The notes under the pieces are model-generated. The model saw only the letters and a list, made by a program, of their open reading frames with translations. It was not told the origin of the DNA and made no database searches. Positions 1 through 64,000 of a stretch of 64,000 nucleotides of DNA are shown in pieces. Origin of the DNA: Bacteroidales bacterium (GTDB lineage: Bacteria; Bacteroidota; Bacteroidia; Bacteroidales; UBA932); contig JAFSBV010000001.1 in assembly GCA_017437125.1 (NCBI GenBank), positions 243,894 to 307,893 of the forward strand, read 5' to 3'. The translations under genes and the position numbers were made by a program. Each line of letters starts with the position of its first letter. The stretch's first letter is position 1.

Positions 1-2349
1 AAGGGAAAGAACGAGGAACTCTTCCAGTACAACACGAAGGTATCGGTTCCGTTCATAGTGTCGAACAAGGGTTATGGTGTGCTCATGGACAGCTACTCGA
101 TGATGCGTTTCGGTAATCCTGAAGACTACAGGCAGCTTGGCGAGGTATTCAGGCTTTATGACAAGAACGGAAAGGAGGGATGCCTTACAGGTACTTATGT
201 TCCTGCTCATGGTGAGACTCTCGTACGTGAAGAACCGAAGATCTATTTCGAGCATCTTATCGCTCCTGAAATGGCGCGCGTGGTCAATCTGCCTGAAGAT
301 TTCCAGTTCTATGGTTCAAATGTCACATATGAAGGTGCAATCGAGGCTTCCGAGACAGGAGATTATCAGTTCATCCTTTATTATGCGGGATATACTACAG
401 TTACCATCGGTGGAGAGGTTGTGGTTCCCGAGCGTTGGAGGACTGCATGGAATCCTAATGCATTCAAGTTCACGGTGCGTCTTGAGGCCGGACAGAAGAC
501 CCCTCTCCGCATCGACTGGACTCCTGACGGAGGCGTGTCATATTGCGGTCTTCGCGTATATGATGTTGTTGATCCTGTCCAGCAGGCAAAGCATCAGTGG
601 TGGAGCGAGATGACAAAGCAGATGGACTGGTATTTCATTGCAGGTGACGATATGGACGAGGTTATCAGCGGATACCGTACCCTTACAGGAAAGGCTCCGA
701 TCATGCCTAAATGGGCTATGGGTTACTGGCAGAGCCGCGAGCGCTACAAGACATCAACAGAGATGATCGAGGCTCTTGAGGGCTTCCGCAAGAGGAATAT
801 CCCTATCGACAATATCGTGATGGACTGGAGCCACTGGGAAGAGGATGCATGGGGAAGCCATGAGTTCGATCCTGCCCGTTTCCCTGATCCTAAGGCTATG
901 GTGGATTCCATCCATAACCTCGGAGGACGCATGATGATATCAGTATGGCCTAAGTTCTATGTCGATACGGAGCATTACAAGGAATTCAATGAAAACGGCT
1001 GGATGTATAACAGGGCAAAGGAGGACGGAGTACGCGACTGGATCGGCCAGGGATATCTTTACGGATTCTACGATGCTTATGCACCGGAGGCACGTGAGCT
1101 CTTCTGGAATCAGATGTACGAGCATTACTATCCTCTCGGAATCGATGCATGGTGGATGGATGCTTCAGAGCCTAATGTCCGTGACTGTACTGATATGGAC
1201 TATCGCAAGGCTCTGTGCGGCCCTACAGCTCTCGGTTCATCTACAGAGTTCTTCAATGCATATTCTCTCGTGAATGCGGATGCAATCTATAACGGACAGC
1301 GTGGAGTTGACAACGACAAACGCGTATTCCTTCTTACACGTTCAGGCTTTGCAGGCCTCCAGAGGTATTCTACAGCTACATGGAGCGGTGATATCGCTAC
1401 ACGCTGGGAGGATATGAAGGCTCAGATTTCTGCAGGTCTCAACTTCGCTATCAGCGGTATCCCATATTGGACAATGGATATCGGAGGATTCTGTGTGGAG
1501 AACCGTTATGTCGCAGGTCAGGAGATATTCAACCGTACAGGAAAGGAGAATGCAGACCAGAAGGAATGGCGCGAGCTCAACACACGCTGGTTCCAGTTCG
1601 GAGCATTCTGCCCTCTCTTCCGTGCTCACGGCCAGTATCCTTTCCGTGAGCCATGGGAAATCGCTCCTGAAGGCCATCCTGCATATGAGTCAATCGTTTA
1701 TTACACCAAGCTCCGTTATGCTCTGATGCCTTATGTCTATTCACTTGCTGGCAAGACATGGTTTGATGACTATACCATAATGCGTCCTCTCGTGATGGAC
1801 TTCATGGCTGATGCAAAGGTAACGAATATCGGTGACGCATATATGTTCGGCCCTGCATTCCTTGTGGCTCCTGTATATGAATACGGAGCCCGTTCACGCG
1901 AGGTTTATTTCCCTGAATGCGAAGGATGGTATGACTTCTACAGCAACGAGTTCCTTTCAGGAGGCGAGTCGTGGACAGTTGCCGCTCCATATGGCAGAAT
2001 GCCTCTTTATGTACGTGCCGGCTCGATCGTTCCTTTCGGACCTGAGATCCAGTGGTCGGATGAGAAGCCTGCTGACGTGATCGACCTCTACATCTATCAG
2101 GGTGCTGACGGAGAGTTCACACTTTATGAGGATGAGAATGTCAATTACAATTATGAGAAGGGCCTTTGCTCGAAGATCGATTTCAAGTATGATGACAGGA
2201 TGAAGCTTCTTTCTATCGAAGAGCGTCAGGGCGAGTTCCCTGGAATGCTTGAGGAGAGGACATTCAATGTCATTCCTGTTTCGAAGAACGGAGTCGGCAA
2301 GAAGCAGACTGTTCAGTATAATGGTCTTTCTATGAAGGTCGTACTTTAA
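1..2349 (+). CDS. GH31 alpha-xylosidase (5' end outside window)
   Basis: The reading frame is open from base 1, so the gene starts upstream of the window; the first in-frame GTG at 58 is not its start. The visible part carries a PA14-like insert (about bases 240-570) ahead of the GH31 barrel, the architecture of Xyl31A-type alpha-xylosidases that remove alpha-1,6-xylose from xyloglucan oligosaccharides. The nucleophile Asp lies in WWMDASEP (Asp codon 1159-1161) and the acid/base Asp in WSGDI (1390-1392). The C-terminal part has the usual beta-sandwich domains with the DLYIYQGADGEFTLYEDE signature of GH31. GH2 follows 6 bases downstream, so the two are co-transcribed. GH31 membership is certain; alpha-xylosidase rather than alpha-glucosidase is inferred from the PA14 insert and the xyl genes downstream. 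Confidence 0.9.
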   Translation, partial: KGKNEELFQYNTKVSVPFIVSNKGYGVLMDSYSMMRFGNPEDYRQLGEVFRLYDKNGKEGCLTGTYVPAHGETLVREEPKIYFEHLIAPEMARVVNLPEDFQFYGSNVTYEGAIEASETGDYQFILYYAGYTTVTIGGEVVVPERWRTAWNPNAFKFTVRLEAGQKTPLRIDWTPDGGVSYCGLRVYDVVDPVQQAKHQWWSEMTKQMDWYFIAGDDMDEVISGYRTLTGKAPIMPKWAMGYWQSRERYKTSTEMIEALEGFRKRNIPIDNIVMDWSHWEEDAWGSHEFDPARFPDPKAMVDSIHNLGGRMMISVWPKFYVDTEHYKEFNENGWMYNRAKEDGVRDWIGQGYLYGFYDAYAPEARELFWNQMYEHYYPLGIDAWWMDASEPNVRDCTDMDYRKALCGPTALGSSTEFFNAYSLVNADAIYNGQRGVDNDKRVFLLTRSGFAGLQRYSTATWSGDIATRWEDMKAQISAGLNFAISGIPYWTMDIGGFCVENRYVAGQEIFNRTGKENADQKEWRELNTRWFQFGAFCPLFRAHGQYPFREPWEIAPEGHPAYESIVYYTKLRYALMPYVYSLAGKTWFDDYTIMRPLVMDFMADAKVTNIGDAYMFGPAFLVAPVYEYGARSREVYFPECEGWYDFYSNEFLSGGESWTVAAPYGRMPLYVRAGSIVPFGPEIQWSDEKPADVIDLYIYQGADGEFTLYEDENVNYNYEKGLCSKIDFKYDDRMKLLSIEERQGEFPGMLEERTFNVIPVSKNGVGKKQTVQYNGLSMKVVL

Positions 2350-2355
2350 CGGATC

Positions 2356-4854
2356 ATGAAGAATATATTCAATCTTTTTATCTGCTGCATCCTCATTGCG
2401 GGGTGCAGCAGTGTTGTCTCTCCACGAGAGAGTGCGGATTTCAATGACGGATGGAGGTTTCATCTGGGAGATGTGGCTGAGGCTTATGCCGCTGGTTTTG
2501 ATGACAGCGGATGGCGTGAAGTGGAGCTGCCTCATGACTGGGCTGTCGAGGGCGACTTCAGCATAGACAATCCTTCAGGTACCGGAGGAGGCGCATTGCC
2601 TGGAGGAATCGGCTGGTACAGAAAGACTTTCCATGTTCCGTCGGATGAGGAAGGAAGGCTGTGGCGTCTGGAGTTTGATGGTGTGTATATGAATGCCGAG
2701 GTTTTCGTCAATGGAGTCAGCCTTGGTGTCAGACCGTATGGATATATTTCATTCGGATATGACATCTCGCATCTTCTCAATTGGGGTAAGGAAAATGTCG
2801 TGGCCGTGCGTGTTGACAATGCCGAACAGCCGAACTCACGCTGGTACTCCGGTTGCGGAATATATCGTGACGTACGTATGGTAAAGACCTCTGCCATAAG
2901 GGTCGCACCGGACGGAACATATGTGACTGCTGATCTTTCCGAGGACGGTAAGGCTGCGGTCAATGCCGAGGTGAAGATCGCCAATGCTCTTGCTGAAGAA
3001 AGGACGGTGTTCGTGCTGAATGTCCTCGTGGATGCTTCCGGCAGGAAAGTGGTCGGAACCGAGTCAGAGGTTACATTGCCGGCAGAGAGCGAGACATGTG
3101 TGCTTCAGTCGCTTGAAGTGTCTGATCCCGCCCTCTGGGATGTGGATGATCCGTATCTCTATACCTTGCATACCGGCATCTATGACGGAAATGAGCTTGT
3201 CGATGAATATCAGACAAGGACAGGTATCAGAAGCTTCAGCTTCGATGCAGAGAAGGGATTCATTCTCAACGGAAGAAAGGTTACTGTCAATGGAGTATGC
3301 CTGCACCATGATTTCGGATGCCTCGGCGCGGCATTCAATGTAAATGCGGCCAGAAGACAGCTCGAAATCCTCAAGGATATGGGTTGCAACGGCATCAGGA
3401 CCTCCCACAACCCTCCTGCTCCGGCGCTTCTCGACTTATGCGATGAGATGGGATTCATCGTGCAGGATGAGGCTTTCGACATGTGGCGCAAGAAAAAGAC
3501 CGCCCATGACTATTCAAGATATTTCAACGAATGGCATGAACGTGACCTTACGGACTTCATTGTCCGTGACCGCAACCATCCTTCCATCTTCATGTGGAGC
3601 ATCGGAAACGAGGTCTTGGAACAGTGGTCACATGCCGATGCCGATACCCTGAGTCTTGCCGAGGCGAACCTCATCCTGAATTTCGGCCATTCTGCCGACA
3701 TGCTTTCCGGTGAAGGTGAGGAAATGAGTGTGAATTCTCTTCTTACAAAGAAGCTGGCCGATATGGTACGTGGACTTGATCCGACCAGGCCGATAACAGC
3801 TGGCTGCAACGAGCCTGCACCGGGCAATCATCTTTTCCGCAGCGGAGCCCTCGACATCATCGGATTCAACTATCATAATCAGAATGTTGCGGATGTTCCG
3901 AAGAACTTCCCTGGTAAGCCGTTCATCATCACCGAGAGCAACTCAGCCCTCATGACACGAGGATATTACCGTATGCCGAGCGATCAGATGTTCATCTGGC
4001 CTGAGCGATGGGACATTCCTTTCTATGATGAGTCATTCTCATGTTCATCATATGAGAACTGTCATGTGCCTTGGGGCAATACTCATGAAGAGACTCTGAA
4101 ACTGATCAGGGACAACGGATTCATCAGCGGACAGTACATATGGACCGGATTCGACTATATCGGTGAGCCGACTCCATACGGATGGCCGGCAAGAAGTTCG
4201 TTCTTCGGAATTGTCGATCTTGCAGGCTTCCCTAAGGATGTCTATCATCTGTACCGCTCGGAGTGGACGGATGAAACAGTACTGCATCTTTTCCCTCACT
4301 GGAATTGGGATTCGGGTCAGGAGATCGACATGTGGTGCTACTACAATAATGCAGATGAGGTCGAGCTCTATGTGAACGGAGTTTCTCAAGGAATACGCAG
4401 CAAGACCGATGACTGCCTCCATGCCGTATGGAGGGTCATGTATGAGCCTGGAACCGTCGAGGTCGTTTCCAGAAAGGATGGCGTCGAGGTCGCGAGGAAG
4501 CAGGTATGTACGGCAGGGGAGCCTGCTCAGTTGAGGCTGACCTTGGATCAGTACGGAGGGCGTGCTGTCGAGGATGCTTTGGGATTCGTTACCGTCGAGG
4601 TCCTTGATGAAGACGGAAACATATGTCCGTGCGCAGATAACCTTGTGAATTTCTCTCTTGATTGCGGAAATGCATTCATAGCTGGTGTCGATAATGGAAA
4701 TCCTGTCTCTATGGAACGTTTCAAGGATAATAAGCGTCGTGCCTTCAACGGAAAGTGTCTTGTGGTACTTCAGGCTGACAAGCCTGGAAACACGGTTCTT
4801 ACGGCATCTTCGGAAGGACTCGCTTCAGCAAGCGTAACCTTCACTGCAAGATAG
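2356..4854 (+). CDS. GH2 beta-galactosidase-type lipoprotein
   Basis: Glycoside hydrolase family 2 enzyme of 832 residues, probably a beta-galactosidase. A lipoprotein signal peptide ends at Cys17 (LIAGC), so the enzyme should be membrane anchored, in the periplasm or on the surface. The order is N-terminal sugar-binding jelly roll (from about residue 30, DGWRFHLGD), Ig-like domain, catalytic barrel (about 300-600) and C-terminal beta domains. The acid/base Glu419 lies in WSIGNE and the nucleophile Glu527 in FIITESNS. It starts 6 bases after the GH31 stop. Removal of beta-1,2-galactose from xyloglucan side chains fits the flanking GH31 and GH95 genes, but GH2 also covers other beta-glycosidases, so the substrate is inferred from context. 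Confidence 0.9.
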   Translation: MKNIFNLFICCILIAGCSSVVSPRESADFNDGWRFHLGDVAEAYAAGFDDSGWREVELPHDWAVEGDFSIDNPSGTGGGALPGGIGWYRKTFHVPSDEEGRLWRLEFDGVYMNAEVFVNGVSLGVRPYGYISFGYDISHLLNWGKENVVAVRVDNAEQPNSRWYSGCGIYRDVRMVKTSAIRVAPDGTYVTADLSEDGKAAVNAEVKIANALAEERTVFVLNVLVDASGRKVVGTESEVTLPAESETCVLQSLEVSDPALWDVDDPYLYTLHTGIYDGNELVDEYQTRTGIRSFSFDAEKGFILNGRKVTVNGVCLHHDFGCLGAAFNVNAARRQLEILKDMGCNGIRTSHNPPAPALLDLCDEMGFIVQDEAFDMWRKKKTAHDYSRYFNEWHERDLTDFIVRDRNHPSIFMWSIGNEVLEQWSHADADTLSLAEANLILNFGHSADMLSGEGEEMSVNSLLTKKLADMVRGLDPTRPITAGCNEPAPGNHLFRSGALDIIGFNYHNQNVADVPKNFPGKPFIITESNSALMTRGYYRMPSDQMFIWPERWDIPFYDESFSCSSYENCHVPWGNTHEETLKLIRDNGFISGQYIWTGFDYIGEPTPYGWPARSSFFGIVDLAGFPKDVYHLYRSEWTDETVLHLFPHWNWDSGQEIDMWCYYNNADEVELYVNGVSQGIRSKTDDCLHAVWRVMYEPGTVEVVSRKDGVEVARKQVCTAGEPAQLRLTLDQYGGRAVEDALGFVTVEVLDEDGNICPCADNLVNFSLDCGNAFIAGVDNGNPVSMERFKDNKRRAFNGKCLVVLQADKPGNTVLTASSEGLASASVTFTAR

Positions 4855-4926
4855 CAATACCGCCTTATTGGTTCATGGTTTATATAATATGAAATAATAG
4901 TATGCCTGACGGGGATTAAAAATCGG

Positions 4927-4934
4927 TATATTTG
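4927..4934 (+). promoter_or_regulatory. -7 promoter element before GH95
   Basis: TATATTTG matches the Bacteroidota -7 consensus TAnnTTTG, 24 bases ahead of the chosen start of the GH95 gene. I see no clear TTG at the -33 distance. It suggests that GH95 and the regulator behind it can be transcribed separately from GH31-GH2. Confidence 0.55.
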
Positions 4935-4958
4935 CGAAATCACCAATCAAATGAAACT

Positions 4959-7421
4959 ATGAAACATATACTGACTGTCGCGTTTGCTTTCGCCGCTTTC
5001 TTCGCTGTATCAGGCTGCGGGGAAACCACTGAATGCAACGACCTGAAACTTTGGTATGACGAACCGGCTGAAAAATGGGTCGAGGCCCTTCCTGTCGGAA
5101 ACGGAAGACTTGGAGCAATGGTTTTCGGAAATCCTTCATCCGAGACACTCCAGCTCAATGAGGAAACCGTCTGGGCCGGCCAGCCGAACAGCAACGCCAA
5201 TCCGAATATCGAAGAGGGGGCTCTTGACGAGATCAGGAAGCTGATCTTTGATGGGAAATATCGTGCTGCCCAGGACATGGTTGACCAGAAGATATTCTTC
5301 AAGACGAACCATGGAATGTCCTATCAGACCGTCGGCGATCTCCGCCTGGATTTCCCTGGTCATGAGGAATACGACGGCTATCGCCGTGAGCTGGATATAG
5401 CGAATGCACTTTCTACAGTCAGATATGAGGTGGGAGGCGTAGAATACGTCCGTGAAGTGATTTCGTCATTGGCTGACGATATCATTGCCGTACGTCTCAC
5501 AGCTTCCGAGAAGGCTGCTCTTACATTTGACGTTTCATATGTCACACCTCAGAATGCAGAGGTGACAGTGGAGGGCAACGATATCATCCTCAGAGGCATC
5601 ACATCTTCTCAGGAAGGCCTTGAAGGAAAGGTCCGTTTCACTGCAAAGGCACGTATCTGCCCGACAGGCGGTACTGTTGAATCTGCGGAAAAGACGATTT
5701 CCGTAAAGAATGCCGACGAGGTCGTGATATATGTTGACATCGCTACGAACTTCGTGAGATATGATGATATTTCTGCCGATCCTGATGCACGTGTCGAGGA
5801 AAACATGTCTGCTCATTGCAGGAAGTATTCCGCTATGCGCAAGGCTCATATCGAAGCGTACAAGGAATATTTCGACAGGGTGGAGCTTGATCTCGGCACA
5901 TCGGAAGCCGCAGCAAACACTACTGATGTCAGAGTGAAGGATTTCGCACAGGTGGATGACCCTCAGCTTGTGGAGCTTTATTTCCAGTTCGGACGTTATC
6001 TGCTTATCTGCAGCTCTCAGCCTGGAGGCCAGCCAGCCAATCTTCAGGGCATCTGGAACAATAGCATGACTCCGCCGTGGGACAGCAAATATACCACCAA
6101 CATCAATGCTGAGATGAATTACTGGCCAGCTGAGATCGGCAACCTCTCAGAGCTTCATGAGCCTTTCTTCACAATGGTGAAGGAACTTGCCGAGACAGGT
6201 GCCGAGACAGCGCGCATGATGTACGGTGCGGACGGATGGGTACTCCATCACAATACGGACATCTGGAGGATCACCGGTCCGGTTGACTTTGCCGCATCGG
6301 GAATGTGGCCTACCGGTGGCGCGTGGGTATGCCGTCATCTCTGGGAACATTATCTCCATACAGGAGACGAAGCCTTCCTTGCAGAGTATTATCCGATAAT
6401 GAAGGGTGCGGCAGAATTCTTCGTTGACTTCATGATCGAGGAGCCTGAGCATGGCTGGATGGTGATCAGCCCGTCAAACTCTCCTGAAAATGCCTTCCTG
6501 AGGGATCCGGGTGACGTTACCGTATGTGCAGGAACTACTATGGACAACCAGATGGTTTCCGAGCTCTTCACCAATGTCATCGCAGCAGCTGAGATTCTCG
6601 GCCAGGATGCGGAATTCGCAGGCACTCTCGCAGCCATCAAGGAGCGTATGGCCCCTATGCAGATAGGACAGCACGGACAGCTTCAGGAGTGGATGCATGA
6701 CTGGGACAATCCTGAGGACCATCATCGTCATGTGTCTCATCTTTACGGTCTCTTCCCGGGCAATCAGATATCTCCTTGGAGAACTCCTGAACTCTTTGCC
6801 GCTGCACGTAATTCGCTGAACTACAGAGGTGATCCTGCTACAGGATGGTCAATGGGATGGAAGGTCTGCTTCTGGGCAAGACTTCTTGACGGAAACAGGG
6901 CCTTCAAGCTCATCACCGACCAGCTTACCCCTGCAGGAAGCACAGGCTTCTGGGGCAAGGGCGGTACATATCCTAACCTTTTCGATGCTCATCCGCCGTT
7001 CCAGATCGACGGAAACTTCGGATGTGCTGCCGGAATTGCCGAAATGCTCATCCAGAGCCATGACGGTGCGCTTCATGTACTCCCGGCTCTTCCTGACAGA
7101 TGGAAGAACGGAAAGGTCACAGGCCTGGTGGCAAGAGGAGGCTTTGTAGTGGATATGGAATGGAAGGACGGAGAAGTCGTAGAGCTCAAGGTTCTTTCAC
7201 GTCTTGGAGGCAACCTCAGGATAAGGACAGCGACCGAGCTCTCAGGTAAGGATCTCAAGGAGGCTTCGGCTAAGAATCATAATCCATATTATTCAGTGCC
7301 TGATATCCCTCAACCTCTGATTTCAGATCCTGCTAAGCTTGGAATGGAGCAGGCTCCGGAGACATGGCTCTATGACGTGAACACCAAGCCAGGAAAGACC
7401 TATATCTTCATCCGGAAGTGA
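4959..7421 (+). CDS. GH95 alpha-L-fucosidase family lipoprotein
   Basis: Family 95 glycoside hydrolase, 820 residues from the ATG at 4959; an in-frame TTG at 4932 is rejected because it overlaps the promoter and precedes the signal peptide. The lipobox is AVSGC with Cys20. The N-terminal domain begins with the family hallmark WVEALPVGNGRLGAMVFGN. Likely active-site residues are Glu577 (QEWMHDW), Asp684 (QIDGNFG) and the HHNTDIW motif with Asn432 and Asp434. GH95 enzymes invert alpha-1,2-L-fucosyl (some alpha-L-galactosyl) linkages. Here it would take the terminal fucose from fucosylated xyloglucan, exposing galactose for GH2 and then xylose for GH31. The Nudix regulator starts 4 bases after its stop. 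Confidence 0.9.
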   Translation: MKHILTVAFAFAAFFAVSGCGETTECNDLKLWYDEPAEKWVEALPVGNGRLGAMVFGNPSSETLQLNEETVWAGQPNSNANPNIEEGALDEIRKLIFDGKYRAAQDMVDQKIFFKTNHGMSYQTVGDLRLDFPGHEEYDGYRRELDIANALSTVRYEVGGVEYVREVISSLADDIIAVRLTASEKAALTFDVSYVTPQNAEVTVEGNDIILRGITSSQEGLEGKVRFTAKARICPTGGTVESAEKTISVKNADEVVIYVDIATNFVRYDDISADPDARVEENMSAHCRKYSAMRKAHIEAYKEYFDRVELDLGTSEAAANTTDVRVKDFAQVDDPQLVELYFQFGRYLLICSSQPGGQPANLQGIWNNSMTPPWDSKYTTNINAEMNYWPAEIGNLSELHEPFFTMVKELAETGAETARMMYGADGWVLHHNTDIWRITGPVDFAASGMWPTGGAWVCRHLWEHYLHTGDEAFLAEYYPIMKGAAEFFVDFMIEEPEHGWMVISPSNSPENAFLRDPGDVTVCAGTTMDNQMVSELFTNVIAAAEILGQDAEFAGTLAAIKERMAPMQIGQHGQLQEWMHDWDNPEDHHRHVSHLYGLFPGNQISPWRTPELFAAARNSLNYRGDPATGWSMGWKVCFWARLLDGNRAFKLITDQLTPAGSTGFWGKGGTYPNLFDAHPPFQIDGNFGCAAGIAEMLIQSHDGALHVLPALPDRWKNGKVTGLVARGGFVVDMEWKDGEVVELKVLSRLGGNLRIRTATELSGKDLKEASAKNHNPYYSVPDIPQPLISDPAKLGMEQAPETWLYDVNTKPGKTYIFIRK

Positions 7422-7425
7422 TCCA

Positions 7426-8169
7426 ATGGATAATGTTCAGATAAATTCCGCAATATCGGTCGATTGCGTGATCTTCGGATTCGACGGGGAAAACCTGAAG
7501 GTCCTTCTCGTGAGAAGAAGGACAGCCGATCCCTTGTATCATGACAAGGAACTCAAGCTCCCCGGTGCGATGATCCGTGAAAACGAGACCCTTCCCGAGG
7601 CGGCGGAACGTGTGCTGGAAGGAAGTACCGGACTGAAGGGGATATATCTGAAACAGACCACGATATTCTCGGATCCAGGCAGGGTTGACGAGAGTGAGCT
7701 TGAATGGATCGGACAGTATCACGGAATTCATACGGTAAGGGTCGTGACGGTAGGGTATTATGCCCTCGTGAAGCTCGATCAGGGAATGATAAACTATACC
7801 AGAAGGCAAGGCGCTGTGTGGAAGAATGTAGATGACATCCATCATCTGATAATGGACCATATGGATATCCTTTCGGATGCTCTGACAGTGCTTCAGAAGG
7901 ATATACTCTGGTCGCCGATCGCTTTCAAGCTTCTTCCCAAGAAATTCACCGTCAGGCAGCTCCAGAACCTTCTGGAAGCGGTTTTCGGAATCGAGATCGA
8001 CAACAGGAACTTCAGAAAGAAGCTTTTCGCTTCCGGCATTCTGATGGAAACAGAAGAAACGGAAAAGCATGTCAGCCACAAGCCGGCGAAGCTGTATATG
8101 CTGAACAGAAACGCCTTCGGAAAGAAGGACATCACGAACAAGCTGCAGTTCGTCGCATCATGGCTTTAA
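7426..8169 (+). CDS. Nudix-family xylose regulator (XylR/AraR type)
   Basis: 247 residues: a Nudix domain (about 8-140) followed by a winged-helix-like C-terminal part (about 160-240), as in NrtR and the Bacteroides AraR group. The Nudix box (residues 47-70) is degenerate: the catalytic REXXEE core reads RVLEGS, so the acidic metal-binding cluster is missing. This supports a ligand-sensing rather than hydrolytic domain. The gene lies between GH95 and xylB, the position of the Nudix regulator preceding xylB-xylA-xylE in Bacteroides thetaiotaomicron. It would sense a pentose or its phosphate and control the xyl genes, possibly also the glycosidases. A candidate operator lies at 8183-8200. Regulation of xylose genes is inferred from position. 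Confidence 0.85.
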   Translation: MDNVQINSAISVDCVIFGFDGENLKVLLVRRRTADPLYHDKELKLPGAMIRENETLPEAAERVLEGSTGLKGIYLKQTTIFSDPGRVDESELEWIGQYHGIHTVRVVTVGYYALVKLDQGMINYTRRQGAVWKNVDDIHHLIMDHMDILSDALTVLQKDILWSPIAFKLLPKKFTVRQLQNLLEAVFGIEIDNRNFRKKLFASGILMETEETEKHVSHKPAKLYMLNRNAFGKKDITNKLQFVASWL

Positions 8170-8182
8170 AAAGTGGATATAG

Positions 8183-8200
8183 TAAAATTTCGAAGTTTTA
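8183..8200. promoter_or_regulatory. candidate operator palindrome upstream of xylB
   Basis: TAAAATTTCGAAGTTTTA is an 18-bp palindrome with a single mismatched base pair, placed 13 bases behind the regulator gene. It is followed at once by TATTTTTG (8202-8209), a TAnnTTTG match. A protein bound here would cover the core promoter. That the Nudix regulator binds it is inference. Confidence 0.4.
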
Positions 8201-8289
8201 TTATTTTTGTATAATATTGAATATAAGTATATTAGTGCGAGACTTAGCGTATTTTTGGCACAAAGATTTCAAAGATAGCCGACTTCTGC

Positions 8290-8297
8290 TAATTTTG
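8290..8297 (+). promoter_or_regulatory. -7 promoter element(s) before xylB
   Basis: TAATTTTG fits TAnnTTTG and lies 29 bases before the xylB start. Two other matches in the same 157-base gap (TATTTTTG at 8202-8209 and at 8250-8257) mean that the start site cannot be fixed by eye. Confidence 0.5.
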
Positions 8298-8326
8298 CAT
8301 ATGTAAAACCAATAATGAAATAACAC

Positions 8327-9799
8327 ATGTATCTTTTAGGTTATGATATCGGAAGTTCGTCAGTAAAGGCGAGCATCGTGGATGCAGAAAGCGGAAAGTG
8401 CGCTGCATCGGCATTCTATCCAAAGTCCGAGGCCCCGATCATTGCGGTGAAGAAGGGATGGGCTGAACAGGAACCATCTTCATGGTGGGAATATCTCAAG
8501 CAGGCTACTGCTGACATCCTTGCTGCTTCCGGAGCAGATCCTAAGGATATCAAGGCCATCGGTATCTCATATCAGATGCACGGTCTTGTATGTGTTGACA
8601 AGGACATGAACGTCCTCCGTCCTTCAATCATCTGGTGTGATTCGCGCGCCGTTCCTTACGGTCAGAAGGCATTTGACACCATCGGTCATGACGAGTGCCT
8701 CTCACATCTCCTCAATTCTCCAGGTAACTTCACAGCTTCGAAGCTTGCATGGGTGAAGGAGAACGAGCCTGAACTCTATTCGAAGATATATAAGATCATG
8801 CTTCCTGGCGACTATATCGCAATGAAGCTCAGCGGTGAGATCTGCACTACTGTTTCAGGTCTTTCTGAAGGAATGTTCTGGGATTTCAAGGAGAACTGCG
8901 TATCGAAGGCTCTCCTCGACTATTACGGAATCGATTCATCTCTCATCCCTGAGATCCGTCCTACATTCTCGGAACAGGGCAGAGTAAGTGCTGCAGCTGC
9001 TGCAGAGCTCGGACTTGCAGAGGGGACACCTATCACATACAGAGGTGGTGACCAGCCTAACAACGCGTTGTCCCTCAATGTGTTCAATCCTGGCGAAATC
9101 GCTTCTACAGCAGGTACATCAGGTGTCGTTTATGGTGTGCTCGGAGATGTGAACTATGACCCTAAGTCACGCGTGAACACATTTGCTCATGTTAACCATA
9201 CAGCTGAGCAGACCCGTCTCGGTGTGCTTCTCTGCATCAACGGTACAGGTATCCTCAATTCATGGATGAAGAGGAATGTCGCACCTGAGGGCATTTCATA
9301 TGCGGATATGAACGATGTTGCCGCTCAGGCTCCTATCGGAAGTGCAGGCGTAAGCATCCTTCCTTTCGGAAACGGCGCAGAGCGTATGCTTGAGAACAGG
9401 GAAGTAGGAAGCTCTATCCACGGAGTGAACTTCAATGTTCATAACAAGTCACATCTCCTTCGTGCCGCACAGGAGGGAATCGTATTTTCATTCAAGTACG
9501 GTATCGAAGTTATGGAGCAGATGGGAATGAACGTAAGCAAGATCCACGCAGGTCATGCGAACATGTTCCTCAGCCCTATCTTCAGAGATACTCTTGCTGG
9601 TGTTACAGGTGCCGTGATCGATCTTTATGACACAGACGGATCTGTCGGTGCAGCGAAGGGTGCAGGTATCGGAGCCGGCATTTACAAGGACAACAACGAG
9701 GCATTCGCAACCCTCGAGAAGCTTGCTGTCATCGAGCCTTCAGTGGCTGACGCACAGGCTTATGCAGATGCATATGAAACTTGGAAATCAAGATTATAA
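8327..9799 (+). CDS. xylB: xylulokinase
   Basis: FGGY-family carbohydrate kinase, 490 residues, the normal xylulokinase length. The N-terminal phosphate-binding strand reads GYDIGSSSVKASIVD; SYQMHGLV and GGDQPNNAL are the substrate and catalytic regions typical of XylB; the C-terminal ATPase half has TAGTSGVVYGV and GNGAERML. It phosphorylates D-xylulose to D-xylulose 5-phosphate in the cytoplasm, feeding the pentose phosphate pathway. It is followed by xylA after 36 bases and preceded by the Nudix regulator. Specificity for xylulose is supported by the adjacent isomerase and transporter. Confidence 0.95.
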   Translation: MYLLGYDIGSSSVKASIVDAESGKCAASAFYPKSEAPIIAVKKGWAEQEPSSWWEYLKQATADILAASGADPKDIKAIGISYQMHGLVCVDKDMNVLRPSIIWCDSRAVPYGQKAFDTIGHDECLSHLLNSPGNFTASKLAWVKENEPELYSKIYKIMLPGDYIAMKLSGEICTTVSGLSEGMFWDFKENCVSKALLDYYGIDSSLIPEIRPTFSEQGRVSAAAAAELGLAEGTPITYRGGDQPNNALSLNVFNPGEIASTAGTSGVVYGVLGDVNYDPKSRVNTFAHVNHTAEQTRLGVLLCINGTGILNSWMKRNVAPEGISYADMNDVAAQAPIGSAGVSILPFGNGAERMLENREVGSSIHGVNFNVHNKSHLLRAAQEGIVFSFKYGIEVMEQMGMNVSKIHAGHANMFLSPIFRDTLAGVTGAVIDLYDTDGSVGAAKGAGIGAGIYKDNNEAFATLEKLAVIEPSVADAQAYADAYETWKSRL

Positions 9800-9835
9800 T
9801 AATCATACTAACACATTAATAATTTCACTTAAATT

Positions 9836-11152
9836 ATGGCAACAAAAGAATTTTTCCCTGGAATCGGCAAGATCCAGTTCGAAGGCAAGGAGAGCAAGAA
9901 CCCAATGGCTTTCCGTTACTATGACGCAAACAAGGTTATCCTTGGCAAGAAGATGAGCGAGTGGCTCAAGTTCGCTATGGCTTGGTGGCACACACTCTGC
10001 GCTGAGGGTGGTGACCAGTTCGGCGGTGGTACAAAGACATTCCCTTGGAACGGTGCAGCTTGCCCTGTACAGGCAGCTAAGGATAAGGTTGACGCTGGTT
10101 TCGAGTTCATGCAGAAGATGGGCATCGAGTACTATTGCTTCCACGATGTTGACCTCGTTTCAGAGGGTGCAAACGTTGAGGAGTACGAGGCTAACCTCAA
10201 GGAGGTTGTAGCTTACCTCAAGGAGAAGCAGGCTGAGACCGGTATCAAGCTTCTTTGGGGAACAGCTAACGTGTTCGGTAACAAGAGATACATGAACGGT
10301 GCTGCTACAAACCCTGATTTCGATGTTGTTGCACGTGCTGCCGTTCAGATCAAGAACGCTATCGACGCTACTATCGAACTCGGCGGAACAAACTACGTGT
10401 TCTGGGGTGGTCGTGAGGGTTACATGAGCCTTCTCAACACAGATCAGAAGCGTGAGAAGGAGCATCTTGCAATGATGCTTACTCTTGCTCGCGACTATGC
10501 ACGTTCAAAGGGCTTCACAGGAACATTCCTCATCGAGCCTAAGCCAATGGAGCCTTCAAAGCATCAGTATGATGTTGACACTGAGACAGTGATCGGCTTC
10601 CTTAAGGCTCACGGTCTTGAGAAGGACTTCAAGGTGAACATCGAGGTTAACCACGCTACTCTCGCAGGTCATACATTCGAGCACGAGCTTGCTGTTGCTG
10701 TTGACAACGATATGCTCGGTTCTATCGACGCTAACCGTGGTGACTATCAGAACGGTTGGGATACTGACCAGTTCCCTATCGACAACTACGAGCTCACTCA
10801 GGCTATGATGCAGATCATCCGTGGTGGCGGACTCGGAAACGGTGGTACAAACTTCGACGCTAAGACTCGTCGTAACTCTACTGACCTTGAGGACATCTTC
10901 ATCGCTCACATCGCAGGTATGGACGCTATGGCACGTGCTCTTGAGAGCGCTGCAGCTCTTCTCGAGGAGAGCCCATACAAGCAGATGCTTGCTGACCGCT
11001 ATGCATCATTCGACGCTGGCAAGGGTAAGGAGTTCGAAGAGGGCAAGCTCACTCTCGAGGATGTTTACGCATACGGTAAGGAGGTTGACGAGCCTAAGCA
11101 GACTTCTGGAAAGCAGGAGCTTTACGAGGCTATCCTCAACATGTATTGCTAG
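9836..11152 (+). CDS. xylA: xylose isomerase
   Basis: Class II xylose isomerase of 438 residues. The motif YYCFHDVDL contains the base His103; [16 protein letters not shown] carries the metal-ligand Glu and catalytic Lys; the C-terminal metal site is in [13 protein letters not shown]. It interconverts D-xylose and D-xylulose in the cytoplasm. The gene uses a narrow, repetitive codon set compared with its neighbours (GCT, GTT and CTC recur), as expected of a highly expressed protein. It sits between xylB and a terminator-like hairpin, so xylA transcripts probably exceed those of xylE. Confidence 0.98.
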
Positions 11153-11164
11153 TCTTTGAATTAA

Positions 11165-11225
11165 AGGATTCTTCGCTGAGCAAGGAATGCACTTGTCATT
11201 CTGAGCGTAGCGAAGAATCTTTTTT
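11165..11225 (+). terminator. hairpin of two inverted REP-like units, then T-run
   Basis: A perfect 11-bp stem (GATTCTTCGCT at 11167-11177 with AGCGAAGAATC at 11209-11219) is followed by a run of T, so it can work as an intrinsic terminator or attenuator between xylA and xylE. The right half, 11194-11220, is a 27-base unit whose inverted relative occurs at 50630-50656; the left half resembles the same unit inverted. See findings. Confidence 0.7.
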
Positions 11226-11243
11226 CGTAAATACCGGACAACT

Positions 11244-12728
11244 ATGACTAACACAAACGACAAAGGCAGCAAGGGTTATCTCTTTTCGATAGTCCTGGTA
11301 GCAGTGATCGGAGGTCTCCTTTTCGGATACGACACAGCAGTGATTTCAGGTGCTGAAAAGGGTCTTCAGGCATTCTTCATGGGTGCGAAGGACTTTACAT
11401 ATACAGACTTCCTTCACGGCATCACATCATCGAGCGCACTTCTCGGATGTATCATCGGTGCGGCAATTTCAGGAATCTGTGCATCAAGGATGGGACGTAA
11501 GAAGGCGCTGATCATGGCCGGAGTGTTCTTCTTCCTTTCGGCACTCGGATCATATAATCCAGAATTCCTCTTCTTCCCTAAGGGAGAGCCTACATTCTCT
11601 CTTCTGATTGCATTCAACCTTTACCGCGTTCTCGGTGGAGTCGGAGTAGGACTTGCTTCGGCGATCTGCCCTATGTACATCGCAGAGGTGGCTCCGAGCA
11701 ACCTTCGCGGTACTCTCGTATCATGGAACCAGTTTGCGATCATCTTCGGTCAGCTCGTGGTGTATTTCGTCAACTTCCTCATCCTCGGTGATCATATCGC
11801 TCCTGTAATCCAGAAGATGGCAGAGGGCATCAATCAGATCATGAATCCGGGTGAGGCTGAGTGGATGATTTCTACGGGATGGAGATATATGTTTATAAGT
11901 GAGGCAGTCCCTGCGGGACTCTTCACCATTCTCCTTTTCCTTGTACCTGAAACTCCACGTTACCTTGCCATGGTAGGCAAGGATGAGCAGGCACTCACCA
12001 TCCTTGAGAAGATCAACGGAAGAACAAAGGCTCAGGAGATCCTCACAGACATCAAGAATACTGTTACAGAGAAAACCGAGAAGCTCTTTACATACGGCTG
12101 GCTCGTCATCTTCGTGGGAATCATGCTCAGCGTATTCCAGCAGGCAGTCGGAATCAATGCGGTTCTTTATTTCGCGCCTCGTATATTCGAGTCGCTCGGA
12201 ATGGGCAACCCTATGATGCAGACAGTCCTCATGGGTATCGTGAACATTACATTCACATTGGTTGCGATCTTCACAGTGGAGAAGATCGGACGCAAGCCTC
12301 TTCTTATCTGTGGATCGCTCGGAATGGCACTTGGAGCGGCCGGCGTGGCTGTTACCAGCGTAAGTGCGGCACTTCCACCGGTTGTTGCCGTTATCAGCAT
12401 CATGGTTTACAGTGCATCATTCATGTTCAGCTGGGGCCCTATCTGCTGGGTACTCATCTCGGAGATCTTCCCTAACACCATCCGTGGTGCGGCTGTGGCT
12501 ATCGCTGTGGCATTCCAGTGGATATTCAATTTCATCGTCTCATCGACATTCCTTCCTATGTACAACATGAGTCTCGGCTCGATGGGAGAGAACTTCGGAC
12601 ATGCATTCACATATGGCCTCTATGGAGTGATATGTGTTCTTGCAGCCCTCTTCGTATGGAAGCTTGTTCCTGAGACAAAGGGCAAGACTCTTGAAGACAT
12701 GTCAAAACTCTGGAAAAAAGAGAAGTAG
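11244..12728 (+). CDS. xylE: D-xylose:H+ symporter (MFS sugar porter)
   Basis: Major facilitator superfamily sugar porter, 494 residues, with about 12 membrane segments. TM1 has the family start GGLLFGYDTAVISGAEKGLQ. The loops hold ASRMGRKKAL, VPETPRYL before the central loop, QQAVGINAVLYFAPRIF in TM7 and VPETKGKTLEDM at the end of TM12, all hallmarks of XylE/GLUT-type carriers. It brings xylose across the inner membrane by proton symport. It is the last gene of the xyl cluster, 91 bases after xylA behind a hairpin, and ends before a strong terminator. Arabinose or glucose transport cannot be excluded by sequence. Confidence 0.92.
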   Translation: MTNTNDKGSKGYLFSIVLVAVIGGLLFGYDTAVISGAEKGLQAFFMGAKDFTYTDFLHGITSSSALLGCIIGAAISGICASRMGRKKALIMAGVFFFLSALGSYNPEFLFFPKGEPTFSLLIAFNLYRVLGGVGVGLASAICPMYIAEVAPSNLRGTLVSWNQFAIIFGQLVVYFVNFLILGDHIAPVIQKMAEGINQIMNPGEAEWMISTGWRYMFISEAVPAGLFTILLFLVPETPRYLAMVGKDEQALTILEKINGRTKAQEILTDIKNTVTEKTEKLFTYGWLVIFVGIMLSVFQQAVGINAVLYFAPRIFESLGMGNPMMQTVLMGIVNITFTLVAIFTVEKIGRKPLLICGSLGMALGAAGVAVTSVSAALPPVVAVISIMVYSASFMFSWGPICWVLISEIFPNTIRGAAVAIAVAFQWIFNFIVSSTFLPMYNMSLGSMGENFGHAFTYGLYGVICVLAALFVWKLVPETKGKTLEDMSKLWKKEK

Positions 12729-12754
12729 CAATTGCTTCTGATATTCAGTTGATT

Positions 12755-12795
12755 CGGGGATACGTGGCGTTGATACGCGGCGTATCCCCGTTTTT
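12755..12795 (+). terminator. intrinsic terminator after xylE
   Basis: CGGGGATACG (12755-12764) pairs perfectly with CGTATCCCCG (12781-12790), followed by five T. It closes the xylose transcription unit. Confidence 0.85.
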
Positions 12796-12832
12796 ATCTG
12801 CTTTTCTTTCTCTCCATTTGTCGGAAAATGCC

Positions 12833-12840
12833 TAACTTTG
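12833..12840 (+). promoter_or_regulatory. -7 promoter element before the M64 pair
   Basis: TAACTTTG matches TAnnTTTG, 37 bases before the first M64 gene and after the xylE terminator. No TTG sits at the ideal upstream distance. Confidence 0.55.
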
Positions 12841-12877
12841 CAGCCTCACTAATCAAGACAACTAACCACATATACTG

Positions 12878-14161
12878 ATGAACAGATTGAAAACAATGAT
12901 TTTTGGTCTGTCTGCCTTGCTTTTCATGCAGGCATGTACCCAGAGTACATATGACAGATATTTTGAAGACAAGAGTCTCAGAATCGACTATATGTCGATA
13001 GGAGATGCAAAGACTCAGACTGCCGTGGTTCACGAGCTTCGCGAGGAACCGGTCTGGGGAGGCCCTAAGAAGAATCTCATCGAGCCGTTCGGCTATGGTG
13101 AATATCTCATGGAGATCTATGATGCAGCCAGCGATGAACTGATCTATTCAAGAAGCTTCTGCTCTCTTTTCGGAGAGTGGAGAACTACAGCCGAGGCAAA
13201 GACAGAGACACAGGCATGGTATAATTCCATGTCCATTCCTTATCCCAAGGACAGGATCATCGTGGATCTGAAGGCCAGAAACAAGGCTGACATGAAGTTC
13301 TACAGCATCATGCGTCATGAGATCGATCCTTCAAGCATGTTCATCGACAAGGCACCTCTTGTTGACAACAAGGTCGTGAAGATCCAGGACAACGGAGGCC
13401 CGACAGACAAGGTCGATCTGGTATTCATCGCCGAGGGATATACCGAGGCTGAACTGGACAAGTTCTTCAAGGATGCCGAGCGTTTTTCGGAGGCCCTTTT
13501 CGCCTGTCCTCCTTTCGATACATGCCGTGATGACTTCAATGTATGGGCTGTAGGCACTGTGTCCATGGACTCGGGAACAAGTTCTTCCGGAATCGGAATC
13601 TATAAGAACACCGCACTCAAGACTGGCTACTACACTTTCGGACTCGACAGATATCTTACCACAAAGGATATGAAGTCGATCAAGGACGCCACATGGAATG
13701 TTCCATGTGATGCTGTATTCCTTCTTATCAATGCCGAGACATACGGTGGCGGAGGAATATATAATTCATATGCGTGCGGTACTGCCGACAATGCAAGGAC
13801 CCTCAATGTGTTTACTCATGAATTCGGCCACAGCTTCGCAGGTCTTGGAGATGAATATTTCGAGAGTGAGGTTGCATACGAGAGCTATTACAATCTTGAG
13901 AAGGAGCTCTGGGAGCCGAATATCACCACTCTTGTGGAATTCGACAGAAAGTGGAAGGATCTTCTTCCGGAAGGAACTCCGATCCCGACTCCGCTCAATG
14001 ATGAGACAAAGGACAAGATCGGTGTGTTCGAAGGCGGCGGATACCTTTCAGAAGGCATCTACAGGCCTATGGATCACTGCATGATGCGTGACTATGCTCC
14101 TTTCTGCCCGGCATGCAGCCGTGCGATTCTCCAGATGGTGGATTTTCTTTCAGATAAATAA
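12878..14161 (+). CDS. M64 (IgA peptidase) family lipoprotein
   Basis: 427 residues with a lipobox ending at Cys20 (FMQAC). The N-terminal half is the M64 accessory beta domain (YFEDKSLRIDYMSIGD onward) and the C-terminal half the zinc peptidase domain, with HEFGHSFAGLGDEY. His314, Glu315 and His318 form the HExxH site. Family M64 contains the IgA-cleaving peptidase of a gut Clostridium, but most Bacteroidota members have no known substrate. The protein should be anchored in the periplasm or on the surface. It is followed after 9 bases by a close paralogue that has a cleavable signal peptide instead of a lipobox. Confidence 0.9.
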   Translation: MNRLKTMIFGLSALLFMQACTQSTYDRYFEDKSLRIDYMSIGDAKTQTAVVHELREEPVWGGPKKNLIEPFGYGEYLMEIYDAASDELIYSRSFCSLFGEWRTTAEAKTETQAWYNSMSIPYPKDRIIVDLKARNKADMKFYSIMRHEIDPSSMFIDKAPLVDNKVVKIQDNGGPTDKVDLVFIAEGYTEAELDKFFKDAERFSEALFACPPFDTCRDDFNVWAVGTVSMDSGTSSSGIGIYKNTALKTGYYTFGLDRYLTTKDMKSIKDATWNVPCDAVFLLINAETYGGGGIYNSYACGTADNARTLNVFTHEFGHSFAGLGDEYFESEVAYESYYNLEKELWEPNITTLVEFDRKWKDLLPEGTPIPTPLNDETKDKIGVFEGGGYLSEGIYRPMDHCMMRDYAPFCPACSRAILQMVDFLSDK

Positions 14162-14170
14162 GAGACCGAT

Positions 14171-15451
14171 ATGAAGAAGTATATTATATTGCTTGCCGCA
14201 TTGCTGTGTGGCATACAGGCATCTGCACAGCCTGTATTCGAGAAGTATTTCGAAGACAAGAGCCTCAGGATCGACTATGTCCAGAGCGGCAATTCGCAGA
14301 CTCAGACTGCGGTGATATATGAACTCCGTGAGGAACCAGTTTACGGAGGACCTAAGAAGAATCTGATAGATGACCTCGGCCGTGGAGGTTATATCTTGAA
14401 GGTATATGACAAGAAGAGCGGAGAACTCATATATTCAAAGGGCTACTGCACTCTTTTCGAGGAATGGCTTACTACGGAAGAGGCCAAGAGAGAGACTCAG
14501 GCATGGCTCAATTCCATTTCGATTCCTTATCCTAAGGACAATATCATCGTGGAGTTCAATGCCCGCGACAGAAAGACCATGGAGTTCAGCACCATGCTCA
14601 GACAGGAGATCGATCCGGAGAGCATATTCATCGACAGACGCAAGCTTTTCGAGAATCCTGTTGTGAAGCTTCTTGACAATGGAGGCTCGACAGAAAAAGT
14701 CGATATGGTATTCCTTGCAGAAGGATATACAGCAGAGGAGCAGGACAAGTTCGTGGAGGATGCCAGGAAATTCATGGATGCGATGCTCGCTACAGCTCCT
14801 TTCGACAGCCGTCGTGACGATTTCAACGTGTGGGCAGTAGGAACAATTTCCCAGGAATCCGGCACAAGTTCATGCGGAACGGGAGTATATAAGAACACTG
14901 CTCTCGGAACAGGTTATTATACATTCGGAACCGACAGATATCTTACTACTCCTGACATCAAGGACATCAGGGACGCCGTCTGGAATGTACCATGCGATGC
15001 CATATTCCTTGTCATCAATGCCGAGACATTCGGAGGTGGCGGAATGTATAACGTATATGCATGCGGAACAGCTGACAATGAGCAGACATACGGAGTGTTC
15101 ATGCATGAGTTCGGCCATAGCTTTGCCGGTCTTGCTGACGAATATTTCGGCAAGCCTGTAGCCTATGACGACACATTCTACAACCTCGAAAAAGAGCCAT
15201 GGGAGCCAAATATCACTACTCTTGTGGAGTTCGAAAAGAAATGGAAGGACCTTCTTCCTGAAGGAACTCCGATCCCGACCCCGCTCAATGATGAGACGAA
15301 GGACAAGATCGGAGTATTCGAAGGTGGCGGATATGTTGACAAGGGCATATACCGCCCTGTTGACCATTGCAAGATGCGCGACTATGTTGACTACTGTCCG
15401 GCCTGCAGCCGCGCCATCCTACAGGTCATCGATCATCTTTCTGACAAATAA
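14171..15451 (+). CDS. M64 (IgA peptidase) family exported protein, tandem paralogue
   Basis: 426 residues, colinear over its whole length with the preceding gene and with long identical stretches near the C terminus (for example IPTPLNDETKDKIGVFEGGG), so this is a tandem duplication. The signal peptide ends about ASAQ with no lipobox cysteine, so unlike its partner it should be released into the periplasm or outside. The zinc site is HEFGH with His312 and His316. It is co-transcribed with the first copy. Only one base separates its stop from the end of the convergent GH31 gene, and I see no strong terminator between them. Confidence 0.9.
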   Translation: MKKYIILLAALLCGIQASAQPVFEKYFEDKSLRIDYVQSGNSQTQTAVIYELREEPVYGGPKKNLIDDLGRGGYILKVYDKKSGELIYSKGYCTLFEEWLTTEEAKRETQAWLNSISIPYPKDNIIVEFNARDRKTMEFSTMLRQEIDPESIFIDRRKLFENPVVKLLDNGGSTEKVDMVFLAEGYTAEEQDKFVEDARKFMDAMLATAPFDSRRDDFNVWAVGTISQESGTSSCGTGVYKNTALGTGYYTFGTDRYLTTPDIKDIRDAVWNVPCDAIFLVINAETFGGGGMYNVYACGTADNEQTYGVFMHEFGHSFAGLADEYFGKPVAYDDTFYNLEKEPWEPNITTLVEFEKKWKDLLPEGTPIPTPLNDETKDKIGVFEGGGYVDKGIYRPVDHCKMRDYVDYCPACSRAILQVIDHLSDK

Positions 15452-15452
15452 C

Positions 15453-18002
15453 CTAACGAAGGTTCCAGCCGCAGTGGGCGAGGAACCATTCGATATCGCT
15501 TTCTTTGAGGCGTGGCTGGCGCTTCAGGATTGCAGGAAGGTTGCTGTAATTCTTCATGAATGCATCGGAGAGTTCGGCAGCCTTTTCTGGTGCATAGAGG
15601 ATAGCCTCGTTGATTGTTCCCATCATTGCGAGATCGTCGATCGGATCAGCTCCTGTACGGAACTTCAGGGCCTCGATGCTTCGTGCCATGCGACGTGAAA
15701 GGCCGATGATTCCGTCAGCGATTGCAGGCTGTGCATCAGCATATGTGATGACAACGGTCTTTTCAGCCGCACATTCAGCTACAGGGATATCGATGACGAA
15801 TGCAAGATTCTCCTCAAGATATTCATATGGAACAGCCTCGCCGTTTACTGTGACGCCAGCAGGGGCTTCGCTCGCGAGAACCTTTACCTTGAAGTTCCTG
15901 CATGAAGGCATTCCTTCATAAGAGCCATTGCGGGCAGCTATCTTCAATGTCTGGACATTGCCGTTCCATGCATTTGAAAGACATGTCTGTGCATATTCGT
16001 CTGCATAGTTCTTGTCATTTCCGGCATCCTCGTACATTATGAACGAGCCTTCTCCTCCAGGGAAAACAGTGACAAAGATATCCTCGTCGTTACCGTTGAG
16101 GTTTTCAACCTCTTCACCGTAGAACGGCAGGACAGATCCGGCCTTCACATATACTCCGTATTCGTCAAGAGCGAAATGGCGCTTCACGATAGCACCTCCT
16201 TTCAGCAATGTACCCGTATGAAGCTCATACCATGTGCCTTCAGGAAGCCATATCTCCATTTCAGCGAATCCGTCAGTCATAGGCTTGGTCACAGGTGCGA
16301 TGAGCATGTCGTCTCCGAACATGTACTGGCTGCGGAATTTCACGTCGTAAGCCTCGGGAGCTTCAGGCCAGTCATAGTAAAGAGGACGGCAGAGTGCAAG
16401 ACCCTCGTCATATCCCTTGCGGGCCATAGCATAGATGTACGGAGCCATATCGTAACGCTGACGTACGGTCTGACGGATCACGTTGGTATATTCCTCAGTG
16501 AATACCCAAGGCTCCTTGTTCAGAGCTCCGCTCTTCGAACTGTGAGTGCGCATCACAGGGCTGAATCCGCCGAACTGGAGCCATCTTGTGTACATTTCAG
16601 GATCGATGTTGTCTCCGAGATGTCCTCCGATATCGTGGCTCCAATAGCCGTAAAGCACATTTGAAGCTGTAGATGTGAAATATGGCTGGAATTCGAGTGA
16701 TTTCCATGTAATGGTAGCGTCACCTGAGAATCCGATCTGGTAGCGATGGTTTCCGAGACCTCCCCAGCGGTGGTAAAGAAGCGGACGCTTGTCACCGTAA
16801 CGCTCCATGTCGCTGAAGTAGCAGTAGTTGATCCACCATGTGTTGTTCAGACCTGTCATCTTCTTGTCAAATACATGCTGCTGCCAGTCGAGCCACCAGA
16901 AATCCACTCCTTCCGCCTGCATAGGGTGCATGACCTGATCGAACATGTTTGCCATGAATTTCTTGTCGGAGTTGGTCCACTCGATCCTGCTTGTACCTGC
17001 CGGATCCATTCCGAGGCTCTCGGCAAGGGCTGGGTAGCGTGTTTCCCAATGGTCGAAACCTTCGGCAGGATGCAGGTTCAGGGTAACCTTCAGGCCTTTG
17101 TCATGAAGATGATCCATGAACTTCTCCGGGTCCGGAAAGAGGCTCTTGTTCCATGTCCATCCTGTCCATCCGCCTCGTCCCTCGTCGGTATAATGCCAGT
17201 CCATATCGACTACGAGCACATCCAGAGGAATGTCATATGCGTCGAACTTATCGACCAATGTACGCATTTCCTTGTCTGTATATGCCCAGTAGCGGCTCCA
17301 CCAGTAACCGAATGTGAAGCGTGGAGGGAGAGGCATCTTTCCTGCAAAGACGGTGAAATCTTTCAATGCGGCCTTGTAGTCGTGGCCGTATGCCATGAAA
17401 TACCAGTCCTGGCATTCCTTTGAATCCCTTTCCTTTACCCATGCCCATTCAGACTCGTCGAAAAGGAAATTGTCCGACTCGTCGATGAGTGTCCAGCCGT
17501 CGCGTGCGATGACACCGTCCTCGAACTGACGGGTCTCGCCCTGCTTCATATCCTGTACCCATGTCTGGGTCTGATAGTCTCCGTCAAGTCCGTCAAGAGT
17601 ACGGAATGTGCCCTTGAGATTGTCCTGCTGCTTCATTCCCGGCTTCCATGTGAATGGGAAGAAGTCCTTTGCAGACCTGATCACGAGGTTCCTGTCTGTG
17701 AATTTTCCGCTTCCGATCTTGTATTCGAGGCGCATCTTTGCTGTCTCGATGGTCAGTTTCTTTCCGACAGTACGGACCTTGAAGTCAGTCTCCGGATAAT
17801 CGCGCTCGGAAGCTACGAAAGAAGGGGAGTCTGTGAACTTTCCCTCCGGCTCCCATTCGAGACGGATGACACCGTCTGTGATGACTGTAAAACGGACGTT
17901 TTCGTCCTGATAGGCTACGCTGCTGTCTGTAGTCTGTGCTGAAGCCGATATTGCCATGACGGATAATATGGCTGATAAGAATAGTTTAAGTGTGATTCTC
18001 AT
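15453..18002 (-). CDS. GH31 glycosidase, second type
   Basis: 849 residues with a signal peptide (cut near ASAQ). Domains are an N-terminal beta-sandwich, the GH31 barrel from FTFGYWWSRYWAYTD and C-terminal DUF5110-like sandwiches (ENEDIFVTVFPGG region), followed by an extra helical tail of about 90 residues. The nucleophile is Asp372 in FWWLDWQQ and the acid/base Asp428 in FSGDA. It lacks the PA14 insert and the WWMDASEP context of the enzyme at the window start, so it belongs to another GH31 branch, and its linkage specificity cannot be read from sequence. It is convergent with the M64 genes. A weak -7 element (TATCTTTA on the minus strand, 18027-18034) precedes it. Confidence 0.88.
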   Translation of the reverse strand: MRITLKLFLSAILSVMAISASAQTTDSSVAYQDENVRFTVITDGVIRLEWEPEGKFTDSPSFVASERDYPETDFKVRTVGKKLTIETAKMRLEYKIGSGKFTDRNLVIRSAKDFFPFTWKPGMKQQDNLKGTFRTLDGLDGDYQTQTWVQDMKQGETRQFEDGVIARDGWTLIDESDNFLFDESEWAWVKERDSKECQDWYFMAYGHDYKAALKDFTVFAGKMPLPPRFTFGYWWSRYWAYTDKEMRTLVDKFDAYDIPLDVLVVDMDWHYTDEGRGGWTGWTWNKSLFPDPEKFMDHLHDKGLKVTLNLHPAEGFDHWETRYPALAESLGMDPAGTSRIEWTNSDKKFMANMFDQVMHPMQAEGVDFWWLDWQQHVFDKKMTGLNNTWWINYCYFSDMERYGDKRPLLYHRWGGLGNHRYQIGFSGDATITWKSLEFQPYFTSTASNVLYGYWSHDIGGHLGDNIDPEMYTRWLQFGGFSPVMRTHSSKSGALNKEPWVFTEEYTNVIRQTVRQRYDMAPYIYAMARKGYDEGLALCRPLYYDWPEAPEAYDVKFRSQYMFGDDMLIAPVTKPMTDGFAEMEIWLPEGTWYELHTGTLLKGGAIVKRHFALDEYGVYVKAGSVLPFYGEEVENLNGNDEDIFVTVFPGGEGSFIMYEDAGNDKNYADEYAQTCLSNAWNGNVQTLKIAARNGSYEGMPSCRNFKVKVLASEAPAGVTVNGEAVPYEYLEENLAFVIDIPVAECAAEKTVVITYADAQPAIADGIIGLSRRMARSIEALKFRTGADPIDDLAMMGTINEAILYAPEKAAELSDAFMKNYSNLPAILKRQPRLKESDIEWFLAHCGWNLR

Positions 18003-18119
18003 ATCAAGAACGGTTGTTTCATTCTGTAAAGATAGTATTTATTATTGTCTGTTCGCAGTGTCCGGTACAGAAAATGATAATATCCTTCCGGCTGCGGTAA
18101 GTCTGCAGCCGGTATTGTT

Positions 18120-18581
18120 ATGTGTGAAAGAATTATATGCGTTATATTGATGCTGTCTGTCGCTGCTGCCTTGAATGCGCAGACACCGGTAGAAGAAGTG
18201 ATTGCGAAATATGAAGGCGTGAAGGGGGCGAGATGCTTCATGGCTGAAGGGGCGAGGATGGTCTTGGCCCGTAATCTTTTGAAAAAGACCTTAGTGGCTC
18301 CTATTGCTCCGGATGTGGACAAACTGGCTGTCCTCAAGATGGAAGATGCCCCTCAGCATAGCCGTTCCATGTTCGATTCTGATCTGGATGTGGCTCTTAA
18401 GACATACGACCATTACGGGAAACACGACTCGAAGAACGGGGTCGTTGATATATATATATTGCACGGTACAGGAGACAATGTCGAGGAACTGGTGATCTTC
18501 AATCCTTCAATATTGTCTCTGAACAGTCTCTACGGGCATTTTACTGTTCCTCAACTGCTGGAACTGGATTCAGAAAAGTAG
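18120..18581 (+). CDS. small exported protein, unknown function
   Basis: 153 residues with a signal peptide (cut near LNAQ). The mature part begins VEEVIAKYEGVKGARCFMAEG, which loosely recalls DUF4252-type secreted proteins, but I cannot assign a family firmly. No catalytic motif or membrane segment is visible. Its last 41 bases overlap the 3' end of the convergent gene 18541-19032. Confidence 0.65.
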   Translation: MCERIICVILMLSVAAALNAQTPVEEVIAKYEGVKGARCFMAEGARMVLARNLLKKTLVAPIAPDVDKLAVLKMEDAPQHSRSMFDSDLDVALKTYDHYGKHDSKNGVVDIYILHGTGDNVEELVIFNPSILSLNSLYGHFTVPQLLELDSEK

Positions 18582-19032
18582 GGGTTTCCTCTGCCGTCTT
18601 CATTACCGGGAATGATCCGTCCGGATTCTGAGGAGGACGTACTCCCTCTGTCGGCATGACGAACATGGTCAGCTTCGAGTTGATCTGTTCTTCCGTCATA
18701 CCCGTGACATCCATGCGCATGATATACCTGATATAGCTTGAACCCTCGCTCATGTGAGGACGGTACATGAACAGTTCCCAGCCGTTCCTGCTCATCCAGT
18801 TGATTGCGGCCATCTCCGAATTGAACTGTCCCATGAGCCTTTTGTCGTTCACTGTATCAGGGAGCAGTTTCTTCATATGCTGTCCGAAATCCACGAAGAT
18901 CTCGCATTTCCTGTTCGGGTTGTCGGAAAAATCGACTGTGCAGTAAATGTACTCCCTCTGCTCAGCTGTCTGGGCGATTGCGCTGCCGATAAGAACGAAG
19001 CAGGCGCAGATGAATAAAAAGAATCTTTTCAT
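18541..19032 (-). CDS. exported protein, unknown function
   Basis: 163 residues with a clear signal peptide (FLFICACFVLIGSAIAQ). The mature part has an alpha/beta pattern with FNSEMAAINWMSRNGWELF in the middle, of the sort seen in small DUF4177-like domains, and a proline-rich tail. I do not recognise the family with confidence. The gene is convergent with 18120-18581 and shares 41 coding bases with it, and it is divergent from the ECF sigma gene. Confidence 0.7.
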   Translation of the reverse strand: MKRFFLFICACFVLIGSAIAQTAEQREYIYCTVDFSDNPNRKCEIFVDFGQHMKKLLPDTVNDKRLMGQFNSEMAAINWMSRNGWELFMYRPHMSEGSSYIRYIMRMDVTGMTEEQINSKLTMFVMPTEGVRPPQNPDGSFPVMKTAEETPTFLNPVPAVEEQ

Positions 19033-19099
19033 AATAGTCCGTTTTGTCTGCTAATATAGGAAAAAATACGGACTGTTCCGGCATTCTCTGAAAAACTCC

Positions 19100-19107
19100 T
19101 ATCTTTG
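19100..19107 (+). promoter_or_regulatory. -7 promoter element before the ECF sigma gene
   Basis: TATCTTTG matches TAnnTTTG, 22 bases before the sigma factor start. The housekeeping-type element suggests that the sigma gene itself is not solely autoregulated. Confidence 0.55.
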
Positions 19108-19129
19108 TCGGACCGATAATCAGGAGAAC

Positions 19130-19648
19130 ATGGCTCATACAGACATACATATTGATTTTGACGACCTGTTCAGATACAATTACAGGCCTCTCTGTCTGTA
19201 TGCGCTGCACTATCTTCAGGATATCGATCTCGCGGAAGACATGGTTCAGGAAAGCTACACGGCACTTTGGGAGAAACTCCAGGAGGGTGCACATGTTCTC
19301 AACAGGAAGTCCTACCTTTATATGATGGTCCGAAACCGCTGTCTCGACCACCTTCGCAAGAAAGGCATTCCGACAGAATCGCTCAAGCCATATGATACAT
19401 ACGGAGTCATTGATGACGATGATGCTCAGGAACGTTCACAGACAGAAGCACGCTTATGGACCGCTATCGACAGCCTGCCTGAAAAATGCCGTGAAGTGTT
19501 CATCATGAGCAAGCGTGACGGAATGAAATATGAGGAGATCGCAGATGAACTGGGACTGTCGGTCAACACAGTACGCAACCAGATCAGCAAGGCGTTAAAG
19601 GTCCTGAAGGATGGTGTCCATAAACTTTATATGTTCTTTTTCGCATAA
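19130..19648 (+). CDS. ECF sigma-70 factor (FecI/RpoE-like)
   Basis: 172 residues with sigma region 2 (about 8-75; DDLFRYNYRPLCLYALHYLQDIDLAEDMVQESY) and region 4 (about 115-165; LPEKCREVFIMSKRDGMKYEEIADELGLSVNTVRNQISKA). It lacks regions 1 and 3, as ECF factors do. It directs RNA polymerase to target promoters once freed from its anti-sigma partner, the FecR-like protein encoded 73 bases downstream. The expected targets are the TonB receptor operon next to it. Confidence 0.93.
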   Translation: MAHTDIHIDFDDLFRYNYRPLCLYALHYLQDIDLAEDMVQESYTALWEKLQEGAHVLNRKSYLYMMVRNRCLDHLRKKGIPTESLKPYDTYGVIDDDDAQERSQTEARLWTAIDSLPEKCREVFIMSKRDGMKYEEIADELGLSVNTVRNQISKALKVLKDGVHKLYMFFFA

Positions 19649-19721
19649 TTCTCAAATCATATAGTACTTTTTCAAAACACTTCCGTCTTAATGTCGGATT
19701 AACGGAATCTTAGATCGCATT

Positions 19722-20519
19722 ATGTCAGACTTTGAGGATAAACACATTGACTTCGTCCTGAAGCATTATCAGGAAGGCAGGTTTGATACTCTGAAGGCGA
19801 TGAACCGCTTCAATGAAGCCCGTGGCATCGCTCGGAAGCCTCGCAGGATGATCCTGCCGTGGGTGTCAGGCATTGCTGCGGCAGCCGCTGCGGTAGTCCT
19901 CTGTGTACTTCTCTTCAGTGACAGTTATCGTCAGATCCAGCTTGTGGCGGGCGCAGAACTTCAGGAATTTGTTCTTCCTGACGGTTCCGAAGTGACCCTT
20001 GCCCCAGGTTCCCGATTGACTTATCGCGGGAAGTCTCCTCGAAAGACACAGCTTGAGGGCAAGGCTTTCTTTGAAGTCGCTCGTGACGAGGCAGTGCCTT
20101 TTGAAATCACGGCAGACGGCGCATTCGTAAGGGTGCTTGGAACAAAGTTCATGGTGGATGCAGGTCTGTCGGTAAAGGAAGTCTATGTGACAGAAGGCAA
20201 GGTGCTGTTTGCGAGGTCATCGGATTCAGATGGAGTGATTCTGACAAAGGACATGCAGGCGACTCTTTCGCAGTCAGATGCAGTTCCCGTCATAGCTGTG
20301 GAAGCCGACGTCAATTCCATAGCATGGCAGCGCGGATCGTTCATCTTCGACGGAACTCCTCTCAAGGAGGTGCTTGAAACCCTGTCAGAGCATTACAATG
20401 TTTCGTTCGTGGCGAATGATCTTGACAAGCAGCTCAGCGGAGAGTTTCATGCAGAAGATCTTGACCTTATCATCAGCCTCATAGAGTCTGCACTCGATGT
20501 CCGTATTGTCATGCGATAA
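19722..20519 (+). CDS. FecR-family anti-sigma factor
   Basis: 265 residues. A short cytoplasmic N-terminal region, one membrane helix (about 43-63, WVSGIAAAAAAVVLCVLLF), then a periplasmic FecR domain (about 70-170, LPDGSEVTLAPGSRLTY and GKAFFEVARD) and a C-terminal STN-like fold (about 190-265, FIFDGTPLKEVLETLSEHYNVSF). It holds the ECF factor and transmits the signal from the TonB receptor. Its order sigma-FecR-receptor is the standard transenvelope signalling cassette of Bacteroidota. Confidence 0.92.
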   Translation: MSDFEDKHIDFVLKHYQEGRFDTLKAMNRFNEARGIARKPRRMILPWVSGIAAAAAAVVLCVLLFSDSYRQIQLVAGAELQEFVLPDGSEVTLAPGSRLTYRGKSPRKTQLEGKAFFEVARDEAVPFEITADGAFVRVLGTKFMVDAGLSVKEVYVTEGKVLFARSSDSDGVILTKDMQATLSQSDAVPVIAVEADVNSIAWQRGSFIFDGTPLKEVLETLSEHYNVSFVANDLDKQLSGEFHAEDLDLIISLIESALDVRIVMR

Positions 20520-20539
20520 GATTCCCAGACGACTTGACA

Positions 20540-22960
20540 ATGAAACACGTACTATCATTTATTGCAGCCATTTGCGCAATGGCGCTCTATGCTGTTGCAC
20601 CAGCTCATGCACAGCAGAGCAGAACTCTCAAGTCCGAGATGGAGGTCATCCATGAGTCATTCGGGGTGAACTTCGTATATGATTCGGCGATTGAACTCAA
20701 TGTGCCGTATTCCGGCAAGCCGATGAAAGATATCATCAATGACCGGAAAGGCTCCGATAGCTCATCTCTTGAGGAATGTCTGCGGACTCTCTTTGCCGGA
20801 ACCGGCATCGGATACGAAATCATGAAGAAGTATATTGTCCTTTCTCAGGCCGACAAGCGGAAGAAGCCCAAGGACTATACCATCTTCATTGAAGAACAGC
20901 ACGACACCATCAACGGCTCTGTCATTACTGCCTTGATGGATCCTCAGAGAAACTCTACCCAGACGGGCCTGAAGCGCATAGACAGCAGGACAATCAATTC
21001 CGGTTTTGCTCTTTTCAGCACCCCGGATGTGATCAAGACCCTCCAGATGATGCCGGGAGTATCATCCGGTACTGAACTCTTGTCCGGGTTTTATGTCCAT
21101 GGAGGAGATGGAAGCGACAATCTTTTTCTTCTTGACGGAGTGCCTGTTTATCAGTCCAGCCATCTGCTCGGACTGTTCTCGGCTTTCAACAGCGATGTGA
21201 TCTCAAGTATGGACTTCTATAAAAGCGGTTTTCCGGCAAGATATGGTTCGAAGATGTCTTCTGTTGTCGATATCACGACGAAGGATGGTGATTTTCAGGA
21301 ATATCACGGACTGTTCTCGATAGGTCTGATTGATGGCAGATTTCAATTGGATGGACCTGTATGGAAAGACAAGACGTCATTCAATATAGGCCTGAGACGT
21401 ACATGGACTGAGACGGTCACATTGCCCTTGATGGCATATCTTAATAAAAGCAATGCTCCGGATAAGAATGATTTGCGTTATGCATTCACTGACCTGAATG
21501 CCGGAATAACCCATAAGTTCAGTGACAGAAGTATCTTATCAGCCAACTTCTATACAGGAAACGATGTGTTCAGGTATCTGAACGACAGTTTTTCTCAATA
21601 TCTGAATGCCGACGGCAATAAGGAAGATAAGAACGAGGTGCTTGATATAGACCTCGGTTGGGGCAATACGGTCGGTTCGCTGAACTGGAATCATGAGATC
21701 GATGACAATATTTCAATGTCAAACAAACTGTATTACAGCGGCTCGTTTTCCGGTTTCGGATTCAGAGAAGAAGAAACCAGAGGCAGCAGTTATGATATGG
21801 CAGGGGTCAGCTACGCCAAAAAGGTACATACCATCGGATTGAAATCAGATTTCTTTCACATGCCGGCCTCAAACCACAGACTCAGATATGGCGGAACGGC
21901 ACAGCTTCACTATTACAGACCAAGCTATGTCAGCCAGGTAGAGGAACGGCTTGGTAAGGAAACATTCAAGTACAAACCGCATGTGGATTCTTTGAAATAC
22001 AACACGATTGAGGCGTCTGTCTATGGAGAAGACGAAGTGACTGTCACGGATGCTTTTTCAGTAAATGCCGGATTGAGATATACGCTATATCATTCTTCAG
22101 GCAAGACCTGGCATTCGCTTGAACCACGTCTTGCAATGAAATACACTTTCAACAGCCGTCTGACGGCAAAAGCATCATATACGGAGATGAGCCAGCCTTC
22201 GCACCGGATATCCTCGCTATATCTCGATCTCCCGACCAATATGTGGCTCCCTTCGACAGAAAGGATACGCCCATCACGCTCCAGGGAAGTCGCAGCCGGA
22301 TTGTATTCGAATATCTCCTCAGCCTTGCACCTCAATGTCGAGGGATGGTACAAGCATATGTACAACCTGATAGAATACGCTGGTCCATATACGGTCTTTC
22401 CTCCATTGTCAGATTGGGAGAGGGGCTTCAAGCCGGGCCAGGGACGCTCGTGGGGTACTGAGCTCGACTTCGGATACAATGACGGCAGGACAGAAGTGAA
22501 TGTATATTACACTCTGTCGTGGACACAGCGGAAGTTCGACGACTTCTATAGAGGATGGTATAGCGACAGAAACGACAACCGCCACAAGCTCACTCTCATG
22601 GCCAGGCATAAGTTCAGCAAAAGGTTCGAACTGTATGGAGCCTGGAATTACCATACTGGAAACAGGATTACATTGTCTTCACACCAGACTCCCGACGGTA
22701 TGAATGTGTTCCCTGAACCCAATAATGTGAAACTGCCTGACTATCATAGGCTTGATGTGGGGATGAACTTCGTCAGGAATACAAAAAGAGGCAATACAAG
22801 CATCTGGAATCTCAGTGTTTACAATGCATATTGCCGCACGAACCCTATCATGGCCATGGAAGAATACAAGTCACTTGGAGGAAAGGTCATAGCCAACTAC
22901 GGTTCTGCGATGGGAATCATTCCGATTATTCCGACATTCAGTTATACCCTCAAATTCTAA
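20540..22960 (+). CDS. TonB-dependent receptor with STN signalling domain
   Basis: 806 residues from the ATG at 20540; the TTG two codons earlier is rejected. Signal peptide (cut near AHAQ), STN domain (about 25-110, FGVNFVYDSAIELNVPY), a short linker and plug domain (GLKRIDSRTI to VDITTKDG, about 145-250), then a 22-strand-type barrel ending in Phe (FSYTLKF). There is no CarboxypepD-regulatory domain of the SusC sort. The STN domain fits signalling to the FecR protein. The ligand is not evident; the downstream DUF4249 partner is common in such systems. It is co-transcribed with the next two lipoproteins (gaps of 6 and 2 bases). Confidence 0.92.
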   Translation: MKHVLSFIAAICAMALYAVAPAHAQQSRTLKSEMEVIHESFGVNFVYDSAIELNVPYSGKPMKDIINDRKGSDSSSLEECLRTLFAGTGIGYEIMKKYIVLSQADKRKKPKDYTIFIEEQHDTINGSVITALMDPQRNSTQTGLKRIDSRTINSGFALFSTPDVIKTLQMMPGVSSGTELLSGFYVHGGDGSDNLFLLDGVPVYQSSHLLGLFSAFNSDVISSMDFYKSGFPARYGSKMSSVVDITTKDGDFQEYHGLFSIGLIDGRFQLDGPVWKDKTSFNIGLRRTWTETVTLPLMAYLNKSNAPDKNDLRYAFTDLNAGITHKFSDRSILSANFYTGNDVFRYLNDSFSQYLNADGNKEDKNEVLDIDLGWGNTVGSLNWNHEIDDNISMSNKLYYSGSFSGFGFREEETRGSSYDMAGVSYAKKVHTIGLKSDFFHMPASNHRLRYGGTAQLHYYRPSYVSQVEERLGKETFKYKPHVDSLKYNTIEASVYGEDEVTVTDAFSVNAGLRYTLYHSSGKTWHSLEPRLAMKYTFNSRLTAKASYTEMSQPSHRISSLYLDLPTNMWLPSTERIRPSRSREVAAGLYSNISSALHLNVEGWYKHMYNLIEYAGPYTVFPPLSDWERGFKPGQGRSWGTELDFGYNDGRTEVNVYYTLSWTQRKFDDFYRGWYSDRNDNRHKLTLMARHKFSKRFELYGAWNYHTGNRITLSSHQTPDGMNVFPEPNNVKLPDYHRLDVGMNFVRNTKRGNTSIWNLSVYNAYCRTNPIMAMEEYKSLGGKVIANYGSAMGIIPIIPTFSYTLKF

Positions 22961-22966
22961 GAAGAT

Positions 22967-23986
22967 ATGAAGAGATACATATATATTTCATTTATGATTC
23001 TCATGGGCATGGTCAGCTCGTGTGTGGTTCCGTTCGATCCGGAATATGATGAAGAACCTGTCATATTCGTCGAATCCTATCCGGGAGCATCGTCCGGATA
23101 TATTGACATCCTGATCTTGCCTGCATATTCAAAGTCCAACACATCGTTGGCAATCCCTTTCAAACCGGAAATTAGATTTGTTGTAAACGGTACAACGGTT
23201 CCGGTTGAAGGCATTGACACTGATGAAGGATGGTACAGAGCCATATATTCTCCACAGCCTGAAGACAGGATGAGCATCTCTGTTGTCAGCAATGGTTTCC
23301 GTAGCGTATATGCGGAAACTGTCATTCCACCGGTCTTTCCAGACAGAAAGATTGACTACAGGGAAGTGGAGAGCGGAATTGACTCATATGACAACGTTCT
23401 TTTCGTGACTCTGTCAGATATGAATCCGCATTATGCCTATGGGGTCCAGATCTGCAATGAGACTCTGTATGATTATCCTGACGGTCCGGAAAGATGGGAA
23501 TATAGATACTCGGGAATCCTTTATCCCGACAACATGAATTTCAATGAAATGATGCCAGTGTCGCTTGAAGCTATGGATATTGATCTATATGGCGGTAGTC
23601 TATGGGCATGGGAAGGCAAGTCCCTGAAAAAAGGAGAAAATACATTTTCCATCAAGCCAGATACCTATGGATATGCGGATCTGAGCGCATATGATTCTTT
23701 CTTTGTGGAGGAAGGAATGAGGATGATATATGATGACCAAGGCAATGAGATAGGGGAGATCGCCTATACGGATCGCAACAGACTGCTTCTATATACAATG
23801 TCGGAGGAATTCTATAAATACAGGGTCGCAAATGAGTTTCAGGCTGATTATAGCGGGTTTGTAGGATTCGTCGCGCCTTCCAATTACTGCTACTCCAACA
23901 TTGACAACGGAGCCGGTGCATTTGCAGGGATCAACATCGTGGAAACAGACTGGATAACCAAGGAATTCATTGAAAACAACAGATAG
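22967..23986 (+). CDS. DUF4249 family lipoprotein
   Basis: 339 residues with a lipobox ending at Cys19 (MVSSC) and a mature start VVPFDPEYDEEPVIFVES typical of DUF4249. This family regularly follows FecR-linked TonB receptors, and a role as surface-exposed or periplasmic partner of the receptor is presumed. The middle has VNGTTVPV and YSPQPEDRMSISVV, the Ig-like N-terminal part. No enzymatic motif is visible. Confidence 0.85.
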   Translation: MKRYIYISFMILMGMVSSCVVPFDPEYDEEPVIFVESYPGASSGYIDILILPAYSKSNTSLAIPFKPEIRFVVNGTTVPVEGIDTDEGWYRAIYSPQPEDRMSISVVSNGFRSVYAETVIPPVFPDRKIDYREVESGIDSYDNVLFVTLSDMNPHYAYGVQICNETLYDYPDGPERWEYRYSGILYPDNMNFNEMMPVSLEAMDIDLYGGSLWAWEGKSLKKGENTFSIKPDTYGYADLSAYDSFFVEEGMRMIYDDQGNEIGEIAYTDRNRLLLYTMSEEFYKYRVANEFQADYSGFVGFVAPSNYCYSNIDNGAGAFAGINIVETDWITKEFIENNR

Positions 23987-23988
23987 AA

Positions 23989-24873
23989 ATGAAAAGATAT
24001 ATATTGGCCGCGATAGCGGTTCTGGTGATGATGAACGGATGTGAGTACCATCCTTATTACGATGGACAGATACTGCGTGTCTATCAGGCAAAATATGGAT
24101 TGATTGAAGCGGACGGAGCTCATCTGAATGTTCCTGTCGCCGACAAAAAGGAATATGAACTGGAAATATATGGCGGCAAAGGAAAGAACCACCGGATTAC
24201 CGTATCGGATCCGGAACTCCTGACTTACACATATCATAAGGCATCGGTGGAAGCGTTTTTGGGAGAAGGTATTGAACCGGCAAGGCTGACGATCAATCCT
24301 AAGCGGACAGGAGATACGTCGATCAGAATATCGGACGAGGATACCGGCGAATCAATCAGCATAAATCTTCATATAGTCAAGGCCTTGAACATGATGGAGA
24401 TTCATGAAAGTCAGAACAGCCTTGCAAAAGGCACTGTACTCGCATTTGAGTTTCCATCCGCTTCGGATGTCGTGAAGATCTGCCGAAGAAATCAGGACAG
24501 TGGTGAAATGGAGCTGATTCAGGAGGGTAAATGCACATTCCATGATTGTGATTCGACTGTGGTGATGGAGCTGACATATATAGCTGATGCCGATGGACAG
24601 CCGGACATTCAGGGCACGGAAGTGACAAAGAGATTCCTGGCCGAATTCGAAGAAGGTTACGTCAGTGGTGATGCTTTTTACATGATGCGCATCATGAATC
24701 TTGAATATATGACAATCCTGACCCGGGCGTCGAAAGATTATTACGAAGCGTATGAGTATAACGAAAGGTTCAGATTCATCGATATTACCAGCAATCCTGA
24801 TCAGGATCTGGAATCGCCTGATACAAGAATCTTTTATACGAGAAGCGCAAGACTGGAGCCATGGATTGAATAG
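23989..24873 (+). CDS. lipoprotein of unknown function, third partner of the receptor operon
   Basis: 294 residues, lipobox ending at Cys18 (MMNGC). The first half is beta-rich and looks like bacterial Ig-like repeats (ARLTINPKRTGDTSIRISDEDTGESISI, about 100-130). The second half is mixed with many acidic residues. I do not recognise a named family. It begins 2 bases after the DUF4249 stop, so it belongs to the same operon and probably the same surface complex. A weak 6-bp hairpin (24898-24926) without a T-run follows. Confidence 0.75.
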   Translation: MKRYILAAIAVLVMMNGCEYHPYYDGQILRVYQAKYGLIEADGAHLNVPVADKKEYELEIYGGKGKNHRITVSDPELLTYTYHKASVEAFLGEGIEPARLTINPKRTGDTSIRISDEDTGESISINLHIVKALNMMEIHESQNSLAKGTVLAFEFPSASDVVKICRRNQDSGEMELIQEGKCTFHDCDSTVVMELTYIADADGQPDIQGTEVTKRFLAEFEEGYVSGDAFYMMRIMNLEYMTILTRASKDYYEAYEYNERFRFIDITSNPDQDLESPDTRIFYTRSARLEPWIE

Positions 24874-25003
24874 GCACTGATAAGTGTCCGTGCATTCCGT
24901 CCGCGAAAACGCCATATTTACGGACGAGAAAAAGGTCGGAAAAAACCATACTAAATCGAAAAGTCCTCTTTTAAACACAAAGACTATTCATAAGAACTGC
25001 TGT

Positions 25004-25041
25004 AACTATTGAAATTAGTTTAAAAACTAAAAAAAATAGTT
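25004..25041. repeat. nested palindrome overlapping a promoter
   Basis: AACTATT (25004-25010) pairs with AATAGTT (25035-25041) and, inside it, TTAGTTT (25015-25021) pairs with AAACTAA (25024-25030). The outer right arm overlaps the TTG of the promoter at 25040-25069, so it may be an operator or cruciform. The rest of the 282-base gap 24874-25155 is AT-rich and holds no convincing gene. Confidence 0.5.
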
Positions 25042-25069
25042 GCGTGGAAAGAAAATATGGTTACCTTTG
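25040..25069 (+). promoter_or_regulatory. full Bacteroidota promoter
   Basis: TTG (25040-25042), 19 bases, then TACCTTTG (25062-25069): both elements at the spacing also used by the rplS and rpsF promoters in this window. It drives the exported protein at 25156. Confidence 0.75.
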
Positions 25070-25129
25070 TTGCACTAACGTATGATGATATGTTAAACGA
25101 CTTGTTATATGAAAAAGGCAGTATTGTGA

Positions 25130-25150
25130 TGTGACCCCCAAAAAGTTGAA
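25130..25150. mobile_element. possible IS3-type terminal repeat remnant
   Basis: The stretch GTGACCCCCAAAAAGTTGAA (25131-25150) resembles, from memory, the ACCCCCAAAAAGTTG-containing ends of Bacteroidota IS3 elements. No transposase and no second end are seen nearby, so at most it is a scar. Confidence 0.25.
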
Positions 25151-25155
25151 TAAGT

Positions 25156-25809
25156 ATGAATATGAAAGTGTATAGATTTTCAGTGTTCACGGCATTACTC
25201 ATGATTGTAATAATGCCAACATTCGCACAAAATGTCCAGATCGGGTATTCTGAAAAAATCAATACTGATACCCCAACTCAACTGTCGTTGAAGTTGGATA
25301 ATAAAACATACCTCAAGATTGATATTCAAGCAGATTTATCCTCAAAGCAAACAGCTATATTCAACCTTTATACAGCTAAGGATGGAGTTGTAACTAAGTT
25401 CGATATGGGTATTCCTGTTCAGATGTCAGGAATCAGTATTAAGAACAAGGAAGAGATGTCTATAGAGGTTATGATGAAACAGCAACAGGATTCTGTAGCA
25501 TTATCGTTTGCAGTGGACGGGCGTGTAATGGATCTGATGTTACCAAGGAATTATACGATACCATTCCCGGAAGGTCGCACCTGCAGTTATATTCCAATGG
25601 AAACCTATGTAGATCAGACGTTAACTGTCAATGACGAAATTCCGCTGTTTGCCGTTACCGGAGGTATATGTGGAACACTGGATTTCATGGGGAAGCCTGT
25701 GATTATGCAAGATTTTTGTGGCCTGAGAGATAAACATCAGCATCCTGAAGAATGGGTAAATATTGATGATGTACACGATTACTGCTTCTATACGATCGAG
25801 TTCCATTAA
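25156..25809 (+). CDS. exported protein of unknown function
   Basis: 217 residues with a signal peptide (cut near PTFAQ); the start could also be the ATG two codons later. The mature protein is beta-rich (QLSLKLDNKTYLKIDIQADLSSKQTAIF) with three cysteines in the C-terminal half. It is clearly richer in A+T and uses different codons from its neighbours (AAT, TTA and TTG frequent), which suggests recent acquisition. It stands alone between a full promoter and a terminator. I do not recognise the family. Confidence 0.75.
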   Translation: MNMKVYRFSVFTALLMIVIMPTFAQNVQIGYSEKINTDTPTQLSLKLDNKTYLKIDIQADLSSKQTAIFNLYTAKDGVVTKFDMGIPVQMSGISIKNKEEMSIEVMMKQQQDSVALSFAVDGRVMDLMLPRNYTIPFPEGRTCSYIPMETYVDQTLTVNDEIPLFAVTGGICGTLDFMGKPVIMQDFCGLRDKHQHPEEWVNIDDVHDYCFYTIEFH

Positions 25810-25840
25810 ACACAATATCGTTGACATGCCTTGATGATTA

Positions 25841-25880
25841 CCTCCCGGTTCTTTCGTGAGATCGGGAGGATCTTTTCTTT
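25841..25880 (+). terminator. intrinsic terminator
   Basis: CCTCCCG (25841-25847) pairs with CGGGAGG (25863-25869), followed by a T-rich run. It lies 31 bases after the exported protein gene. Confidence 0.7.
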
Positions 25881-25940
25881 CACGGTCACGGATTCATTGT
25901 CGTAAGATCTTATAAATGACCCATTGACAAGATAAGAGCG

Positions 25941-26180
25941 ATGGCTGGGTCGATGGTTGGATATTTATTAGGCACATCCTTATATAGAGAAACAAAGGAG
26001 ATTTTAGAGAATCCTAATTGGTCTCAGGAGCAACGTGAAGAACTAAAGCTTAAATACACAGAAGCAGTAGATTTAATAAAGGGATATAAGGAAGAGTTAA
26101 GCGCTTTTGGCAAAAAGTACAGTTCTTATAGCAAAATAATAGCAGAGTTTTTAAATCATGTTGAAACTCAGGCTATCTAG
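25941..26180 (+). CDS. small orphan ORF, possibly a truncated gene
   Basis: 79 codons. The N-terminal stretch MAGSMVGYLLGTSLYRE is glycine-rich and partly hydrophobic, and the rest is a charged helix likely to form a coiled coil (NWSQEQREELKLKYTEAVDLIKGYKEEL). It is AT-rich with codon use unlike the housekeeping genes. An in-frame stop lies three codons before the ATG (25932-25934) and no promoter is visible. The sequence reads like the C-terminal piece of a longer protein, so this may be debris of a lost element. No function is proposed. Confidence 0.4.
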   Translation: MAGSMVGYLLGTSLYRETKEILENPNWSQEQREELKLKYTEAVDLIKGYKEELSAFGKKYSSYSKIIAEFLNHVETQAI

Positions 26181-26294
26181 GGATCAACGGATAAAGTGGT
26201 TTGTAATGTTGGGCACCTGGACTTGACTGCTATATGACGAGCCTACACCAATACACTCATAAAGCTTTTGAAGGCATCGGGGTAAATGTCCATT

Positions 26295-26411
26295 GGAGCG
26301 TCACTCCATAAAATGCCAGAAAAATGGAGTGATGGTGTCGGATTTAGTTCATTTTGAAGGTTTTATGGTACCGTCCCTCCAAATATCAAGCAATTTATGG
26401 AGTGACGGTCC
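26295..26411. repeat. four copies of a 15-base motif in alternating orientation
   Basis: Relatives of ATGGAGTGACGGTCC occur at 26295-26309 (minus), 26324-26338 (plus), 26370-26384 (minus) and 26397-26411 (plus), so they form two consecutive imperfect hairpins. No ORF covers them. Such spaced repeats beside a tRNA gene resemble arm sites of integrative elements, which is inference. Confidence 0.55.
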
Positions 26412-26449
26412 TTACGTTGAGCCCTATAAAATGTGCCTTTAAATAAATC

Positions 26450-26471
26450 GGTGGTGCAATGGTGGTGCAAT
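26450..26471. repeat. 11-base tandem repeat near tRNA-Arg
   Basis: GGTGGTGCAAT occurs twice in direct succession (26450-26460 and 26461-26471), just outside the terminator of the tRNA gene. Similar GGTGGTGCAA pairs are, from memory, common next to Bacteroidota tyrosine-integrase genes. Confidence 0.5.
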
Positions 26472-26479
26472 TTTAAATA

Positions 26480-26513
26480 AAAACCGCATTCTAGACGTCT
26501 AGAATGCGGTTTT
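26480..26513 (-). terminator. terminator of the rplS-tRNA-Arg unit
   Basis: A perfect palindrome with 17-base arms (AAACCGCATTCTAGAC, 26481-26496, is the core of the left arm). On the minus strand it ends in T-rich sequence, so it terminates transcription leaving the tRNA gene. As a palindrome with A and T flanks it could act both ways. Confidence 0.8.
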
Positions 26514-26517
26514 GTAG

Positions 26518-26591
26518 TGACTCCGACAGGATTCAAACCTGTAACCTTCTGATCCGTAGTCAGATGCTCTATTCAGTTGAGCTACGGAGCC
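26518..26591 (-). tRNA. tRNA-Arg (anticodon ACG)
   Basis: 74 bases, no encoded CCA. The acceptor stem GGCTCCG pairs with CGGAGTC; the D arm holds TAGCTCAACTGAATAGAGCA; the anticodon stem-loop is TCTGA-CTACGGA-TCAGA with anticodon ACG; the T arm has GGTTTGAATCC. ACG, edited to ICG, reads the CGT, CGC and CGA arginine codons. It lies 19 bases behind rplS on the same strand, so the two are likely made as one transcript. Confidence 0.95.
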
Positions 26592-26610
26592 GTTATGTAG
26601 TCGAGACTGA

Positions 26611-26982
26611 TTACTCAGCCTTTACGCCGACTTTCTTCTCCTTGATACGAGCCTTCTTACCTGAGAGTTCGCGGAGGTAGAAGATACGTGCGCGACGAAC
26701 TTTACCAACCTTGTTGAGCTCGATAGACTCGATGAATGGTGACTCCATAGGGAAGATTCTCTCAACGCCTACTCCGCTGGCAACCTTACGTACTGTGAAA
26801 GTTCTTGTTGCTGCAGAAGCTCCACGGAGCTGGATAACTGTTCCTCTGAACTTCTGAAGTCTTTCCTTGTCACCCTCCTTGATTCTGTATGTCACGGTGA
26901 TTGTGTCACCGGCCTTGAATTTTGGGTAGCTTGCAACCTGCTCATTTGCAAATGCCTGCTCTACTACTTTAATAAGATCCAT
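26611..26982 (-). CDS. rplS: 50S ribosomal protein L19
   Basis: 123 residues, the usual L19 size. The motifs FKAGDTITVTYRIKEGDKERLQKFRGTVIQLRG and VGVERIFPMESPFIESIELNKVGKVRRARIFYLRELSGKKARIKEK span the whole family. L19 sits at the 30S-50S interface. The gene is not in a rimM-trmD operon here but stands alone with tRNA-Arg behind it. A full promoter lies at 27062-27091, giving a leader of about 75 bases. Confidence 0.98.
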   Translation of the reverse strand: MDLIKVVEQAFANEQVASYPKFKAGDTITVTYRIKEGDKERLQKFRGTVIQLRGASAATRTFTVRKVASGVGVERIFPMESPFIESIELNKVGKVRRARIFYLRELSGKKARIKEKKVGVKAE

Positions 26983-27061
26983 TTCTGTATTAAATTAAAT
27001 TTAGTGGCAACATTGCGCTATTTTTCACCCTTCGCAAGAGGTTGCTTTGATTTTGGGATTG

Positions 27062-27091
27062 CAAAGGTATGAATAAAATTCAAACCTGCAA
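27062..27091 (-). promoter_or_regulatory. full Bacteroidota promoter for rplS
   Basis: On the minus strand TTG (27089-27091), 19 bases, then TACCTTTG (27062-27069), identical in -7 sequence and spacing to the promoter at 25040-25069. Confidence 0.8.
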
Positions 27092-27127
27092 ACTTTTTTC
27101 GCAAAAATATTTCAAAAACCTCAAAAT

Positions 27128-28294
27128 CTAATCAAACAGATCCTTCAACTTGTCAAAAAAGCTCCTGTCTTCCTTGGTCGGATTTGGCTTGAAGGCCTCC
27201 TTGTCCCTGAGAGATTCGATTACAGCCTTCTCTTCCCTGTCGAGCTTCTTAGGGATCCATACGGCAAACTTGACATAAAGATCACCGGTTCCACCATAGC
27301 CGTTGACTGTAGGAAGTCCCTTGTTCCTGAGCCTTACTACGGTTCCTGACTGGGTTCCCGCGTCAACCTTTATCTTATATGGACCGTCAAGGCATGGGAT
27401 TTCCACATCTGCTCCGAGGATTGCATCCGGCATTGAGATGATCTTTGTATAGTAAAGGTTGTTTCCTTCGCGCTTGAGGTTAGGATGTTCCTGCTCCTCG
27501 ATAACGACAAGAAGGTCTCCATTGATTCCGTTGTTCTTAGCCGCATGGCCCTCGCCCTGGATGGTCAACTGCATTCCGGCCTCCACTCCTGCAGGAATCT
27601 TTACCTTTATCGTCTCACGCTTGCGTACAAGGCCTGTTCCGCCGCATGAACGGCAAGGATTGGTGATGACCTTTCCTTCTCCACCGCACTGCTGGCATGT
27701 CGAATATGTCACTGTCTGGCCGAGGAAAGAGTTGACAACCCTCTGCACCTGGCCTGTACCATTACATGCGGAGCAGGTCTTGATGTCGGAACTGTTCTTT
27801 GCGCCTCTTCCGCCACATTCAGGACATGGCACGCTCTTTTCAATGCTTATCTCCTTTTCGACACCTTTGGCGATCTCCTCAAGGGTCAGCTTCACGCGCA
27901 CGCGTATGTCGCGTCCTCTATATACTCTCTGCTGCTGCCTCTGTCCGCCTCCGAAGCCTCCTCCGAATCCGCTGAAGCCTCCGAAACCGCCTCCGAACGC
28001 TCCTCCGAAGAGGTCGTTGAGGATGTCGTTGAGGTTTCCGAATCCACCGCTGAAGTCCGGAGCCGCGCCATCGACGCCTGCATGGCCGAACTGGTCATAT
28101 TTGGCCTTCTTGTCTGCGTCGCTGAGGATGGAGTATGCTTCCGCAGCCTCCTTGAACTTCTCCTCGGCTTCCTTGTCGCCCGGATTCTTGTCAGGGTGGT
28201 ACTTGATGGCGAGCTTTCTGTACGCCTTCTTTATCTCGTCTGCCGAAGCGCTCTTGTCAACTCCGAGCACCTCGTAATAATCTCTTTTTGCCAT
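27128..28294 (-). CDS. dnaJ: chaperone DnaJ
   Basis: 388 residues, full-length type I Hsp40. J domain (1-70) with the HPD triad in [10 protein letters not shown], a long Gly/Phe-rich linker (about 78-125), four zinc-binding CxxCxGxG repeats ([32 protein letters not shown]; about 155-225) and the C-terminal substrate-binding domains. It stimulates DnaK ATPase and delivers unfolded clients. It starts one base after the grpE stop and is translated from the same mRNA. The Gly/Phe region produces a 272-codon antisense ORF that is only a shadow. Confidence 0.99.
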
Positions 28295-28295
28295 A

Positions 28296-28913
28296 TCAGA
28301 TTCCTACTACCACTTTCGCGAAGCGGATTACTTTTCCATTAAGAGTGTATCCTGTCTGGACAACGTCGAATACCTTGCCCTTCTGTTCCTCGTCCTGAAC
28401 AGGGAACTGGGCTACAGCCTCGTGAAGGTCTGTGTCGAAAGGCTGGTTCATCGCATCTATCACAGCAAGGCCCTTGGTCTTGAGATAGCCCATCAATTTG
28501 CTGAAAATGAGCTCTGTACCCTCCTTTGCTGCGTCGCTGTCATTTGACTCCAGAAGAACCTTGAGGGCTCTTTCACAGTCATCCAGGACAGGAAGGAGGC
28601 CCTTGATCGTGTCAGTGGAAGCCATGCTTACAAGCTCGAGCTTCTCCTGAGACGTACGTCTGCGGTAGTTGTCGAACTCCGCCATGAGCCTGATGTAGTC
28701 GTCCTTGTCCTTGGCAACCTTGTCCTCAAGCTCAGTCACTTTCTTTTCAAGTTCCTCGATTTTCGCCTTATCTTTATTTCCCTTCTTCAGGAAACTCTTC
28801 TTTTCCTCTTTTGCCGGAGCTTCCTTCTCTTCAGCTGCCGGAGCCGCTTCCTTTGTCTGAAGAACCTCCTCCTGTGCAGCCTGCTCCTTTTCCATCTTTG
28901 TGTTTTCTGACAT
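28296..28913 (-). CDS. grpE: nucleotide exchange factor GrpE
   Basis: 205 residues. An acidic, alanine-rich N-terminal tail (1-45), a long coiled-coil helix (about 50-100; [40 protein letters not shown]) and the C-terminal beta domain ending in [21 protein letters not shown], the family signature. It releases ADP from DnaK. The neighbour dnaJ completes the co-chaperone pair; dnaK itself is not in this window. The leader is about 118 bases and contains a small hydrophobic ORF. Confidence 0.98.
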
Positions 28914-28989
28914 ATTCCTTGATCTCCTTTATCGTTATCTTTCCGAATAATAATGCGATAATTATCGCAATTGTAATGGTAATCAGCAT
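28831..28989 (-). other. small hydrophobic ORF in the grpE leader
   Basis: 52 codons starting with ATG at 28989 and overlapping the first 83 bases of grpE in another frame. It has one strong membrane helix (MLITITIAIIIALLFG), a basic stretch and a Gly/Ser tail dictated by the grpE frame. It may be chance or a leader peptide. Confidence 0.2.
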
Positions 28990-29031
28990 GTTCGTCCGCT
29001 CGCGGAAATTTGGGGACCGCGATCGAAGCCG

Positions 29032-29039
29032 CAAAGATA
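29032..29039 (-). promoter_or_regulatory. -7 promoter element for grpE-dnaJ
   Basis: TATCTTTG on the minus strand, 118 bases before grpE. No good TTG at the -33 distance. I see no CIRCE-type heat-shock repeat. Confidence 0.5.
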
Positions 29040-29078
29040 CAAATAATCTGCCATCCGAGAAAACTGACATTATGGCAG

Positions 29079-29108
29079 AATAAAGGCTGACAGTCAATCT
29101 GCCAGCCT
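29079..29108 (-). terminator. terminator after the ExuT-like gene
   Basis: AGGCTGGCAG pairs with CTGTCAGCCT (one mismatch) on the minus strand, followed by TTATT. It separates the transporter from grpE. Confidence 0.6.
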
Positions 29109-29129
29109 CATATCAATGAATTTATGTGA

Positions 29130-30599
29130 TTATTCTTCGATCTTCTTGTACTTAGGCACGAGCATCTTCATGACAGCCCAAGCTATCAGATATGCCACTG
29201 CACAGATGCAGAATACGATCATATATCCGGCTTCCTTTCCTTCAAATCCGAGGAATGAGAAGGCTGCGCCTGCATTTTCGGAATATGTGAAGAGCATACC
29301 GGCTCCCTTGTTGATGAGGAACGAACTTACACCGCCGGCCATGCCGCCGATACCGGTGATTGTAGCGATCGCTGACTTAGGGAACATGTCACCGACAGTT
29401 GAGAAGAGGTTTGCAGACCAAGCCTGATGTCCGGCTCCTGCGAGACCTATGATTATTGCAGGCCACCATGCCGAGAACTGTCCCATCGGCTGTGCGAACA
29501 GCGCGAAAAGCGGGAAGAATGCGAAAATGAGCATTGCAAGCATACGTCCTGAGTAAGGATGCATGTTTTTCTTCTCCACGAAATATTTAGGAAGATATCC
29601 TCCGAATATCGATATCACGGTCACGATCGCGTAAAGGGTGACGATCAGAGCCATTCCCATTCCTGAGGACGACTTGTAACCGAACTGATCCGAGAAATAT
29701 GCAGGTGCCCAGAAGAGATAGAACCACCAGACTCCGTCGGTGAAGAACTTACCTGCTATGAAAGACCATGTCTGACGATATGTGAAACACTTGAGGAAAG
29801 GAATGCTGCTCTTTTCCTCTGCTCCTTCTGCCGGTACCGGTTCGTCCTCATCCTGCTGGATATAAGCGAGTTCCGCAGCGTTTACATGCTTTGACTTGTG
29901 AGGCTTCTCGTACATGAACACCCAGAATCCCATCCAGATGAAGCCGAGGGCTCCGATGATTATGAAGGCCATTTCCCAGCCTCCGCCTATGCCTCTGTCC
30001 TTGAAGAACTGTGCGAGGAGCGGAATGGTTGCAGGAGCGATGAGAGCTCCTACTGATGCTCCGGCGTTGAATATCGAAGTCGCGAAAGCGCGGTCTTTCT
30101 TAGGGAAGTATTCTGCTGTGGTCTTGATCGCTGCAGGGAAGTTGCCGGCCTCACCGAGGGCGAGGATAGCGCGTGCCGCAAGGAAGAGCCATACGCTTAC
30201 TGATGCTATGCCGAGAGCTGCTGCCGAACCAGCCTCGACCGCAGCCATCGCCTGTACGGACTCATATCCTTCGATATGCATTGTAGCCCATCCGCATGCT
30301 GCGTGAATGACAGCTCCGAATGACCATACGCCAATGGCCCAGAGATATCCTTTCTTGGTTCCCATCCAGTCCACGAACTTGCCTGCGAAAAGCATACAGA
30401 TCGCGTAGATGATCGAGAAGAATGCGGTGATTGTACCGTAGTCGTTGTCGGTCCAGTGGAACTCCGGTGCAATGAAGTCTTTCCATGTGAGTGAAAGTAC
30501 CTGACGGTCCATGTAGTTGACGGTAGTCGCCACGAAAAGCAGCACGACCATCCACCAGCGCCAGTTGGTCATCAGTTCTTTGCCAGTGTCTTTTTTCAT
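29130..30599 (-). CDS. ExuT-like MFS transporter (hexuronate family)
   Basis: 489 residues, 12 predicted membrane segments, anion:cation symporter branch of the MFS. Family features are VNYMDRQVLSLTWKDFIAPEFHW in TM1 and after, GKFVDWMGTKKGY in the first cytoplasmic loop, and GEAGNFPAAIKTTAEYFPKKDRAFATSIFNAGASVGALIAP. ExuT carriers import galacturonate or glucuronate with protons. No uronate catabolic gene is present nearby, so the substrate is uncertain. It is divergent from a LacI-type regulator, a common sign of control, with its own -7 element in the shared 154-base gap. Confidence 0.88.
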   Translation of the reverse strand: MKKDTGKELMTNWRWWMVVLLFVATTVNYMDRQVLSLTWKDFIAPEFHWTDNDYGTITAFFSIIYAICMLFAGKFVDWMGTKKGYLWAIGVWSFGAVIHAACGWATMHIEGYESVQAMAAVEAGSAAALGIASVSVWLFLAARAILALGEAGNFPAAIKTTAEYFPKKDRAFATSIFNAGASVGALIAPATIPLLAQFFKDRGIGGGWEMAFIIIGALGFIWMGFWVFMYEKPHKSKHVNAAELAYIQQDEDEPVPAEGAEEKSSIPFLKCFTYRQTWSFIAGKFFTDGVWWFYLFWAPAYFSDQFGYKSSSGMGMALIVTLYAIVTVISIFGGYLPKYFVEKKNMHPYSGRMLAMLIFAFFPLFALFAQPMGQFSAWWPAIIIGLAGAGHQAWSANLFSTVGDMFPKSAIATITGIGGMAGGVSSFLINKGAGMLFTYSENAGAAFSFLGFEGKEAGYMIVFCICAVAYLIAWAVMKMLVPKYKKIEE

Positions 30600-30649
30600 T
30601 TTTATCTGTGGTTATTGGTTATTCCGTTTCAGGCATATAATGCCAAATG

Positions 30650-30657
30650 CAAAATTA
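30650..30657 (-). promoter_or_regulatory. -7 promoter element for the ExuT-like gene
   Basis: TAATTTTG on the minus strand, 51 bases before the start. An imperfect GC-rich inverted repeat, CCGTG and CACGG (30676-30691), lies about 20 bases further upstream, near the -33 zone, and could be an operator. Confidence 0.5.
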
Positions 30658-30753
30658 TGAATTATTTCTGAAAATCCGTGTGCGGGCACGGTAAAAAGGC
30701 TGTATTAACAGATTTTTTTTATCATATTTGTATGTCTTAATAATAATGAGAAT

Positions 30754-31815
30754 ATGAAAGCCGAGATCAGCAAAGTCACTATCAACGATGTCGCGAAGGC
30801 GGCTGGGGTTTCCAAGGGAACTGTTGACCGGGTGATCCACAACAGGGGAGAGGTGTCCCGTAAAAGCCGCGAAAAGGTCCTTCGCGTCATAGATGAACTT
30901 GGCTTCAAGCCTAACCTCTATGCGTCTCTTCTGGCTTCCCAGAAGGAAAGGACCATCTGCTGCATCATACCGGAATGCCGCCCCGGGGAATTCTGGTCCA
31001 TGACCCGGAAAGGTATCCAGGAAGCGGCGGCGATAGTTTCGAGATATGGGGTGAAGGTGGTATGTGCAGGGTTTGACCAATATAGTGTGGATTCGTTCAG
31101 AATGGCTTGTGATTCAGTGGTTTCCATGAATCCTTCGGGCGTGCTTGTCGCTCCGATGTTCCGGGACGAGACTATGAGGCTTGCTGATTCTCTCTCATCT
31201 TCCGGCATACCTTTCATGTTTCTGGATTCCAAGATCGATGATGCCGGCTATCTTGCTTATTTCGGAATGCCTATGTATGAAAGCGGATATCTCTGCGCTG
31301 ACATACTCACCGGAGGCCGCAATATTCCGCATAAGGTATATGTGGTACGCATATCACGCGACAAGACAGGCCTGTCGGATCCGACTGCTGCGCGAAGGGC
31401 TGGCTTCATGGACTTCATGGCAAGACATTATCCTGAAACACTGATAGAGAATGTGTTCATAGACCCTAAGGATGCAGCATCCATTTACGAAAGGCTGGAT
31501 GCTACCGTCGGCAGGGAAAAGGACGGACGCTTCGTCGTGATGTTCAATTCCAGGATACATCTTGTGGCGGATTATCTGTCTGTCAAGGGATTTCATGACT
31601 GCCGTGTCGTTGGTTTCGATGCTCTTGAACGTAATGTCGCCGCCCTTAAGGATGGTACTGTATATGCCCTGATAGCTCAGCATACCGATCGTCAGGCTCT
31701 TGATGCCGTCAATGCCATGACCGATCATCTGCTTCTCGGTACTCCTGTCGCAAAGAGGGATAATTTCATACAGATGGATATCCTGAACCGTTACAATTGC
31801 GACTATTATCTATAG
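30754..31815 (+). CDS. LacI-family transcriptional regulator
   Basis: 353 residues. The helix-turn-helix (about 8-30) reads VTINDVAKAAGVSKGTVDRVIHNRGEVS, with the hinge helix at about 50-60. The C-terminal domain is a periplasmic-binding-protein fold (about 65-350) that should bind a small sugar or sugar phosphate. It has variants typical of Bacteroidota members (DRVIHNRG in place of SRVLN). Candidate targets are the divergent ExuT-like gene and the phosphodiester operon downstream, where a perfect CG-centred palindrome lies at 31842-31857. The latter is the stronger sign. Confidence 0.93.
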   Translation: MKAEISKVTINDVAKAAGVSKGTVDRVIHNRGEVSRKSREKVLRVIDELGFKPNLYASLLASQKERTICCIIPECRPGEFWSMTRKGIQEAAAIVSRYGVKVVCAGFDQYSVDSFRMACDSVVSMNPSGVLVAPMFRDETMRLADSLSSSGIPFMFLDSKIDDAGYLAYFGMPMYESGYLCADILTGGRNIPHKVYVVRISRDKTGLSDPTAARRAGFMDFMARHYPETLIENVFIDPKDAASIYERLDATVGREKDGRFVVMFNSRIHLVADYLSVKGFHDCRVVGFDALERNVAALKDGTVYALIAQHTDRQALDAVNAMTDHLLLGTPVAKRDNFIQMDILNRYNCDYYL

Positions 31816-31841
31816 TCGTTCCGCTTCTTCCGGATAATGCG

Positions 31842-31857
31842 GATTTTACGTAAAATC
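31842..31857. promoter_or_regulatory. LacI-type operator candidate
   Basis: GATTTTACGTAAAATC is a perfect 16-bp palindrome centred on CG, the hallmark of LacI-family operators. It lies 26 bases after the regulator stop and 33 bases before the -7 element of the GlpT operon. A second palindrome, CATTAA-T-TTAATG (31857-31869), abuts it. Confidence 0.65.
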
Positions 31858-31890
31858 ATTAATTTAATGCACTGTTTCAAAGAATTTGAT

Positions 31891-31898
31891 TAAATTTG
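31891..31898 (+). promoter_or_regulatory. -7 promoter element of the phosphodiester operon
   Basis: TAAATTTG matches TAnnTTTG, 36 bases before the chosen GlpT start. It overlaps an in-frame TTG at 31896, which is therefore unlikely to be the start codon. Confidence 0.6.
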
Positions 31899-31934
31899 CA
31901 GGTTATTACCAACATTAGATATACCGCAAATAAT

Positions 31935-33314
31935 ATGGCAAAATTCTTTGATCCGCCTCAGGCGAAGCCTCTTCTTCCGAAGGAGAAGATCGACAGCGTT
32001 TACAAGTCCATGAGATTCAAGGTCTTCATGGGTTCGTTCATCGGCTATGCCGCATATTATCTGGTCCGCAAGAACCTTTCACTGGCTTCAGCCGACATGA
32101 TCGCGGAAGGCCTCATCGACAAGCAGGGAGTCGGTATCGCGGCTTCTGCAGTTTCGATCGCCTATGCTTTCAGCAAGTTCGGCATGGGTATGCTTTCAGA
32201 CCGTTCGGATGCGAGGAAGTTCCTCACGATAGGTCTTGTCATCGCATCTCTCGTGATGATGTCCGTAGGCTTCCTTCCTTTCTCGGCTACAAATATGGCC
32301 CTGAATGTGGCGATGCTGTTCGTCATCATGCTTTTCGTGGGTGTCCTTTCCGGAATGGGATGGCCTCCTTGCGGACGAATGATGGCATATTGGTTCTCGA
32401 ACAATGAACGAAGCTTCAAGATGTCTCTCTGGAACACTTCGCATACCATCGGTGCTGGTACTCTCGGAATCATCGCCATATTCGGTGTCGGTCTTTTTGC
32501 CGATATGGGCATTGCACAGCCTTGGAGGGCCAATTTCATTGCTCCTTCTGTAGTCGCCCTTGTTCTGGCTGCTTTCTGCTGGTGGGCATTGAGAGATACT
32601 CCTGAGTCATGCGGTCTTCCATCTGTCGCCGACTGGAGAAATGACCATTCAGGCGTGAAGACCAAGGAAAAGGTAGGCGAGAAGGTGCCTTTCAAGACCC
32701 AGCTCGTTGACTATGTCCTCAAGAACAAGTGGATCTGGTTCATCGCTCTGGCGAATGCATTCGTATATATGGTAAGATACGGTGTCGGTGATTGGGCTCC
32801 TACATATCTTCAGGAAACAGGCATTATGACAGGTGCAGAGAGCAAGCTCGCATTCTCTATCCACAATTATGTCGGAGCTGTCGGAACAATCGTTTGCGGA
32901 TGGATCTCCGCCAAGTTCTTCAAGGGCAAATGTGCTCCTCCTAACATCATCTTCATGAGTCTCGTGCTTGTCGGCTGTCTCATCTACTGGCAGGTGCCTG
33001 CACTCGCGGTCGCTACGGGAATCTCAGCAAAGGTATGGGTATATGTGGCCCTCATCCTCATCGGATTCTGCATTTACGGCCCTGTGGCCCTCGTCAGCAT
33101 CCAGGCTCTCAATCTCGTTCCTAAGAATGCAGCCGGTACTGCAGCCGGCTTCGTAGGTCTTTCAGGTTACCTCATCGGTGACTCGCTCCTTTCAAAGATC
33201 ATCGTCGGCGGTATCGCAGACAAGAGCTGGGACATGGCAAACTTCACTATGGTGATCGGTGCTGCACTCGGTATCCTTCTTTGCGTAATGACTCTGAAGT
33301 CGGAAAAGAACTGA
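31935..33314 (+). CDS. GlpT/UhpT-family organophosphate:phosphate antiporter
   Basis: 459 residues from the ATG at 31935 (an upstream TTG lies in the promoter). It has 12 membrane segments. The two phosphate-binding arginines known from E. coli GlpT are matched by Arg45 in YYLVRKNLSLA and Arg281 in VYMVRYGVGDWAPTYL. The central loop carries the family signature RDTPESCGLP. Such carriers exchange cytosolic phosphate for glycerol 3-phosphate or hexose phosphate; sequence alone does not decide between them. As first gene of an operon with a GDPD enzyme, uptake of glycerol 3-phosphate is the most economical reading. The next gene starts 8 bases later. Confidence 0.9.
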   Translation: MAKFFDPPQAKPLLPKEKIDSVYKSMRFKVFMGSFIGYAAYYLVRKNLSLASADMIAEGLIDKQGVGIAASAVSIAYAFSKFGMGMLSDRSDARKFLTIGLVIASLVMMSVGFLPFSATNMALNVAMLFVIMLFVGVLSGMGWPPCGRMMAYWFSNNERSFKMSLWNTSHTIGAGTLGIIAIFGVGLFADMGIAQPWRANFIAPSVVALVLAAFCWWALRDTPESCGLPSVADWRNDHSGVKTKEKVGEKVPFKTQLVDYVLKNKWIWFIALANAFVYMVRYGVGDWAPTYLQETGIMTGAESKLAFSIHNYVGAVGTIVCGWISAKFFKGKCAPPNIIFMSLVLVGCLIYWQVPALAVATGISAKVWVYVALILIGFCIYGPVALVSIQALNLVPKNAAGTAAGFVGLSGYLIGDSLLSKIIVGGIADKSWDMANFTMVIGAALGILLCVMTLKSEKN

Positions 33315-33322
33315 TTGCTAAT

Positions 33323-35242
33323 ATGAAGAGAATCATTTCATTGCTGGCTGCAGCCGCAGCAATAGCTCTGGCAGTTTCGTGTGGCAAGGAGCCGGAACCT
33401 GATGTGGATGTTCCGGAAAAGCTTGATCTCATGATCAGTCTTCCGGCAGTAATTGACGGAGCTGCCGGTGATGTCATTTCAGTGAAGTATTATTCAGGAA
33501 AAGGCCCGAAATCAGGCGATTCTGTTGTCCTGAAGAAAGGCTCGTCTGAAATATCATGTGAAATCGTTTCCATCGACAGCGAATCATTCAGCTTCAAGAT
33601 AGCATCGGAGGTGGAAACTGGAAAATATACATTCTGCATACGCAGAGGTGACCTGACTCAGGCTGTCAGGGATGTCCAGTTCAACATCGAGAAAAGAAGC
33701 GAGATACCTGAAAAGGAGGGCTTCAATGTATATGGACTGATCTCATGTGATGGTGCCGGTGTTCCTGGAGTTGTCGTTTCTGACGGAGTGGAGGTGACCG
33801 TAACCGACAATGACGGAGTTTATTACCTTAAGTCCAAGGAGTATAACAGGGTGGTGTTCATGTCGGTTCCAAGCGGTTATGAAGCTGAAACGTCAGGAGT
33901 ACTTCCGAAATTCCACAAGGTACTTGACGGAAATGCAGCTACGACAGAGAGGGCGGACTGGAATCTTGTCAAGGTCGAGAATCAGAACCATATCATGTAT
34001 GTCCTTGGTGACATGCATCTTGCAAATAGGACTAATGACCTCAATCAGTTCGCCAACTTCACTGCCGATCTTGGCGCTCTTGTCTCATCGAACAAGATGA
34101 AGAAGCAGTATGCTCTGACATTGGGAGACATGACATGGGATCTTTACTGGTATGACAACGCGTATGACCTCAATTCATATGTCGAGACGATGAATTCAAG
34201 TATTACTGGACTTCAGATATTCCATACCATAGGAAATCATGACCATGACATGCTTTCTGCCGGAGACTTCAATACGGTGTCCGCATATAAGAAGACCGTA
34301 GCTCCTACCTATTACTCCTTTAATATTGGCGATGTGCATTACGTCGTTCTTGACAATATCCTCTGTACGAATGACGGAACCGGAAACAGGACATATGATT
34401 CAAGCCTTACGATAGATCAGATCGACTGGCTGAGGAAGGATCTTTCATATGTTGATAAGTCCAAGGCTCTTGTGATAACCATGCATGCTCAGATGTATGA
34501 CGAGAAGGGAAAGGCTTCGATGGCTTTCGCTTCAGAGCTGGAGGAACTTTGCAACGGATATGAGACCCATGTGATCAGCGCACATACCCATGTCGTATGG
34601 AACAACGACAAGACAGCGGAAAACGGAATATATCACCATAACAGCGGTGCAATCTGCGCTACATGGTGGTGGACCGGTTATTATACTTCCGGACTCGGAC
34701 TTTGCAAGGACGGCTCTCCAGCCGGATATTATGTATATGAAATGACAGGATCCGATGTCAAATGGAGGTTCAAGCCTACAGACAAGGATTTCAGCCATAT
34801 GTTCCGTACGTATGACAGGAATGAGATCGTTCTTTCAGCGGCTGGGTTTGCACCGAATGCCGATTCCGGACATGCATCTTCATTCGAAAAGACAGCGTCC
34901 CATTGGGTATCGGGCAGCACTGACAATTATGTGTATATCAATGTGTTTGATTATGATCCTTCGTGGAAGATAGAGGTGACGGAGAATGGAAAGAGCCTTC
35001 CTTACGAGGTGGTAAAGGTCAAGGATCCTCTGCATCTTGTGGCGTATGAGGCCAAGAGATATAATGAAAACAAGACTCCGACCTCAAGCTTCAATGCCTA
35101 TACCGTGAATTCGCATATATTCAGGGTTCAGGCTTCTTCTGCCACATCCACCCTTGAAATAAAGGTGACCGACAGGTTCGGAAACTCTGCTTCGGAGAGC
35201 ATGAAGCGCCCTAAGGCTTTCTCTCTTCAGGCATACAGATAA
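33323..35242 (+). CDS. calcineurin-like metallophosphoesterase lipoprotein
   Basis: 639 residues from the ATG at 33323 (an earlier in-frame start overlaps the transporter). The lipobox ends at Cys20 (LAVSC). An N-terminal Ig-like region (about 30-125) and a small MetallophosN-like beta domain (about 130-215) precede the dinuclear metal domain with GDMH (229-232), GDMTWD, GNHDH (304-308), MHAQM and AHTH (420-423). A C-terminal domain shares the pattern VFDYDPSWKIE with the fusion protein encoded later in the operon, so the two are paralogues. It should hydrolyse a phosphomonoester or phosphodiester at the cell envelope; the substrate is inferred from context. Confidence 0.88.
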   Translation: MKRIISLLAAAAAIALAVSCGKEPEPDVDVPEKLDLMISLPAVIDGAAGDVISVKYYSGKGPKSGDSVVLKKGSSEISCEIVSIDSESFSFKIASEVETGKYTFCIRRGDLTQAVRDVQFNIEKRSEIPEKEGFNVYGLISCDGAGVPGVVVSDGVEVTVTDNDGVYYLKSKEYNRVVFMSVPSGYEAETSGVLPKFHKVLDGNAATTERADWNLVKVENQNHIMYVLGDMHLANRTNDLNQFANFTADLGALVSSNKMKKQYALTLGDMTWDLYWYDNAYDLNSYVETMNSSITGLQIFHTIGNHDHDMLSAGDFNTVSAYKKTVAPTYYSFNIGDVHYVVLDNILCTNDGTGNRTYDSSLTIDQIDWLRKDLSYVDKSKALVITMHAQMYDEKGKASMAFASELEELCNGYETHVISAHTHVVWNNDKTAENGIYHHNSGAICATWWWTGYYTSGLGLCKDGSPAGYYVYEMTGSDVKWRFKPTDKDFSHMFRTYDRNEIVLSAAGFAPNADSGHASSFEKTASHWVSGSTDNYVYINVFDYDPSWKIEVTENGKSLPYEVVKVKDPLHLVAYEAKRYNENKTPTSSFNAYTVNSHIFRVQASSATSTLEIKVTDRFGNSASESMKRPKAFSLQAYR

Positions 35243-35283
35243 GATCTTACAACTATTAACAATACTAACTAATCATTAAGTTT

Positions 35284-38200
35284 ATGAGATTACTTAAATC
35301 TTTCGCTGCTTCTCTGGCTTTTCTGCTTGCAGGCTTCAGTGCCTTTGCGCAGAACAGGGAACTGTCCGGTGTCGTACTGGACGCGACTGACTTCCCGCTC
35401 ATCGGCGTGGCTGTCATCGTTGACGGAACGACAAACGGAGTCATGACAGCAGATGACGGAACGTTCACATTGACCGTACCGGCTACTGAAGTCATTCTTA
35501 ATGTGTCGTCACTTGGTTACGAGACCAAGCTTGTTACAGTGCCTGCGACACAGGACAAGGTTACAATCTATCTCGCAGAAGACAACATGATGATCGAAGA
35601 GACCGTCGTTGTCGGCTACGGTACTCAGAAGAAGGTCAACCTCACCGGTGCTGTGGGAGTGGTTGACAGCAAGCAGCTCGAGGACAGAACATCGCATAAC
35701 CTCAGTGCAATGCTTCAGGGTTCTGTTCCAGGCCTTAATATTTCGACATCAAGCGGTAATCCCGGCAGCTCCGGAAGCCTCAATATCCGTGGTATCGGAT
35801 CTATCGGTTCAGGTGCCGACACTACTCCTCTCGTGCTCATCGACGGTGTAGAGGGTGAGATCGACCGTGTCAATCCTGCTGACGTCGAGTCTATCTCAGT
35901 TATCAAGGATGCATCTGCAGCAGCCGTTTATGGTGCCCGTGGTGCTTTCGGTGTGATCCTCATCACTACGAAGAAGGGTTCTGACAATGAAGGAAAGGCT
36001 ACAGTACGTTACAGCGGCCGTTTCGGTTGGGAAGAGCCTACTACATCGACTGATTACGAGACAACAGGTTACTGGTCTGCATTCATCCACAACATGTTCT
36101 GGAAGGCTGATAACGCCAACTCGAAGTATATCCAATATACTGACTATGACATGCAGCAGCTCCTTCTCCGTATCAACGACAAGACAGAGCATCCTGACCG
36201 TCCATGGACAGTGATCGAGAACAGAAACGGAAAGGATACCTATATGTATTATGCGAATACAGACTGGTGGCATGAGCTTTTCGTTGACCGTCATCCTGTA
36301 CAGCAGCATCAGATATCCCTCAGCGGCGGATCAAAGGCTGTGAAGTTCTATCTCTCGGGAGCTTTCGACCAGCAGACCGGTATCGTGAAGAAGAATCCTG
36401 ACGTGTTCACAAAGTACAATCTCCGTTCGAAGATCGACTTCAAGATCAACAAGTATGCGAAGATGACCAACAATACGTCATTCTACAGCTCTACATATGA
36501 TTATCCGGGCGTAGGAAACGTCGAGAATGCAATCGCATATGCCGCTAACCACGGTCTTGCATGTTTCCCTCTCCAGAACCCTGACGGATCATGGATCTAT
36601 TCGACTCCGCACCTCAACTACAAGGTTGCCAACGGACGTCATATCGTTTATGGAAACGGTTACAACACAAACCTTGACAGGAAAACCGATTTCTCTAATA
36701 CAACCGAGCTCACAATCACTCCTGTAAAGCAGTTCAACATCGTAGGTAACTTCACTTACAGATTCCACCAGAACCGCAACACAAACAGATCTACCAATAT
36801 GGTATATTCTGATTATCCAGGCCAGTTCGGTGCATATACTACAGGTGCCGGTGACAACAATCTCTATGAAACTGTACAGACCATGAATTACCTTGCTGCA
36901 AACGTGTTTGCAACATATGAGGATTCGTTCAAGGAGAACCACAACCTCAAGGTAATGGCCGGTTTCAATTATGAGTCATATTACAGAAAGGCCATCGATG
37001 CTACAGGTTACGACCTCATCACCGACGAGCTTTCAGACTTCAACCTCATCACTACCACAAGACAGCCTGTCCTCGGCGGTGGTCAGACAATCTATGCTCT
37101 TGCCGGATTCTTCGGCCGTATCAACTACGACTACAAGGGCAGATATCTTCTCGAGGTTTCAGGACGATACGACGGTACTTCACGCTTTGCCGAGGGACAT
37201 CGTTTCGGATTCTTCCCTTCAGCTTCTGCCGGATGGCGTATCTCTGAGGAGAACTGGTTCGCTCCAGCAAAGGACGTTGTCAACAACCTCAAGCTCCGTG
37301 CATCATTCGGTAGCCTCGGTAACCAGAAGGTGACCAACAATGCATGGATGAGAAAGATCACGTTCGACAACTTCGCCGCTTATTCGTTTGACGGTTCTGC
37401 AATGGGACGATATGCTACCATTTCTGCTCCTAATGCATCAGACCTTACTTGGGAGACATCGACACAGTACAATGCAGGTATTGATGCAGGAATGTTCAAT
37501 GACAAGCTCATGTTCACTGTCGAGGGCTTCATCCGTGATACCAAGGGCATGCTCCAGCAGGGTGTCGCTCTTCCAGGCGTATATGGCGCTAACTCTCCTC
37601 TCATGAACAGTGCAGACCTCCGTACATCAGGTTACGAGCTTTCGTTCAGCTGGAGAGATCAGCTTGATCTCGGCGGCAGACCGTTCGGCTACAGCATTTC
37701 TGCAAACCTTTCCGACAACAGGACCATCATCACCAAGTATGACAACCCTGAGAGGACATTCGCAAAGGATTACTATGAGGGTATGGAGCTTGGCGAGATC
37801 TGGGGATTCGTTACTGACGGTCTCTTCCAGAGCGATGCAGAAGCTCAGGCATATGCACAGCAGGTTGATCTCAGCTACATCACAAAGCGTCTGACAGGTG
37901 GATGGCTTGCCGGTGACCTCAAGTATGTCGATATCGACGGTGACGGTAAGATCGGCCTCGGTTCAGATACAGTTGACAAACCTGGTGACAGAAAGATTCT
38001 CGGAAACACCAATGCTACTCTTCAGTATGGCTTCACTCTCGCTTTCGACTACCTCGGATTCGATGTTTCGGCATTCTTCCAGGGAACAGGTAACCATTAC
38101 TGGTATCCTAATGGCGAGTCAATGGCATTCTGGGGACCTTATTCACGTCCTTACTGCTCGTTCATAGCAGATGACTTCCTTGATCATGTATGGGCTGAGG

Positions 38201-38556
38201 ATAACACAGACGCATATTTCCCACGTCCACGTGCTTATTCTGCATACACTTCAGGTGCATACCTTGCCAATGTGAATGACAGATATCTCCAGAATATCAG
38301 ATATCTCAGATTCAAGAACCTTACAGTGGGTTATACCGTACCTCAGAACGCGACAAGAAAGATCGGTATCGAGAAGGTGCGCGTTTACTTCTCTGGTGAG
38401 AACCTTGCTTACTGGTCTCCATTCAAGCAGCACAGCAAGTACATCGATCCTGAGGCTGCATTTGACAGAAAGAGCGGCGGAAGTCTTACACGTTACAACA
38501 ACGCATTCTATCCATGGCAGAAGACCATGATGTTCGGTGTTGACATCACATTCTAG
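35284..38556 (+). CDS. SusC/RagA-family TonB-linked outer membrane transporter
   Basis: 1090 residues. Signal peptide (cut near AFAQ), CarboxypepD-regulatory-like domain (about 27-105), the SusC signature EETVVVGYGTQKKVNLTGAV (split here as a TonB box-like region near 105-125), plug domain (about 125-235; NIRGIGSIG, DGVEGEIDRVNPADVESISVIKDASAAAVYGARG) and a barrel to the C-terminal Phe. It imports oligomers bound by its SusD lid. It follows the metallophosphoesterase by 41 bases and is coupled to susD by 23 bases. The neighbouring phosphoesterases rather than glycosidases suggest a phosphorylated cargo. Confidence 0.96.
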   Translation: MRLLKSFAASLAFLLAGFSAFAQNRELSGVVLDATDFPLIGVAVIVDGTTNGVMTADDGTFTLTVPATEVILNVSSLGYETKLVTVPATQDKVTIYLAEDNMMIEETVVVGYGTQKKVNLTGAVGVVDSKQLEDRTSHNLSAMLQGSVPGLNISTSSGNPGSSGSLNIRGIGSIGSGADTTPLVLIDGVEGEIDRVNPADVESISVIKDASAAAVYGARGAFGVILITTKKGSDNEGKATVRYSGRFGWEEPTTSTDYETTGYWSAFIHNMFWKADNANSKYIQYTDYDMQQLLLRINDKTEHPDRPWTVIENRNGKDTYMYYANTDWWHELFVDRHPVQQHQISLSGGSKAVKFYLSGAFDQQTGIVKKNPDVFTKYNLRSKIDFKINKYAKMTNNTSFYSSTYDYPGVGNVENAIAYAANHGLACFPLQNPDGSWIYSTPHLNYKVANGRHIVYGNGYNTNLDRKTDFSNTTELTITPVKQFNIVGNFTYRFHQNRNTNRSTNMVYSDYPGQFGAYTTGAGDNNLYETVQTMNYLAANVFATYEDSFKENHNLKVMAGFNYESYYRKAIDATGYDLITDELSDFNLITTTRQPVLGGGQTIYALAGFFGRINYDYKGRYLLEVSGRYDGTSRFAEGHRFGFFPSASAGWRISEENWFAPAKDVVNNLKLRASFGSLGNQKVTNNAWMRKITFDNFAAYSFDGSAMGRYATISAPNASDLTWETSTQYNAGIDAGMFNDKLMFTVEGFIRDTKGMLQQGVALPGVYGANSPLMNSADLRTSGYELSFSWRDQLDLGGRPFGYSISANLSDNRTIITKYDNPERTFAKDYYEGMELGEIWGFVTDGLFQSDAEAQAYAQQVDLSYITKRLTGGWLAGDLKYVDIDGDGKIGLGSDTVDKPGDRKILGNTNATLQYGFTLAFDYLGFDVSAFFQGTGNHYWYPNGESMAFWGPYSRPYCSFIADDFLDHVWAEDNTDAYFPRPRAYSAYTSGAYLANVNDRYLQNIRYLRFKNLTVGYTVPQNATRKIGIEKVRVYFSGENLAYWSPFKQHSKYIDPEAAFDRKSGGSLTRYNNAFYPWQKTMMFGVDITF

Positions 38557-38579
38557 TCAAGTTGAATCATTAAAGAATT

Positions 38580-40391
38580 ATGAAGATGAAAAAATATTTG
38601 ATAATGATAGCTGCTGCAGCTCTCGCCTTCGCTTCTTGTGACATGCTTGACAAGGAGCCGTTGTCAGAGATGTCTCCGGAGTCTTATTTCAAGACTGAGC
38701 AGGATCTCCAGCTTTTCTCAAACACATTCTATAACAACCTTCTTCCTAAGTCGCCTTACGGCTACCAGAGCGACCATTATGTAAAGCAGACTATGTCTGA
38801 CGAGCTTCATGGCGGTTCTTACCGTATCGTTCCTAACTCAGGCAGCGGCTGGTCATGGGGAGACCTCAGGAAGATGAACACTCTCCTCGGATATATCGAC
38901 AATTGCGAGGACGAGAAGGCAGTAACCGAATATACAGCTCTCACAAAGTTCTTCAGGGCTTTCTTCTATTACGAGAAGGTGAAGAGATTCGGTGACGTTC
39001 CATGGATCGACAAGGAACTCGGATCTGCTGACGAGGCTCTCTGGAACCCAAGAGACAACCGTGAGGTAGTCATGCAGCACATGCTCGAGGATATCAACTA
39101 TGCCATCGAGAACCTTCCTGCACCTACCACACAGTTCCGTGTGAACAAATATACCGCACTTGCACTCAAGGCTCAGTTCTGTCTCTTCGAGGGTACTTTC
39201 AGAAAGTATCATGCAGGTGAGTCAACACTCAAGACCCTTCCTGCTGATGCAAAGGACTACAGGTTCTATCTCAAGGAAGCTGCTGATGCCGCAAAGCAGA
39301 TCATGGACAGCGGAAAGTACTCGCTCTATTCGACAGGAAAGCCTGAGCAGGATTACCGCGACATGTTCGTGCTTGAGGACAGTGATTCGAACAAGGAGTT
39401 CATCCTTTCCATCAAGTGTGATTACGGTCTCGCCATCTTCCACAACGGTACTGCATACGGTCTTCTCCCGTCACAGGGACGTATCGGTGCTACAAGGAAG
39501 TTCATCGACAGCTACCTCATGAAGGACGGTTCACGCTTCACAGACAAGGCAGGCTGGGAGTCAATGGAGTTCGCTGCTCAGGTGGCTGACCGTGACCCTC
39601 GTCTCGCACAGTCTTTCCGTACTCCTGGCTATACCAGAATCGACGGAACCGACATCCTTGCACCGGATCTTTCTTCAAGCTGTACTGGATATCAGACAAT
39701 CAAGTGGGTGATGTCATGCAAGGCTAACGGTGGTGACTCTGACCGTGTTGACCGTTCAACAAGCGACCTTCCGGTATATCGTCTCGGCGAAATCCTCCTC
39801 ATCTATGCAGAGGCAAAGGCCGAACTCGGCGAGCTTACCCAGGAGGATCTCAACAACTCGATCAACCTTCTCCGCAAGAGGGTAGGAATGCCGAGCCTTA
39901 CACTTGGTGTGACTGCTGACCCATATCTCACAAATCCATCATACGGATATACCAACCCTAAGCTTCTTGCTGATCCTAACCTCGCAATCATCCTCGAGAT
40001 CCGTCGTGAGAGAGCTATCGAGCTCGCACAGGAGGGCAACAACCGCTGGTATGACATCGTACGCTGGAGAGAGGGCAAGAGCGTTGACCAGCCTTTCTAT
40101 GGCCTTTATTTCCCAGGTCCTGGCGAATATGACATCAATGGTGACGGCAAGCTTGACTACTGCCTCTATGAAGGTGACGTGAAGCCGGATTCAAAGGCGA
40201 CATCTGTCCTCAAGATCGGTTCGGAGATTCTTCTCAGCAACGGAACAAGCGGATATGTAGAGCCTCACAAGGGTGAGACACATACATTCAATGAGAACAG
40301 AGACTACTATTATCCGATCCCAAGCGACGAGCGTTCTCTCAACCCTAACCTTACCCAGAACGATGGTTGGGACGATGGTCTTGATTTCTAA
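38580..40391 (+). CDS. SusD/RagB-family surface lipoprotein
   Basis: 603 residues, lipobox ending at Cys20 (AFASC). The N-terminal SusD-like region (LDKEPLSEMSPESYFKTEQDLQ) and TPR-type helices in the middle, followed by the RagB C-terminal signature ILEIRRERAIELAQEGNNRWYDIVRWREG (about 470-500). It forms the substrate-binding lid on the SusC barrel encoded just upstream. A Dx-rich loop near YDINGDGKLDY (about 520) looks like a calcium site. Confidence 0.96.
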   Translation: MKMKKYLIMIAAAALAFASCDMLDKEPLSEMSPESYFKTEQDLQLFSNTFYNNLLPKSPYGYQSDHYVKQTMSDELHGGSYRIVPNSGSGWSWGDLRKMNTLLGYIDNCEDEKAVTEYTALTKFFRAFFYYEKVKRFGDVPWIDKELGSADEALWNPRDNREVVMQHMLEDINYAIENLPAPTTQFRVNKYTALALKAQFCLFEGTFRKYHAGESTLKTLPADAKDYRFYLKEAADAAKQIMDSGKYSLYSTGKPEQDYRDMFVLEDSDSNKEFILSIKCDYGLAIFHNGTAYGLLPSQGRIGATRKFIDSYLMKDGSRFTDKAGWESMEFAAQVADRDPRLAQSFRTPGYTRIDGTDILAPDLSSSCTGYQTIKWVMSCKANGGDSDRVDRSTSDLPVYRLGEILLIYAEAKAELGELTQEDLNNSINLLRKRVGMPSLTLGVTADPYLTNPSYGYTNPKLLADPNLAIILEIRRERAIELAQEGNNRWYDIVRWREGKSVDQPFYGLYFPGPGEYDINGDGKLDYCLYEGDVKPDSKATSVLKIGSEILLSNGTSGYVEPHKGETHTFNENRDYYYPIPSDERSLNPNLTQNDGWDDGLDF

Positions 40392-40413
40392 CAATTAAAC
40401 TATAGATGAGATT

Positions 40414-42678
40414 ATGAGATTTATTAAGAATCTATATATATCAGCCTTAGCTGCAGTAGCCGGTGTTCTCGCGTTTACCGGCTGCCAGCCTGAGGAATCT
40501 CCGCTTTCAAGAGCTATCATGACCAGTGTTTCAGGTCTTGAGTTCGACGCTCTGAATGCTGAGCCGCAGACCATTACGGTTTATGCGGATGCTGACTGGA
40601 CCGTTGAGGCTCCTGAGTGGGTTACCGTTGACAGGACTTCAGGCAGCCGTACTATGGATGTTACCATTTCCGTAGCAGACAACATGCGTGACGGTGCAAT
40701 GGACAACCCGAAGAAGGATACTGTCATCTTCAGAGGATACAACCTCCTTTCAAATGCATATGTGATTGTAAGCCAGGGTGGTGACAAATACAGGGATGTG
40801 CCTCCTGTAATCATTCCAGAAGTGTACGCCATGAAGGATGAGGAAGTTGTCATCCTTGATCACGTCGCAGTCGTGGCTGTTTCTGCAAACGGCTTCGTCG
40901 TGAATGACGGAAACGAAAGCATATATGTAGCAAGCAAGGAAGACCTTGTAATCGGTGACGGAGTTCATGTAAGAGGTTCAAAGGGAACACTCAATGACAT
41001 TCCTGCGATCACTGTATGCGACCTTGTGGAGAAGAAGGGAGATAATCGTGCTCCTGCATATCCTCTCATCAAGGACATCACTCCTTCTCTCGATGCATAT
41101 GCACCTTCGAAGATGGAATATGTGGAACTTACAGGTTCCCTTGATGGCATGAATGTGACAGTAGAGGGTGCTGTAAGGGTAGGAGCTATTCTCGATCCTG
41201 CAGCTGGATTTGATCTTGCTGCCATTAACGGACACAATGTCACTGTCAGAGGTTTCAGTTTCGGTGCTACAGTTTCTGTCGTAAACATCATCGTGACTGA
41301 AATCGTTGACCTCGGTGTTAACGAAATCATCTACTTCACCGATAACTTCGACTGGTTCGCTGATATCGCTTCTGCCGAGGGAGCAGGTGATGCTGTAGGT
41401 ACAGATGATCCTGGTACAACCGCTCCTAACGTATGGAAGATGGGTTCAAGCGCAGACTTCTTCGCTAAATTCAACGAGATCGGCTACCAGTATCTTTACG
41501 GTACTGTAGGTTCTACAGAGTTCGCGGCAGGTCCGGCTCAGGAACCTAACTCGAAGGTAGGCAAGGACGGTTCGCTTTATATCCAGTCCAACTATCTCAA
41601 GTTCGGTCAGACCAGCTACAATGGAGCTCTCGTTCTTCCTGCACTTTCGGCAATTCAGGGTGCTGCAAACATCCAGATCGAGTTCGACTGGTGCTGGCAG
41701 GTGACAGGTGCATACAAGCCTGACATCATGACTCTCTCAGTCGATGCTACGGCCGGTGCATTCGCTGACAGCGGATCGTCAACAAGCAACGAAATCGAGT
41801 CGGCCCAGTCTCAGGTTGACGGTGAAAGTCATATCGAGTGGCAGCATGTAGTGCTCGTTCTCAACGGAGCAACTCCAGAGACTGTACTTACCATCAGACC
41901 TACAAATGCCGACCCTACAGTACAGAATCCTGCAAGAAAGCAGAACCGCTGGTATCTTGACAACATCAAGATTATCGACGCTGGCGGTGCTCCTGTAACT
42001 CCACCAGCAGGCGGAGCCAAGACCGTTTATTCTGATGATTTCGAATGGATCGCTCCAATGGCAACAACTGAGGGAGCTGGTGACGCTGTAGGTACAGATG
42101 ATCCAGGTACTACTGCTCCTAATGTATGGAAGATGGGCACAAGCGCTGATTTCTTTGCTAAGTTCAACGAGATCGGCTACCAGTATAAGTATTCTACTAT
42201 CGGTTCTACCGAATTTGTAGCAGGTCCTGCACAGGAACCAAAGTCAGATGTCGGCAAGGAAGGTTCACTCTACATCCAGTCCAACTATCTCAAGTTCGGT
42301 CAGACCAGCTACAGCGGTGCTCTTGTACTTCCTGCTCTCTCTGCAATCGAGGGTACGGCAAACGTATGCATCGAGTTTGACTGGTGCTGGCAGGTTACAG
42401 GTGCGTACAAGCCTGACCTCATGACTCTTTCAGTTGATGCAAGCGTAGGCCAGTTCCCTGATTCAGGTGCTCCTACAAGCGTGGCTCTTGAGTCTGCACA
42501 GTCAACTGTCGATGGAGAAAGCCATATCGCCTGGCAGCACGTGTCCATCGTTCTCAACGATGCGACAGCTGAGACAGTCCTCACAATCAGGCCTACAAAC
42601 CCTGATCCGACTGTTCAGAATTCAAGGAAGCAGAACCGCTGGTATCTTGACAATATCAAGATCGTTACTGTAGAGTAA
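40414..42678 (+). CDS. surface lipoprotein: BACON, DUF5689-like and two tandem modules
   Basis: 754 residues, lipobox ending at Cys24 (AFTGC). Order: BACON-type Ig domain (about 35-125; ADADWTVEAPEWVTVDRTSGSRT), an OB-fold-like DUF5689 type region (about 130-300; VYAMKDEEVVILDHVAVVAVSANGFVVND) and two nearly identical modules of about 215 residues (307-522 and 538-754). Each module starts DNFDW or DDFEW and ends NRWYLDNIKI, with a jelly-roll-like pattern. Third gene after susCD, the usual position of a surface substrate-binding protein (SGBP). The modules probably bind the ligand. No catalytic motif is visible. Confidence 0.85.
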   Translation: MRFIKNLYISALAAVAGVLAFTGCQPEESPLSRAIMTSVSGLEFDALNAEPQTITVYADADWTVEAPEWVTVDRTSGSRTMDVTISVADNMRDGAMDNPKKDTVIFRGYNLLSNAYVIVSQGGDKYRDVPPVIIPEVYAMKDEEVVILDHVAVVAVSANGFVVNDGNESIYVASKEDLVIGDGVHVRGSKGTLNDIPAITVCDLVEKKGDNRAPAYPLIKDITPSLDAYAPSKMEYVELTGSLDGMNVTVEGAVRVGAILDPAAGFDLAAINGHNVTVRGFSFGATVSVVNIIVTEIVDLGVNEIIYFTDNFDWFADIASAEGAGDAVGTDDPGTTAPNVWKMGSSADFFAKFNEIGYQYLYGTVGSTEFAAGPAQEPNSKVGKDGSLYIQSNYLKFGQTSYNGALVLPALSAIQGAANIQIEFDWCWQVTGAYKPDIMTLSVDATAGAFADSGSSTSNEIESAQSQVDGESHIEWQHVVLVLNGATPETVLTIRPTNADPTVQNPARKQNRWYLDNIKIIDAGGAPVTPPAGGAKTVYSDDFEWIAPMATTEGAGDAVGTDDPGTTAPNVWKMGTSADFFAKFNEIGYQYKYSTIGSTEFVAGPAQEPKSDVGKEGSLYIQSNYLKFGQTSYSGALVLPALSAIEGTANVCIEFDWCWQVTGAYKPDLMTLSVDASVGQFPDSGAPTSVALESAQSTVDGESHIAWQHVSIVLNDATAETVLTIRPTNPDPTVQNSRKQNRWYLDNIKIVTVE
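41335..42675 (+). repeat. internal tandem duplication of a ~650-base module
   Basis: Bases 41335-41985 and 42028-42675 encode two copies of the same module, with long identical protein runs such as GAGDAVGTDDPGTTAPNVWK and FDWCWQVTGAYKPD. The DNA differs mostly at third codon positions, so the duplication is not brand new. Confidence 0.85.
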
Positions 42679-42699
42679 CAACAGGTTCCTATATATGAA

Positions 42700-42729
42700 A
42701 AAGCCGGTGCAGATCTCTGCATCGGCTTT
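42700..42729 (+). terminator. hairpin between SGBP and hydrolase genes
   Basis: AAAGCCGGTGCAGA (42700-42713) pairs almost perfectly with TCTGCATCGGCTTT (42716-42729). Without a longer T-run it may be an attenuator that lowers expression of the two downstream enzymes, or an mRNA processing or stability element. Confidence 0.6.
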
Positions 42730-42749
42730 AACAGATAAGATATGATCTT

Positions 42750-43964
42750 ATGAAGAAGTTACTTTCATTTTTTGCTGCACTGGCAGTCTCTTTCAGCATT
42801 GCTTCAGCCCAGGAATACCTCCCGAAATGGCAGGAGGGATATATGGATATCCATACAATCGCTACAGGCAGGGGAGACGCGACCTTTGTCGTGATGCCTG
42901 ACGGTACGACCCTCATGATCGATGCCGGAGACAACGGCAAGCTCAAGGATCCCCAGCATCCCGATACCACCAGAAGGGCAGGTGAGTGGCAGGCCATATA
43001 TATGAAGAAGGTCATGGAAGACCTTCCTGACAGGAACAAGGTGGATTATGCGATGATCACCCATTTCCATGACGACCATATGGGAGCTGTCCGTCAGATG
43101 CTTCCCGGAAGCAATGGCTACGGTCTTTCGGGCATTACGCTGGTAGGTGAATTCGTGGATTTCGGTACTTTGATCGACAGGGCATATCCGGATTATGATT
43201 TCCCTTCAAAGAAGAACGTGAACAATGCCAACAAGGGCTTCATGCCTGAGTATCACAAGTTCGTGGAGCATAAGATGGCTCATGGAATGAAGATGGAGAA
43301 ATTCGATGTCGGTGCATTGAACCAGATCAGGATGCTCAACAATCCTAAGAAGTACAGGAAAAATTTCGAGATCCGCAACCTTGCTGCCAACGGCGAAGTC
43401 TGGACCGGAAAGGGCGAGGATGCCGAAAAACAGTACAAGGGAGACCCGAAGCTTTTTGACGAGAATGTGAACTCTTGTGCGATCCGTATAACATACGGCA
43501 ATTTCAAGTATTACAACGGAGGAGATCTCAGCGGTGGAAACTGGGACATATATAAATCGAAGGAAAGGGACATGGAGACCCCTGTAGCCAAGGTGTGCGG
43601 CAAGGTAGATGTCATAAAGGCAAATCATCATGGCTATTACGACACCTGCAACGGCTTCTTCATGAATACTCTTTCACCTGATGTTGTCATCATCGATGCG
43701 CGAAGCAACAATCATCCTGTACCTTCTACTATGGCCAGAATGACTGATCCGCTCGTATGGACAGAGCAGGGAGAATTCTATATTACCGTTGACAAGGCGC
43801 GCGAAAAGCTCAGCGAAGAGCTCTGGAGCCATTTCAAGCCTTGGGGCCATATCGTCGTGAGGGTATATGATGGCGGTAAGGAGTATCAGGTGTTCGTCCT
43901 CGACGCAGATACTACCGATTATCCGATAATATACAAGTCTGATATCAAGACAGCAGGAAAATAA
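42750..43964 (+). CDS. exported metallo-beta-lactamase-fold hydrolase
   Basis: 404 residues with a signal peptide (cut near IASAQ). The MBL core begins IHTIATGRGDATFVVMPDGTTLMIDAG and has the metal motif THFHDDHMG (His105, His107, Asp109, His110), a late NGGDLSGGNW strand and ANHHGYYDT, the arrangement of the ComEC/Rec2-like MBL branch. That branch and its relatives cut phosphodiesters; a pneumococcal choline-binding phosphorylcholine esterase also has this fold. A phosphodiesterase or phosphocholine/phosphoethanolamine esterase acting in the periplasm fits the operon. The exact reaction is unknown. The fusion gene follows after 10 bases. Confidence 0.82.
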   Translation: MKKLLSFFAALAVSFSIASAQEYLPKWQEGYMDIHTIATGRGDATFVVMPDGTTLMIDAGDNGKLKDPQHPDTTRRAGEWQAIYMKKVMEDLPDRNKVDYAMITHFHDDHMGAVRQMLPGSNGYGLSGITLVGEFVDFGTLIDRAYPDYDFPSKKNVNNANKGFMPEYHKFVEHKMAHGMKMEKFDVGALNQIRMLNNPKKYRKNFEIRNLAANGEVWTGKGEDAEKQYKGDPKLFDENVNSCAIRITYGNFKYYNGGDLSGGNWDIYKSKERDMETPVAKVCGKVDVIKANHHGYYDTCNGFFMNTLSPDVVIIDARSNNHPVPSTMARMTDPLVWTEQGEFYITVDKAREKLSEELWSHFKPWGHIVVRVYDGGKEYQVFVLDADTTDYPIIYKSDIKTAGK

Positions 43965-43974
43965 ACTATAAGAT

Positions 43975-46206
43975 ATGAAGAAGATATTTGCCATAGCATT
44001 GGCGTTCATGATGTTCGGCGGCATCGCCGAAGCCAGGAAGGTGTCCGGCAGCGTGGTCTCCGGTGAGGAAAAGCTCGCCGGTGTCATCGTTACTGACGGA
44101 AAGAATTTCACAACTACAAAGAAGAACGGCAAGTTCTCTTTCGAGATCAAGGATGATGCGGAATTCGTTTACATTGTGACTCCGTCAGGCTATGTTGCTG
44201 ACTGGAGCACAGGTGTGCCGGCTTTCTATCAGGAGGCTGCAGGTCGTGACAGGTTCGTTTTCGAACTTCAGAAGACAGATGCATCCGGTGACTACTCGAT
44301 TGTGGCCATTGCCGATCCACAGACACGTGACGAGAAGCAGTTCGCCAAGTTCGCAGACGAGCCGATGGCGGATCTCTGCGAGACAGTCACGACTCTGACA
44401 GGGGCTTCAGTGGGCCTTGCTCTTGGTGATATCTGCTGGGATTCTCTTGAGCTTCTGGAAAGCTACAGGAAGGAGATCGTCCGCACTGGAATCCCTTTCT
44501 ATCCTGTGGTCGGCAATCATGACCATGAGCTCGAAGCCCAGGGTGATATACAGACTACAGCAACATACAGGAAGATCATGGGCCCCGAGAATTATGCCTT
44601 CTGTCTTGGCAAGGACGTGGTGATCGTTCTCGATAACATCATATATGACACTCAGAAGAAATATCAGGAAGGATATGCATCTCATGTGATCTCGTGGGTG
44701 AAAGGCCTTGAGGCTCTTCTTCCTGAAGGCGCATCCCTTTATATCGCTCAGCATTCTCCTGTGAAATACTGGGAGAACGGACGCAAGATCATCGGTGCAT
44801 CCGATCTTATCGACATAGTCCGTGGACGCAAGGTAACCTTCGTTTCAGGCCACACTCATGTGAACAACAACCTTGAGTACGAGAAGAACATAACTGAGCA
44901 TAATGTGGCTGCAATATGCGGTTCATGGTGGGATACAGACCATTGTACTGACGGTACTCCAAGAGGATACAAGGTATTTACCATGAAGGACGGCAGACTC
45001 AGCTGGTACTACAAGTCTGTAGGACATGACAAGGATCATCAGGTGGAGCTTTACAAACCAGGACAGACTCTTCAGCATCCGAACAGCGTCGTGGTGAACG
45101 TCTGGGACTGGGATCAGGCATGGAAGGTGGAATGGTTCGAAGATGGAAAGCCGATGGGCTCTCTCAAGCCTGTGAAGGAATATTCTCCTCTTTATATCCA
45201 TGAAATCAATGAGGCTTTCGCCGGCAGGAAGATTCCGGGATACAAGCAGCCGAACATCAATTATCATTATTTCGCAGCGACTCCGAGCCAGTATGCGAAG
45301 AATGTGACCATATCCGTGGAAAGCCGTTTCGGAAAAAGATGGGTCTATAATGTGGATATGTCGGAATATGTTGACGTGCAGGCCCATAGAGGCGGAGCCG
45401 GACTCATGCCGGAGAATACCATCGAGGCCATGAAACATGCTCTCGACATGGGTGTCAACACTCTTGAACTGGATCTTCAGATCAGCAAGGACGGTCTGGT
45501 GGTCGTATCCCATGATCCGTATTTCCACCATCGTTATGCCATCCGTCCGGACGGAAGCCATGTTCAGAAGGATGATCCTAAGGAGTATATCTATACCATG
45601 CCTTACAGTGAGGTTGCGAAGTATGATGTAGGAAGCCGTCCGAGCGAGGTATGGCCGGAGAAGGCTTGTGTCAAGACCGTGAAGCCTCTTGCGGATGATC
45701 TGATAGATTTCGTTGAGAACTATACGAAGGAAATGGGCTATTCTCCTGTAAGATACAATATCGAAATCAAGTCTAAGGACGCTGCAGGCGAGGGACAGAA
45801 CTGGCCGACTTATGACAGATTCGTTTCCGAGTGCTGCAAATTCCTTCATTCAAAGCATCTGGGTGACAGGCTCGTGGTGCAGAGCTTCGACGTGAGGGCA
45901 CTGAATTACATGCATGAGAAATACCCTGAATTCATCCTTTCATACCTTGTCGATGCCAAGGCTCCGGATTTCGATACATATATGGCCAAGCTGAAGTTCA
46001 CTCCTCAGTGGCTCAGTCCTCATCATACCATCACTGATGAAGACCTTGTGAAGAAATGCCATGAAAAGGGTATGAAGATAGTTCCTTGGACTGTTGACGC
46101 ACCGGAAGATATCAGGCGCATCCTCGATCTCAAGGTCGATGCCATCATTTCAAATTATCCTGACAGGGTTCTGGAACAGACCAGAGGATTCGTATATGCA
46201 AGGTAA
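43975..46206 (+). CDS. metallophosphoesterase-GDPD fusion protein
   Basis: 743 residues with a signal peptide (cut near IAEA). Part 1: MetallophosN-like beta domain (about 20-100), calcineurin-like domain with ADPQ (113-116; Gln where DxH is usual), GDICWD, GNHDH (180-184) and GHTH (292-295), then a MetallophosC-like domain (about 360-465, NVWDWDQAWKVEW). Part 2 (about 468-743): glycerophosphodiester phosphodiesterase with AHRG (His471), ELDLQISKDG (Glu498, Asp500), SHD (His513) and NIEIKS, all GlpQ-type active-site residues. GDPD enzymes release glycerol 3-phosphate from glycerophosphodiesters; the first half could trim the phosphate or a second ester. It is the last gene of the operon. Confidence 0.9.
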   Translation: MKKIFAIALAFMMFGGIAEARKVSGSVVSGEEKLAGVIVTDGKNFTTTKKNGKFSFEIKDDAEFVYIVTPSGYVADWSTGVPAFYQEAAGRDRFVFELQKTDASGDYSIVAIADPQTRDEKQFAKFADEPMADLCETVTTLTGASVGLALGDICWDSLELLESYRKEIVRTGIPFYPVVGNHDHELEAQGDIQTTATYRKIMGPENYAFCLGKDVVIVLDNIIYDTQKKYQEGYASHVISWVKGLEALLPEGASLYIAQHSPVKYWENGRKIIGASDLIDIVRGRKVTFVSGHTHVNNNLEYEKNITEHNVAAICGSWWDTDHCTDGTPRGYKVFTMKDGRLSWYYKSVGHDKDHQVELYKPGQTLQHPNSVVVNVWDWDQAWKVEWFEDGKPMGSLKPVKEYSPLYIHEINEAFAGRKIPGYKQPNINYHYFAATPSQYAKNVTISVESRFGKRWVYNVDMSEYVDVQAHRGGAGLMPENTIEAMKHALDMGVNTLELDLQISKDGLVVVSHDPYFHHRYAIRPDGSHVQKDDPKEYIYTMPYSEVAKYDVGSRPSEVWPEKACVKTVKPLADDLIDFVENYTKEMGYSPVRYNIEIKSKDAAGEGQNWPTYDRFVSECCKFLHSKHLGDRLVVQSFDVRALNYMHEKYPEFILSYLVDAKAPDFDTYMAKLKFTPQWLSPHHTITDEDLVKKCHEKGMKIVPWTVDAPEDIRRILDLKVDAIISNYPDRVLEQTRGFVYAR

Positions 46207-46230
46207 ATATCCGTCTGCAAGCAAGGCGGT

Positions 46231-48123
46231 TTAAAGATTTTCAGAGAGCTCCAGCCAACGGAGCTCTTTTTCGTCTGTAAGCTCCATTATCTGCCCTATG
46301 CGCTCGGATGCCGACTGCAGTTCCTCGAAAGGAAGTGTGCCGCTGCCGAGCTTATCCTCCAATGCCGCCTTTTCAGCAGCCAGGGATTCAAGATCCTTTT
46401 CAAGCTGTTCGAGCTCTTTCTGCTCCTTGTAGCTCAGTTTCTTTTTCTTTGCAGGAGCCTCCGGTGCTGATGCAACGGCCTCCTTGGCCGCCTTTTCCTT
46501 TGCGGCTTTCTCTTCGGCACGAGCTATCGAGCGCTGCTCCGCCTCATATTCCTTTATGAATTCGCGATATTCGCTGTAGCTTCCCACGAAGTCCTTTACA
46601 AGGCCGTTTCCGCAGAATATGAAGAGATGGTCAACAAGTTTGTCAAGGAAATGACGGTCGTGAGACACTATGATCAGAGATCCTCCGAATTCCTTGAGAT
46701 ACTCTTCAAGGATGTTCAGAGTGACGATGTCCAGGTCGTTTGTGGGCTCGTCAAGAATGAGCAGATTAGGCTGCTGCATGAGGATAGTGAGCAGATACAG
46801 CCTGCGCTTCTCTCCTCCGCTCAGCTTTTCGATCTTGTTGTTGAGCATCTCATGAGGGAAAAGGAAACGGTTCAGCAGCCATGTGTCGTTCACTATGTCA
46901 AGGACGGTGTCCTGAGGGTTGAAAGACATTCCGCTCTGATGATAATATCCTATCTTCAACGATTCTCCACGCTCGATCGTACCGGTAATGATACCTGGAG
47001 ATGACTGCAGAGGAGCGGCTCGCTCCGCAGAAAACGGGGGATATGCTGCGCTCGACCGCTCCTCTGCAGTCATCTCCTGTACCATATCCGGGGTGTAATT
47101 CCCCGTAATAAGGTTCAGGAAAGTCGATTTCCCGGCTCCGTTGCGGCCTACGATGCCGACCTTCTCATACCTCTGGAAATTATATGTGAATCCGTCCAGG
47201 TAACATTTGTCGCCGTAGTAGAAACTCAGGTTCTTGCAGTTGACGATCTTTGTTCCGAGCCTTGTTGCTCCCTTCATCGCCTCCATGCTGACCTGCTTCT
47301 GGGTATATACCTGGGAAGCTCTGTCCTTCAGATCATAGAATGCGTTTATGCGGTAGCGGGCCTTTCCTGTGCGGGCACATGGAGTGCTCCTGATCCATTC
47401 CAGCTCTCTGCGGAGAATGTTGCGTACCTTGTCTGTCTCGGCATTGTAGTTGGCGATGCGTTCCTCACGCTTTTCCAGATAATTCTGATAGTTTCCCTTG
47501 TATGTATAGACGGCTCCATGATCCATCTCCATGACTATGTTGCAGACTCTGTCAAGGAAATAGCGGTCGTGGGTAACCATGAGAAGGGTGCAGCGCGAAC
47601 GGCTGAGATACCCTTCCAGGAACTCGATCGCATCAATGTCCAGATGGTTGGTAGGCTCGTCCATGATGAAGAATTCCGCCTCGGTGGCAAGCATCTGGGT
47701 GATGGCCACACGCTTTACCTCTCCTCCGGACAGTTCCTTCATAAGCTGTTCCGGATCAGAGAGATTGAAGTTCGTCAGGAATTTCACGACCCTGCGTTCG
47801 TATTCCCAAAGATGCTCCTGATCAAGTCCTTTGGTGAATTCCACGCTTGATGACATGATCTGATCGAAGATCGTCTTTTCAGGATCGAAGTCATATTCCT
47901 GCTCCAGAAAAGCGATCTTGATGTCCTTCAGGAACATGATCTTTCCGCCCGAATCTGACTTGTCCTTTCCGGCCAGAATCCTCATCAGCGAAGTCTTTCC
48001 TGTACCGTTAGGGGCTATGAGGGCGATCTTGTCACCCTCGTTTATGTTGAATCCGATCTTCTCGAAAAGAATCTTCGGTCCGTAACTCTTCGATATATTC
48101 TCTATCTGTAAATAGCTTGCCAT
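46231..48123 (-). CDS. ABC-F family ATPase (Uup-like) with an insertion in domain 2
   Basis: 630 residues with two ATPase domains and no membrane part: Walker A APNGTGKTS (about 36-44) and GRNGAGKSTF, signatures LSGGEVKR and LSGGEKRR, Walker B FIMDEPTNHLD and LILDEPTNDLD, and a C-terminal coiled coil (about 540-630), as in Uup. ABC-F proteins act on the ribosome. Residues 347-380 (34 residues, bases 46984-47085) interrupt the expected TPD-x-GTIERGE segment of domain 2. The insertion contains a perfect 22-bp inverted repeat. The frame is kept, so the protein may be functional. Downstream end of the long minus-strand operon. Confidence 0.92.
   Translation of the reverse strand: MASYLQIENISKSYGPKILFEKIGFNINEGDKIALIAPNGTGKTSLMRILAGKDKSDSGGKIMFLKDIKIAFLEQEYDFDPEKTIFDQIMSSSVEFTKGLDQEHLWEYERRVVKFLTNFNLSDPEQLMKELSGGEVKRVAITQMLATEAEFFIMDEPTNHLDIDAIEFLEGYLSRSRCTLLMVTHDRYFLDRVCNIVMEMDHGAVYTYKGNYQNYLEKREERIANYNAETDKVRNILRRELEWIRSTPCARTGKARYRINAFYDLKDRASQVYTQKQVSMEAMKGATRLGTKIVNCKNLSFYYGDKCYLDGFTYNFQRYEKVGIVGRNGAGKSTFLNLITGNYTPDMVQEMTAEERSSAAYPPFSAERAAPLQSSPGIITGTIERGESLKIGYYHQSGMSFNPQDTVLDIVNDTWLLNRFLFPHEMLNNKIEKLSGGEKRRLYLLTILMQQPNLLILDEPTNDLDIVTLNILEEYLKEFGGSLIIVSHDRHFLDKLVDHLFIFCGNGLVKDFVGSYSEYREFIKEYEAEQRSIARAEEKAAKEKAAKEAVASAPEAPAKKKKLSYKEQKELEQLEKDLESLAAEKAALEDKLGSGTLPFEELQSASERIGQIMELTDEKELRWLELSENL
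46997..47077. repeat. perfect 22-bp inverted repeat inside the ABC-F gene
   Basis: Bases 46997-47018 and 47056-47077 are exact reverse complements, with a 37-base centre. Outward the arms continue with one indel and a few mismatches to about 46982 and 47091. It lies entirely in coding sequence without stop codons. Confidence 0.9.
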
Positions 48124-48125
48124 AC

Positions 48126-49484
48126 CTATTTAAAGAATTTATCGACTTCCTTCACTGCTTCAGGCAGGGCAAACACCGCCACACGGTCATATGCCTGGAT
48201 ATGTGTCTCACCGACGGCGATATATGATTCGTTGCCTCTGATGACTCCGCCGACAATTGCGTTCTTAGGGAAATTCATATCCTTGAGCGGCTTTTTTGTT
48301 ATGGCTGTATCCGGAGCGACGATATACTCCAGCACTTCGGCATTCGTGCCGCTCATGTATTTGATGAACCTTACCTTGTTGCTTAATGTGAACTTGAAGA
48401 TACGGCTTGCCGTAATGAGCTTCTTGTTGATCACGGCATCGACTCCCATGCTTTCTGCAAGACGTATATACTCGATATTCTCCACTTCGGCGATCACCCT
48501 GGCTATGCCAAGGCTCTTCGCGGCAACGCAGGCAAGGATATTGGTCTCGGAGTTGTTGGTGACTGCAACGAATGCATCATATTCCTTTATCGATTCCTCG
48601 ATGAGCATGTCGGAATTTCGTCCGTCTCCGTTCACCACTATAACGTTGCTTGGCAGTGTTTCCGAGAGGCTAAGGCACTTCTCCTTGTTCATCTCTATCA
48701 ACTTCACGGAATCAAGCTGTCTTGCCATCTGCTTCGCCACCATCTCTCCGATCGGGCTTCCACCGAGTATCATCACGCTGTTGACCTCTATGTTCCTTTT
48801 GCCGATATATTTCATCAGCATATCCATGCCTTCTCTTTTGGAGATGATGAAAACGAGGTCATGGTACTTGAACTTGGTGTCGAATTTCGGAATGATGGTG
48901 TCATTGCCACGTGAAATCGCCACGACCCTGAACTTCAGTCCTTCCTCGGCGGCTATCTTGCTGAATTCCATCATGTTCAAGCCGATGAGCGGAGAATCCT
49001 CCTCAAGCTTGAAGACTCCCACCTGAAGCTTTCCTCTTGCGAAATCCATCGAATCGCTGGAGGCAGTCCTTCTGAGAAGATCGATGATCTCGCCAGCGGC
49101 GATCTTTTCAGGATAGAACATAAGGTCTATACCCATTTCCGTAAACAGGTATTTGTTCTCGTATGAGAGATATTCCTCATTGTTGATCCTGGCCGTAGCC
49201 TTCTTGCTTCCCATCTTCTTGGCAAGCATGGCGCTGACGATATTCACATCCTGAGATTCGGAAGGGTTTACTGCAATGAACAGATCGGCTTCCGCAACTC
49301 CGGCATCCTGCAGCGTACGGATAGCGGAAGGATTACCCTCCACTGTCACGACGTCAGTGTTGGCGGCAAGAGCGTCAAGCCTTTCCTGACGTTCGTCGAT
49401 GACAGTTATGTCATTTGCTTCATTGCTGAGCATCTTGGCGAGGTGCGATCCGACCTCACCCGCTCCGGCGATTACGATCTTCAT
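48126..49484 (-). CDS. trkA: Trk potassium uptake protein TrkA
   Basis: 452 residues with two repeats of an RCK N-terminal NAD-binding domain (GAGEVGSHLAKML at 7-19; GGSPIGEMVAKQM near 235) each followed by a TrkA-C domain. It is the cytoplasmic gate of the TrkH potassium channel and responds to nucleotides. trkH is not in this window. The gene sits between GT2 (4 bases) and ABC-F (2 bases) in the minus-strand operon. The second glycine motif is GGSPIG rather than GxGxxG, so nucleotide binding in that half may differ. Confidence 0.95.
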   Translation of the reverse strand: MKIVIAGAGEVGSHLAKMLSNEANDITVIDERQERLDALAANTDVVTVEGNPSAIRTLQDAGVAEADLFIAVNPSESQDVNIVSAMLAKKMGSKKATARINNEEYLSYENKYLFTEMGIDLMFYPEKIAAGEIIDLLRRTASSDSMDFARGKLQVGVFKLEEDSPLIGLNMMEFSKIAAEEGLKFRVVAISRGNDTIIPKFDTKFKYHDLVFIISKREGMDMLMKYIGKRNIEVNSVMILGGSPIGEMVAKQMARQLDSVKLIEMNKEKCLSLSETLPSNVIVVNGDGRNSDMLIEESIKEYDAFVAVTNNSETNILACVAAKSLGIARVIAEVENIEYIRLAESMGVDAVINKKLITASRIFKFTLSNKVRFIKYMSGTNAEVLEYIVAPDTAITKKPLKDMNFPKNAIVGGVIRGNESYIAVGETHIQAYDRVAVFALPEAVKEVDKFFK

Positions 49485-49488
49485 ATCA

Positions 49489-50592
49489 TCAAATCTTATA
49501 AAAATCCTTGTCTTCTATACTGCTGAAGATGTCTTTTCCCTTCAGCATGGAGTGCAGGACAATCCATTTCCTGTAAAAACCATGTATTTCTCCGGTATCT
49601 TGCCTCAGGTAAAGGGAGATTTCTTCGACTGACGGCCTTCTGACCATCCCGGAAGCATCCCTGTGTGCCTTCCATACAGCCTTGAAGCATTCCGGTTTCA
49701 TCGTCATGATATATACCATGGCAGAAAGTCCGTCGAGACATTTTCTGAATCTTATGGTTCTGCGCGCCTTCCTGCTGCCTTTCCTTGCGGCCTCGTCAAC
49801 TGGCATCCCTTTCTTTCTCATTGCCAATGCAAATGTCATGGCAAGATTGTTCTCGAGCATCAGCAGGTTGTTCCTGAAGTTCAGATAGAGCTTGAAAGGT
49901 GAGGTGGCAGGAAGAGTACCTCCTCCTACATGATATACCATGGATTCCGGTACGACAGTCACCTTATGTCCTGCAAGCTGCATCCTCCAGCACAGGTCGA
50001 TTTCCTCCATGTGGGCGAAGAATCTCTCGTCAAGTCCTCCGAGCTCTCCGAATACCTTGCTGCGCACCATCAGACAGGCTCCTGTGGCCCAGAACACATC
50101 GGCAGGGGAGTCGTACTGGCCGTGATCAGTGTCAAGGCGCTTCATCACGCGTCCTCTGCAGAAAGGATATCCGTATCTGTCTAAACATCCTCCTGCCGCT
50201 CCGGCATATTCGAACTTCCCTCGCTCCTGCCAGCTGTGCAGCTTGGGAGCACATGCGCCGCATTCAGGATGGTCCTCCATCCATCTTACGAGGGGAGACA
50301 GCCAGTCTTCGGTCACCTCTATGTCTGAATTTATCAGTACGAACAGATCGGAATCTATCTCTCTGAATGCCTGATTGTATCCTCCGGTGAATCCGAGGTT
50401 CCTTTCGAAAGAGATTGTCCTGACCTGAGGAAATTCCTCTTTCATCACCTTCAATGATCCGTCTGTGGAAGCATTGTCGGCAACAATCACTTCGGCCCCT
50501 TCCACCTTTCCGGCTGAACGCAGCAAGCCGGGAAGGAACTCCCTTAGGAAGCCTTCCGTGTTCCAGTTAAGTATGACTACTGCGGTTCTCAT
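49489..50592 (-). CDS. glycosyltransferase family 2
   Basis: 367 residues, GT-A fold. The nucleotide-binding start is VVILNWNTEGFLREFLPGLL; ADNASTDGSL (about 39-48) and the metal motif LINSDIEV (about 90) follow; FFAHMEEIDLCWRMQLAGHKV (about 212) is the typical ED acceptor and base region of rhamnosyltransferase-like GT2 enzymes. No membrane segment is clear apart from a hydrophobic patch near 265. It probably adds a sugar to a cell-surface glycan; donor and acceptor are not evident. Confidence 0.9.
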   Translation of the reverse strand: MRTAVVILNWNTEGFLREFLPGLLRSAGKVEGAEVIVADNASTDGSLKVMKEEFPQVRTISFERNLGFTGGYNQAFREIDSDLFVLINSDIEVTEDWLSPLVRWMEDHPECGACAPKLHSWQERGKFEYAGAAGGCLDRYGYPFCRGRVMKRLDTDHGQYDSPADVFWATGACLMVRSKVFGELGGLDERFFAHMEEIDLCWRMQLAGHKVTVVPESMVYHVGGGTLPATSPFKLYLNFRNNLLMLENNLAMTFALAMRKKGMPVDEAARKGSRKARRTIRFRKCLDGLSAMVYIMTMKPECFKAVWKAHRDASGMVRRPSVEEISLYLRQDTGEIHGFYRKWIVLHSMLKGKDIFSSIEDKDFYKI

Positions 50593-50629
50593 GATGGTTC
50601 AACCTACAAATATAGTAAAATAGTTGGAT

Positions 50630-50656
50630 AGATTCCTCGTCAAGCTCGGAATGACA
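50630..50656. repeat. dispersed 27-base REP-like unit
   Basis: AGATTCCTCG (50630-50639) through GGAATGACA (50648-50656) matches the reverse complement of the unit at 11194-11220 at 22 of 27 positions by my count. It directly abuts the stop codon of the EamA gene, in the only sizeable gap (64 bases) of this part of the operon. Confidence 0.6.
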
Positions 50657-51604
50657 TCACCGGCTTCCGAAATATATGAATACCATTCCGATAAGGATGA
50701 GAAGGAGGTCGATTGCCTTGGCCTTGAGGTTACGTTCCTTGAAGATCAGGACTCCGCATGCAAAGGATATTAGTACCGATCCTCTCCTTACGAGAGATAC
50801 GACGGAAATCATCGATTCCGGTGCGCTCAGGGCATTGAAATATGCAAAGTCGGCGGTTGCTATGAATATGGATATCAGCGGAATTGCCCAGCTCCAATGG
50901 AAAGGCGTGGTGGCCTTTCGGCTCGGATACCAGAGCAAGGCGCATATGACTGTCATGATGATCAGCTGGTAGAGGTTGAACCAGCTCTGGACGAACATCG
51001 GTCCCAGTTCCTTCATTATGAACTTGTCATAGAGTCCGCTCAATGCTCCCATTATTGTCGCTCCGGCCACGCAGAATATCCATTTGTTGCGGGTGAAGTC
51101 GATCTGTTCCTTCTTGCTGGAACGACTCATGAGGAATATTGAGAGTATGGCGAGCAGGACTCCCGTCCATTGGCACCAGTTCAGCCTTTCCCCGAAGAAC
51201 AGCATGGCTCCGACGAGTACCAGCACAGGCCTCGTGGCGTTTATCGGACCGACAATGGTTATCGGAAGATGTTTCAGACCGAAATATCCCGCTATCCATG
51301 AGCTCAGGACGATGAAAGCTTTCAGTATTACCAGGAGGTGAGCCCTCAGGAGCGGGTGAGATGCGGAAAAACCGCTTCCATCTGCAGGAATGCCGTCAGG
51401 ATATACTACAGGATCCAGTACGGTTCCGGCAAATATTCCTCCTCCCAGTATGCTGTCTGCGATGAAGGGGGAGAATATCAAAGTTGAGAATAGGGTGTTC
51501 AAAAACAGCACTGGAAGGACTGCATTGTCCTTCAGTGCCGCTTTCTTGGAAGTGTCATAGAAACCCAGGAGGGTCGCAGACACGAATGCAAGCAGAAGCC
51601 ACAT
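50657..51604 (-). CDS. EamA/DMT-family transporter
   Basis: 315 residues from the ATG at 51604; the ATG ten codons earlier would overlap the preceding gene by 16 bases. Ten membrane helices in two EamA halves: the first from LLLAFVSATLLGFYDTSKKAAL to about 150 (GPINATRPVLVLVGAMLFFGERL), the second from about 175 to the end (SLVRRGSVLISFACGVLIFKERN). Drug/metabolite transporter family, substrate unknown. It is in the same minus-strand operon as SlyD. Confidence 0.85.
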   Translation of the reverse strand: MWLLLAFVSATLLGFYDTSKKAALKDNAVLPVLFLNTLFSTLIFSPFIADSILGGGIFAGTVLDPVVYPDGIPADGSGFSASHPLLRAHLLVILKAFIVLSSWIAGYFGLKHLPITIVGPINATRPVLVLVGAMLFFGERLNWCQWTGVLLAILSIFLMSRSSKKEQIDFTRNKWIFCVAGATIMGALSGLYDKFIMKELGPMFVQSWFNLYQLIIMTVICALLWYPSRKATTPFHWSWAIPLISIFIATADFAYFNALSAPESMISVVSLVRRGSVLISFACGVLIFKERNLKAKAIDLLLILIGMVFIYFGSR

Positions 51605-51618
51605 CTTGTCTGCAGATA

Positions 51619-52212
51619 TTAATGACAGCCGCAACCGCAGTCGCCGTCATGACCTTCGCCGCAGTGACCGCCTTCGCATCCGCCGCAGTCTCCGTCGTGG
51701 CCATGGCATCCGCCACATCCGCATGAATGTACGAATTCGCCGTGGAGCCCTTCTGTAAGCTCCTTTTCTGTCGCTTCACGTACAGAGATCACCTCTCCTG
51801 TAAAATGAAGTGTCTTGCCTGCCATCTGGTGGTTGAGATCCATCTTAACGGAATCTTCGCTGACTTCAAGAACTACTCCCGGGATCACACCGCCCATGCT
51901 GTTCATCATAGGAATCGTGTTTCCTGGTACAAGAAGATCTTCGCGTACTTCTCCGTTCACTTCGAATGCCGCCTTTGGAAGGTCGATGATCCTGCTCGGA
52001 TCGACTTCGCCATAACCGTCAGCCGGTGCAAGGGTCACATCGAATCTGTCGCCAGGCTCCATACCTTCGATATGTGCCTCAAGCTTAGGCAGAAGACTGC
52101 CTGTTCCATGAATATAGTCAAGAGGTCTTTCCTTGGTTGTATGATCGACAATCTGTCCGTCAACCTCGAGGTCGTAGCTGAATTCGACTACTGTGTTCTG
52201 TGTAATTTTCAT
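51619..52212 (-). CDS. SlyD-like FKBP-type peptidyl-prolyl isomerase with metal-binding tail
   Basis: 197 residues from the ATG at 52212 (an upstream ATG eleven codons earlier is less likely). FKBP domain with the insert-in-flap domain of SlyD: VVEFSYDLEVDGQIVDHT, PLDYIHGTGSLLPKLEAHIEGM, then LNHQMAGKTLHFTGEVISV (about 130-150). The last 35 residues are almost only Gly, Cys, His and Asp, with a repeated GHDGDCG unit, resembling the nickel-binding tail of E. coli SlyD. It folds proteins and may supply metal to enzymes. It stands between EamA and the TldE/TldD pair. Confidence 0.92.
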   Translation of the reverse strand: MKITQNTVVEFSYDLEVDGQIVDHTTKERPLDYIHGTGSLLPKLEAHIEGMEPGDRFDVTLAPADGYGEVDPSRIIDLPKAAFEVNGEVREDLLVPGNTIPMMNSMGGVIPGVVLEVSEDSVKMDLNHQMAGKTLHFTGEVISVREATEKELTEGLHGEFVHSCGCGGCHGHDGDCGGCEGGHCGEGHDGDCGCGCH

Positions 52213-52251
52213 ATTGTTTTCTTTTTTATATGTTATCATGTTCAAGATGCT

Positions 52252-53625
52252 TCAGGCAGAGAAGGATACGCCGTCAAAGGCCAGCGACGGTATCTGCCAT
52301 CTTGCGCTTTCACGTGCATCCGTTCCTGCTGCAAGAAGGTTGTTCCACAATTCTATGATGTTGCCGGTTATCAGCATCTCCCTTACAGGATGGGTTATCC
52401 TGCCCTTGCTGAAAGCGAAACCTTCTATACCGAAGGAGAAGTCTCCTGTCACAGGGTTGCAGTTGCCCCCGTTGAATCCGCTCACGAGAATACCGTTTCC
52501 GGCGAGTTTCATCAGATCCTTCAAAGATACTTCTTTTTCCGCTGACTGCAAGCGCTCTCCCTTGATATATGGCATCAGACATGGCCTTGAGACATCTTCC
52601 ACCGTCGGTTCCACTCCCATCTTGAGAGCCATGTAGGTATTGACGAAATATTGTCTTACCACTCCGTTCTCTATGATGGCAGAATCTTTCGTGGCCACTC
52701 CTTCGGTATCGAACAGCCTTGAACCGTTCTTTCCCGGGGTCCTTGCCAGATCCATCAGTGTCATTCCTTCGCTGAATACCTTCTTTCCCTCGGAATCTTC
52801 CAGGAATGACATCTTCTGCTGGATGGATGTCGCATTCAGGGCTGTCAGGAGAGGGGATACCAGTCTGGAAGCTACATTCGTATCGACTATCATCCTGTAT
52901 CTTCCACTGCGCCTTTTCTTCGGACCGATCTGGCTTACTGCTCTTTCCAATGCTTTTGCTCCGCATTCCGCAAAGTCGGTGTCAGCTGCCTTGGGAACGC
53001 TCTGCCACCAGTAGCCGCTGTATTTGTTGCCATCCGTATCCTTTATAGTCATCTCGGAGAACACACCGAAGGTAGTTTCCATGTGTCTTCCTTCAAATCC
53101 CTGTGAATCAACCGTATAGCTGTCATCTGCGGTACGCGAGTATTCACATTCTTCTGAAATCAGCGAATATCCCTTGGCCTCGTTTCCTGATATCAGCCTG
53201 TCGTATATGCTGAGCTTCATGGCATTTGCAAGCATCGTGTCGGCATCCATCGACTCATGGCTTGCGTCATAGAGTCCGAGCTCAAGACCGGTTACGGCAT
53301 CTCTGGCTGTACGCTCCGGGGACGGAAGCTGCCTGCATGCATCTTCTCCCAGCATCCTTACCATCACGATGGCCTTGCCGACAAAGTCCTCCAGCTCCTT
53401 TTCTTCAAGCCTGTTGGTAGAGAATGTGCCATATCTGCCATTGACGAACAGATACAGATATATGGAGCGGTCAGCAGAATGAGTCACCTTGTCGAGCTCT
53501 CCGTTCAGGATGGTATATGAATCCGACACGCATTTGTTCAGATATGCTCTTACACCATCCGCACCACATGAAAGCGCATGACTGATACAGTGTTTCGCTA
53601 TGTTCTTTTCCTCAGTTGTAATCAT
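52252..53625 (-). CDS. TldE/PmbA-family protein
   Basis: 457 residues of the TldD/PmbA family. It lacks the HExxxH zinc site present in the neighbouring protein, as TldE subunits do. Features are YTILNGELDKVTHSADRSIYLYLFVNGRYGTFSTN near the N terminus and NGGNCNPVTGDFSFGIEGF, the PmbA signature, near the C terminus. It should pair with TldD in a heterodimeric metalloprotease that degrades or matures peptides. The gene follows tldD by 31 bases in the transcript. Confidence 0.93.
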   Translation of the reverse strand: MITTEEKNIAKHCISHALSCGADGVRAYLNKCVSDSYTILNGELDKVTHSADRSIYLYLFVNGRYGTFSTNRLEEKELEDFVGKAIVMVRMLGEDACRQLPSPERTARDAVTGLELGLYDASHESMDADTMLANAMKLSIYDRLISGNEAKGYSLISEECEYSRTADDSYTVDSQGFEGRHMETTFGVFSEMTIKDTDGNKYSGYWWQSVPKAADTDFAECGAKALERAVSQIGPKKRRSGRYRMIVDTNVASRLVSPLLTALNATSIQQKMSFLEDSEGKKVFSEGMTLMDLARTPGKNGSRLFDTEGVATKDSAIIENGVVRQYFVNTYMALKMGVEPTVEDVSRPCLMPYIKGERLQSAEKEVSLKDLMKLAGNGILVSGFNGGNCNPVTGDFSFGIEGFAFSKGRITHPVREMLITGNIIELWNNLLAAGTDARESARWQIPSLAFDGVSFSA

Positions 53626-53656
53626 CTTCTTCCGTGTGTTTCCAATTGTTTCGGAA

Positions 53657-55084
53657 TCATTCGCCTCCGACTGTGAGCGAACTGATTAGGACGGTAGGCA
53701 TTCCGCATGATACGGGAACGCTCTGATCCTTTCCGCATGTCCATGTGCCGTTGTCTATCTTGAGATCGTTGCCGACTGCCACTATGTCTGTCAGGGCATG
53801 AGGACCGTTTCCTATGATGTTGATGTCCTTTACCGGTGCTGTCAGACGGCCGTTCTCGATCAGATGGCCGCTTTTCACGAAGAAGGTGAAGTCTCCCTCT
53901 CCGATCTTGACCTGTCCGTTGGAGAACTCGTTGACGTATATGCCGTTTCTTACGGACGCTATTATTCCCTCAGGATCGGCATCGCCGCTTTCCATGTAAG
54001 TGGCTCTCATTCGTGGAATAGGGTTATATCTGAAATTCTCGCGTCGGCCGTTTCCTGTAGGCGCCACGCCATACCAGCTCGCGCTGATCCTGTCATGGAG
54101 ATATGAGCACAGGATGCCGTCCTTTACCATATAGGTCTTTTCCCCAGGTACGCCTTCGTCGTCGTAATTGCCTGATCCTCTGTTGAATGCAATGGTTCCG
54201 TCGTCTATGATGTCAACACCTTCGGGACAGACCCTTTTGCCCATCTTGTCAGAGAATATCGACTGCCCCTTGCGGTTGAAGTCGGCTTCGAATGCATGGC
54301 CCATTGCCTCGTGGAGAAGAATCCCGGAAGCTCCGGCTCCCATCACGACACTCATCTGTCCGCCCTTAGGCCTGATGGCATCAAATCTTTCGTCAATTCC
54401 GCTGACGACCTCGTCGGCAAGTTCCTTCATGAGTTCCGGTCCGATGAGTTCGGCTCCCATGCGGAAGCTTCTCGATGCGCTCTTGTTTTCTGTCTTGTTT
54501 CCCTGCTGGAATACGGCAGTCACAGTCACGCTTCCCATAGGCCTTGTCTCATATGTGAGTTCTCCAAGGGAATTGTACATCATGACATCGCTTACCGAAT
54601 CCGAAAGTCTGATAATGACCTTCACTATTCTCCGGTCTCTCGAAGATACGGCTGTTTCCAGCTCCTGCATGAAGGGGAGGAATGTGTCTGCGCTCCTGTC
54701 TCTCCAGTTTTCCTTCATGGGGTACAGGTCGGACATGGTGTCTCCGACCTTCATATATGTCCTTCCGCCTGCAGCGGTTCCTGATGCTATGGCAGATGCC
54801 GCCTTTGCTGCGGCCAGCATGTCGGCCATTTCCGTATTTTCGGAATATGCATATCCTGTCTTTTCTCCCTTGAGGACTCTGATTCCGACTCCGAAGTCCG
54901 TATGGAAGCCTCCGGAAGAAACCACTCCGTCCTTGAGCAGGAGGTTGAAGAATGTCGTATGCTCGAAATACAGGTCACAGTAATCGCCTCCGTGAGCGAG
55001 AGCCGTTCCGACCAGGGTCTGCAGCTGGGTTTCCGTTACCTTGAATATGTTAAGATAATTGTTCTTCATGTCCGTCTTTCTCAT
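53657..55084 (-). CDS. TldD-family metalloprotease subunit
   Basis: 475 residues from the ATG at 55084, or 470 from the ATG at 55069; a longer in-frame reading to 55159 would overlap the preceding gene. The zinc motif HEAMGH (His258, Glu259, His263) marks the catalytic TldD subunit; YCDLYFEHTTFFNLLLKDG and FSNGQVKIGEGDFTFFVKSG are also typical. With TldE it forms the protease. It starts one base after the stop of the zeta-like kinase. Confidence 0.94.
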   Translation of the reverse strand: MRKTDMKNNYLNIFKVTETQLQTLVGTALAHGGDYCDLYFEHTTFFNLLLKDGVVSSGGFHTDFGVGIRVLKGEKTGYAYSENTEMADMLAAAKAASAIASGTAAGGRTYMKVGDTMSDLYPMKENWRDRSADTFLPFMQELETAVSSRDRRIVKVIIRLSDSVSDVMMYNSLGELTYETRPMGSVTVTAVFQQGNKTENKSASRSFRMGAELIGPELMKELADEVVSGIDERFDAIRPKGGQMSVVMGAGASGILLHEAMGHAFEADFNRKGQSIFSDKMGKRVCPEGVDIIDDGTIAFNRGSGNYDDEGVPGEKTYMVKDGILCSYLHDRISASWYGVAPTGNGRRENFRYNPIPRMRATYMESGDADPEGIIASVRNGIYVNEFSNGQVKIGEGDFTFFVKSGHLIENGRLTAPVKDINIIGNGPHALTDIVAVGNDLKIDNGTWTCGKDQSVPVSCGMPTVLISSLTVGGE

Positions 55085-55085
55085 C

Positions 55086-55703
55086 TTAGAGGGAGAGTAT
55101 CTCTCCTGTCTCATCAACAATCTTCTTCCTGTCTTCAGCAATAGCCTTGATCTTTGCATATGTGGCCTCGTCCTTTATGTTGATGATCTCGCTTCCTGAT
55201 CCTTCGGCTATTACGCGGAAAGGTATCTGCGAATTGTCTGCCAGGATCCATCTTTCGCAGATCGGAGCATATGAACTGAAGAAGTAATATATGCCGACAT
55301 GATAGCGTCTTCGTATCGTCTCTTCAGGAATGTTATGGCCGCCCGCTTCGACTCTTGCACGAACCCTTTCGACTGCCAGCTCCGGTGAATTGAGCCAGAA
55401 ATACAGGAGTGTGACGGTATATCCGGCATCCTGTGCCATCTTTACCGTCTTGAGCAGGGTCCTTGTCGCCAATGTAGTCTCCACAGCGAAGTCCATCTGC
55501 TTCTTCAGAAGATATCTGATCTTCATGATCATATATCTGCTGGCCTGTATCGAAGCCTTCGACGGATCGAACGGTGACAGCCCCTTGGCGAATTCATCTG
55601 AATTGACGAATTCCCTGCAGTCCAGCATTTCCGGCAGCAATGAATATGAAGCTGTGGTCTTGCCGGCTCCGTTGCAGCCTGATATTATATACAATCTTGG
55701 CAT
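55086..55703 (-). CDS. zeta-toxin-like P-loop kinase
   Basis: 205 residues. Walker A is SGCNGAGKTT (8-17) followed by FVNSDEFAKGLSPFDP and FAVETTLATRTLL, the substrate-binding pattern of zeta toxin / UDP-GlcNAc kinase folds, and an Arg-rich lid VERVRARVEAGGHNIPEETIRRRY (about 110-135). Zeta toxins phosphorylate UDP-sugars and need an antitoxin, but no small epsilon-like gene is adjacent. It is in a housekeeping operon, so a non-toxic kinase role is as likely. Confidence 0.85.
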   Translation of the reverse strand: MPRLYIISGCNGAGKTTASYSLLPEMLDCREFVNSDEFAKGLSPFDPSKASIQASRYMIMKIRYLLKKQMDFAVETTLATRTLLKTVKMAQDAGYTVTLLYFWLNSPELAVERVRARVEAGGHNIPEETIRRRYHVGIYYFFSSYAPICERWILADNSQIPFRVIAEGSGSEIINIKDEATYAKIKAIAEDRKKIVDETGEILSL

Positions 55704-55740
55704 AATGCAAATTTATAAATTACGCGATAGTCGCTTCGGT

Positions 55741-56442
55741 TTATTTATGGGTGACACCGTATCCGAAGAGGGCGAAATCGCCCTTACATGGATCCTCAGG
55801 CCATATTTCTCTGAATGCGTCAGTTATTTCCTGAGCGGTGACGATGTCCTTCTGCTTCCTTCCGGTCAGACCGAGGGCTGTTGCCTGGGCATATACATGG
55901 ACATCAAGCGGAAGTATCAGACCTTTCTTGTCGGAGTTCTTCCATACTCCGAGATCCACCTTCCCGTCGTCCCGGACAAGCCATCTGCGCATCATGCTGA
56001 TCTTCTTGTTCGGAGCCTTCCTGTCTTCCTTCTGACCGAATATCTGTGTCCTTATGTCGTTGTCACTCAGCCCCTCCAGAGTACCGTACTTCTCGTAAAG
56101 TACCTTGAGTCTGCCGCATATCGCCGAGAATTCACTCCATTTTATCGTCCTGTGCAGACTGACATTCTCGTCGCGATATTCTCCGTTCATTATATAATCA
56201 TATGGCTTCCAGCACATTTCGTCAAACATCCTCCCGCAATCCCTCACGATCATCGCGCGTCGTCCCCATGCCAGATGTGCGGCAAGCAGGGCTGAAATCT
56301 CAATGTCCGCAAGCGAGGCCTCTCCGGCTTCGTATCTGCGTGCGAACCGTGTCGGGAAGATTATCGGATCTTCCTGAAAATATTTCGGGTCATTATATTC
56401 TTCCGCCCACCCGATCAGGGTCTCTTTCAATGCTGTGTCCAT
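55741..56442 (-). CDS. TIGR02757 (DUF2400) family protein
   Basis: 233 residues. The conserved features are DPIIFPTRF, ISALLAAHLAWGRRAMIVRDCGRMF, NKKISMMRRWLVRDDGKVDLGVWK and LILPLDVHVYAQATALGLTGRKQKD, plus PEDPCKGDFALFGYGV at the C terminus. The family is Bacteroidota-typical and of unknown function; its fold is thought to resemble helix-hairpin-helix DNA glycosylases. First gene of the minus-strand operon, with a -7 element just before it. Confidence 0.9.
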   Translation of the reverse strand: MDTALKETLIGWAEEYNDPKYFQEDPIIFPTRFARRYEAGEASLADIEISALLAAHLAWGRRAMIVRDCGRMFDEMCWKPYDYIMNGEYRDENVSLHRTIKWSEFSAICGRLKVLYEKYGTLEGLSDNDIRTQIFGQKEDRKAPNKKISMMRRWLVRDDGKVDLGVWKNSDKKGLILPLDVHVYAQATALGLTGRKQKDIVTAQEITDAFREIWPEDPCKGDFALFGYGVTHK

Positions 56443-56449
56443 AATCTTA

Positions 56450-56457
56450 CAAAGATA
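56450..56457 (-). promoter_or_regulatory. -7 promoter element of the nine-gene minus-strand operon
   Basis: TATCTTTG on the minus strand, 7 bases before the TIGR02757 start, implying a very short leader. No TTG at the right distance. Confidence 0.5.
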
Positions 56458-56492
56458 GCAATAATCTCAAAACAGGCCATCCCGTCGGACAT

Positions 56493-56521
56493 AAAAAAGA
56501 GACGACTGTGTAAGCCGTCTC
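56493..56521 (-). terminator. terminator after the POT transporters
   Basis: GAGACGGCTT and AAGTCGTCTC-type arms (56499-56521) followed by six T on the minus strand. It separates the POT pair from the TIGR02757 operon. Confidence 0.75.
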
Positions 56522-56546
56522 CCTTTGTGATGCGCTATGAGGATAA

Positions 56547-58214
56547 TTACTCTGTTGCGGACTCGATACGCTTCATGTTGGCGAACATGAATACACCTGC
56601 GAGGACGCAGATGGCGATGAGCACAACCCAGATCGACCAGAGCGGAATCTTCATCCAGAGGAGGCCAGGAACTGTTACAAGGTAGTTTCCGATGGCTGTA
56701 GCTGCGAACCATCCTCCCATCATCATACCCTTGTACTTAGGAGGAGCAACCTTTGACACGAATGAGATACCCATAGGTGAAAGAAGAAGCTCTGCAAATG
56801 TGAGCACGAGGTATGTTGAGATGAGCCATGTTGGTGATACGAGGTCAGGGCTTACTGTTCCGCCGAGCTCCTTAGGAGATGCGAGACCGAATGAGCCGAG
56901 TGTGAGGATGAGGAAGCCTGCTGCTGCCACGAGCATTCCGAGACCGATCTTACGAGGAGCTGACGGCTCCTTGCCCTTCTTTGCGAGTGCGCCGAAGATG
57001 GCGAGTGATACCGGTGTGAGGGCTACCACGTAGAATGGGTTGAACTGCTGGAAGTCTGATGGCTGGATGCCTACAGTCTCTGGCATTCTCATGTAGAGGA
57101 CAGCTGCGAGTGCCCAGAGGCCGGCAGTTATTGCGCCTGAAGTGATCTTGGCCTTCTTTGTTTCAGCCTGGAATACGTTGAAGAGGGTATAGACCGAAAG
57201 TGCGATGATGGCGAGACACCAGATGTTGAATCCGATCCTGAGGATGCCTGTAGTGCTGCTTGCTGTGTAGTCACGGGCGAAGAGGGTCATTGTAGCTCCG
57301 TTCTGGTGGAAAGCCATCCAGAAGAAGATTACCACTGCAAATACGAAGATGAGAGCTCCGATACGGCTCTTTGTCTGTGCCGGTGTGAGCTCTACCTCTG
57401 CTGCAGGGTTTGCTGCCTTTGCCTGCTTTGCGTTTACGTCAGCGTGCTTGAACCATGAGCGGCATCCGTAGTAGATGAGTACTGAAAGTATGAGCGATAC
57501 GCATGCTACTGCGAAACCTCCGTTGTATGCGGTAGAAAGCCTTTCGATATAGTATGGTGCGAATGCTGCCATGTCCATGCCTGCCGCTCCCGGCATTGTT
57601 GCTGCGATGCCCTGGAGGTTTGCAAGGTTTTCAGGAGTGATGGTTCCGTCCATCATCTGATGTGCGAGTGCAGGAACGTTGGCATTGTAAACGAGATCAT
57701 ACTTGCTGAGCGACCAGTTTGTCATGGCCTTTGCCATTGAAGGTGCGAACATCGAACCTACGTTGATAGCCATGTAGAAGAGGCTGAATGCAGCGTCACG
57801 TCTTGAAGCATACTTAGGATCGTCGTAGAGGTTACCTACCATCACCTGGAGATTACCCTTGAAGAGACCCGTACCGATTGCGATCAAGGTGAGCGCACCG
57901 AACATCATGATCTTTCCGGTGATGTCCGGAGCGGTAGGAATCGCAAGGCAGAGATATCCGAGGAACATCACACCGATACCGATGGTTACGCACTTTCCGT
58001 AACCGATCTTGTCAGCGAGGATACCGCCGAAGAAAGGCATGAAATAAACTCCAGCAAGGAAGATTCCATAAATCTGCGTTGCCGCAGCAGCGCTGAAACC
58101 GAACTTCGCCTGGATGAACAGGAGGAAGATGGCCAGCATAGTGTAATAGCCGAAGCGCTCACCAGTGTTGGCGAGCGCGAGGGCAAAGAGTCCTTTTGGT
58201 TGACCTTTGAACAT
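56547..58214 (-). CDS. POT/PTR2-family peptide transporter (copy 1)
   Basis: 555 residues, about 14 membrane helices. TM1 has ANTGERFGYYTML; the PTR2 signatures GTGLFKGNLQVMVGNLYDD and FSLFYMAINVGSMFAPSMA are clear. POT carriers import di- and tripeptides with protons. In the ExxER motif of TM1 the first Glu is Asn (NTGER), as in the neighbouring copy. A long extramembrane stretch near 245-270 follows TM6. It is transcribed after copy 2 with a gap of 29 bases. Confidence 0.9.
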   Translation of the reverse strand: MFKGQPKGLFALALANTGERFGYYTMLAIFLLFIQAKFGFSAAAATQIYGIFLAGVYFMPFFGGILADKIGYGKCVTIGIGVMFLGYLCLAIPTAPDITGKIMMFGALTLIAIGTGLFKGNLQVMVGNLYDDPKYASRRDAAFSLFYMAINVGSMFAPSMAKAMTNWSLSKYDLVYNANVPALAHQMMDGTITPENLANLQGIAATMPGAAGMDMAAFAPYYIERLSTAYNGGFAVACVSLILSVLIYYGCRSWFKHADVNAKQAKAANPAAEVELTPAQTKSRIGALIFVFAVVIFFWMAFHQNGATMTLFARDYTASSTTGILRIGFNIWCLAIIALSVYTLFNVFQAETKKAKITSGAITAGLWALAAVLYMRMPETVGIQPSDFQQFNPFYVVALTPVSLAIFGALAKKGKEPSAPRKIGLGMLVAAAGFLILTLGSFGLASPKELGGTVSPDLVSPTWLISTYLVLTFAELLLSPMGISFVSKVAPPKYKGMMMGGWFAATAIGNYLVTVPGLLWMKIPLWSIWVVLIAICVLAGVFMFANMKRIESATE

Positions 58215-58243
58215 GTTTATCTGATTTTAATTGTGAATATACG

Positions 58244-59908
58244 TTATTTCGCAACTCTCTCGAGCCACTTCACCATGCCGAGCATCACACCCATCGAGAT
58301 GAGGCAGAATCCTGCAAACACGGCCCAGCACATCCACTGCTGAGGGAATGAGTTGAGCATTGTCACACCGAGGGCGATGAACAGGTTGCCGATGGCGGTA
58401 GCTGTGAGCCAGAGACCCTGGCAGATTCCCTGGAGATGACGCGGAGCGATCTTCGATACGAATGAAAGTCCGAGAGGAGAGATGAAGAGCTCTGCAACAG
58501 TGAGGAAGAAATAAGTGGCTATGAGTACCATTGGGCTTGACTTCATTCCCATCTTCACTGCATCGCTGAGACCTCTGAATTCGTCGCCTGAAGGATATCC
58601 CTGAATTATTGCAACGACCATGAGAAGGATGTATGAACATGCTGCGATGAACATACCGAGAGCGATCTTGCGCGGAGTCGAAACTTCCTTGCCCTTGCCT
58701 GCGAGAGCACCGAACACCCACATGATGACAGGGGTGAGGATGATCACGAAGAGAGGGTTGATGCACTGCCAGATTTCAGGTGGAATGGCTGCTGTGGTCA
58801 CGAAGTCACGTGCGAAGATAGAGAGTGACTGGCCGTTCTGGTGGAATGAGAACCAGAAGAATACAGCAACTCCGAGTACTGCGAAGAGAGCGTAGAGTCT
58901 CTGCCTGATCTCCTTTGCATTTGCTGCTCTTTCCTCCGGAGTATAGTCTGCAACCGCAGCCTTCTCCTTCTTTGCCGGATTAGGAAGCTTCTTCTTGATG
59001 GCGATGAAGATCACAAGCGATGTGAGCATTGCCACTACAGATGCGATGAATGAGAAATGCACACCTGTGTTGAAGATCTCGAGGTAGCTGTTGCAGAATG
59101 CCGCGTCAACGACTCCTGAATGACCTACCTCAGTAGCAAGTTTTGTGAGGTTCTCCGCGTCTGTGGCTGCCATAGCGTTCTGATCCTTGATGAACATATG
59201 GCAGAGACGAGGGAGGTCTGAATTGTAAGCGAGGTTGTGGATCTTGAGCCAGAAGCTTCTGAGGAGCGGAGCGATGAACGGAGCGATCACACCACCGATG
59301 TTGATGAATACATAGAAGATCTGGAATCCTGAGTCACGCTTGTCCTTTGCCTTTGCAAGTGCCTCGGGACCTTCCTTCGCAGCCTCTGCCTCGAAGTTGT
59401 CATACATCTGTCCTACGAGTGCCTGAAGGTTTCCTTTGAAGAGACCGTTACCGAATGCAATGATGAACAATGCGATGCAGGTGAGAACGAGTACCCATGA
59501 AACTCCTGTAGTCTCGGCAAATACAGGGATGGAAAGGATTCCGTATCCTGCAGCCATCACGAGAAGGCCTGAGATGATTGTCGCCTTGTAATTCTGTGTG
59601 CGGTCTGCGATGATTCCGCCAGGGAGGCTGAGGACATATATCAGAAAATAGAATACTGAATAGATCCAGCCTGCGGCACTGTCGCTGATTCCGAACTTCG
59701 AGCAGATGAAGAGAAGAAGTACGGCATTCATGATGTAGTAGCCGAAACGCTCTCCCATGTTGCTGAGTGCAGCTGCAATCAGACCCTTAGGGTGTTCTTT
59801 ACGTGCCTTGTTGATGTAGAATACCAGGAAAGGTATGACTACGATCAGGATCGCGATCAGAATCGCCATCGGACGGTTGTTCGTCCAGAGGTTGGTGATG
59901 AAAGACAT
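58244..59908 (-). CDS. POT/PTR2-family peptide transporter (copy 2)
   Basis: 554 residues, paralogous to the next gene but with an extra N-terminal helix (MAILIAILIVVIPFLVFYI). It has SNMGERFGYYIMN in TM1, NGLFKGNLQALVGQMYDN and FQIFYVFINIGGVIAPFIA. Proton-driven peptide import is expected. The first Glu of ExxER is Asn here too. It is first in a two-gene operon with a good promoter. A lysine-rich loop lies around 300-320. Confidence 0.9.
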   Translation of the reverse strand: MSFITNLWTNNRPMAILIAILIVVIPFLVFYINKARKEHPKGLIAAALSNMGERFGYYIMNAVLLLFICSKFGISDSAAGWIYSVFYFLIYVLSLPGGIIADRTQNYKATIISGLLVMAAGYGILSIPVFAETTGVSWVLVLTCIALFIIAFGNGLFKGNLQALVGQMYDNFEAEAAKEGPEALAKAKDKRDSGFQIFYVFINIGGVIAPFIAPLLRSFWLKIHNLAYNSDLPRLCHMFIKDQNAMAATDAENLTKLATEVGHSGVVDAAFCNSYLEIFNTGVHFSFIASVVAMLTSLVIFIAIKKKLPNPAKKEKAAVADYTPEERAANAKEIRQRLYALFAVLGVAVFFWFSFHQNGQSLSIFARDFVTTAAIPPEIWQCINPLFVIILTPVIMWVFGALAGKGKEVSTPRKIALGMFIAACSYILLMVVAIIQGYPSGDEFRGLSDAVKMGMKSSPMVLIATYFFLTVAELFISPLGLSFVSKIAPRHLQGICQGLWLTATAIGNLFIALGVTMLNSFPQQWMCWAVFAGFCLISMGVMLGMVKWLERVAK

Positions 59909-59953
59909 AAACTTATTGATTTAATTGATAATTATAATCCTATTATATCCCGA

Positions 59954-59982
59954 CAAAGATAGTAAATTTAATTTACAGGCAA
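59954..59982 (-). promoter_or_regulatory. full Bacteroidota promoter for the POT pair
   Basis: On the minus strand TTG (59980-59982), 18 bases, then TATCTTTG (59954-59961), 45 bases before the start of copy 2. Confidence 0.75.
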
Positions 59983-60009
59983 AATATCGGAAATCACGAG
60001 GAAAATCGG

Positions 60010-60017
60010 TATATTTG
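60010..60017 (+). promoter_or_regulatory. -7 promoter element before the acyltransferase
   Basis: TATATTTG matches TAnnTTTG, 60 bases before the chosen start. No clear -33 partner. Confidence 0.5.
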
Positions 60018-60077
60018 CTTTTCTGTAAGTCCTGTTCATATCTGTAGGTGTGTATGGACGGGTGTATTTTATTGAGT

Positions 60078-60986
60078 ATGAAGAAGTTGCTTGCAAATAT
60101 TATAAGAGGATGCATCGTGATCGTCGGGAAACTGCCTTTGAAGTTTCATTATTTCATGGGTGATATTCTTTCGTGGATCGCGGAAAAACTGCTCCGTTAC
60201 AGGTCGGACGTGGTGTGGATCAACATATCCCGCTCGTTTCCTGAAATGAAATATAAGGAACTGAAGAAGGTTTATAAGGATTTTTACCGTCATCTCGGTG
60301 AAATCGTCGCGGAAGCCATATGGTTCGGTGCCAGCGATTACAGGCGTCTCCATAAGCAGGGCCTTGTAGAGGTGATGAATCCGGAAGAGATCAATGATTA
60401 CTTCCTTTCGACCCCTTCAATGACGGTGCTCAGCACCCATTGCGGAAACTGGGAACTCATGGGAGGTTTTCTCGGCTACAGGACTGCCGGTGATGTGAAG
60501 GTGGCTATACAGGAGGAGCAGATAACAGTGGTTTACAAGAAGCTCAGCAGCGAGGTGTCTGATGATGTCTTCAAGAGGAACAGGGCTGCTGCCTTGGAGA
60601 TAGTCGGAACTTCATGCGAACTGGAATCATCCAACGTACTCAGGTTCGCCATGAAGCACAAGGATGAGAGAAGAGTCTATATCTATCCGACGGACCAGGC
60701 TCCTTACAAGAAGGCCGGCAAACATCCGATAGGGGAGTTCATGCATCAGGAGACGAATGCCATGCTCGGCAGCGTGGGCATATCCTGCAAATTCGCTCAT
60801 TCTGTGATGTACATGAAGATGAAGCACGTGAGGAGGGGAAAATATGAAATGACCCTTGTCCCGATATGCCGTGATGCTTCGCAGATGACTCCGGAGGAGA
60901 TTATGCGCAGATATTACGATCTCCTGCAGGAAGAAATAAACGAGACTCCGCACAACTGGCTGTGGACTCATAAGAGATGGAAATAA
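60078..60986 (+). CDS. LpxL/HtrB-family lysophospholipid acyltransferase
   Basis: 302 residues from the ATG at 60078; a GTG at 60048 is in frame but gives an unlikely MCMDG start. One N-terminal hydrophobic region (about 5-35) anchors it in the inner membrane. The acyltransferase motif is STHCGNWELMGG (H-x4-E), and YIYPTDQAPYKKAGKHP is a later family block; NWLWTHKRWK at the C terminus is typical of LpxL/LpxM. It transfers a secondary acyl chain to lipid A or a related lipid. Its stop overlaps no gene; DUF4831 starts 11 bases later. Confidence 0.9.
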   Translation: MKKLLANIIRGCIVIVGKLPLKFHYFMGDILSWIAEKLLRYRSDVVWINISRSFPEMKYKELKKVYKDFYRHLGEIVAEAIWFGASDYRRLHKQGLVEVMNPEEINDYFLSTPSMTVLSTHCGNWELMGGFLGYRTAGDVKVAIQEEQITVVYKKLSSEVSDDVFKRNRAAALEIVGTSCELESSNVLRFAMKHKDERRVYIYPTDQAPYKKAGKHPIGEFMHQETNAMLGSVGISCKFAHSVMYMKMKHVRRGKYEMTLVPICRDASQMTPEEIMRRYYDLLQEEINETPHNWLWTHKRWK

Positions 60987-60997
60987 CATTTAATGAT

Positions 60998-62047
60998 ATG
61001 AATAAGACATTAGTAATCATTTTGACATCGTTTCTGGCCGTGATGCCGATGGCGGTATCAGCCCAGACAAATGCCGATCCGGAAGGATACGTGACATATT
61101 CACTTCCCTCTACTACCATCACTCTTGATGTAGAGGCTGTTCAGGAGAGGTTCTATGCAGGACCATATGCCAAGTTCGCGGAAAAATATCTCGGCATAAA
61201 GCCAAGAATGAAGGATGAGACTACCGTTCAGCTGACCCAGCTCAGGATGACCCCTCTTGTCGAGGCGGACCAGAGCAGGAGATATTCTCTGACAGCTTCA
61301 AAGAAGGGTCTCAACACCTCTTCCGTGTTCAGATTGAGCTCGGCCGGTCTTGTGACTTTCGCTGATGCCAAGTTTGCGGATGAGTCGGTATGGCGTTTCC
61401 CTGTCGAGGTGAAGGGTGACTTCTCGGACAAGGGAATATCTTCAAACCTCACATCAGAGTCAACTACACTGTATAGGAACGAAAAGAAGGAGTCTGCTTA
61501 TAACCGTGTTGCCGTTCAGCAGAATATGGTGGTGGAAAAGACTCTTGAACAGAAGGCTGCCGAAACGGCGTCAACAATTCTTGATCTCCGCAGGCAGCGT
61601 CTTCAGATCGTGACAGGCGATACCGATGCCACATACAGCGGTGAGGCTATGGGAGCTGCTATTGAGGAACTTACAAGGCTCGAGAAGGAGTATATGACTC
61701 TTTTCGTAGGATATTCCGAGTTCCAGACACAGAAGATGAGGTTTGATGTCATTCCTGAACCGGGACGTGAGAATCAGATGTACATTGCGTTCCGTATTTC
61801 CGATAAGAACGGCCTTGCACCTGCAGATGACCTTACAGGCTCACCTGTTGTGATGGAAATCGTTCCTCAGGAGATCGTTCAGACTGACGCTGTGAAGAAG
61901 GGCAAGGAAGAGGTGATCCATTACAGGATACCTGCGATCTGCACCGTGAAGCTCAAGGATGGTGCCAACCTCCTTCTCCAGAGCCGTATGCCTGTTTATC
62001 AGCTTGGTCAGGACAGCTCGATTCCGGCAAGCCTTGTATTGAAGTAA
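60998..62047 (+). CDS. DUF4831 family exported protein
   Basis: 349 residues from the ATG at 60998 (a longer reading would overlap the acyltransferase). Signal peptide (cut near AVSAQ). The core YSLPSTTITLDVEAVQERFYAGPYAKFAEKYLGI matches my memory of DUF4831, a family found mainly in Bacteroidota. The rest is beta-rich with a helical region near 180-240. Function unknown. Likely co-transcribed with the acyltransferase. Confidence 0.85.
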   Translation: MNKTLVIILTSFLAVMPMAVSAQTNADPEGYVTYSLPSTTITLDVEAVQERFYAGPYAKFAEKYLGIKPRMKDETTVQLTQLRMTPLVEADQSRRYSLTASKKGLNTSSVFRLSSAGLVTFADAKFADESVWRFPVEVKGDFSDKGISSNLTSESTTLYRNEKKESAYNRVAVQQNMVVEKTLEQKAAETASTILDLRRQRLQIVTGDTDATYSGEAMGAAIEELTRLEKEYMTLFVGYSEFQTQKMRFDVIPEPGRENQMYIAFRISDKNGLAPADDLTGSPVVMEIVPQEIVQTDAVKKGKEEVIHYRIPAICTVKLKDGANLLLQSRMPVYQLGQDSSIPASLVLK

Positions 62048-62071
62048 AACACATTAACATCGATATTTATT

Positions 62072-63547
62072 ATGAGCATTCAGAATCTTGATCCACAGGT
62101 GGTGTGGAAGAACTTTTATGAGCTGACTCAGATTCCTCGTCCGTCAAAGCATGAGGAGCTTGCAGTCGAGTATATGTACAACTGGGGAAAGTCACACGGA
62201 CTTGAGACCATCAAGGATGAGATCGGAAACATCATCATCCGCAAGCCTGCGACTCCAGGATGTGAAAACAAGAAGGGAGTGATCCTCCAGGGCCATATCG
62301 ACATGGTTCCTCAGAAGAACAACGATACAGTACATGATTTCGAGAAGGATCCTATCCAGACATGGATCGACGGAGAATGGGTGAAGGCAAAGGGCACTAC
62401 ACTCGGTGCTGACAACGGACTTGGAGTAGCAATGGGTATGGCTGTCCTTGAGGCTACAGACATCAAGCATGGTCCTATAGAACTCCTTGTAACCGTTGAC
62501 GAGGAGACTGGTATGACCGGAGCTAACGCTCTCAAGCCAGGCCTTCTTCAGGGTGACATCCTCATCAACCTCGATTCAGAGACGGAGGGCGAGCTTTATG
62601 TGGGTTGTGCCGGTGGTCTTGACGCTTCTGCTTCAGCTGCTTATGTGCCTGCAGACTATGACAGGAACTGGCTCTGCTATTCACTTGCTGTGAAGGGCTT
62701 CAAGGGCGGTCATTCAGGTATGGATATCATCCTTTGTCGTGGAAATGCCAACAAGATCGCTGCGCGTATCCTTCTCGCTCTCATTACAAGGGCTGACGTG
62801 AAGCTCCTTGATCTCGAAGGCGGTACTCTCCGTAATGCGATCCCTCGCGAGGCTTTCGCTACGGTATATGTACCTGCAGACAAGCTTGCTGAAGCTGAAA
62901 AGGTGTTTGCAGAGGTTTCTGCTGCCATCAAGGCCGAGTATGCCGGAACTGACCCTGATTCAGAGTTCATCTTCAAGCCATATGAATGTGCTGAAGGCGA
63001 GTGCTGCTGCGGCGGTGACGAGTGCAAGTATGTTCCCGAGGCTGATGCTCTCCGTTTCATCCGTGCGATCATCGCATGTCCGGACGGCGTTGAGCGCATG
63101 AGCAGCGAAATGGCAGGGCTCGTAGAGACTTCAAATAACCTCGCTATGGTCAAGATCGAGGGAGGACAGTTCTCTGTAAAGACCCTCATGAGAAGTTCTG
63201 TTGACACAGCGAAGGAGGCTCTCGCACAGAAGTTCGAGGCTGTGTTCGCTCTCGCAGGTATCGAGACATCGTTTGCAGGCGGATACTCAGGATGGGCTCC
63301 AAACCCTGATTCGGCTATCCTCGCTACCATGAAGAAGGTTTACAACGACCTCTATGGCAAGGAACCGGCTGTGATGGCTATCCATGCAGGTCTTGAGTGC
63401 GGTATCCTCAGCGGTGCTTATCCTCATTGGGATATGGTTTCATGCGGTCCTACACTCATGAGCCCTCATTCTCCTGACGAGCGTGCGAACATCCCTTCTG
63501 TTGCCAAATGCTGGGAGTTCCTCAAGGCTGTCCTCGAGAATATCTAA
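62072..63547 (+). CDS. pepD: aminoacyl-histidine dipeptidase (M20)
   Basis: 491 residues. Metal ligands are His75 in LQGHIDMV, Asp114 in LGADNGLG and the Glu144/Glu145 pair in VDEETGMTGA; NLDSETEGELYVGCAGG and AIHAGLECG complete the PepD pattern. A dimerisation lid domain (about 205-400) lies inside the catalytic domain. It hydrolyses Xaa-His and other dipeptides in the cytoplasm, which suits peptide import by the POT pair upstream. A cysteine cluster ECCCGGDEC (about 310) in the lid is unusual. Confidence 0.95.
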   Translation: MSIQNLDPQVVWKNFYELTQIPRPSKHEELAVEYMYNWGKSHGLETIKDEIGNIIIRKPATPGCENKKGVILQGHIDMVPQKNNDTVHDFEKDPIQTWIDGEWVKAKGTTLGADNGLGVAMGMAVLEATDIKHGPIELLVTVDEETGMTGANALKPGLLQGDILINLDSETEGELYVGCAGGLDASASAAYVPADYDRNWLCYSLAVKGFKGGHSGMDIILCRGNANKIAARILLALITRADVKLLDLEGGTLRNAIPREAFATVYVPADKLAEAEKVFAEVSAAIKAEYAGTDPDSEFIFKPYECAEGECCCGGDECKYVPEADALRFIRAIIACPDGVERMSSEMAGLVETSNNLAMVKIEGGQFSVKTLMRSSVDTAKEALAQKFEAVFALAGIETSFAGGYSGWAPNPDSAILATMKKVYNDLYGKEPAVMAIHAGLECGILSGAYPHWDMVSCGPTLMSPHSPDERANIPSVAKCWEFLKAVLENI

Positions 63548-63553
63548 AACATT

Positions 63554-63583
63554 TTGATTATTAAATAATTATTCCTATATTTG
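63554..63583 (+). promoter_or_regulatory. full Bacteroidota promoter for rpsF
   Basis: TTG (63554-63556), 19 bases, then TATATTTG (63576-63583). The start site would fall just upstream of the leader hairpin. Confidence 0.8.
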
Positions 63584-63585
63584 CA

Positions 63586-63620
63586 GCCCATTTTGGTGGA
63601 TTGAGTCCTCTGAAATGGGC
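63586..63620 (+). promoter_or_regulatory. rpsF leader hairpin, possible S6:S18 autoregulatory site
   Basis: GCCCATTT (63586-63593) pairs perfectly with AAATGGGC (63613-63620), enclosing a small inner hairpin (GGA with TCC). A hairpin in the leader of rpsF is where the S6-S18 complex represses its own operon in many bacteria. I cannot confirm the motif by eye. Confidence 0.5.
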
Positions 63621-63654
63621 GCAAATTATTATTAAACAATTAATTACAAACAAA

Positions 63655-63993
63655 ATGATCAAACAGTACGAAACCGTTTTCATTGCAACTCCCGTTTTGT
63701 CTGAAGCTCAGATGAAGGAAGCGGTAAAGAAGTACACTGACTACATCGTTTCTAAGGGCGGTGAGATCGTGTACGAAGAGGACTGGGGTCTCAGGCAGCT
63801 CGCTTACCCTATCCAGAAGAAGACTACAGGATTCTATTACATGATTGAGTTCAAGGCTGACACTCAGGTGATCGCAAGACTCGAGACTCAGTATCGTCGC
63901 GATGAGAGAATCATGCGATTCCTCACTTTCGCAATGGACAAGCATGCAGTAGCATATGCTGAGAAGAGAAGAGCTAACAAACAGGCTAAATAA
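63655..63993 (+). CDS. rpsF: 30S ribosomal protein S6
   Basis: 112 residues from the ATG at 63655 (an in-frame TTG at 63601 lies in the leader hairpin). The fold starts [46 protein letters not shown] and [18 protein letters not shown] are the conserved blocks. S6 binds 16S rRNA with S18. A GGAGG-containing stretch follows the stop, presumably before rpsR outside the window. Confidence 0.98.
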
Positions 63994-64000
63994 GGAGGAC

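Follow-up and report, generated by a model that had tools for sequence, protein, structure and literature searches.

A conserved Bacteroidales SusCD locus with an MPE-GDPD fusion: a probable PUL-form arm of the glycerol-3-phosphate (glp) system for uptake across the outer membrane

SusCD pairs accompanied by phosphodiesterases are already known from the PUS (PusCD) clusters of Flavobacterium, in which the pair stands beside phosphodiesterases/phosphatases rather than CAZymes and uptake is followed by periplasmic hydrolysis (PMC8115612). In operons of the glpTQ and glpABC-GDPD-glpT type, a GDPD and GlpT make and import sn-glycerol 3-phosphate. In the GlpQ and PhoD system of Bacillus subtilis, an exolytic GDPD frees sn-glycerol 3-phosphate from wall teichoic acid, and an endo-acting phosphodiesterase is implicated alongside it (PMC7086022). 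Among the openly licensed PMC papers searched, none described by its title or the start of its abstract a teichoic-acid or glycerophosphodiester PUL, and the glp-coupled form considered here was not found.

We analyzed a 64,000-nucleotide stretch of DNA from a Bacteroidales bacterium (the window). Seven + strand genes at 31935-46206, preceded by a LacI-family gene, include the PUL hallmark of an adjacent susC-susD pair with lipoproteins. The features, with window positions, are as follows.

30675..30691, no strand assigned: imperfect operator-like palindrome TCCGTG..CACGG upstream of LacI, found by eye and not reported by the palindrome scan
30754..31815, +: LacI-family regulator (LacI and Peripla_BP_4 domains)
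31842..31857, no strand assigned: perfect 16-base palindrome GATTTTACGTAAAATC within the LacI-GlpT gap
31935..33314, +: GlpT-type organophosphate carrier, inner membrane (MFS; best family TIGR00712)
33323..35242, +: metallophosphoesterase (MPE) lipoprotein (MetallophosN-Metallophos-MetallophosC)
35284..38556, +: SusC-type TonB-dependent transporter (TIGR04056, 884.3 bits, cut-off 368.25)
38580..40391, +: SusD-type lipoprotein (PF07980, 157.1 bits)
40414..42678, +: BACON-like lipoprotein, putative surface binding protein (BACON and choice-of-anchor-J, both below cut-off)
42700..42729, +: hairpin, possible attenuator, in the BACON-MBL gap ahead of the MBL gene
42750..43964, +: MBL-fold hydrolase, ComEC/Pce type (Lactamase_B; type I signal sequence by eye)
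43975..46206, +: MPE-GDPD fusion (MetallophosN-Metallophos-MetallophosC-GDPD; type I signal sequence by eye)

Every gene named in the original prediction was confirmed at its position and on the + strand. The prediction's range began at 30754, yet left the LacI gene there unnamed. Counted from the most likely ATG starts, the gaps are 119 bases (LacI-GlpT) and then 8, 41, 23, 22, 71, and 10 bases, so that the 8-71 bases quoted earlier are correct for the seven genes after LacI. One transcript is not certain because the 71-base BACON-MBL gap contains a stable hairpin followed by just three U (-22.3 kcal/mol, z -5.7). Support for a BACON domain is weak in the window protein (PF13004 at 19.4 bits against a cut-off of 25); among the relatives' proteins scanned, the match is clear in three and lacks a clear score in that of L091.

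The GDPD part of the fusion (residues 471-730) matched PF03009 above cut-off, at 133.5 bits. Residues H471, R472, E498, D500, H513, E597, and K599, which we take to be catalytic, were invariant in all 32 aligned sequences, and the MPE catalytic positions were likewise intact. The domain is of the GlpQ/UgpQ kind and is predicted to be active. The lipoprotein cysteine of the MPE lipoprotein was invariant in 26/26 aligned sequences. The carrier scored 445.8 bits against TIGR00712 (glpT), under the cut-off of 632.55, with this family ahead of PgtP, UhpC, and UhpT; the GlpT of a glpABC-GDPD string (L046) also falls below that cut-off. Aligned with 1pw4, the carrier retains what we take to be R45, K46, K80, H165, and R269. 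Unlike the Flavobacterium clusters, the window locus has a GDPD fused to an MPE, plus GlpT, and its relatives add glp catabolic genes. GlpT, GDPD, and glycerol do not occur in the main text of the PUS paper (PMC8115612).

Loss of gene order among relatives had been set beforehand as a possible refutation. The order proved to be conserved: of the 51 distinct loci that have 12 kb or more of flank, 39 carry SusCD close to the fusion and the other 12 show no SusCD. GlpT was found at no fewer than 11 of these 51, a lower bound because it sits 10-16 kb upstream; among loci with at least 14 kb upstream, it was present in 9/13. In one relative (G328), glpA-glpB-glpC-glpT-MPE-SusC-SusD-BACON-(one ORF)-MBL-fusion run on one strand, G330 carries a glpABC-glpT-MPE-SusC string, and in other relatives glpD, glpK/glpF, or DeoR adjoins SusCD. 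A glycerol-3-phosphate dehydrogenase, glycerol kinase, or facilitator is linked to the locus in G328, G330, G235, G203, G056, L174, and L189. No glp catabolic gene stands beside the window's own copy; GlpA is on contig C33 and GlpK on C74. When 393 genomes of the order were searched with at most two candidates scored per genome, only G000 and G041 had a full-length fusion at E<=1e-60. Among 20 order-level stretches, one (L254, from G627) has glpABC-glpT with MPE-SusD-SusC and another (L258, from G503) a GDPD with SusC and SusD. The arrangement goes beyond chance, given the counts of its components in the window genome (17 SusD matches, two GDPD matches, and one GlpT of the locus type, two others matching at 31-33%) and its recurrence in relatives.

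In the tree, the fusion GDPD clusters with its counterparts from glpABC-GDPD-glpT strings, and these glp-operon enzymes form a clade lying within those of the fusions. Such operons differ from the window locus in being without the MPE fusion, and 14 GDPD genes of this type had no SusC or SusD within approximately 8 kb. The 30 genomes with a non-fusion GDPD divide into 14 that fall with the glp-operon type and 16 that make up a separate clade, where several GDPDs reside in longer proteins (537-925 aa) and the read stretch contains a SusC-like ORF in five cases (G240, G336, G231, G215, G129). Mutual exclusion of the fusion and stand-alone GDPD was discarded as strong evidence: the first count (0/28 among 30, p=0.0013) mixed these two kinds, and with the glp type only (28 versus 14 genomes, 0 shared) the result was not significant (p=0.07). 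Both tests treat genomes as independent, ignoring shared ancestry, and placed the partial fusion matches of G252, G262, and G321 in neither set.

The conserved order, the glp genes alongside in relatives, the GDPD grouping, and the intact GDPD and MPE positions support the earlier proposal that the locus recovers glycerol 3-phosphate as a PUL-form analogue of glpTQ. At a probability of about 0.72, we read the locus as a PUL-form arm of the glp system that handles uptake across the outer membrane. The glp genes beside SusCD in relatives and the grouping of the fusion GDPD with glpABC-GDPD-glpT strings make sn-glycerol 3-phosphate the very likely product. The sequences show which genes are present, that their catalytic positions are intact, that their order is conserved, and that relatives link the locus to glp genes; from this we infer the following protein sites and reaction steps. 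On the outer membrane, the BACON-like lipoprotein, SusD, and the MPE lipoprotein would bind and pre-cut a glycerophosphodiester-containing oligomer, and SusC would bring the pieces in. The two-headed MPE-GDPD and the MBL enzyme would cleave phosphodiesters in the periplasm to yield sn-glycerol 3-phosphate, which GlpT would import. GlpABC and GlpK, homologues of which lie elsewhere in the window genome, would then pass it to central metabolism. PULs are usually read as sugar-foraging; a conserved, glp-wired SusCD locus would show gut Bacteroidales foraging glycerophosphate compounds. SusCD with MPE-GDPD and GlpT would then be a predictive signature for a substrate class overlooked by CAZyme-based PUL annotation.

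The most attractive substrate, tentatively and at somewhat less than even odds, is either the polyglycerolphosphate wall teichoic acid that Gram-positive neighbours carry or a glycan decorated with phosphoglycerol. No glycan-degrading enzyme (GH, PL, CE) was found by Pfam among the window locus proteins. The claim that glycoside hydrolases are lacking holds for the window but does not extend to all relatives, as 7 of the 69 related loci have GH31, GH89, or both next to the fusion; in a screen for these two families, neither was at the window locus or at most of the 69. Glycosylated wall teichoic acid is attractive but unproven, on account of the GlpQ-like GDPD, the Pce/ComEC-type MBL protein, and these GH31/GH89 genes. 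The more specific conjecture, which we consider rather doubtful, is a teichoic-acid utilisation locus: Bacteroidales of herbivore and bird guts would eat glycosylated Gram-positive wall teichoic acid via SusCD, MPE-GDPD acting as an endo/exo teichoicase, GH31/GH89 stripping side chains in some lineages, and sn-glycerol 3-phosphate being the carbon and phosphorus prize. If so, Gram-positive cell walls could become a cross-fed nutrient. B. subtilis is a Gram-positive turning over its own wall (PMC7086022), whereas the window locus would forage via SusCD in a Gram-negative. Lipoteichoic acid is an unlikely substrate should the enzyme share the stereospecificity of GlpQ, because the lipoteichoic acid of B. 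subtilis is described as an sn-glycerol 1-phosphate polymer whose intact form GlpQ does not cut (PMC7086022).

The next candidate, credible but on balance unlikely, is that the same machinery serves a small natural substrate, namely deacylated phospholipid head groups (glycerophosphocholine, -ethanolamine, -inositol). Glycerophosphodiesters of this kind yield sn-glycerol 3-phosphate, GDPD and GpdQ-like folds act on small glycerophosphodiesters, and the best PDB sequence-profile match of the MBL protein is the phosphorylcholine esterase Pce. Molecules as small as these, however, normally cross porins and need no SusCD; Pfam reported no lipase in the eight locus proteins and ten further proteins scanned, and the GH31/GH89 of some loci would be left unexplained. 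In favour of head groups, the PUS authors suggest lipid head groups or nucleic acids for PusCD1 (PMC8115612).

It is improbable that the locus is a Flavobacterium-type PUS stripping phosphate from any organic phosphodiester, with glycerol 3-phosphate incidental. PUS clusters are defined by induction on phosphate depletion and place SusCD together with periplasmic enzymes so induced, among them a pf00149 protein in PUSI and, in PUSII, a PhoA1 that carries an extra pf13653 domain (PMC8115612). PF13653 is GDPD_2, so a GDPD-type domain beside PusCD has been published in that account. The MPE lipoproteins, moreover, match purple acid phosphatases in the PDB. Set against this, the relatives link the locus to the carbon-side genes glpABC, glpD, glpK, glpF, and DeoR, and GlpT keeps carbon and phosphate together.

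Also improbable, and a little more so, is a PUL for a phosphorylated glycan, where the cell would feed mainly on the sugar and use the phosphodiesterases to remove a decoration. The GH31/GH89 genes beside the fusion would fit, as would related MPEs that sit with SusCD elsewhere in the order, in one case also with GH89. Yet these hydrolases are missing from the window and most related loci, and GlpT and glpABC indicate glycerol phosphate. Close GH31 relatives are widespread and mostly elsewhere, only those of G107 and G303 among the matches listed adjoining a fusion, which also weakens any argument from GH31 to a glycosylated polymer. Nucleic-acid or nucleotide scavenging is very improbable, since a profile search gave no nuclease family above cut-off among the locus proteins and the idea fits poorly with GlpT and GDPD.

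For the MBL protein, Pfam gives Lactamase_B only. Pce ranked first by PDB sequence profile, whereas ComEC ranked first by fold, followed by Pce, and identity to the teichoic acid phosphorylcholine esterases Pce/CbpE is 16-18%. Orthology with Pce is unproven, the fold being nearer to ComEC and relatives numerous in the genus. The gene is not specific to the locus, as it occurs in just 12/69 loci and has relatives in 60/151 genomes, some with 8-11.

The LacI regulator may not control the SusCD locus. Its candidacy is doubtful because the operator-like palindrome precedes LacI itself, in the window and, by eye, in L098, L222, and L217 (four loci), and because in relatives the genes divergent from it are kdgK/eda and an MFS gene. 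A sigma-70 and terminator scan performed no better than shuffles. By raw count, a TAnnTTTG site, which we take to be the Bacteroidetes motif, was present upstream of GlpT in five of the six upstream regions compared.

The window contains the gene set noted for it, a SusCD locus built on phosphodiesterases, and the spacing is as tight as had been described: after the LacI-GlpT gap of 119 bases, the inter-gene gaps are 8, 41, 23, 22, 71, and 10 bases. The host genome comprises 2.8 Mb in 99 contigs (window at G000:C43:243894-307893). A Bacteroidales MAG obtained from the cecum of a water deer encodes a protein 99% identical to the metallophosphoesterase (MPE)-GDPD fusion of the window. Three relatives bear the name Candidatus Cryptobacteroides. 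The features of the window discussed here are:

58-9799, ordinary glycan cluster upstream (GH31, GH2, GH95, NrtR/AraR-type regulator, FGGY kinase)
12878-15451, tandem pair of adjacent M64 (IgA peptidase-type) peptidase genes
15453-18002, another GH31
30675-30691, imperfect operator-like palindrome upstream of LacI
30754-46206, the locus: LacI, GlpT, MPE lipoprotein, SusC, SusD, BACON-like lipoprotein, MBL-fold hydrolase (MBL), fusion
42700-42729, hairpin in the BACON-MBL gap
43975-46206, the fusion

Since the Cys of the MPE lipoprotein is invariant (26/26 aligned sequences) and the N-termini of MBL and the fusion resemble type I signal sequences by eye, phosphoester cutting is predicted at two sites, the outer membrane and the periplasm.

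A search in which at most the best seven candidates per genome were scored found the full-length fusion in 28 of 151 genomes of the genus. The 107 listed loci gave 98 fusion copies and, after collapse at 97% identity, 69 distinct loci; in 51 of these the flanks add up to 12 kb or more. The gene order, on which the original prediction had staked its reading, proved conserved: SusCD lay within 20 kb of the fusion in 42/69 loci and in 39 of these 51. SusCD was not seen in the other 12 of the 51, which counts against the reading. All these counts, like those that follow, are minimum values, as for many loci the upstream sequence ends at 10 kb, whereas GlpT sits 10-16 kb upstream: at least 28/51 for MPE, 11/51 for GlpT, 12/51 for MBL, 4/51 (7/69) for GH31/GH89, and 6/51 (9/69) for DeoR or glp genes other than glpT. 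GlpT was present in 9 of the 13 loci whose upstream sequence reached 14 kb or more, a threshold chosen once the table had been seen. One arrangement, GlpT-MPE-SusC-SusD-BACON-x-MBL-fusion (G222), is flanked by DnaJ and ABC-F genes as in the window, and G237 adds one MPE to this order. Others are LacI-GlpT-MPE-SusC-SusD-BACON-GH31-fusion (G303), MPE-SusC-SusD-BACON-GH89-GH31-fusion (G107), GH31-GlpT-fusion (G041), and DeoR-GlpT-fusion (G313). Irregular copies were also seen, with MPE and GDPD in separate frames (L193) or the frame shortened to 602 aa (L050); in L112, a 1070-aa MPE-BACON ORF adjoins the fusion.

The proposal that the locus recovers glycerol 3-phosphate is well supported by context, as glp genes occur in the same strings in relatives. 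In G328, glpA-glpB-glpC lie on a single strand immediately upstream of glpT-MPE-SusC-SusD-BACON, one further ORF, MBL, and fusion, and GlpA, GlpB, and GlpC score above the NCBIfam equivalog cut-offs. G330, which lacks a full-length fusion, has glpABC-glpT-MPE-SusC; G235 has glpK-glpF, fusion, MPE-SusC-SusD, glpT, and glpCBA within 20 kb; G203 has glpC-glpT, SusC-MPE, and fusion; and in G056 the string glpD-glpT-MPE-SusC-SusD-fusion is accompanied by a DeoR gene. The order glpD-glpT-MPE-SusC-SusD-MPE occurs without GDPD in G089 and G010, and glpK-glpF are present in L174 and L189. One of 20 order-level stretches read (G627) holds glpABC-glpT and MPE-SusD-SusC inside 19.75 kb. In the window's own genome, GlpA and GlpK homologues are located away from the locus. 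In G230 (L218), glpABC-glpT is followed by an ORF of 573 aa, which on visual inspection resembles a 5'-nucleotidase lipoprotein.

All distribution tests cover the same 151 genomes and ignore shared ancestry. GlpT of the window type (at least 62% identity) occurred in 47/151 genomes and in 24 of the 28 fusion genomes (p=3e-11, shared ancestry ignored). A second type (41-47% identity) occurred in 49/151, and the two were never found together (0/151). Non-fusion GDPDs matching the fusion GDPD at 53-62% were present in 30 genomes, none of them a fusion genome. In a tree, 14 of these grouped with GDPDs of glp strings, nested among the fusions, and 16 formed a separate clade. Mutual exclusion of the fusion and a non-fusion GDPD is only a hint, because for the 14 glp-type genomes the absence is not significant (p=0.07, shared ancestry ignored). 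Thirteen of the 14 carried the second GlpT type (p=1e-6, shared ancestry ignored), and no SusC/SusD lay beside the 14 GDPDs in about 8 kb read per side, contig ends permitting. A SusC-like ORF was found in the stretch read for 5 of the 16 separate-clade GDPDs; thus, the pairing of GDPD with SusC has more than one origin. Proteins of this second clade often have about 575 aa; the five stretches, another GDPD-SusC arrangement, are L047, L297, L299, L301, and L302, and those of L047, L301, and L302 also contain a ROK kinase.

GlpT and GlpABC use sn-glycerol 3-phosphate. According to PMC7086022, B. subtilis wall teichoic acid is a polymer of sn-glycerol 3-phosphate that GlpQ degrades from the free end, the release of glycerol phosphate is 22 times higher from walls lacking glucosylation than from those of the wild type, and lipoteichoic acid, of opposite stereochemistry, is not cut intact. 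For an eater of wall teichoic acid, an endo-enzyme would be of benefit, as would an exo-GDPD and glycosidases. In 7 of the 69 loci, GH31 is next to the fusion, joined by GH89 in one; this is a lead towards wall teichoic acid, because the nearest PDB match of the GH31 is an alpha-xylosidase and its relatives are mostly located away from fusion loci. The enzymes are just as well suited to small glycerophosphodiesters, but the requirement for SusCD would argue for a larger substrate.

The operator-like palindrome was seen by eye upstream of LacI in 4/4 loci compared (window, L098, L222, L217). LacI may serve neighbouring kdgK/eda or MFS genes, since these lie divergent from it beside the palindrome in relatives. 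GlpT has its own promoter-like site, by eye, in 5/6 upstream regions printed. The hairpin before MBL is stable (-22.3 kcal/mol, z -5.7) with a short U run after it; it is a possible attenuator, which may lower expression of MBL and the fusion.

Among published systems, the phosphate utilisation system (PUS) of Flavobacterium comes nearest. As described in PMC8115612, its SusCD pairs are encoded beside phosphodiesterases or phosphatases and are responsive to depletion of phosphate, and one PUS phosphatase bears an added pf13653 (GDPD_2) domain. The window locus shares the anatomical half of this definition, SusCD with phosphodiesterases. Neither SusCD coupling to glpT/glpABC nor an MPE-GDPD fusion was found in the openly licensed PMC papers searched.

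Some genomes of the genus, e.g. G225, G297, G221, G244, G304, and G245, show a strong expansion of the MBL family, with 8-11 matches each. As some of these members lie near SusCD/MPE, more phosphoester-directed SusCD loci probably exist. Elsewhere in the order, related MPEs are clustered (L259, with GH89, L260, L263, L264, and L269) and may target another phosphodiester glycan; proteins in these clusters have an N-terminal start that appears to resemble that of DUF5009 membrane acetyltransferases.
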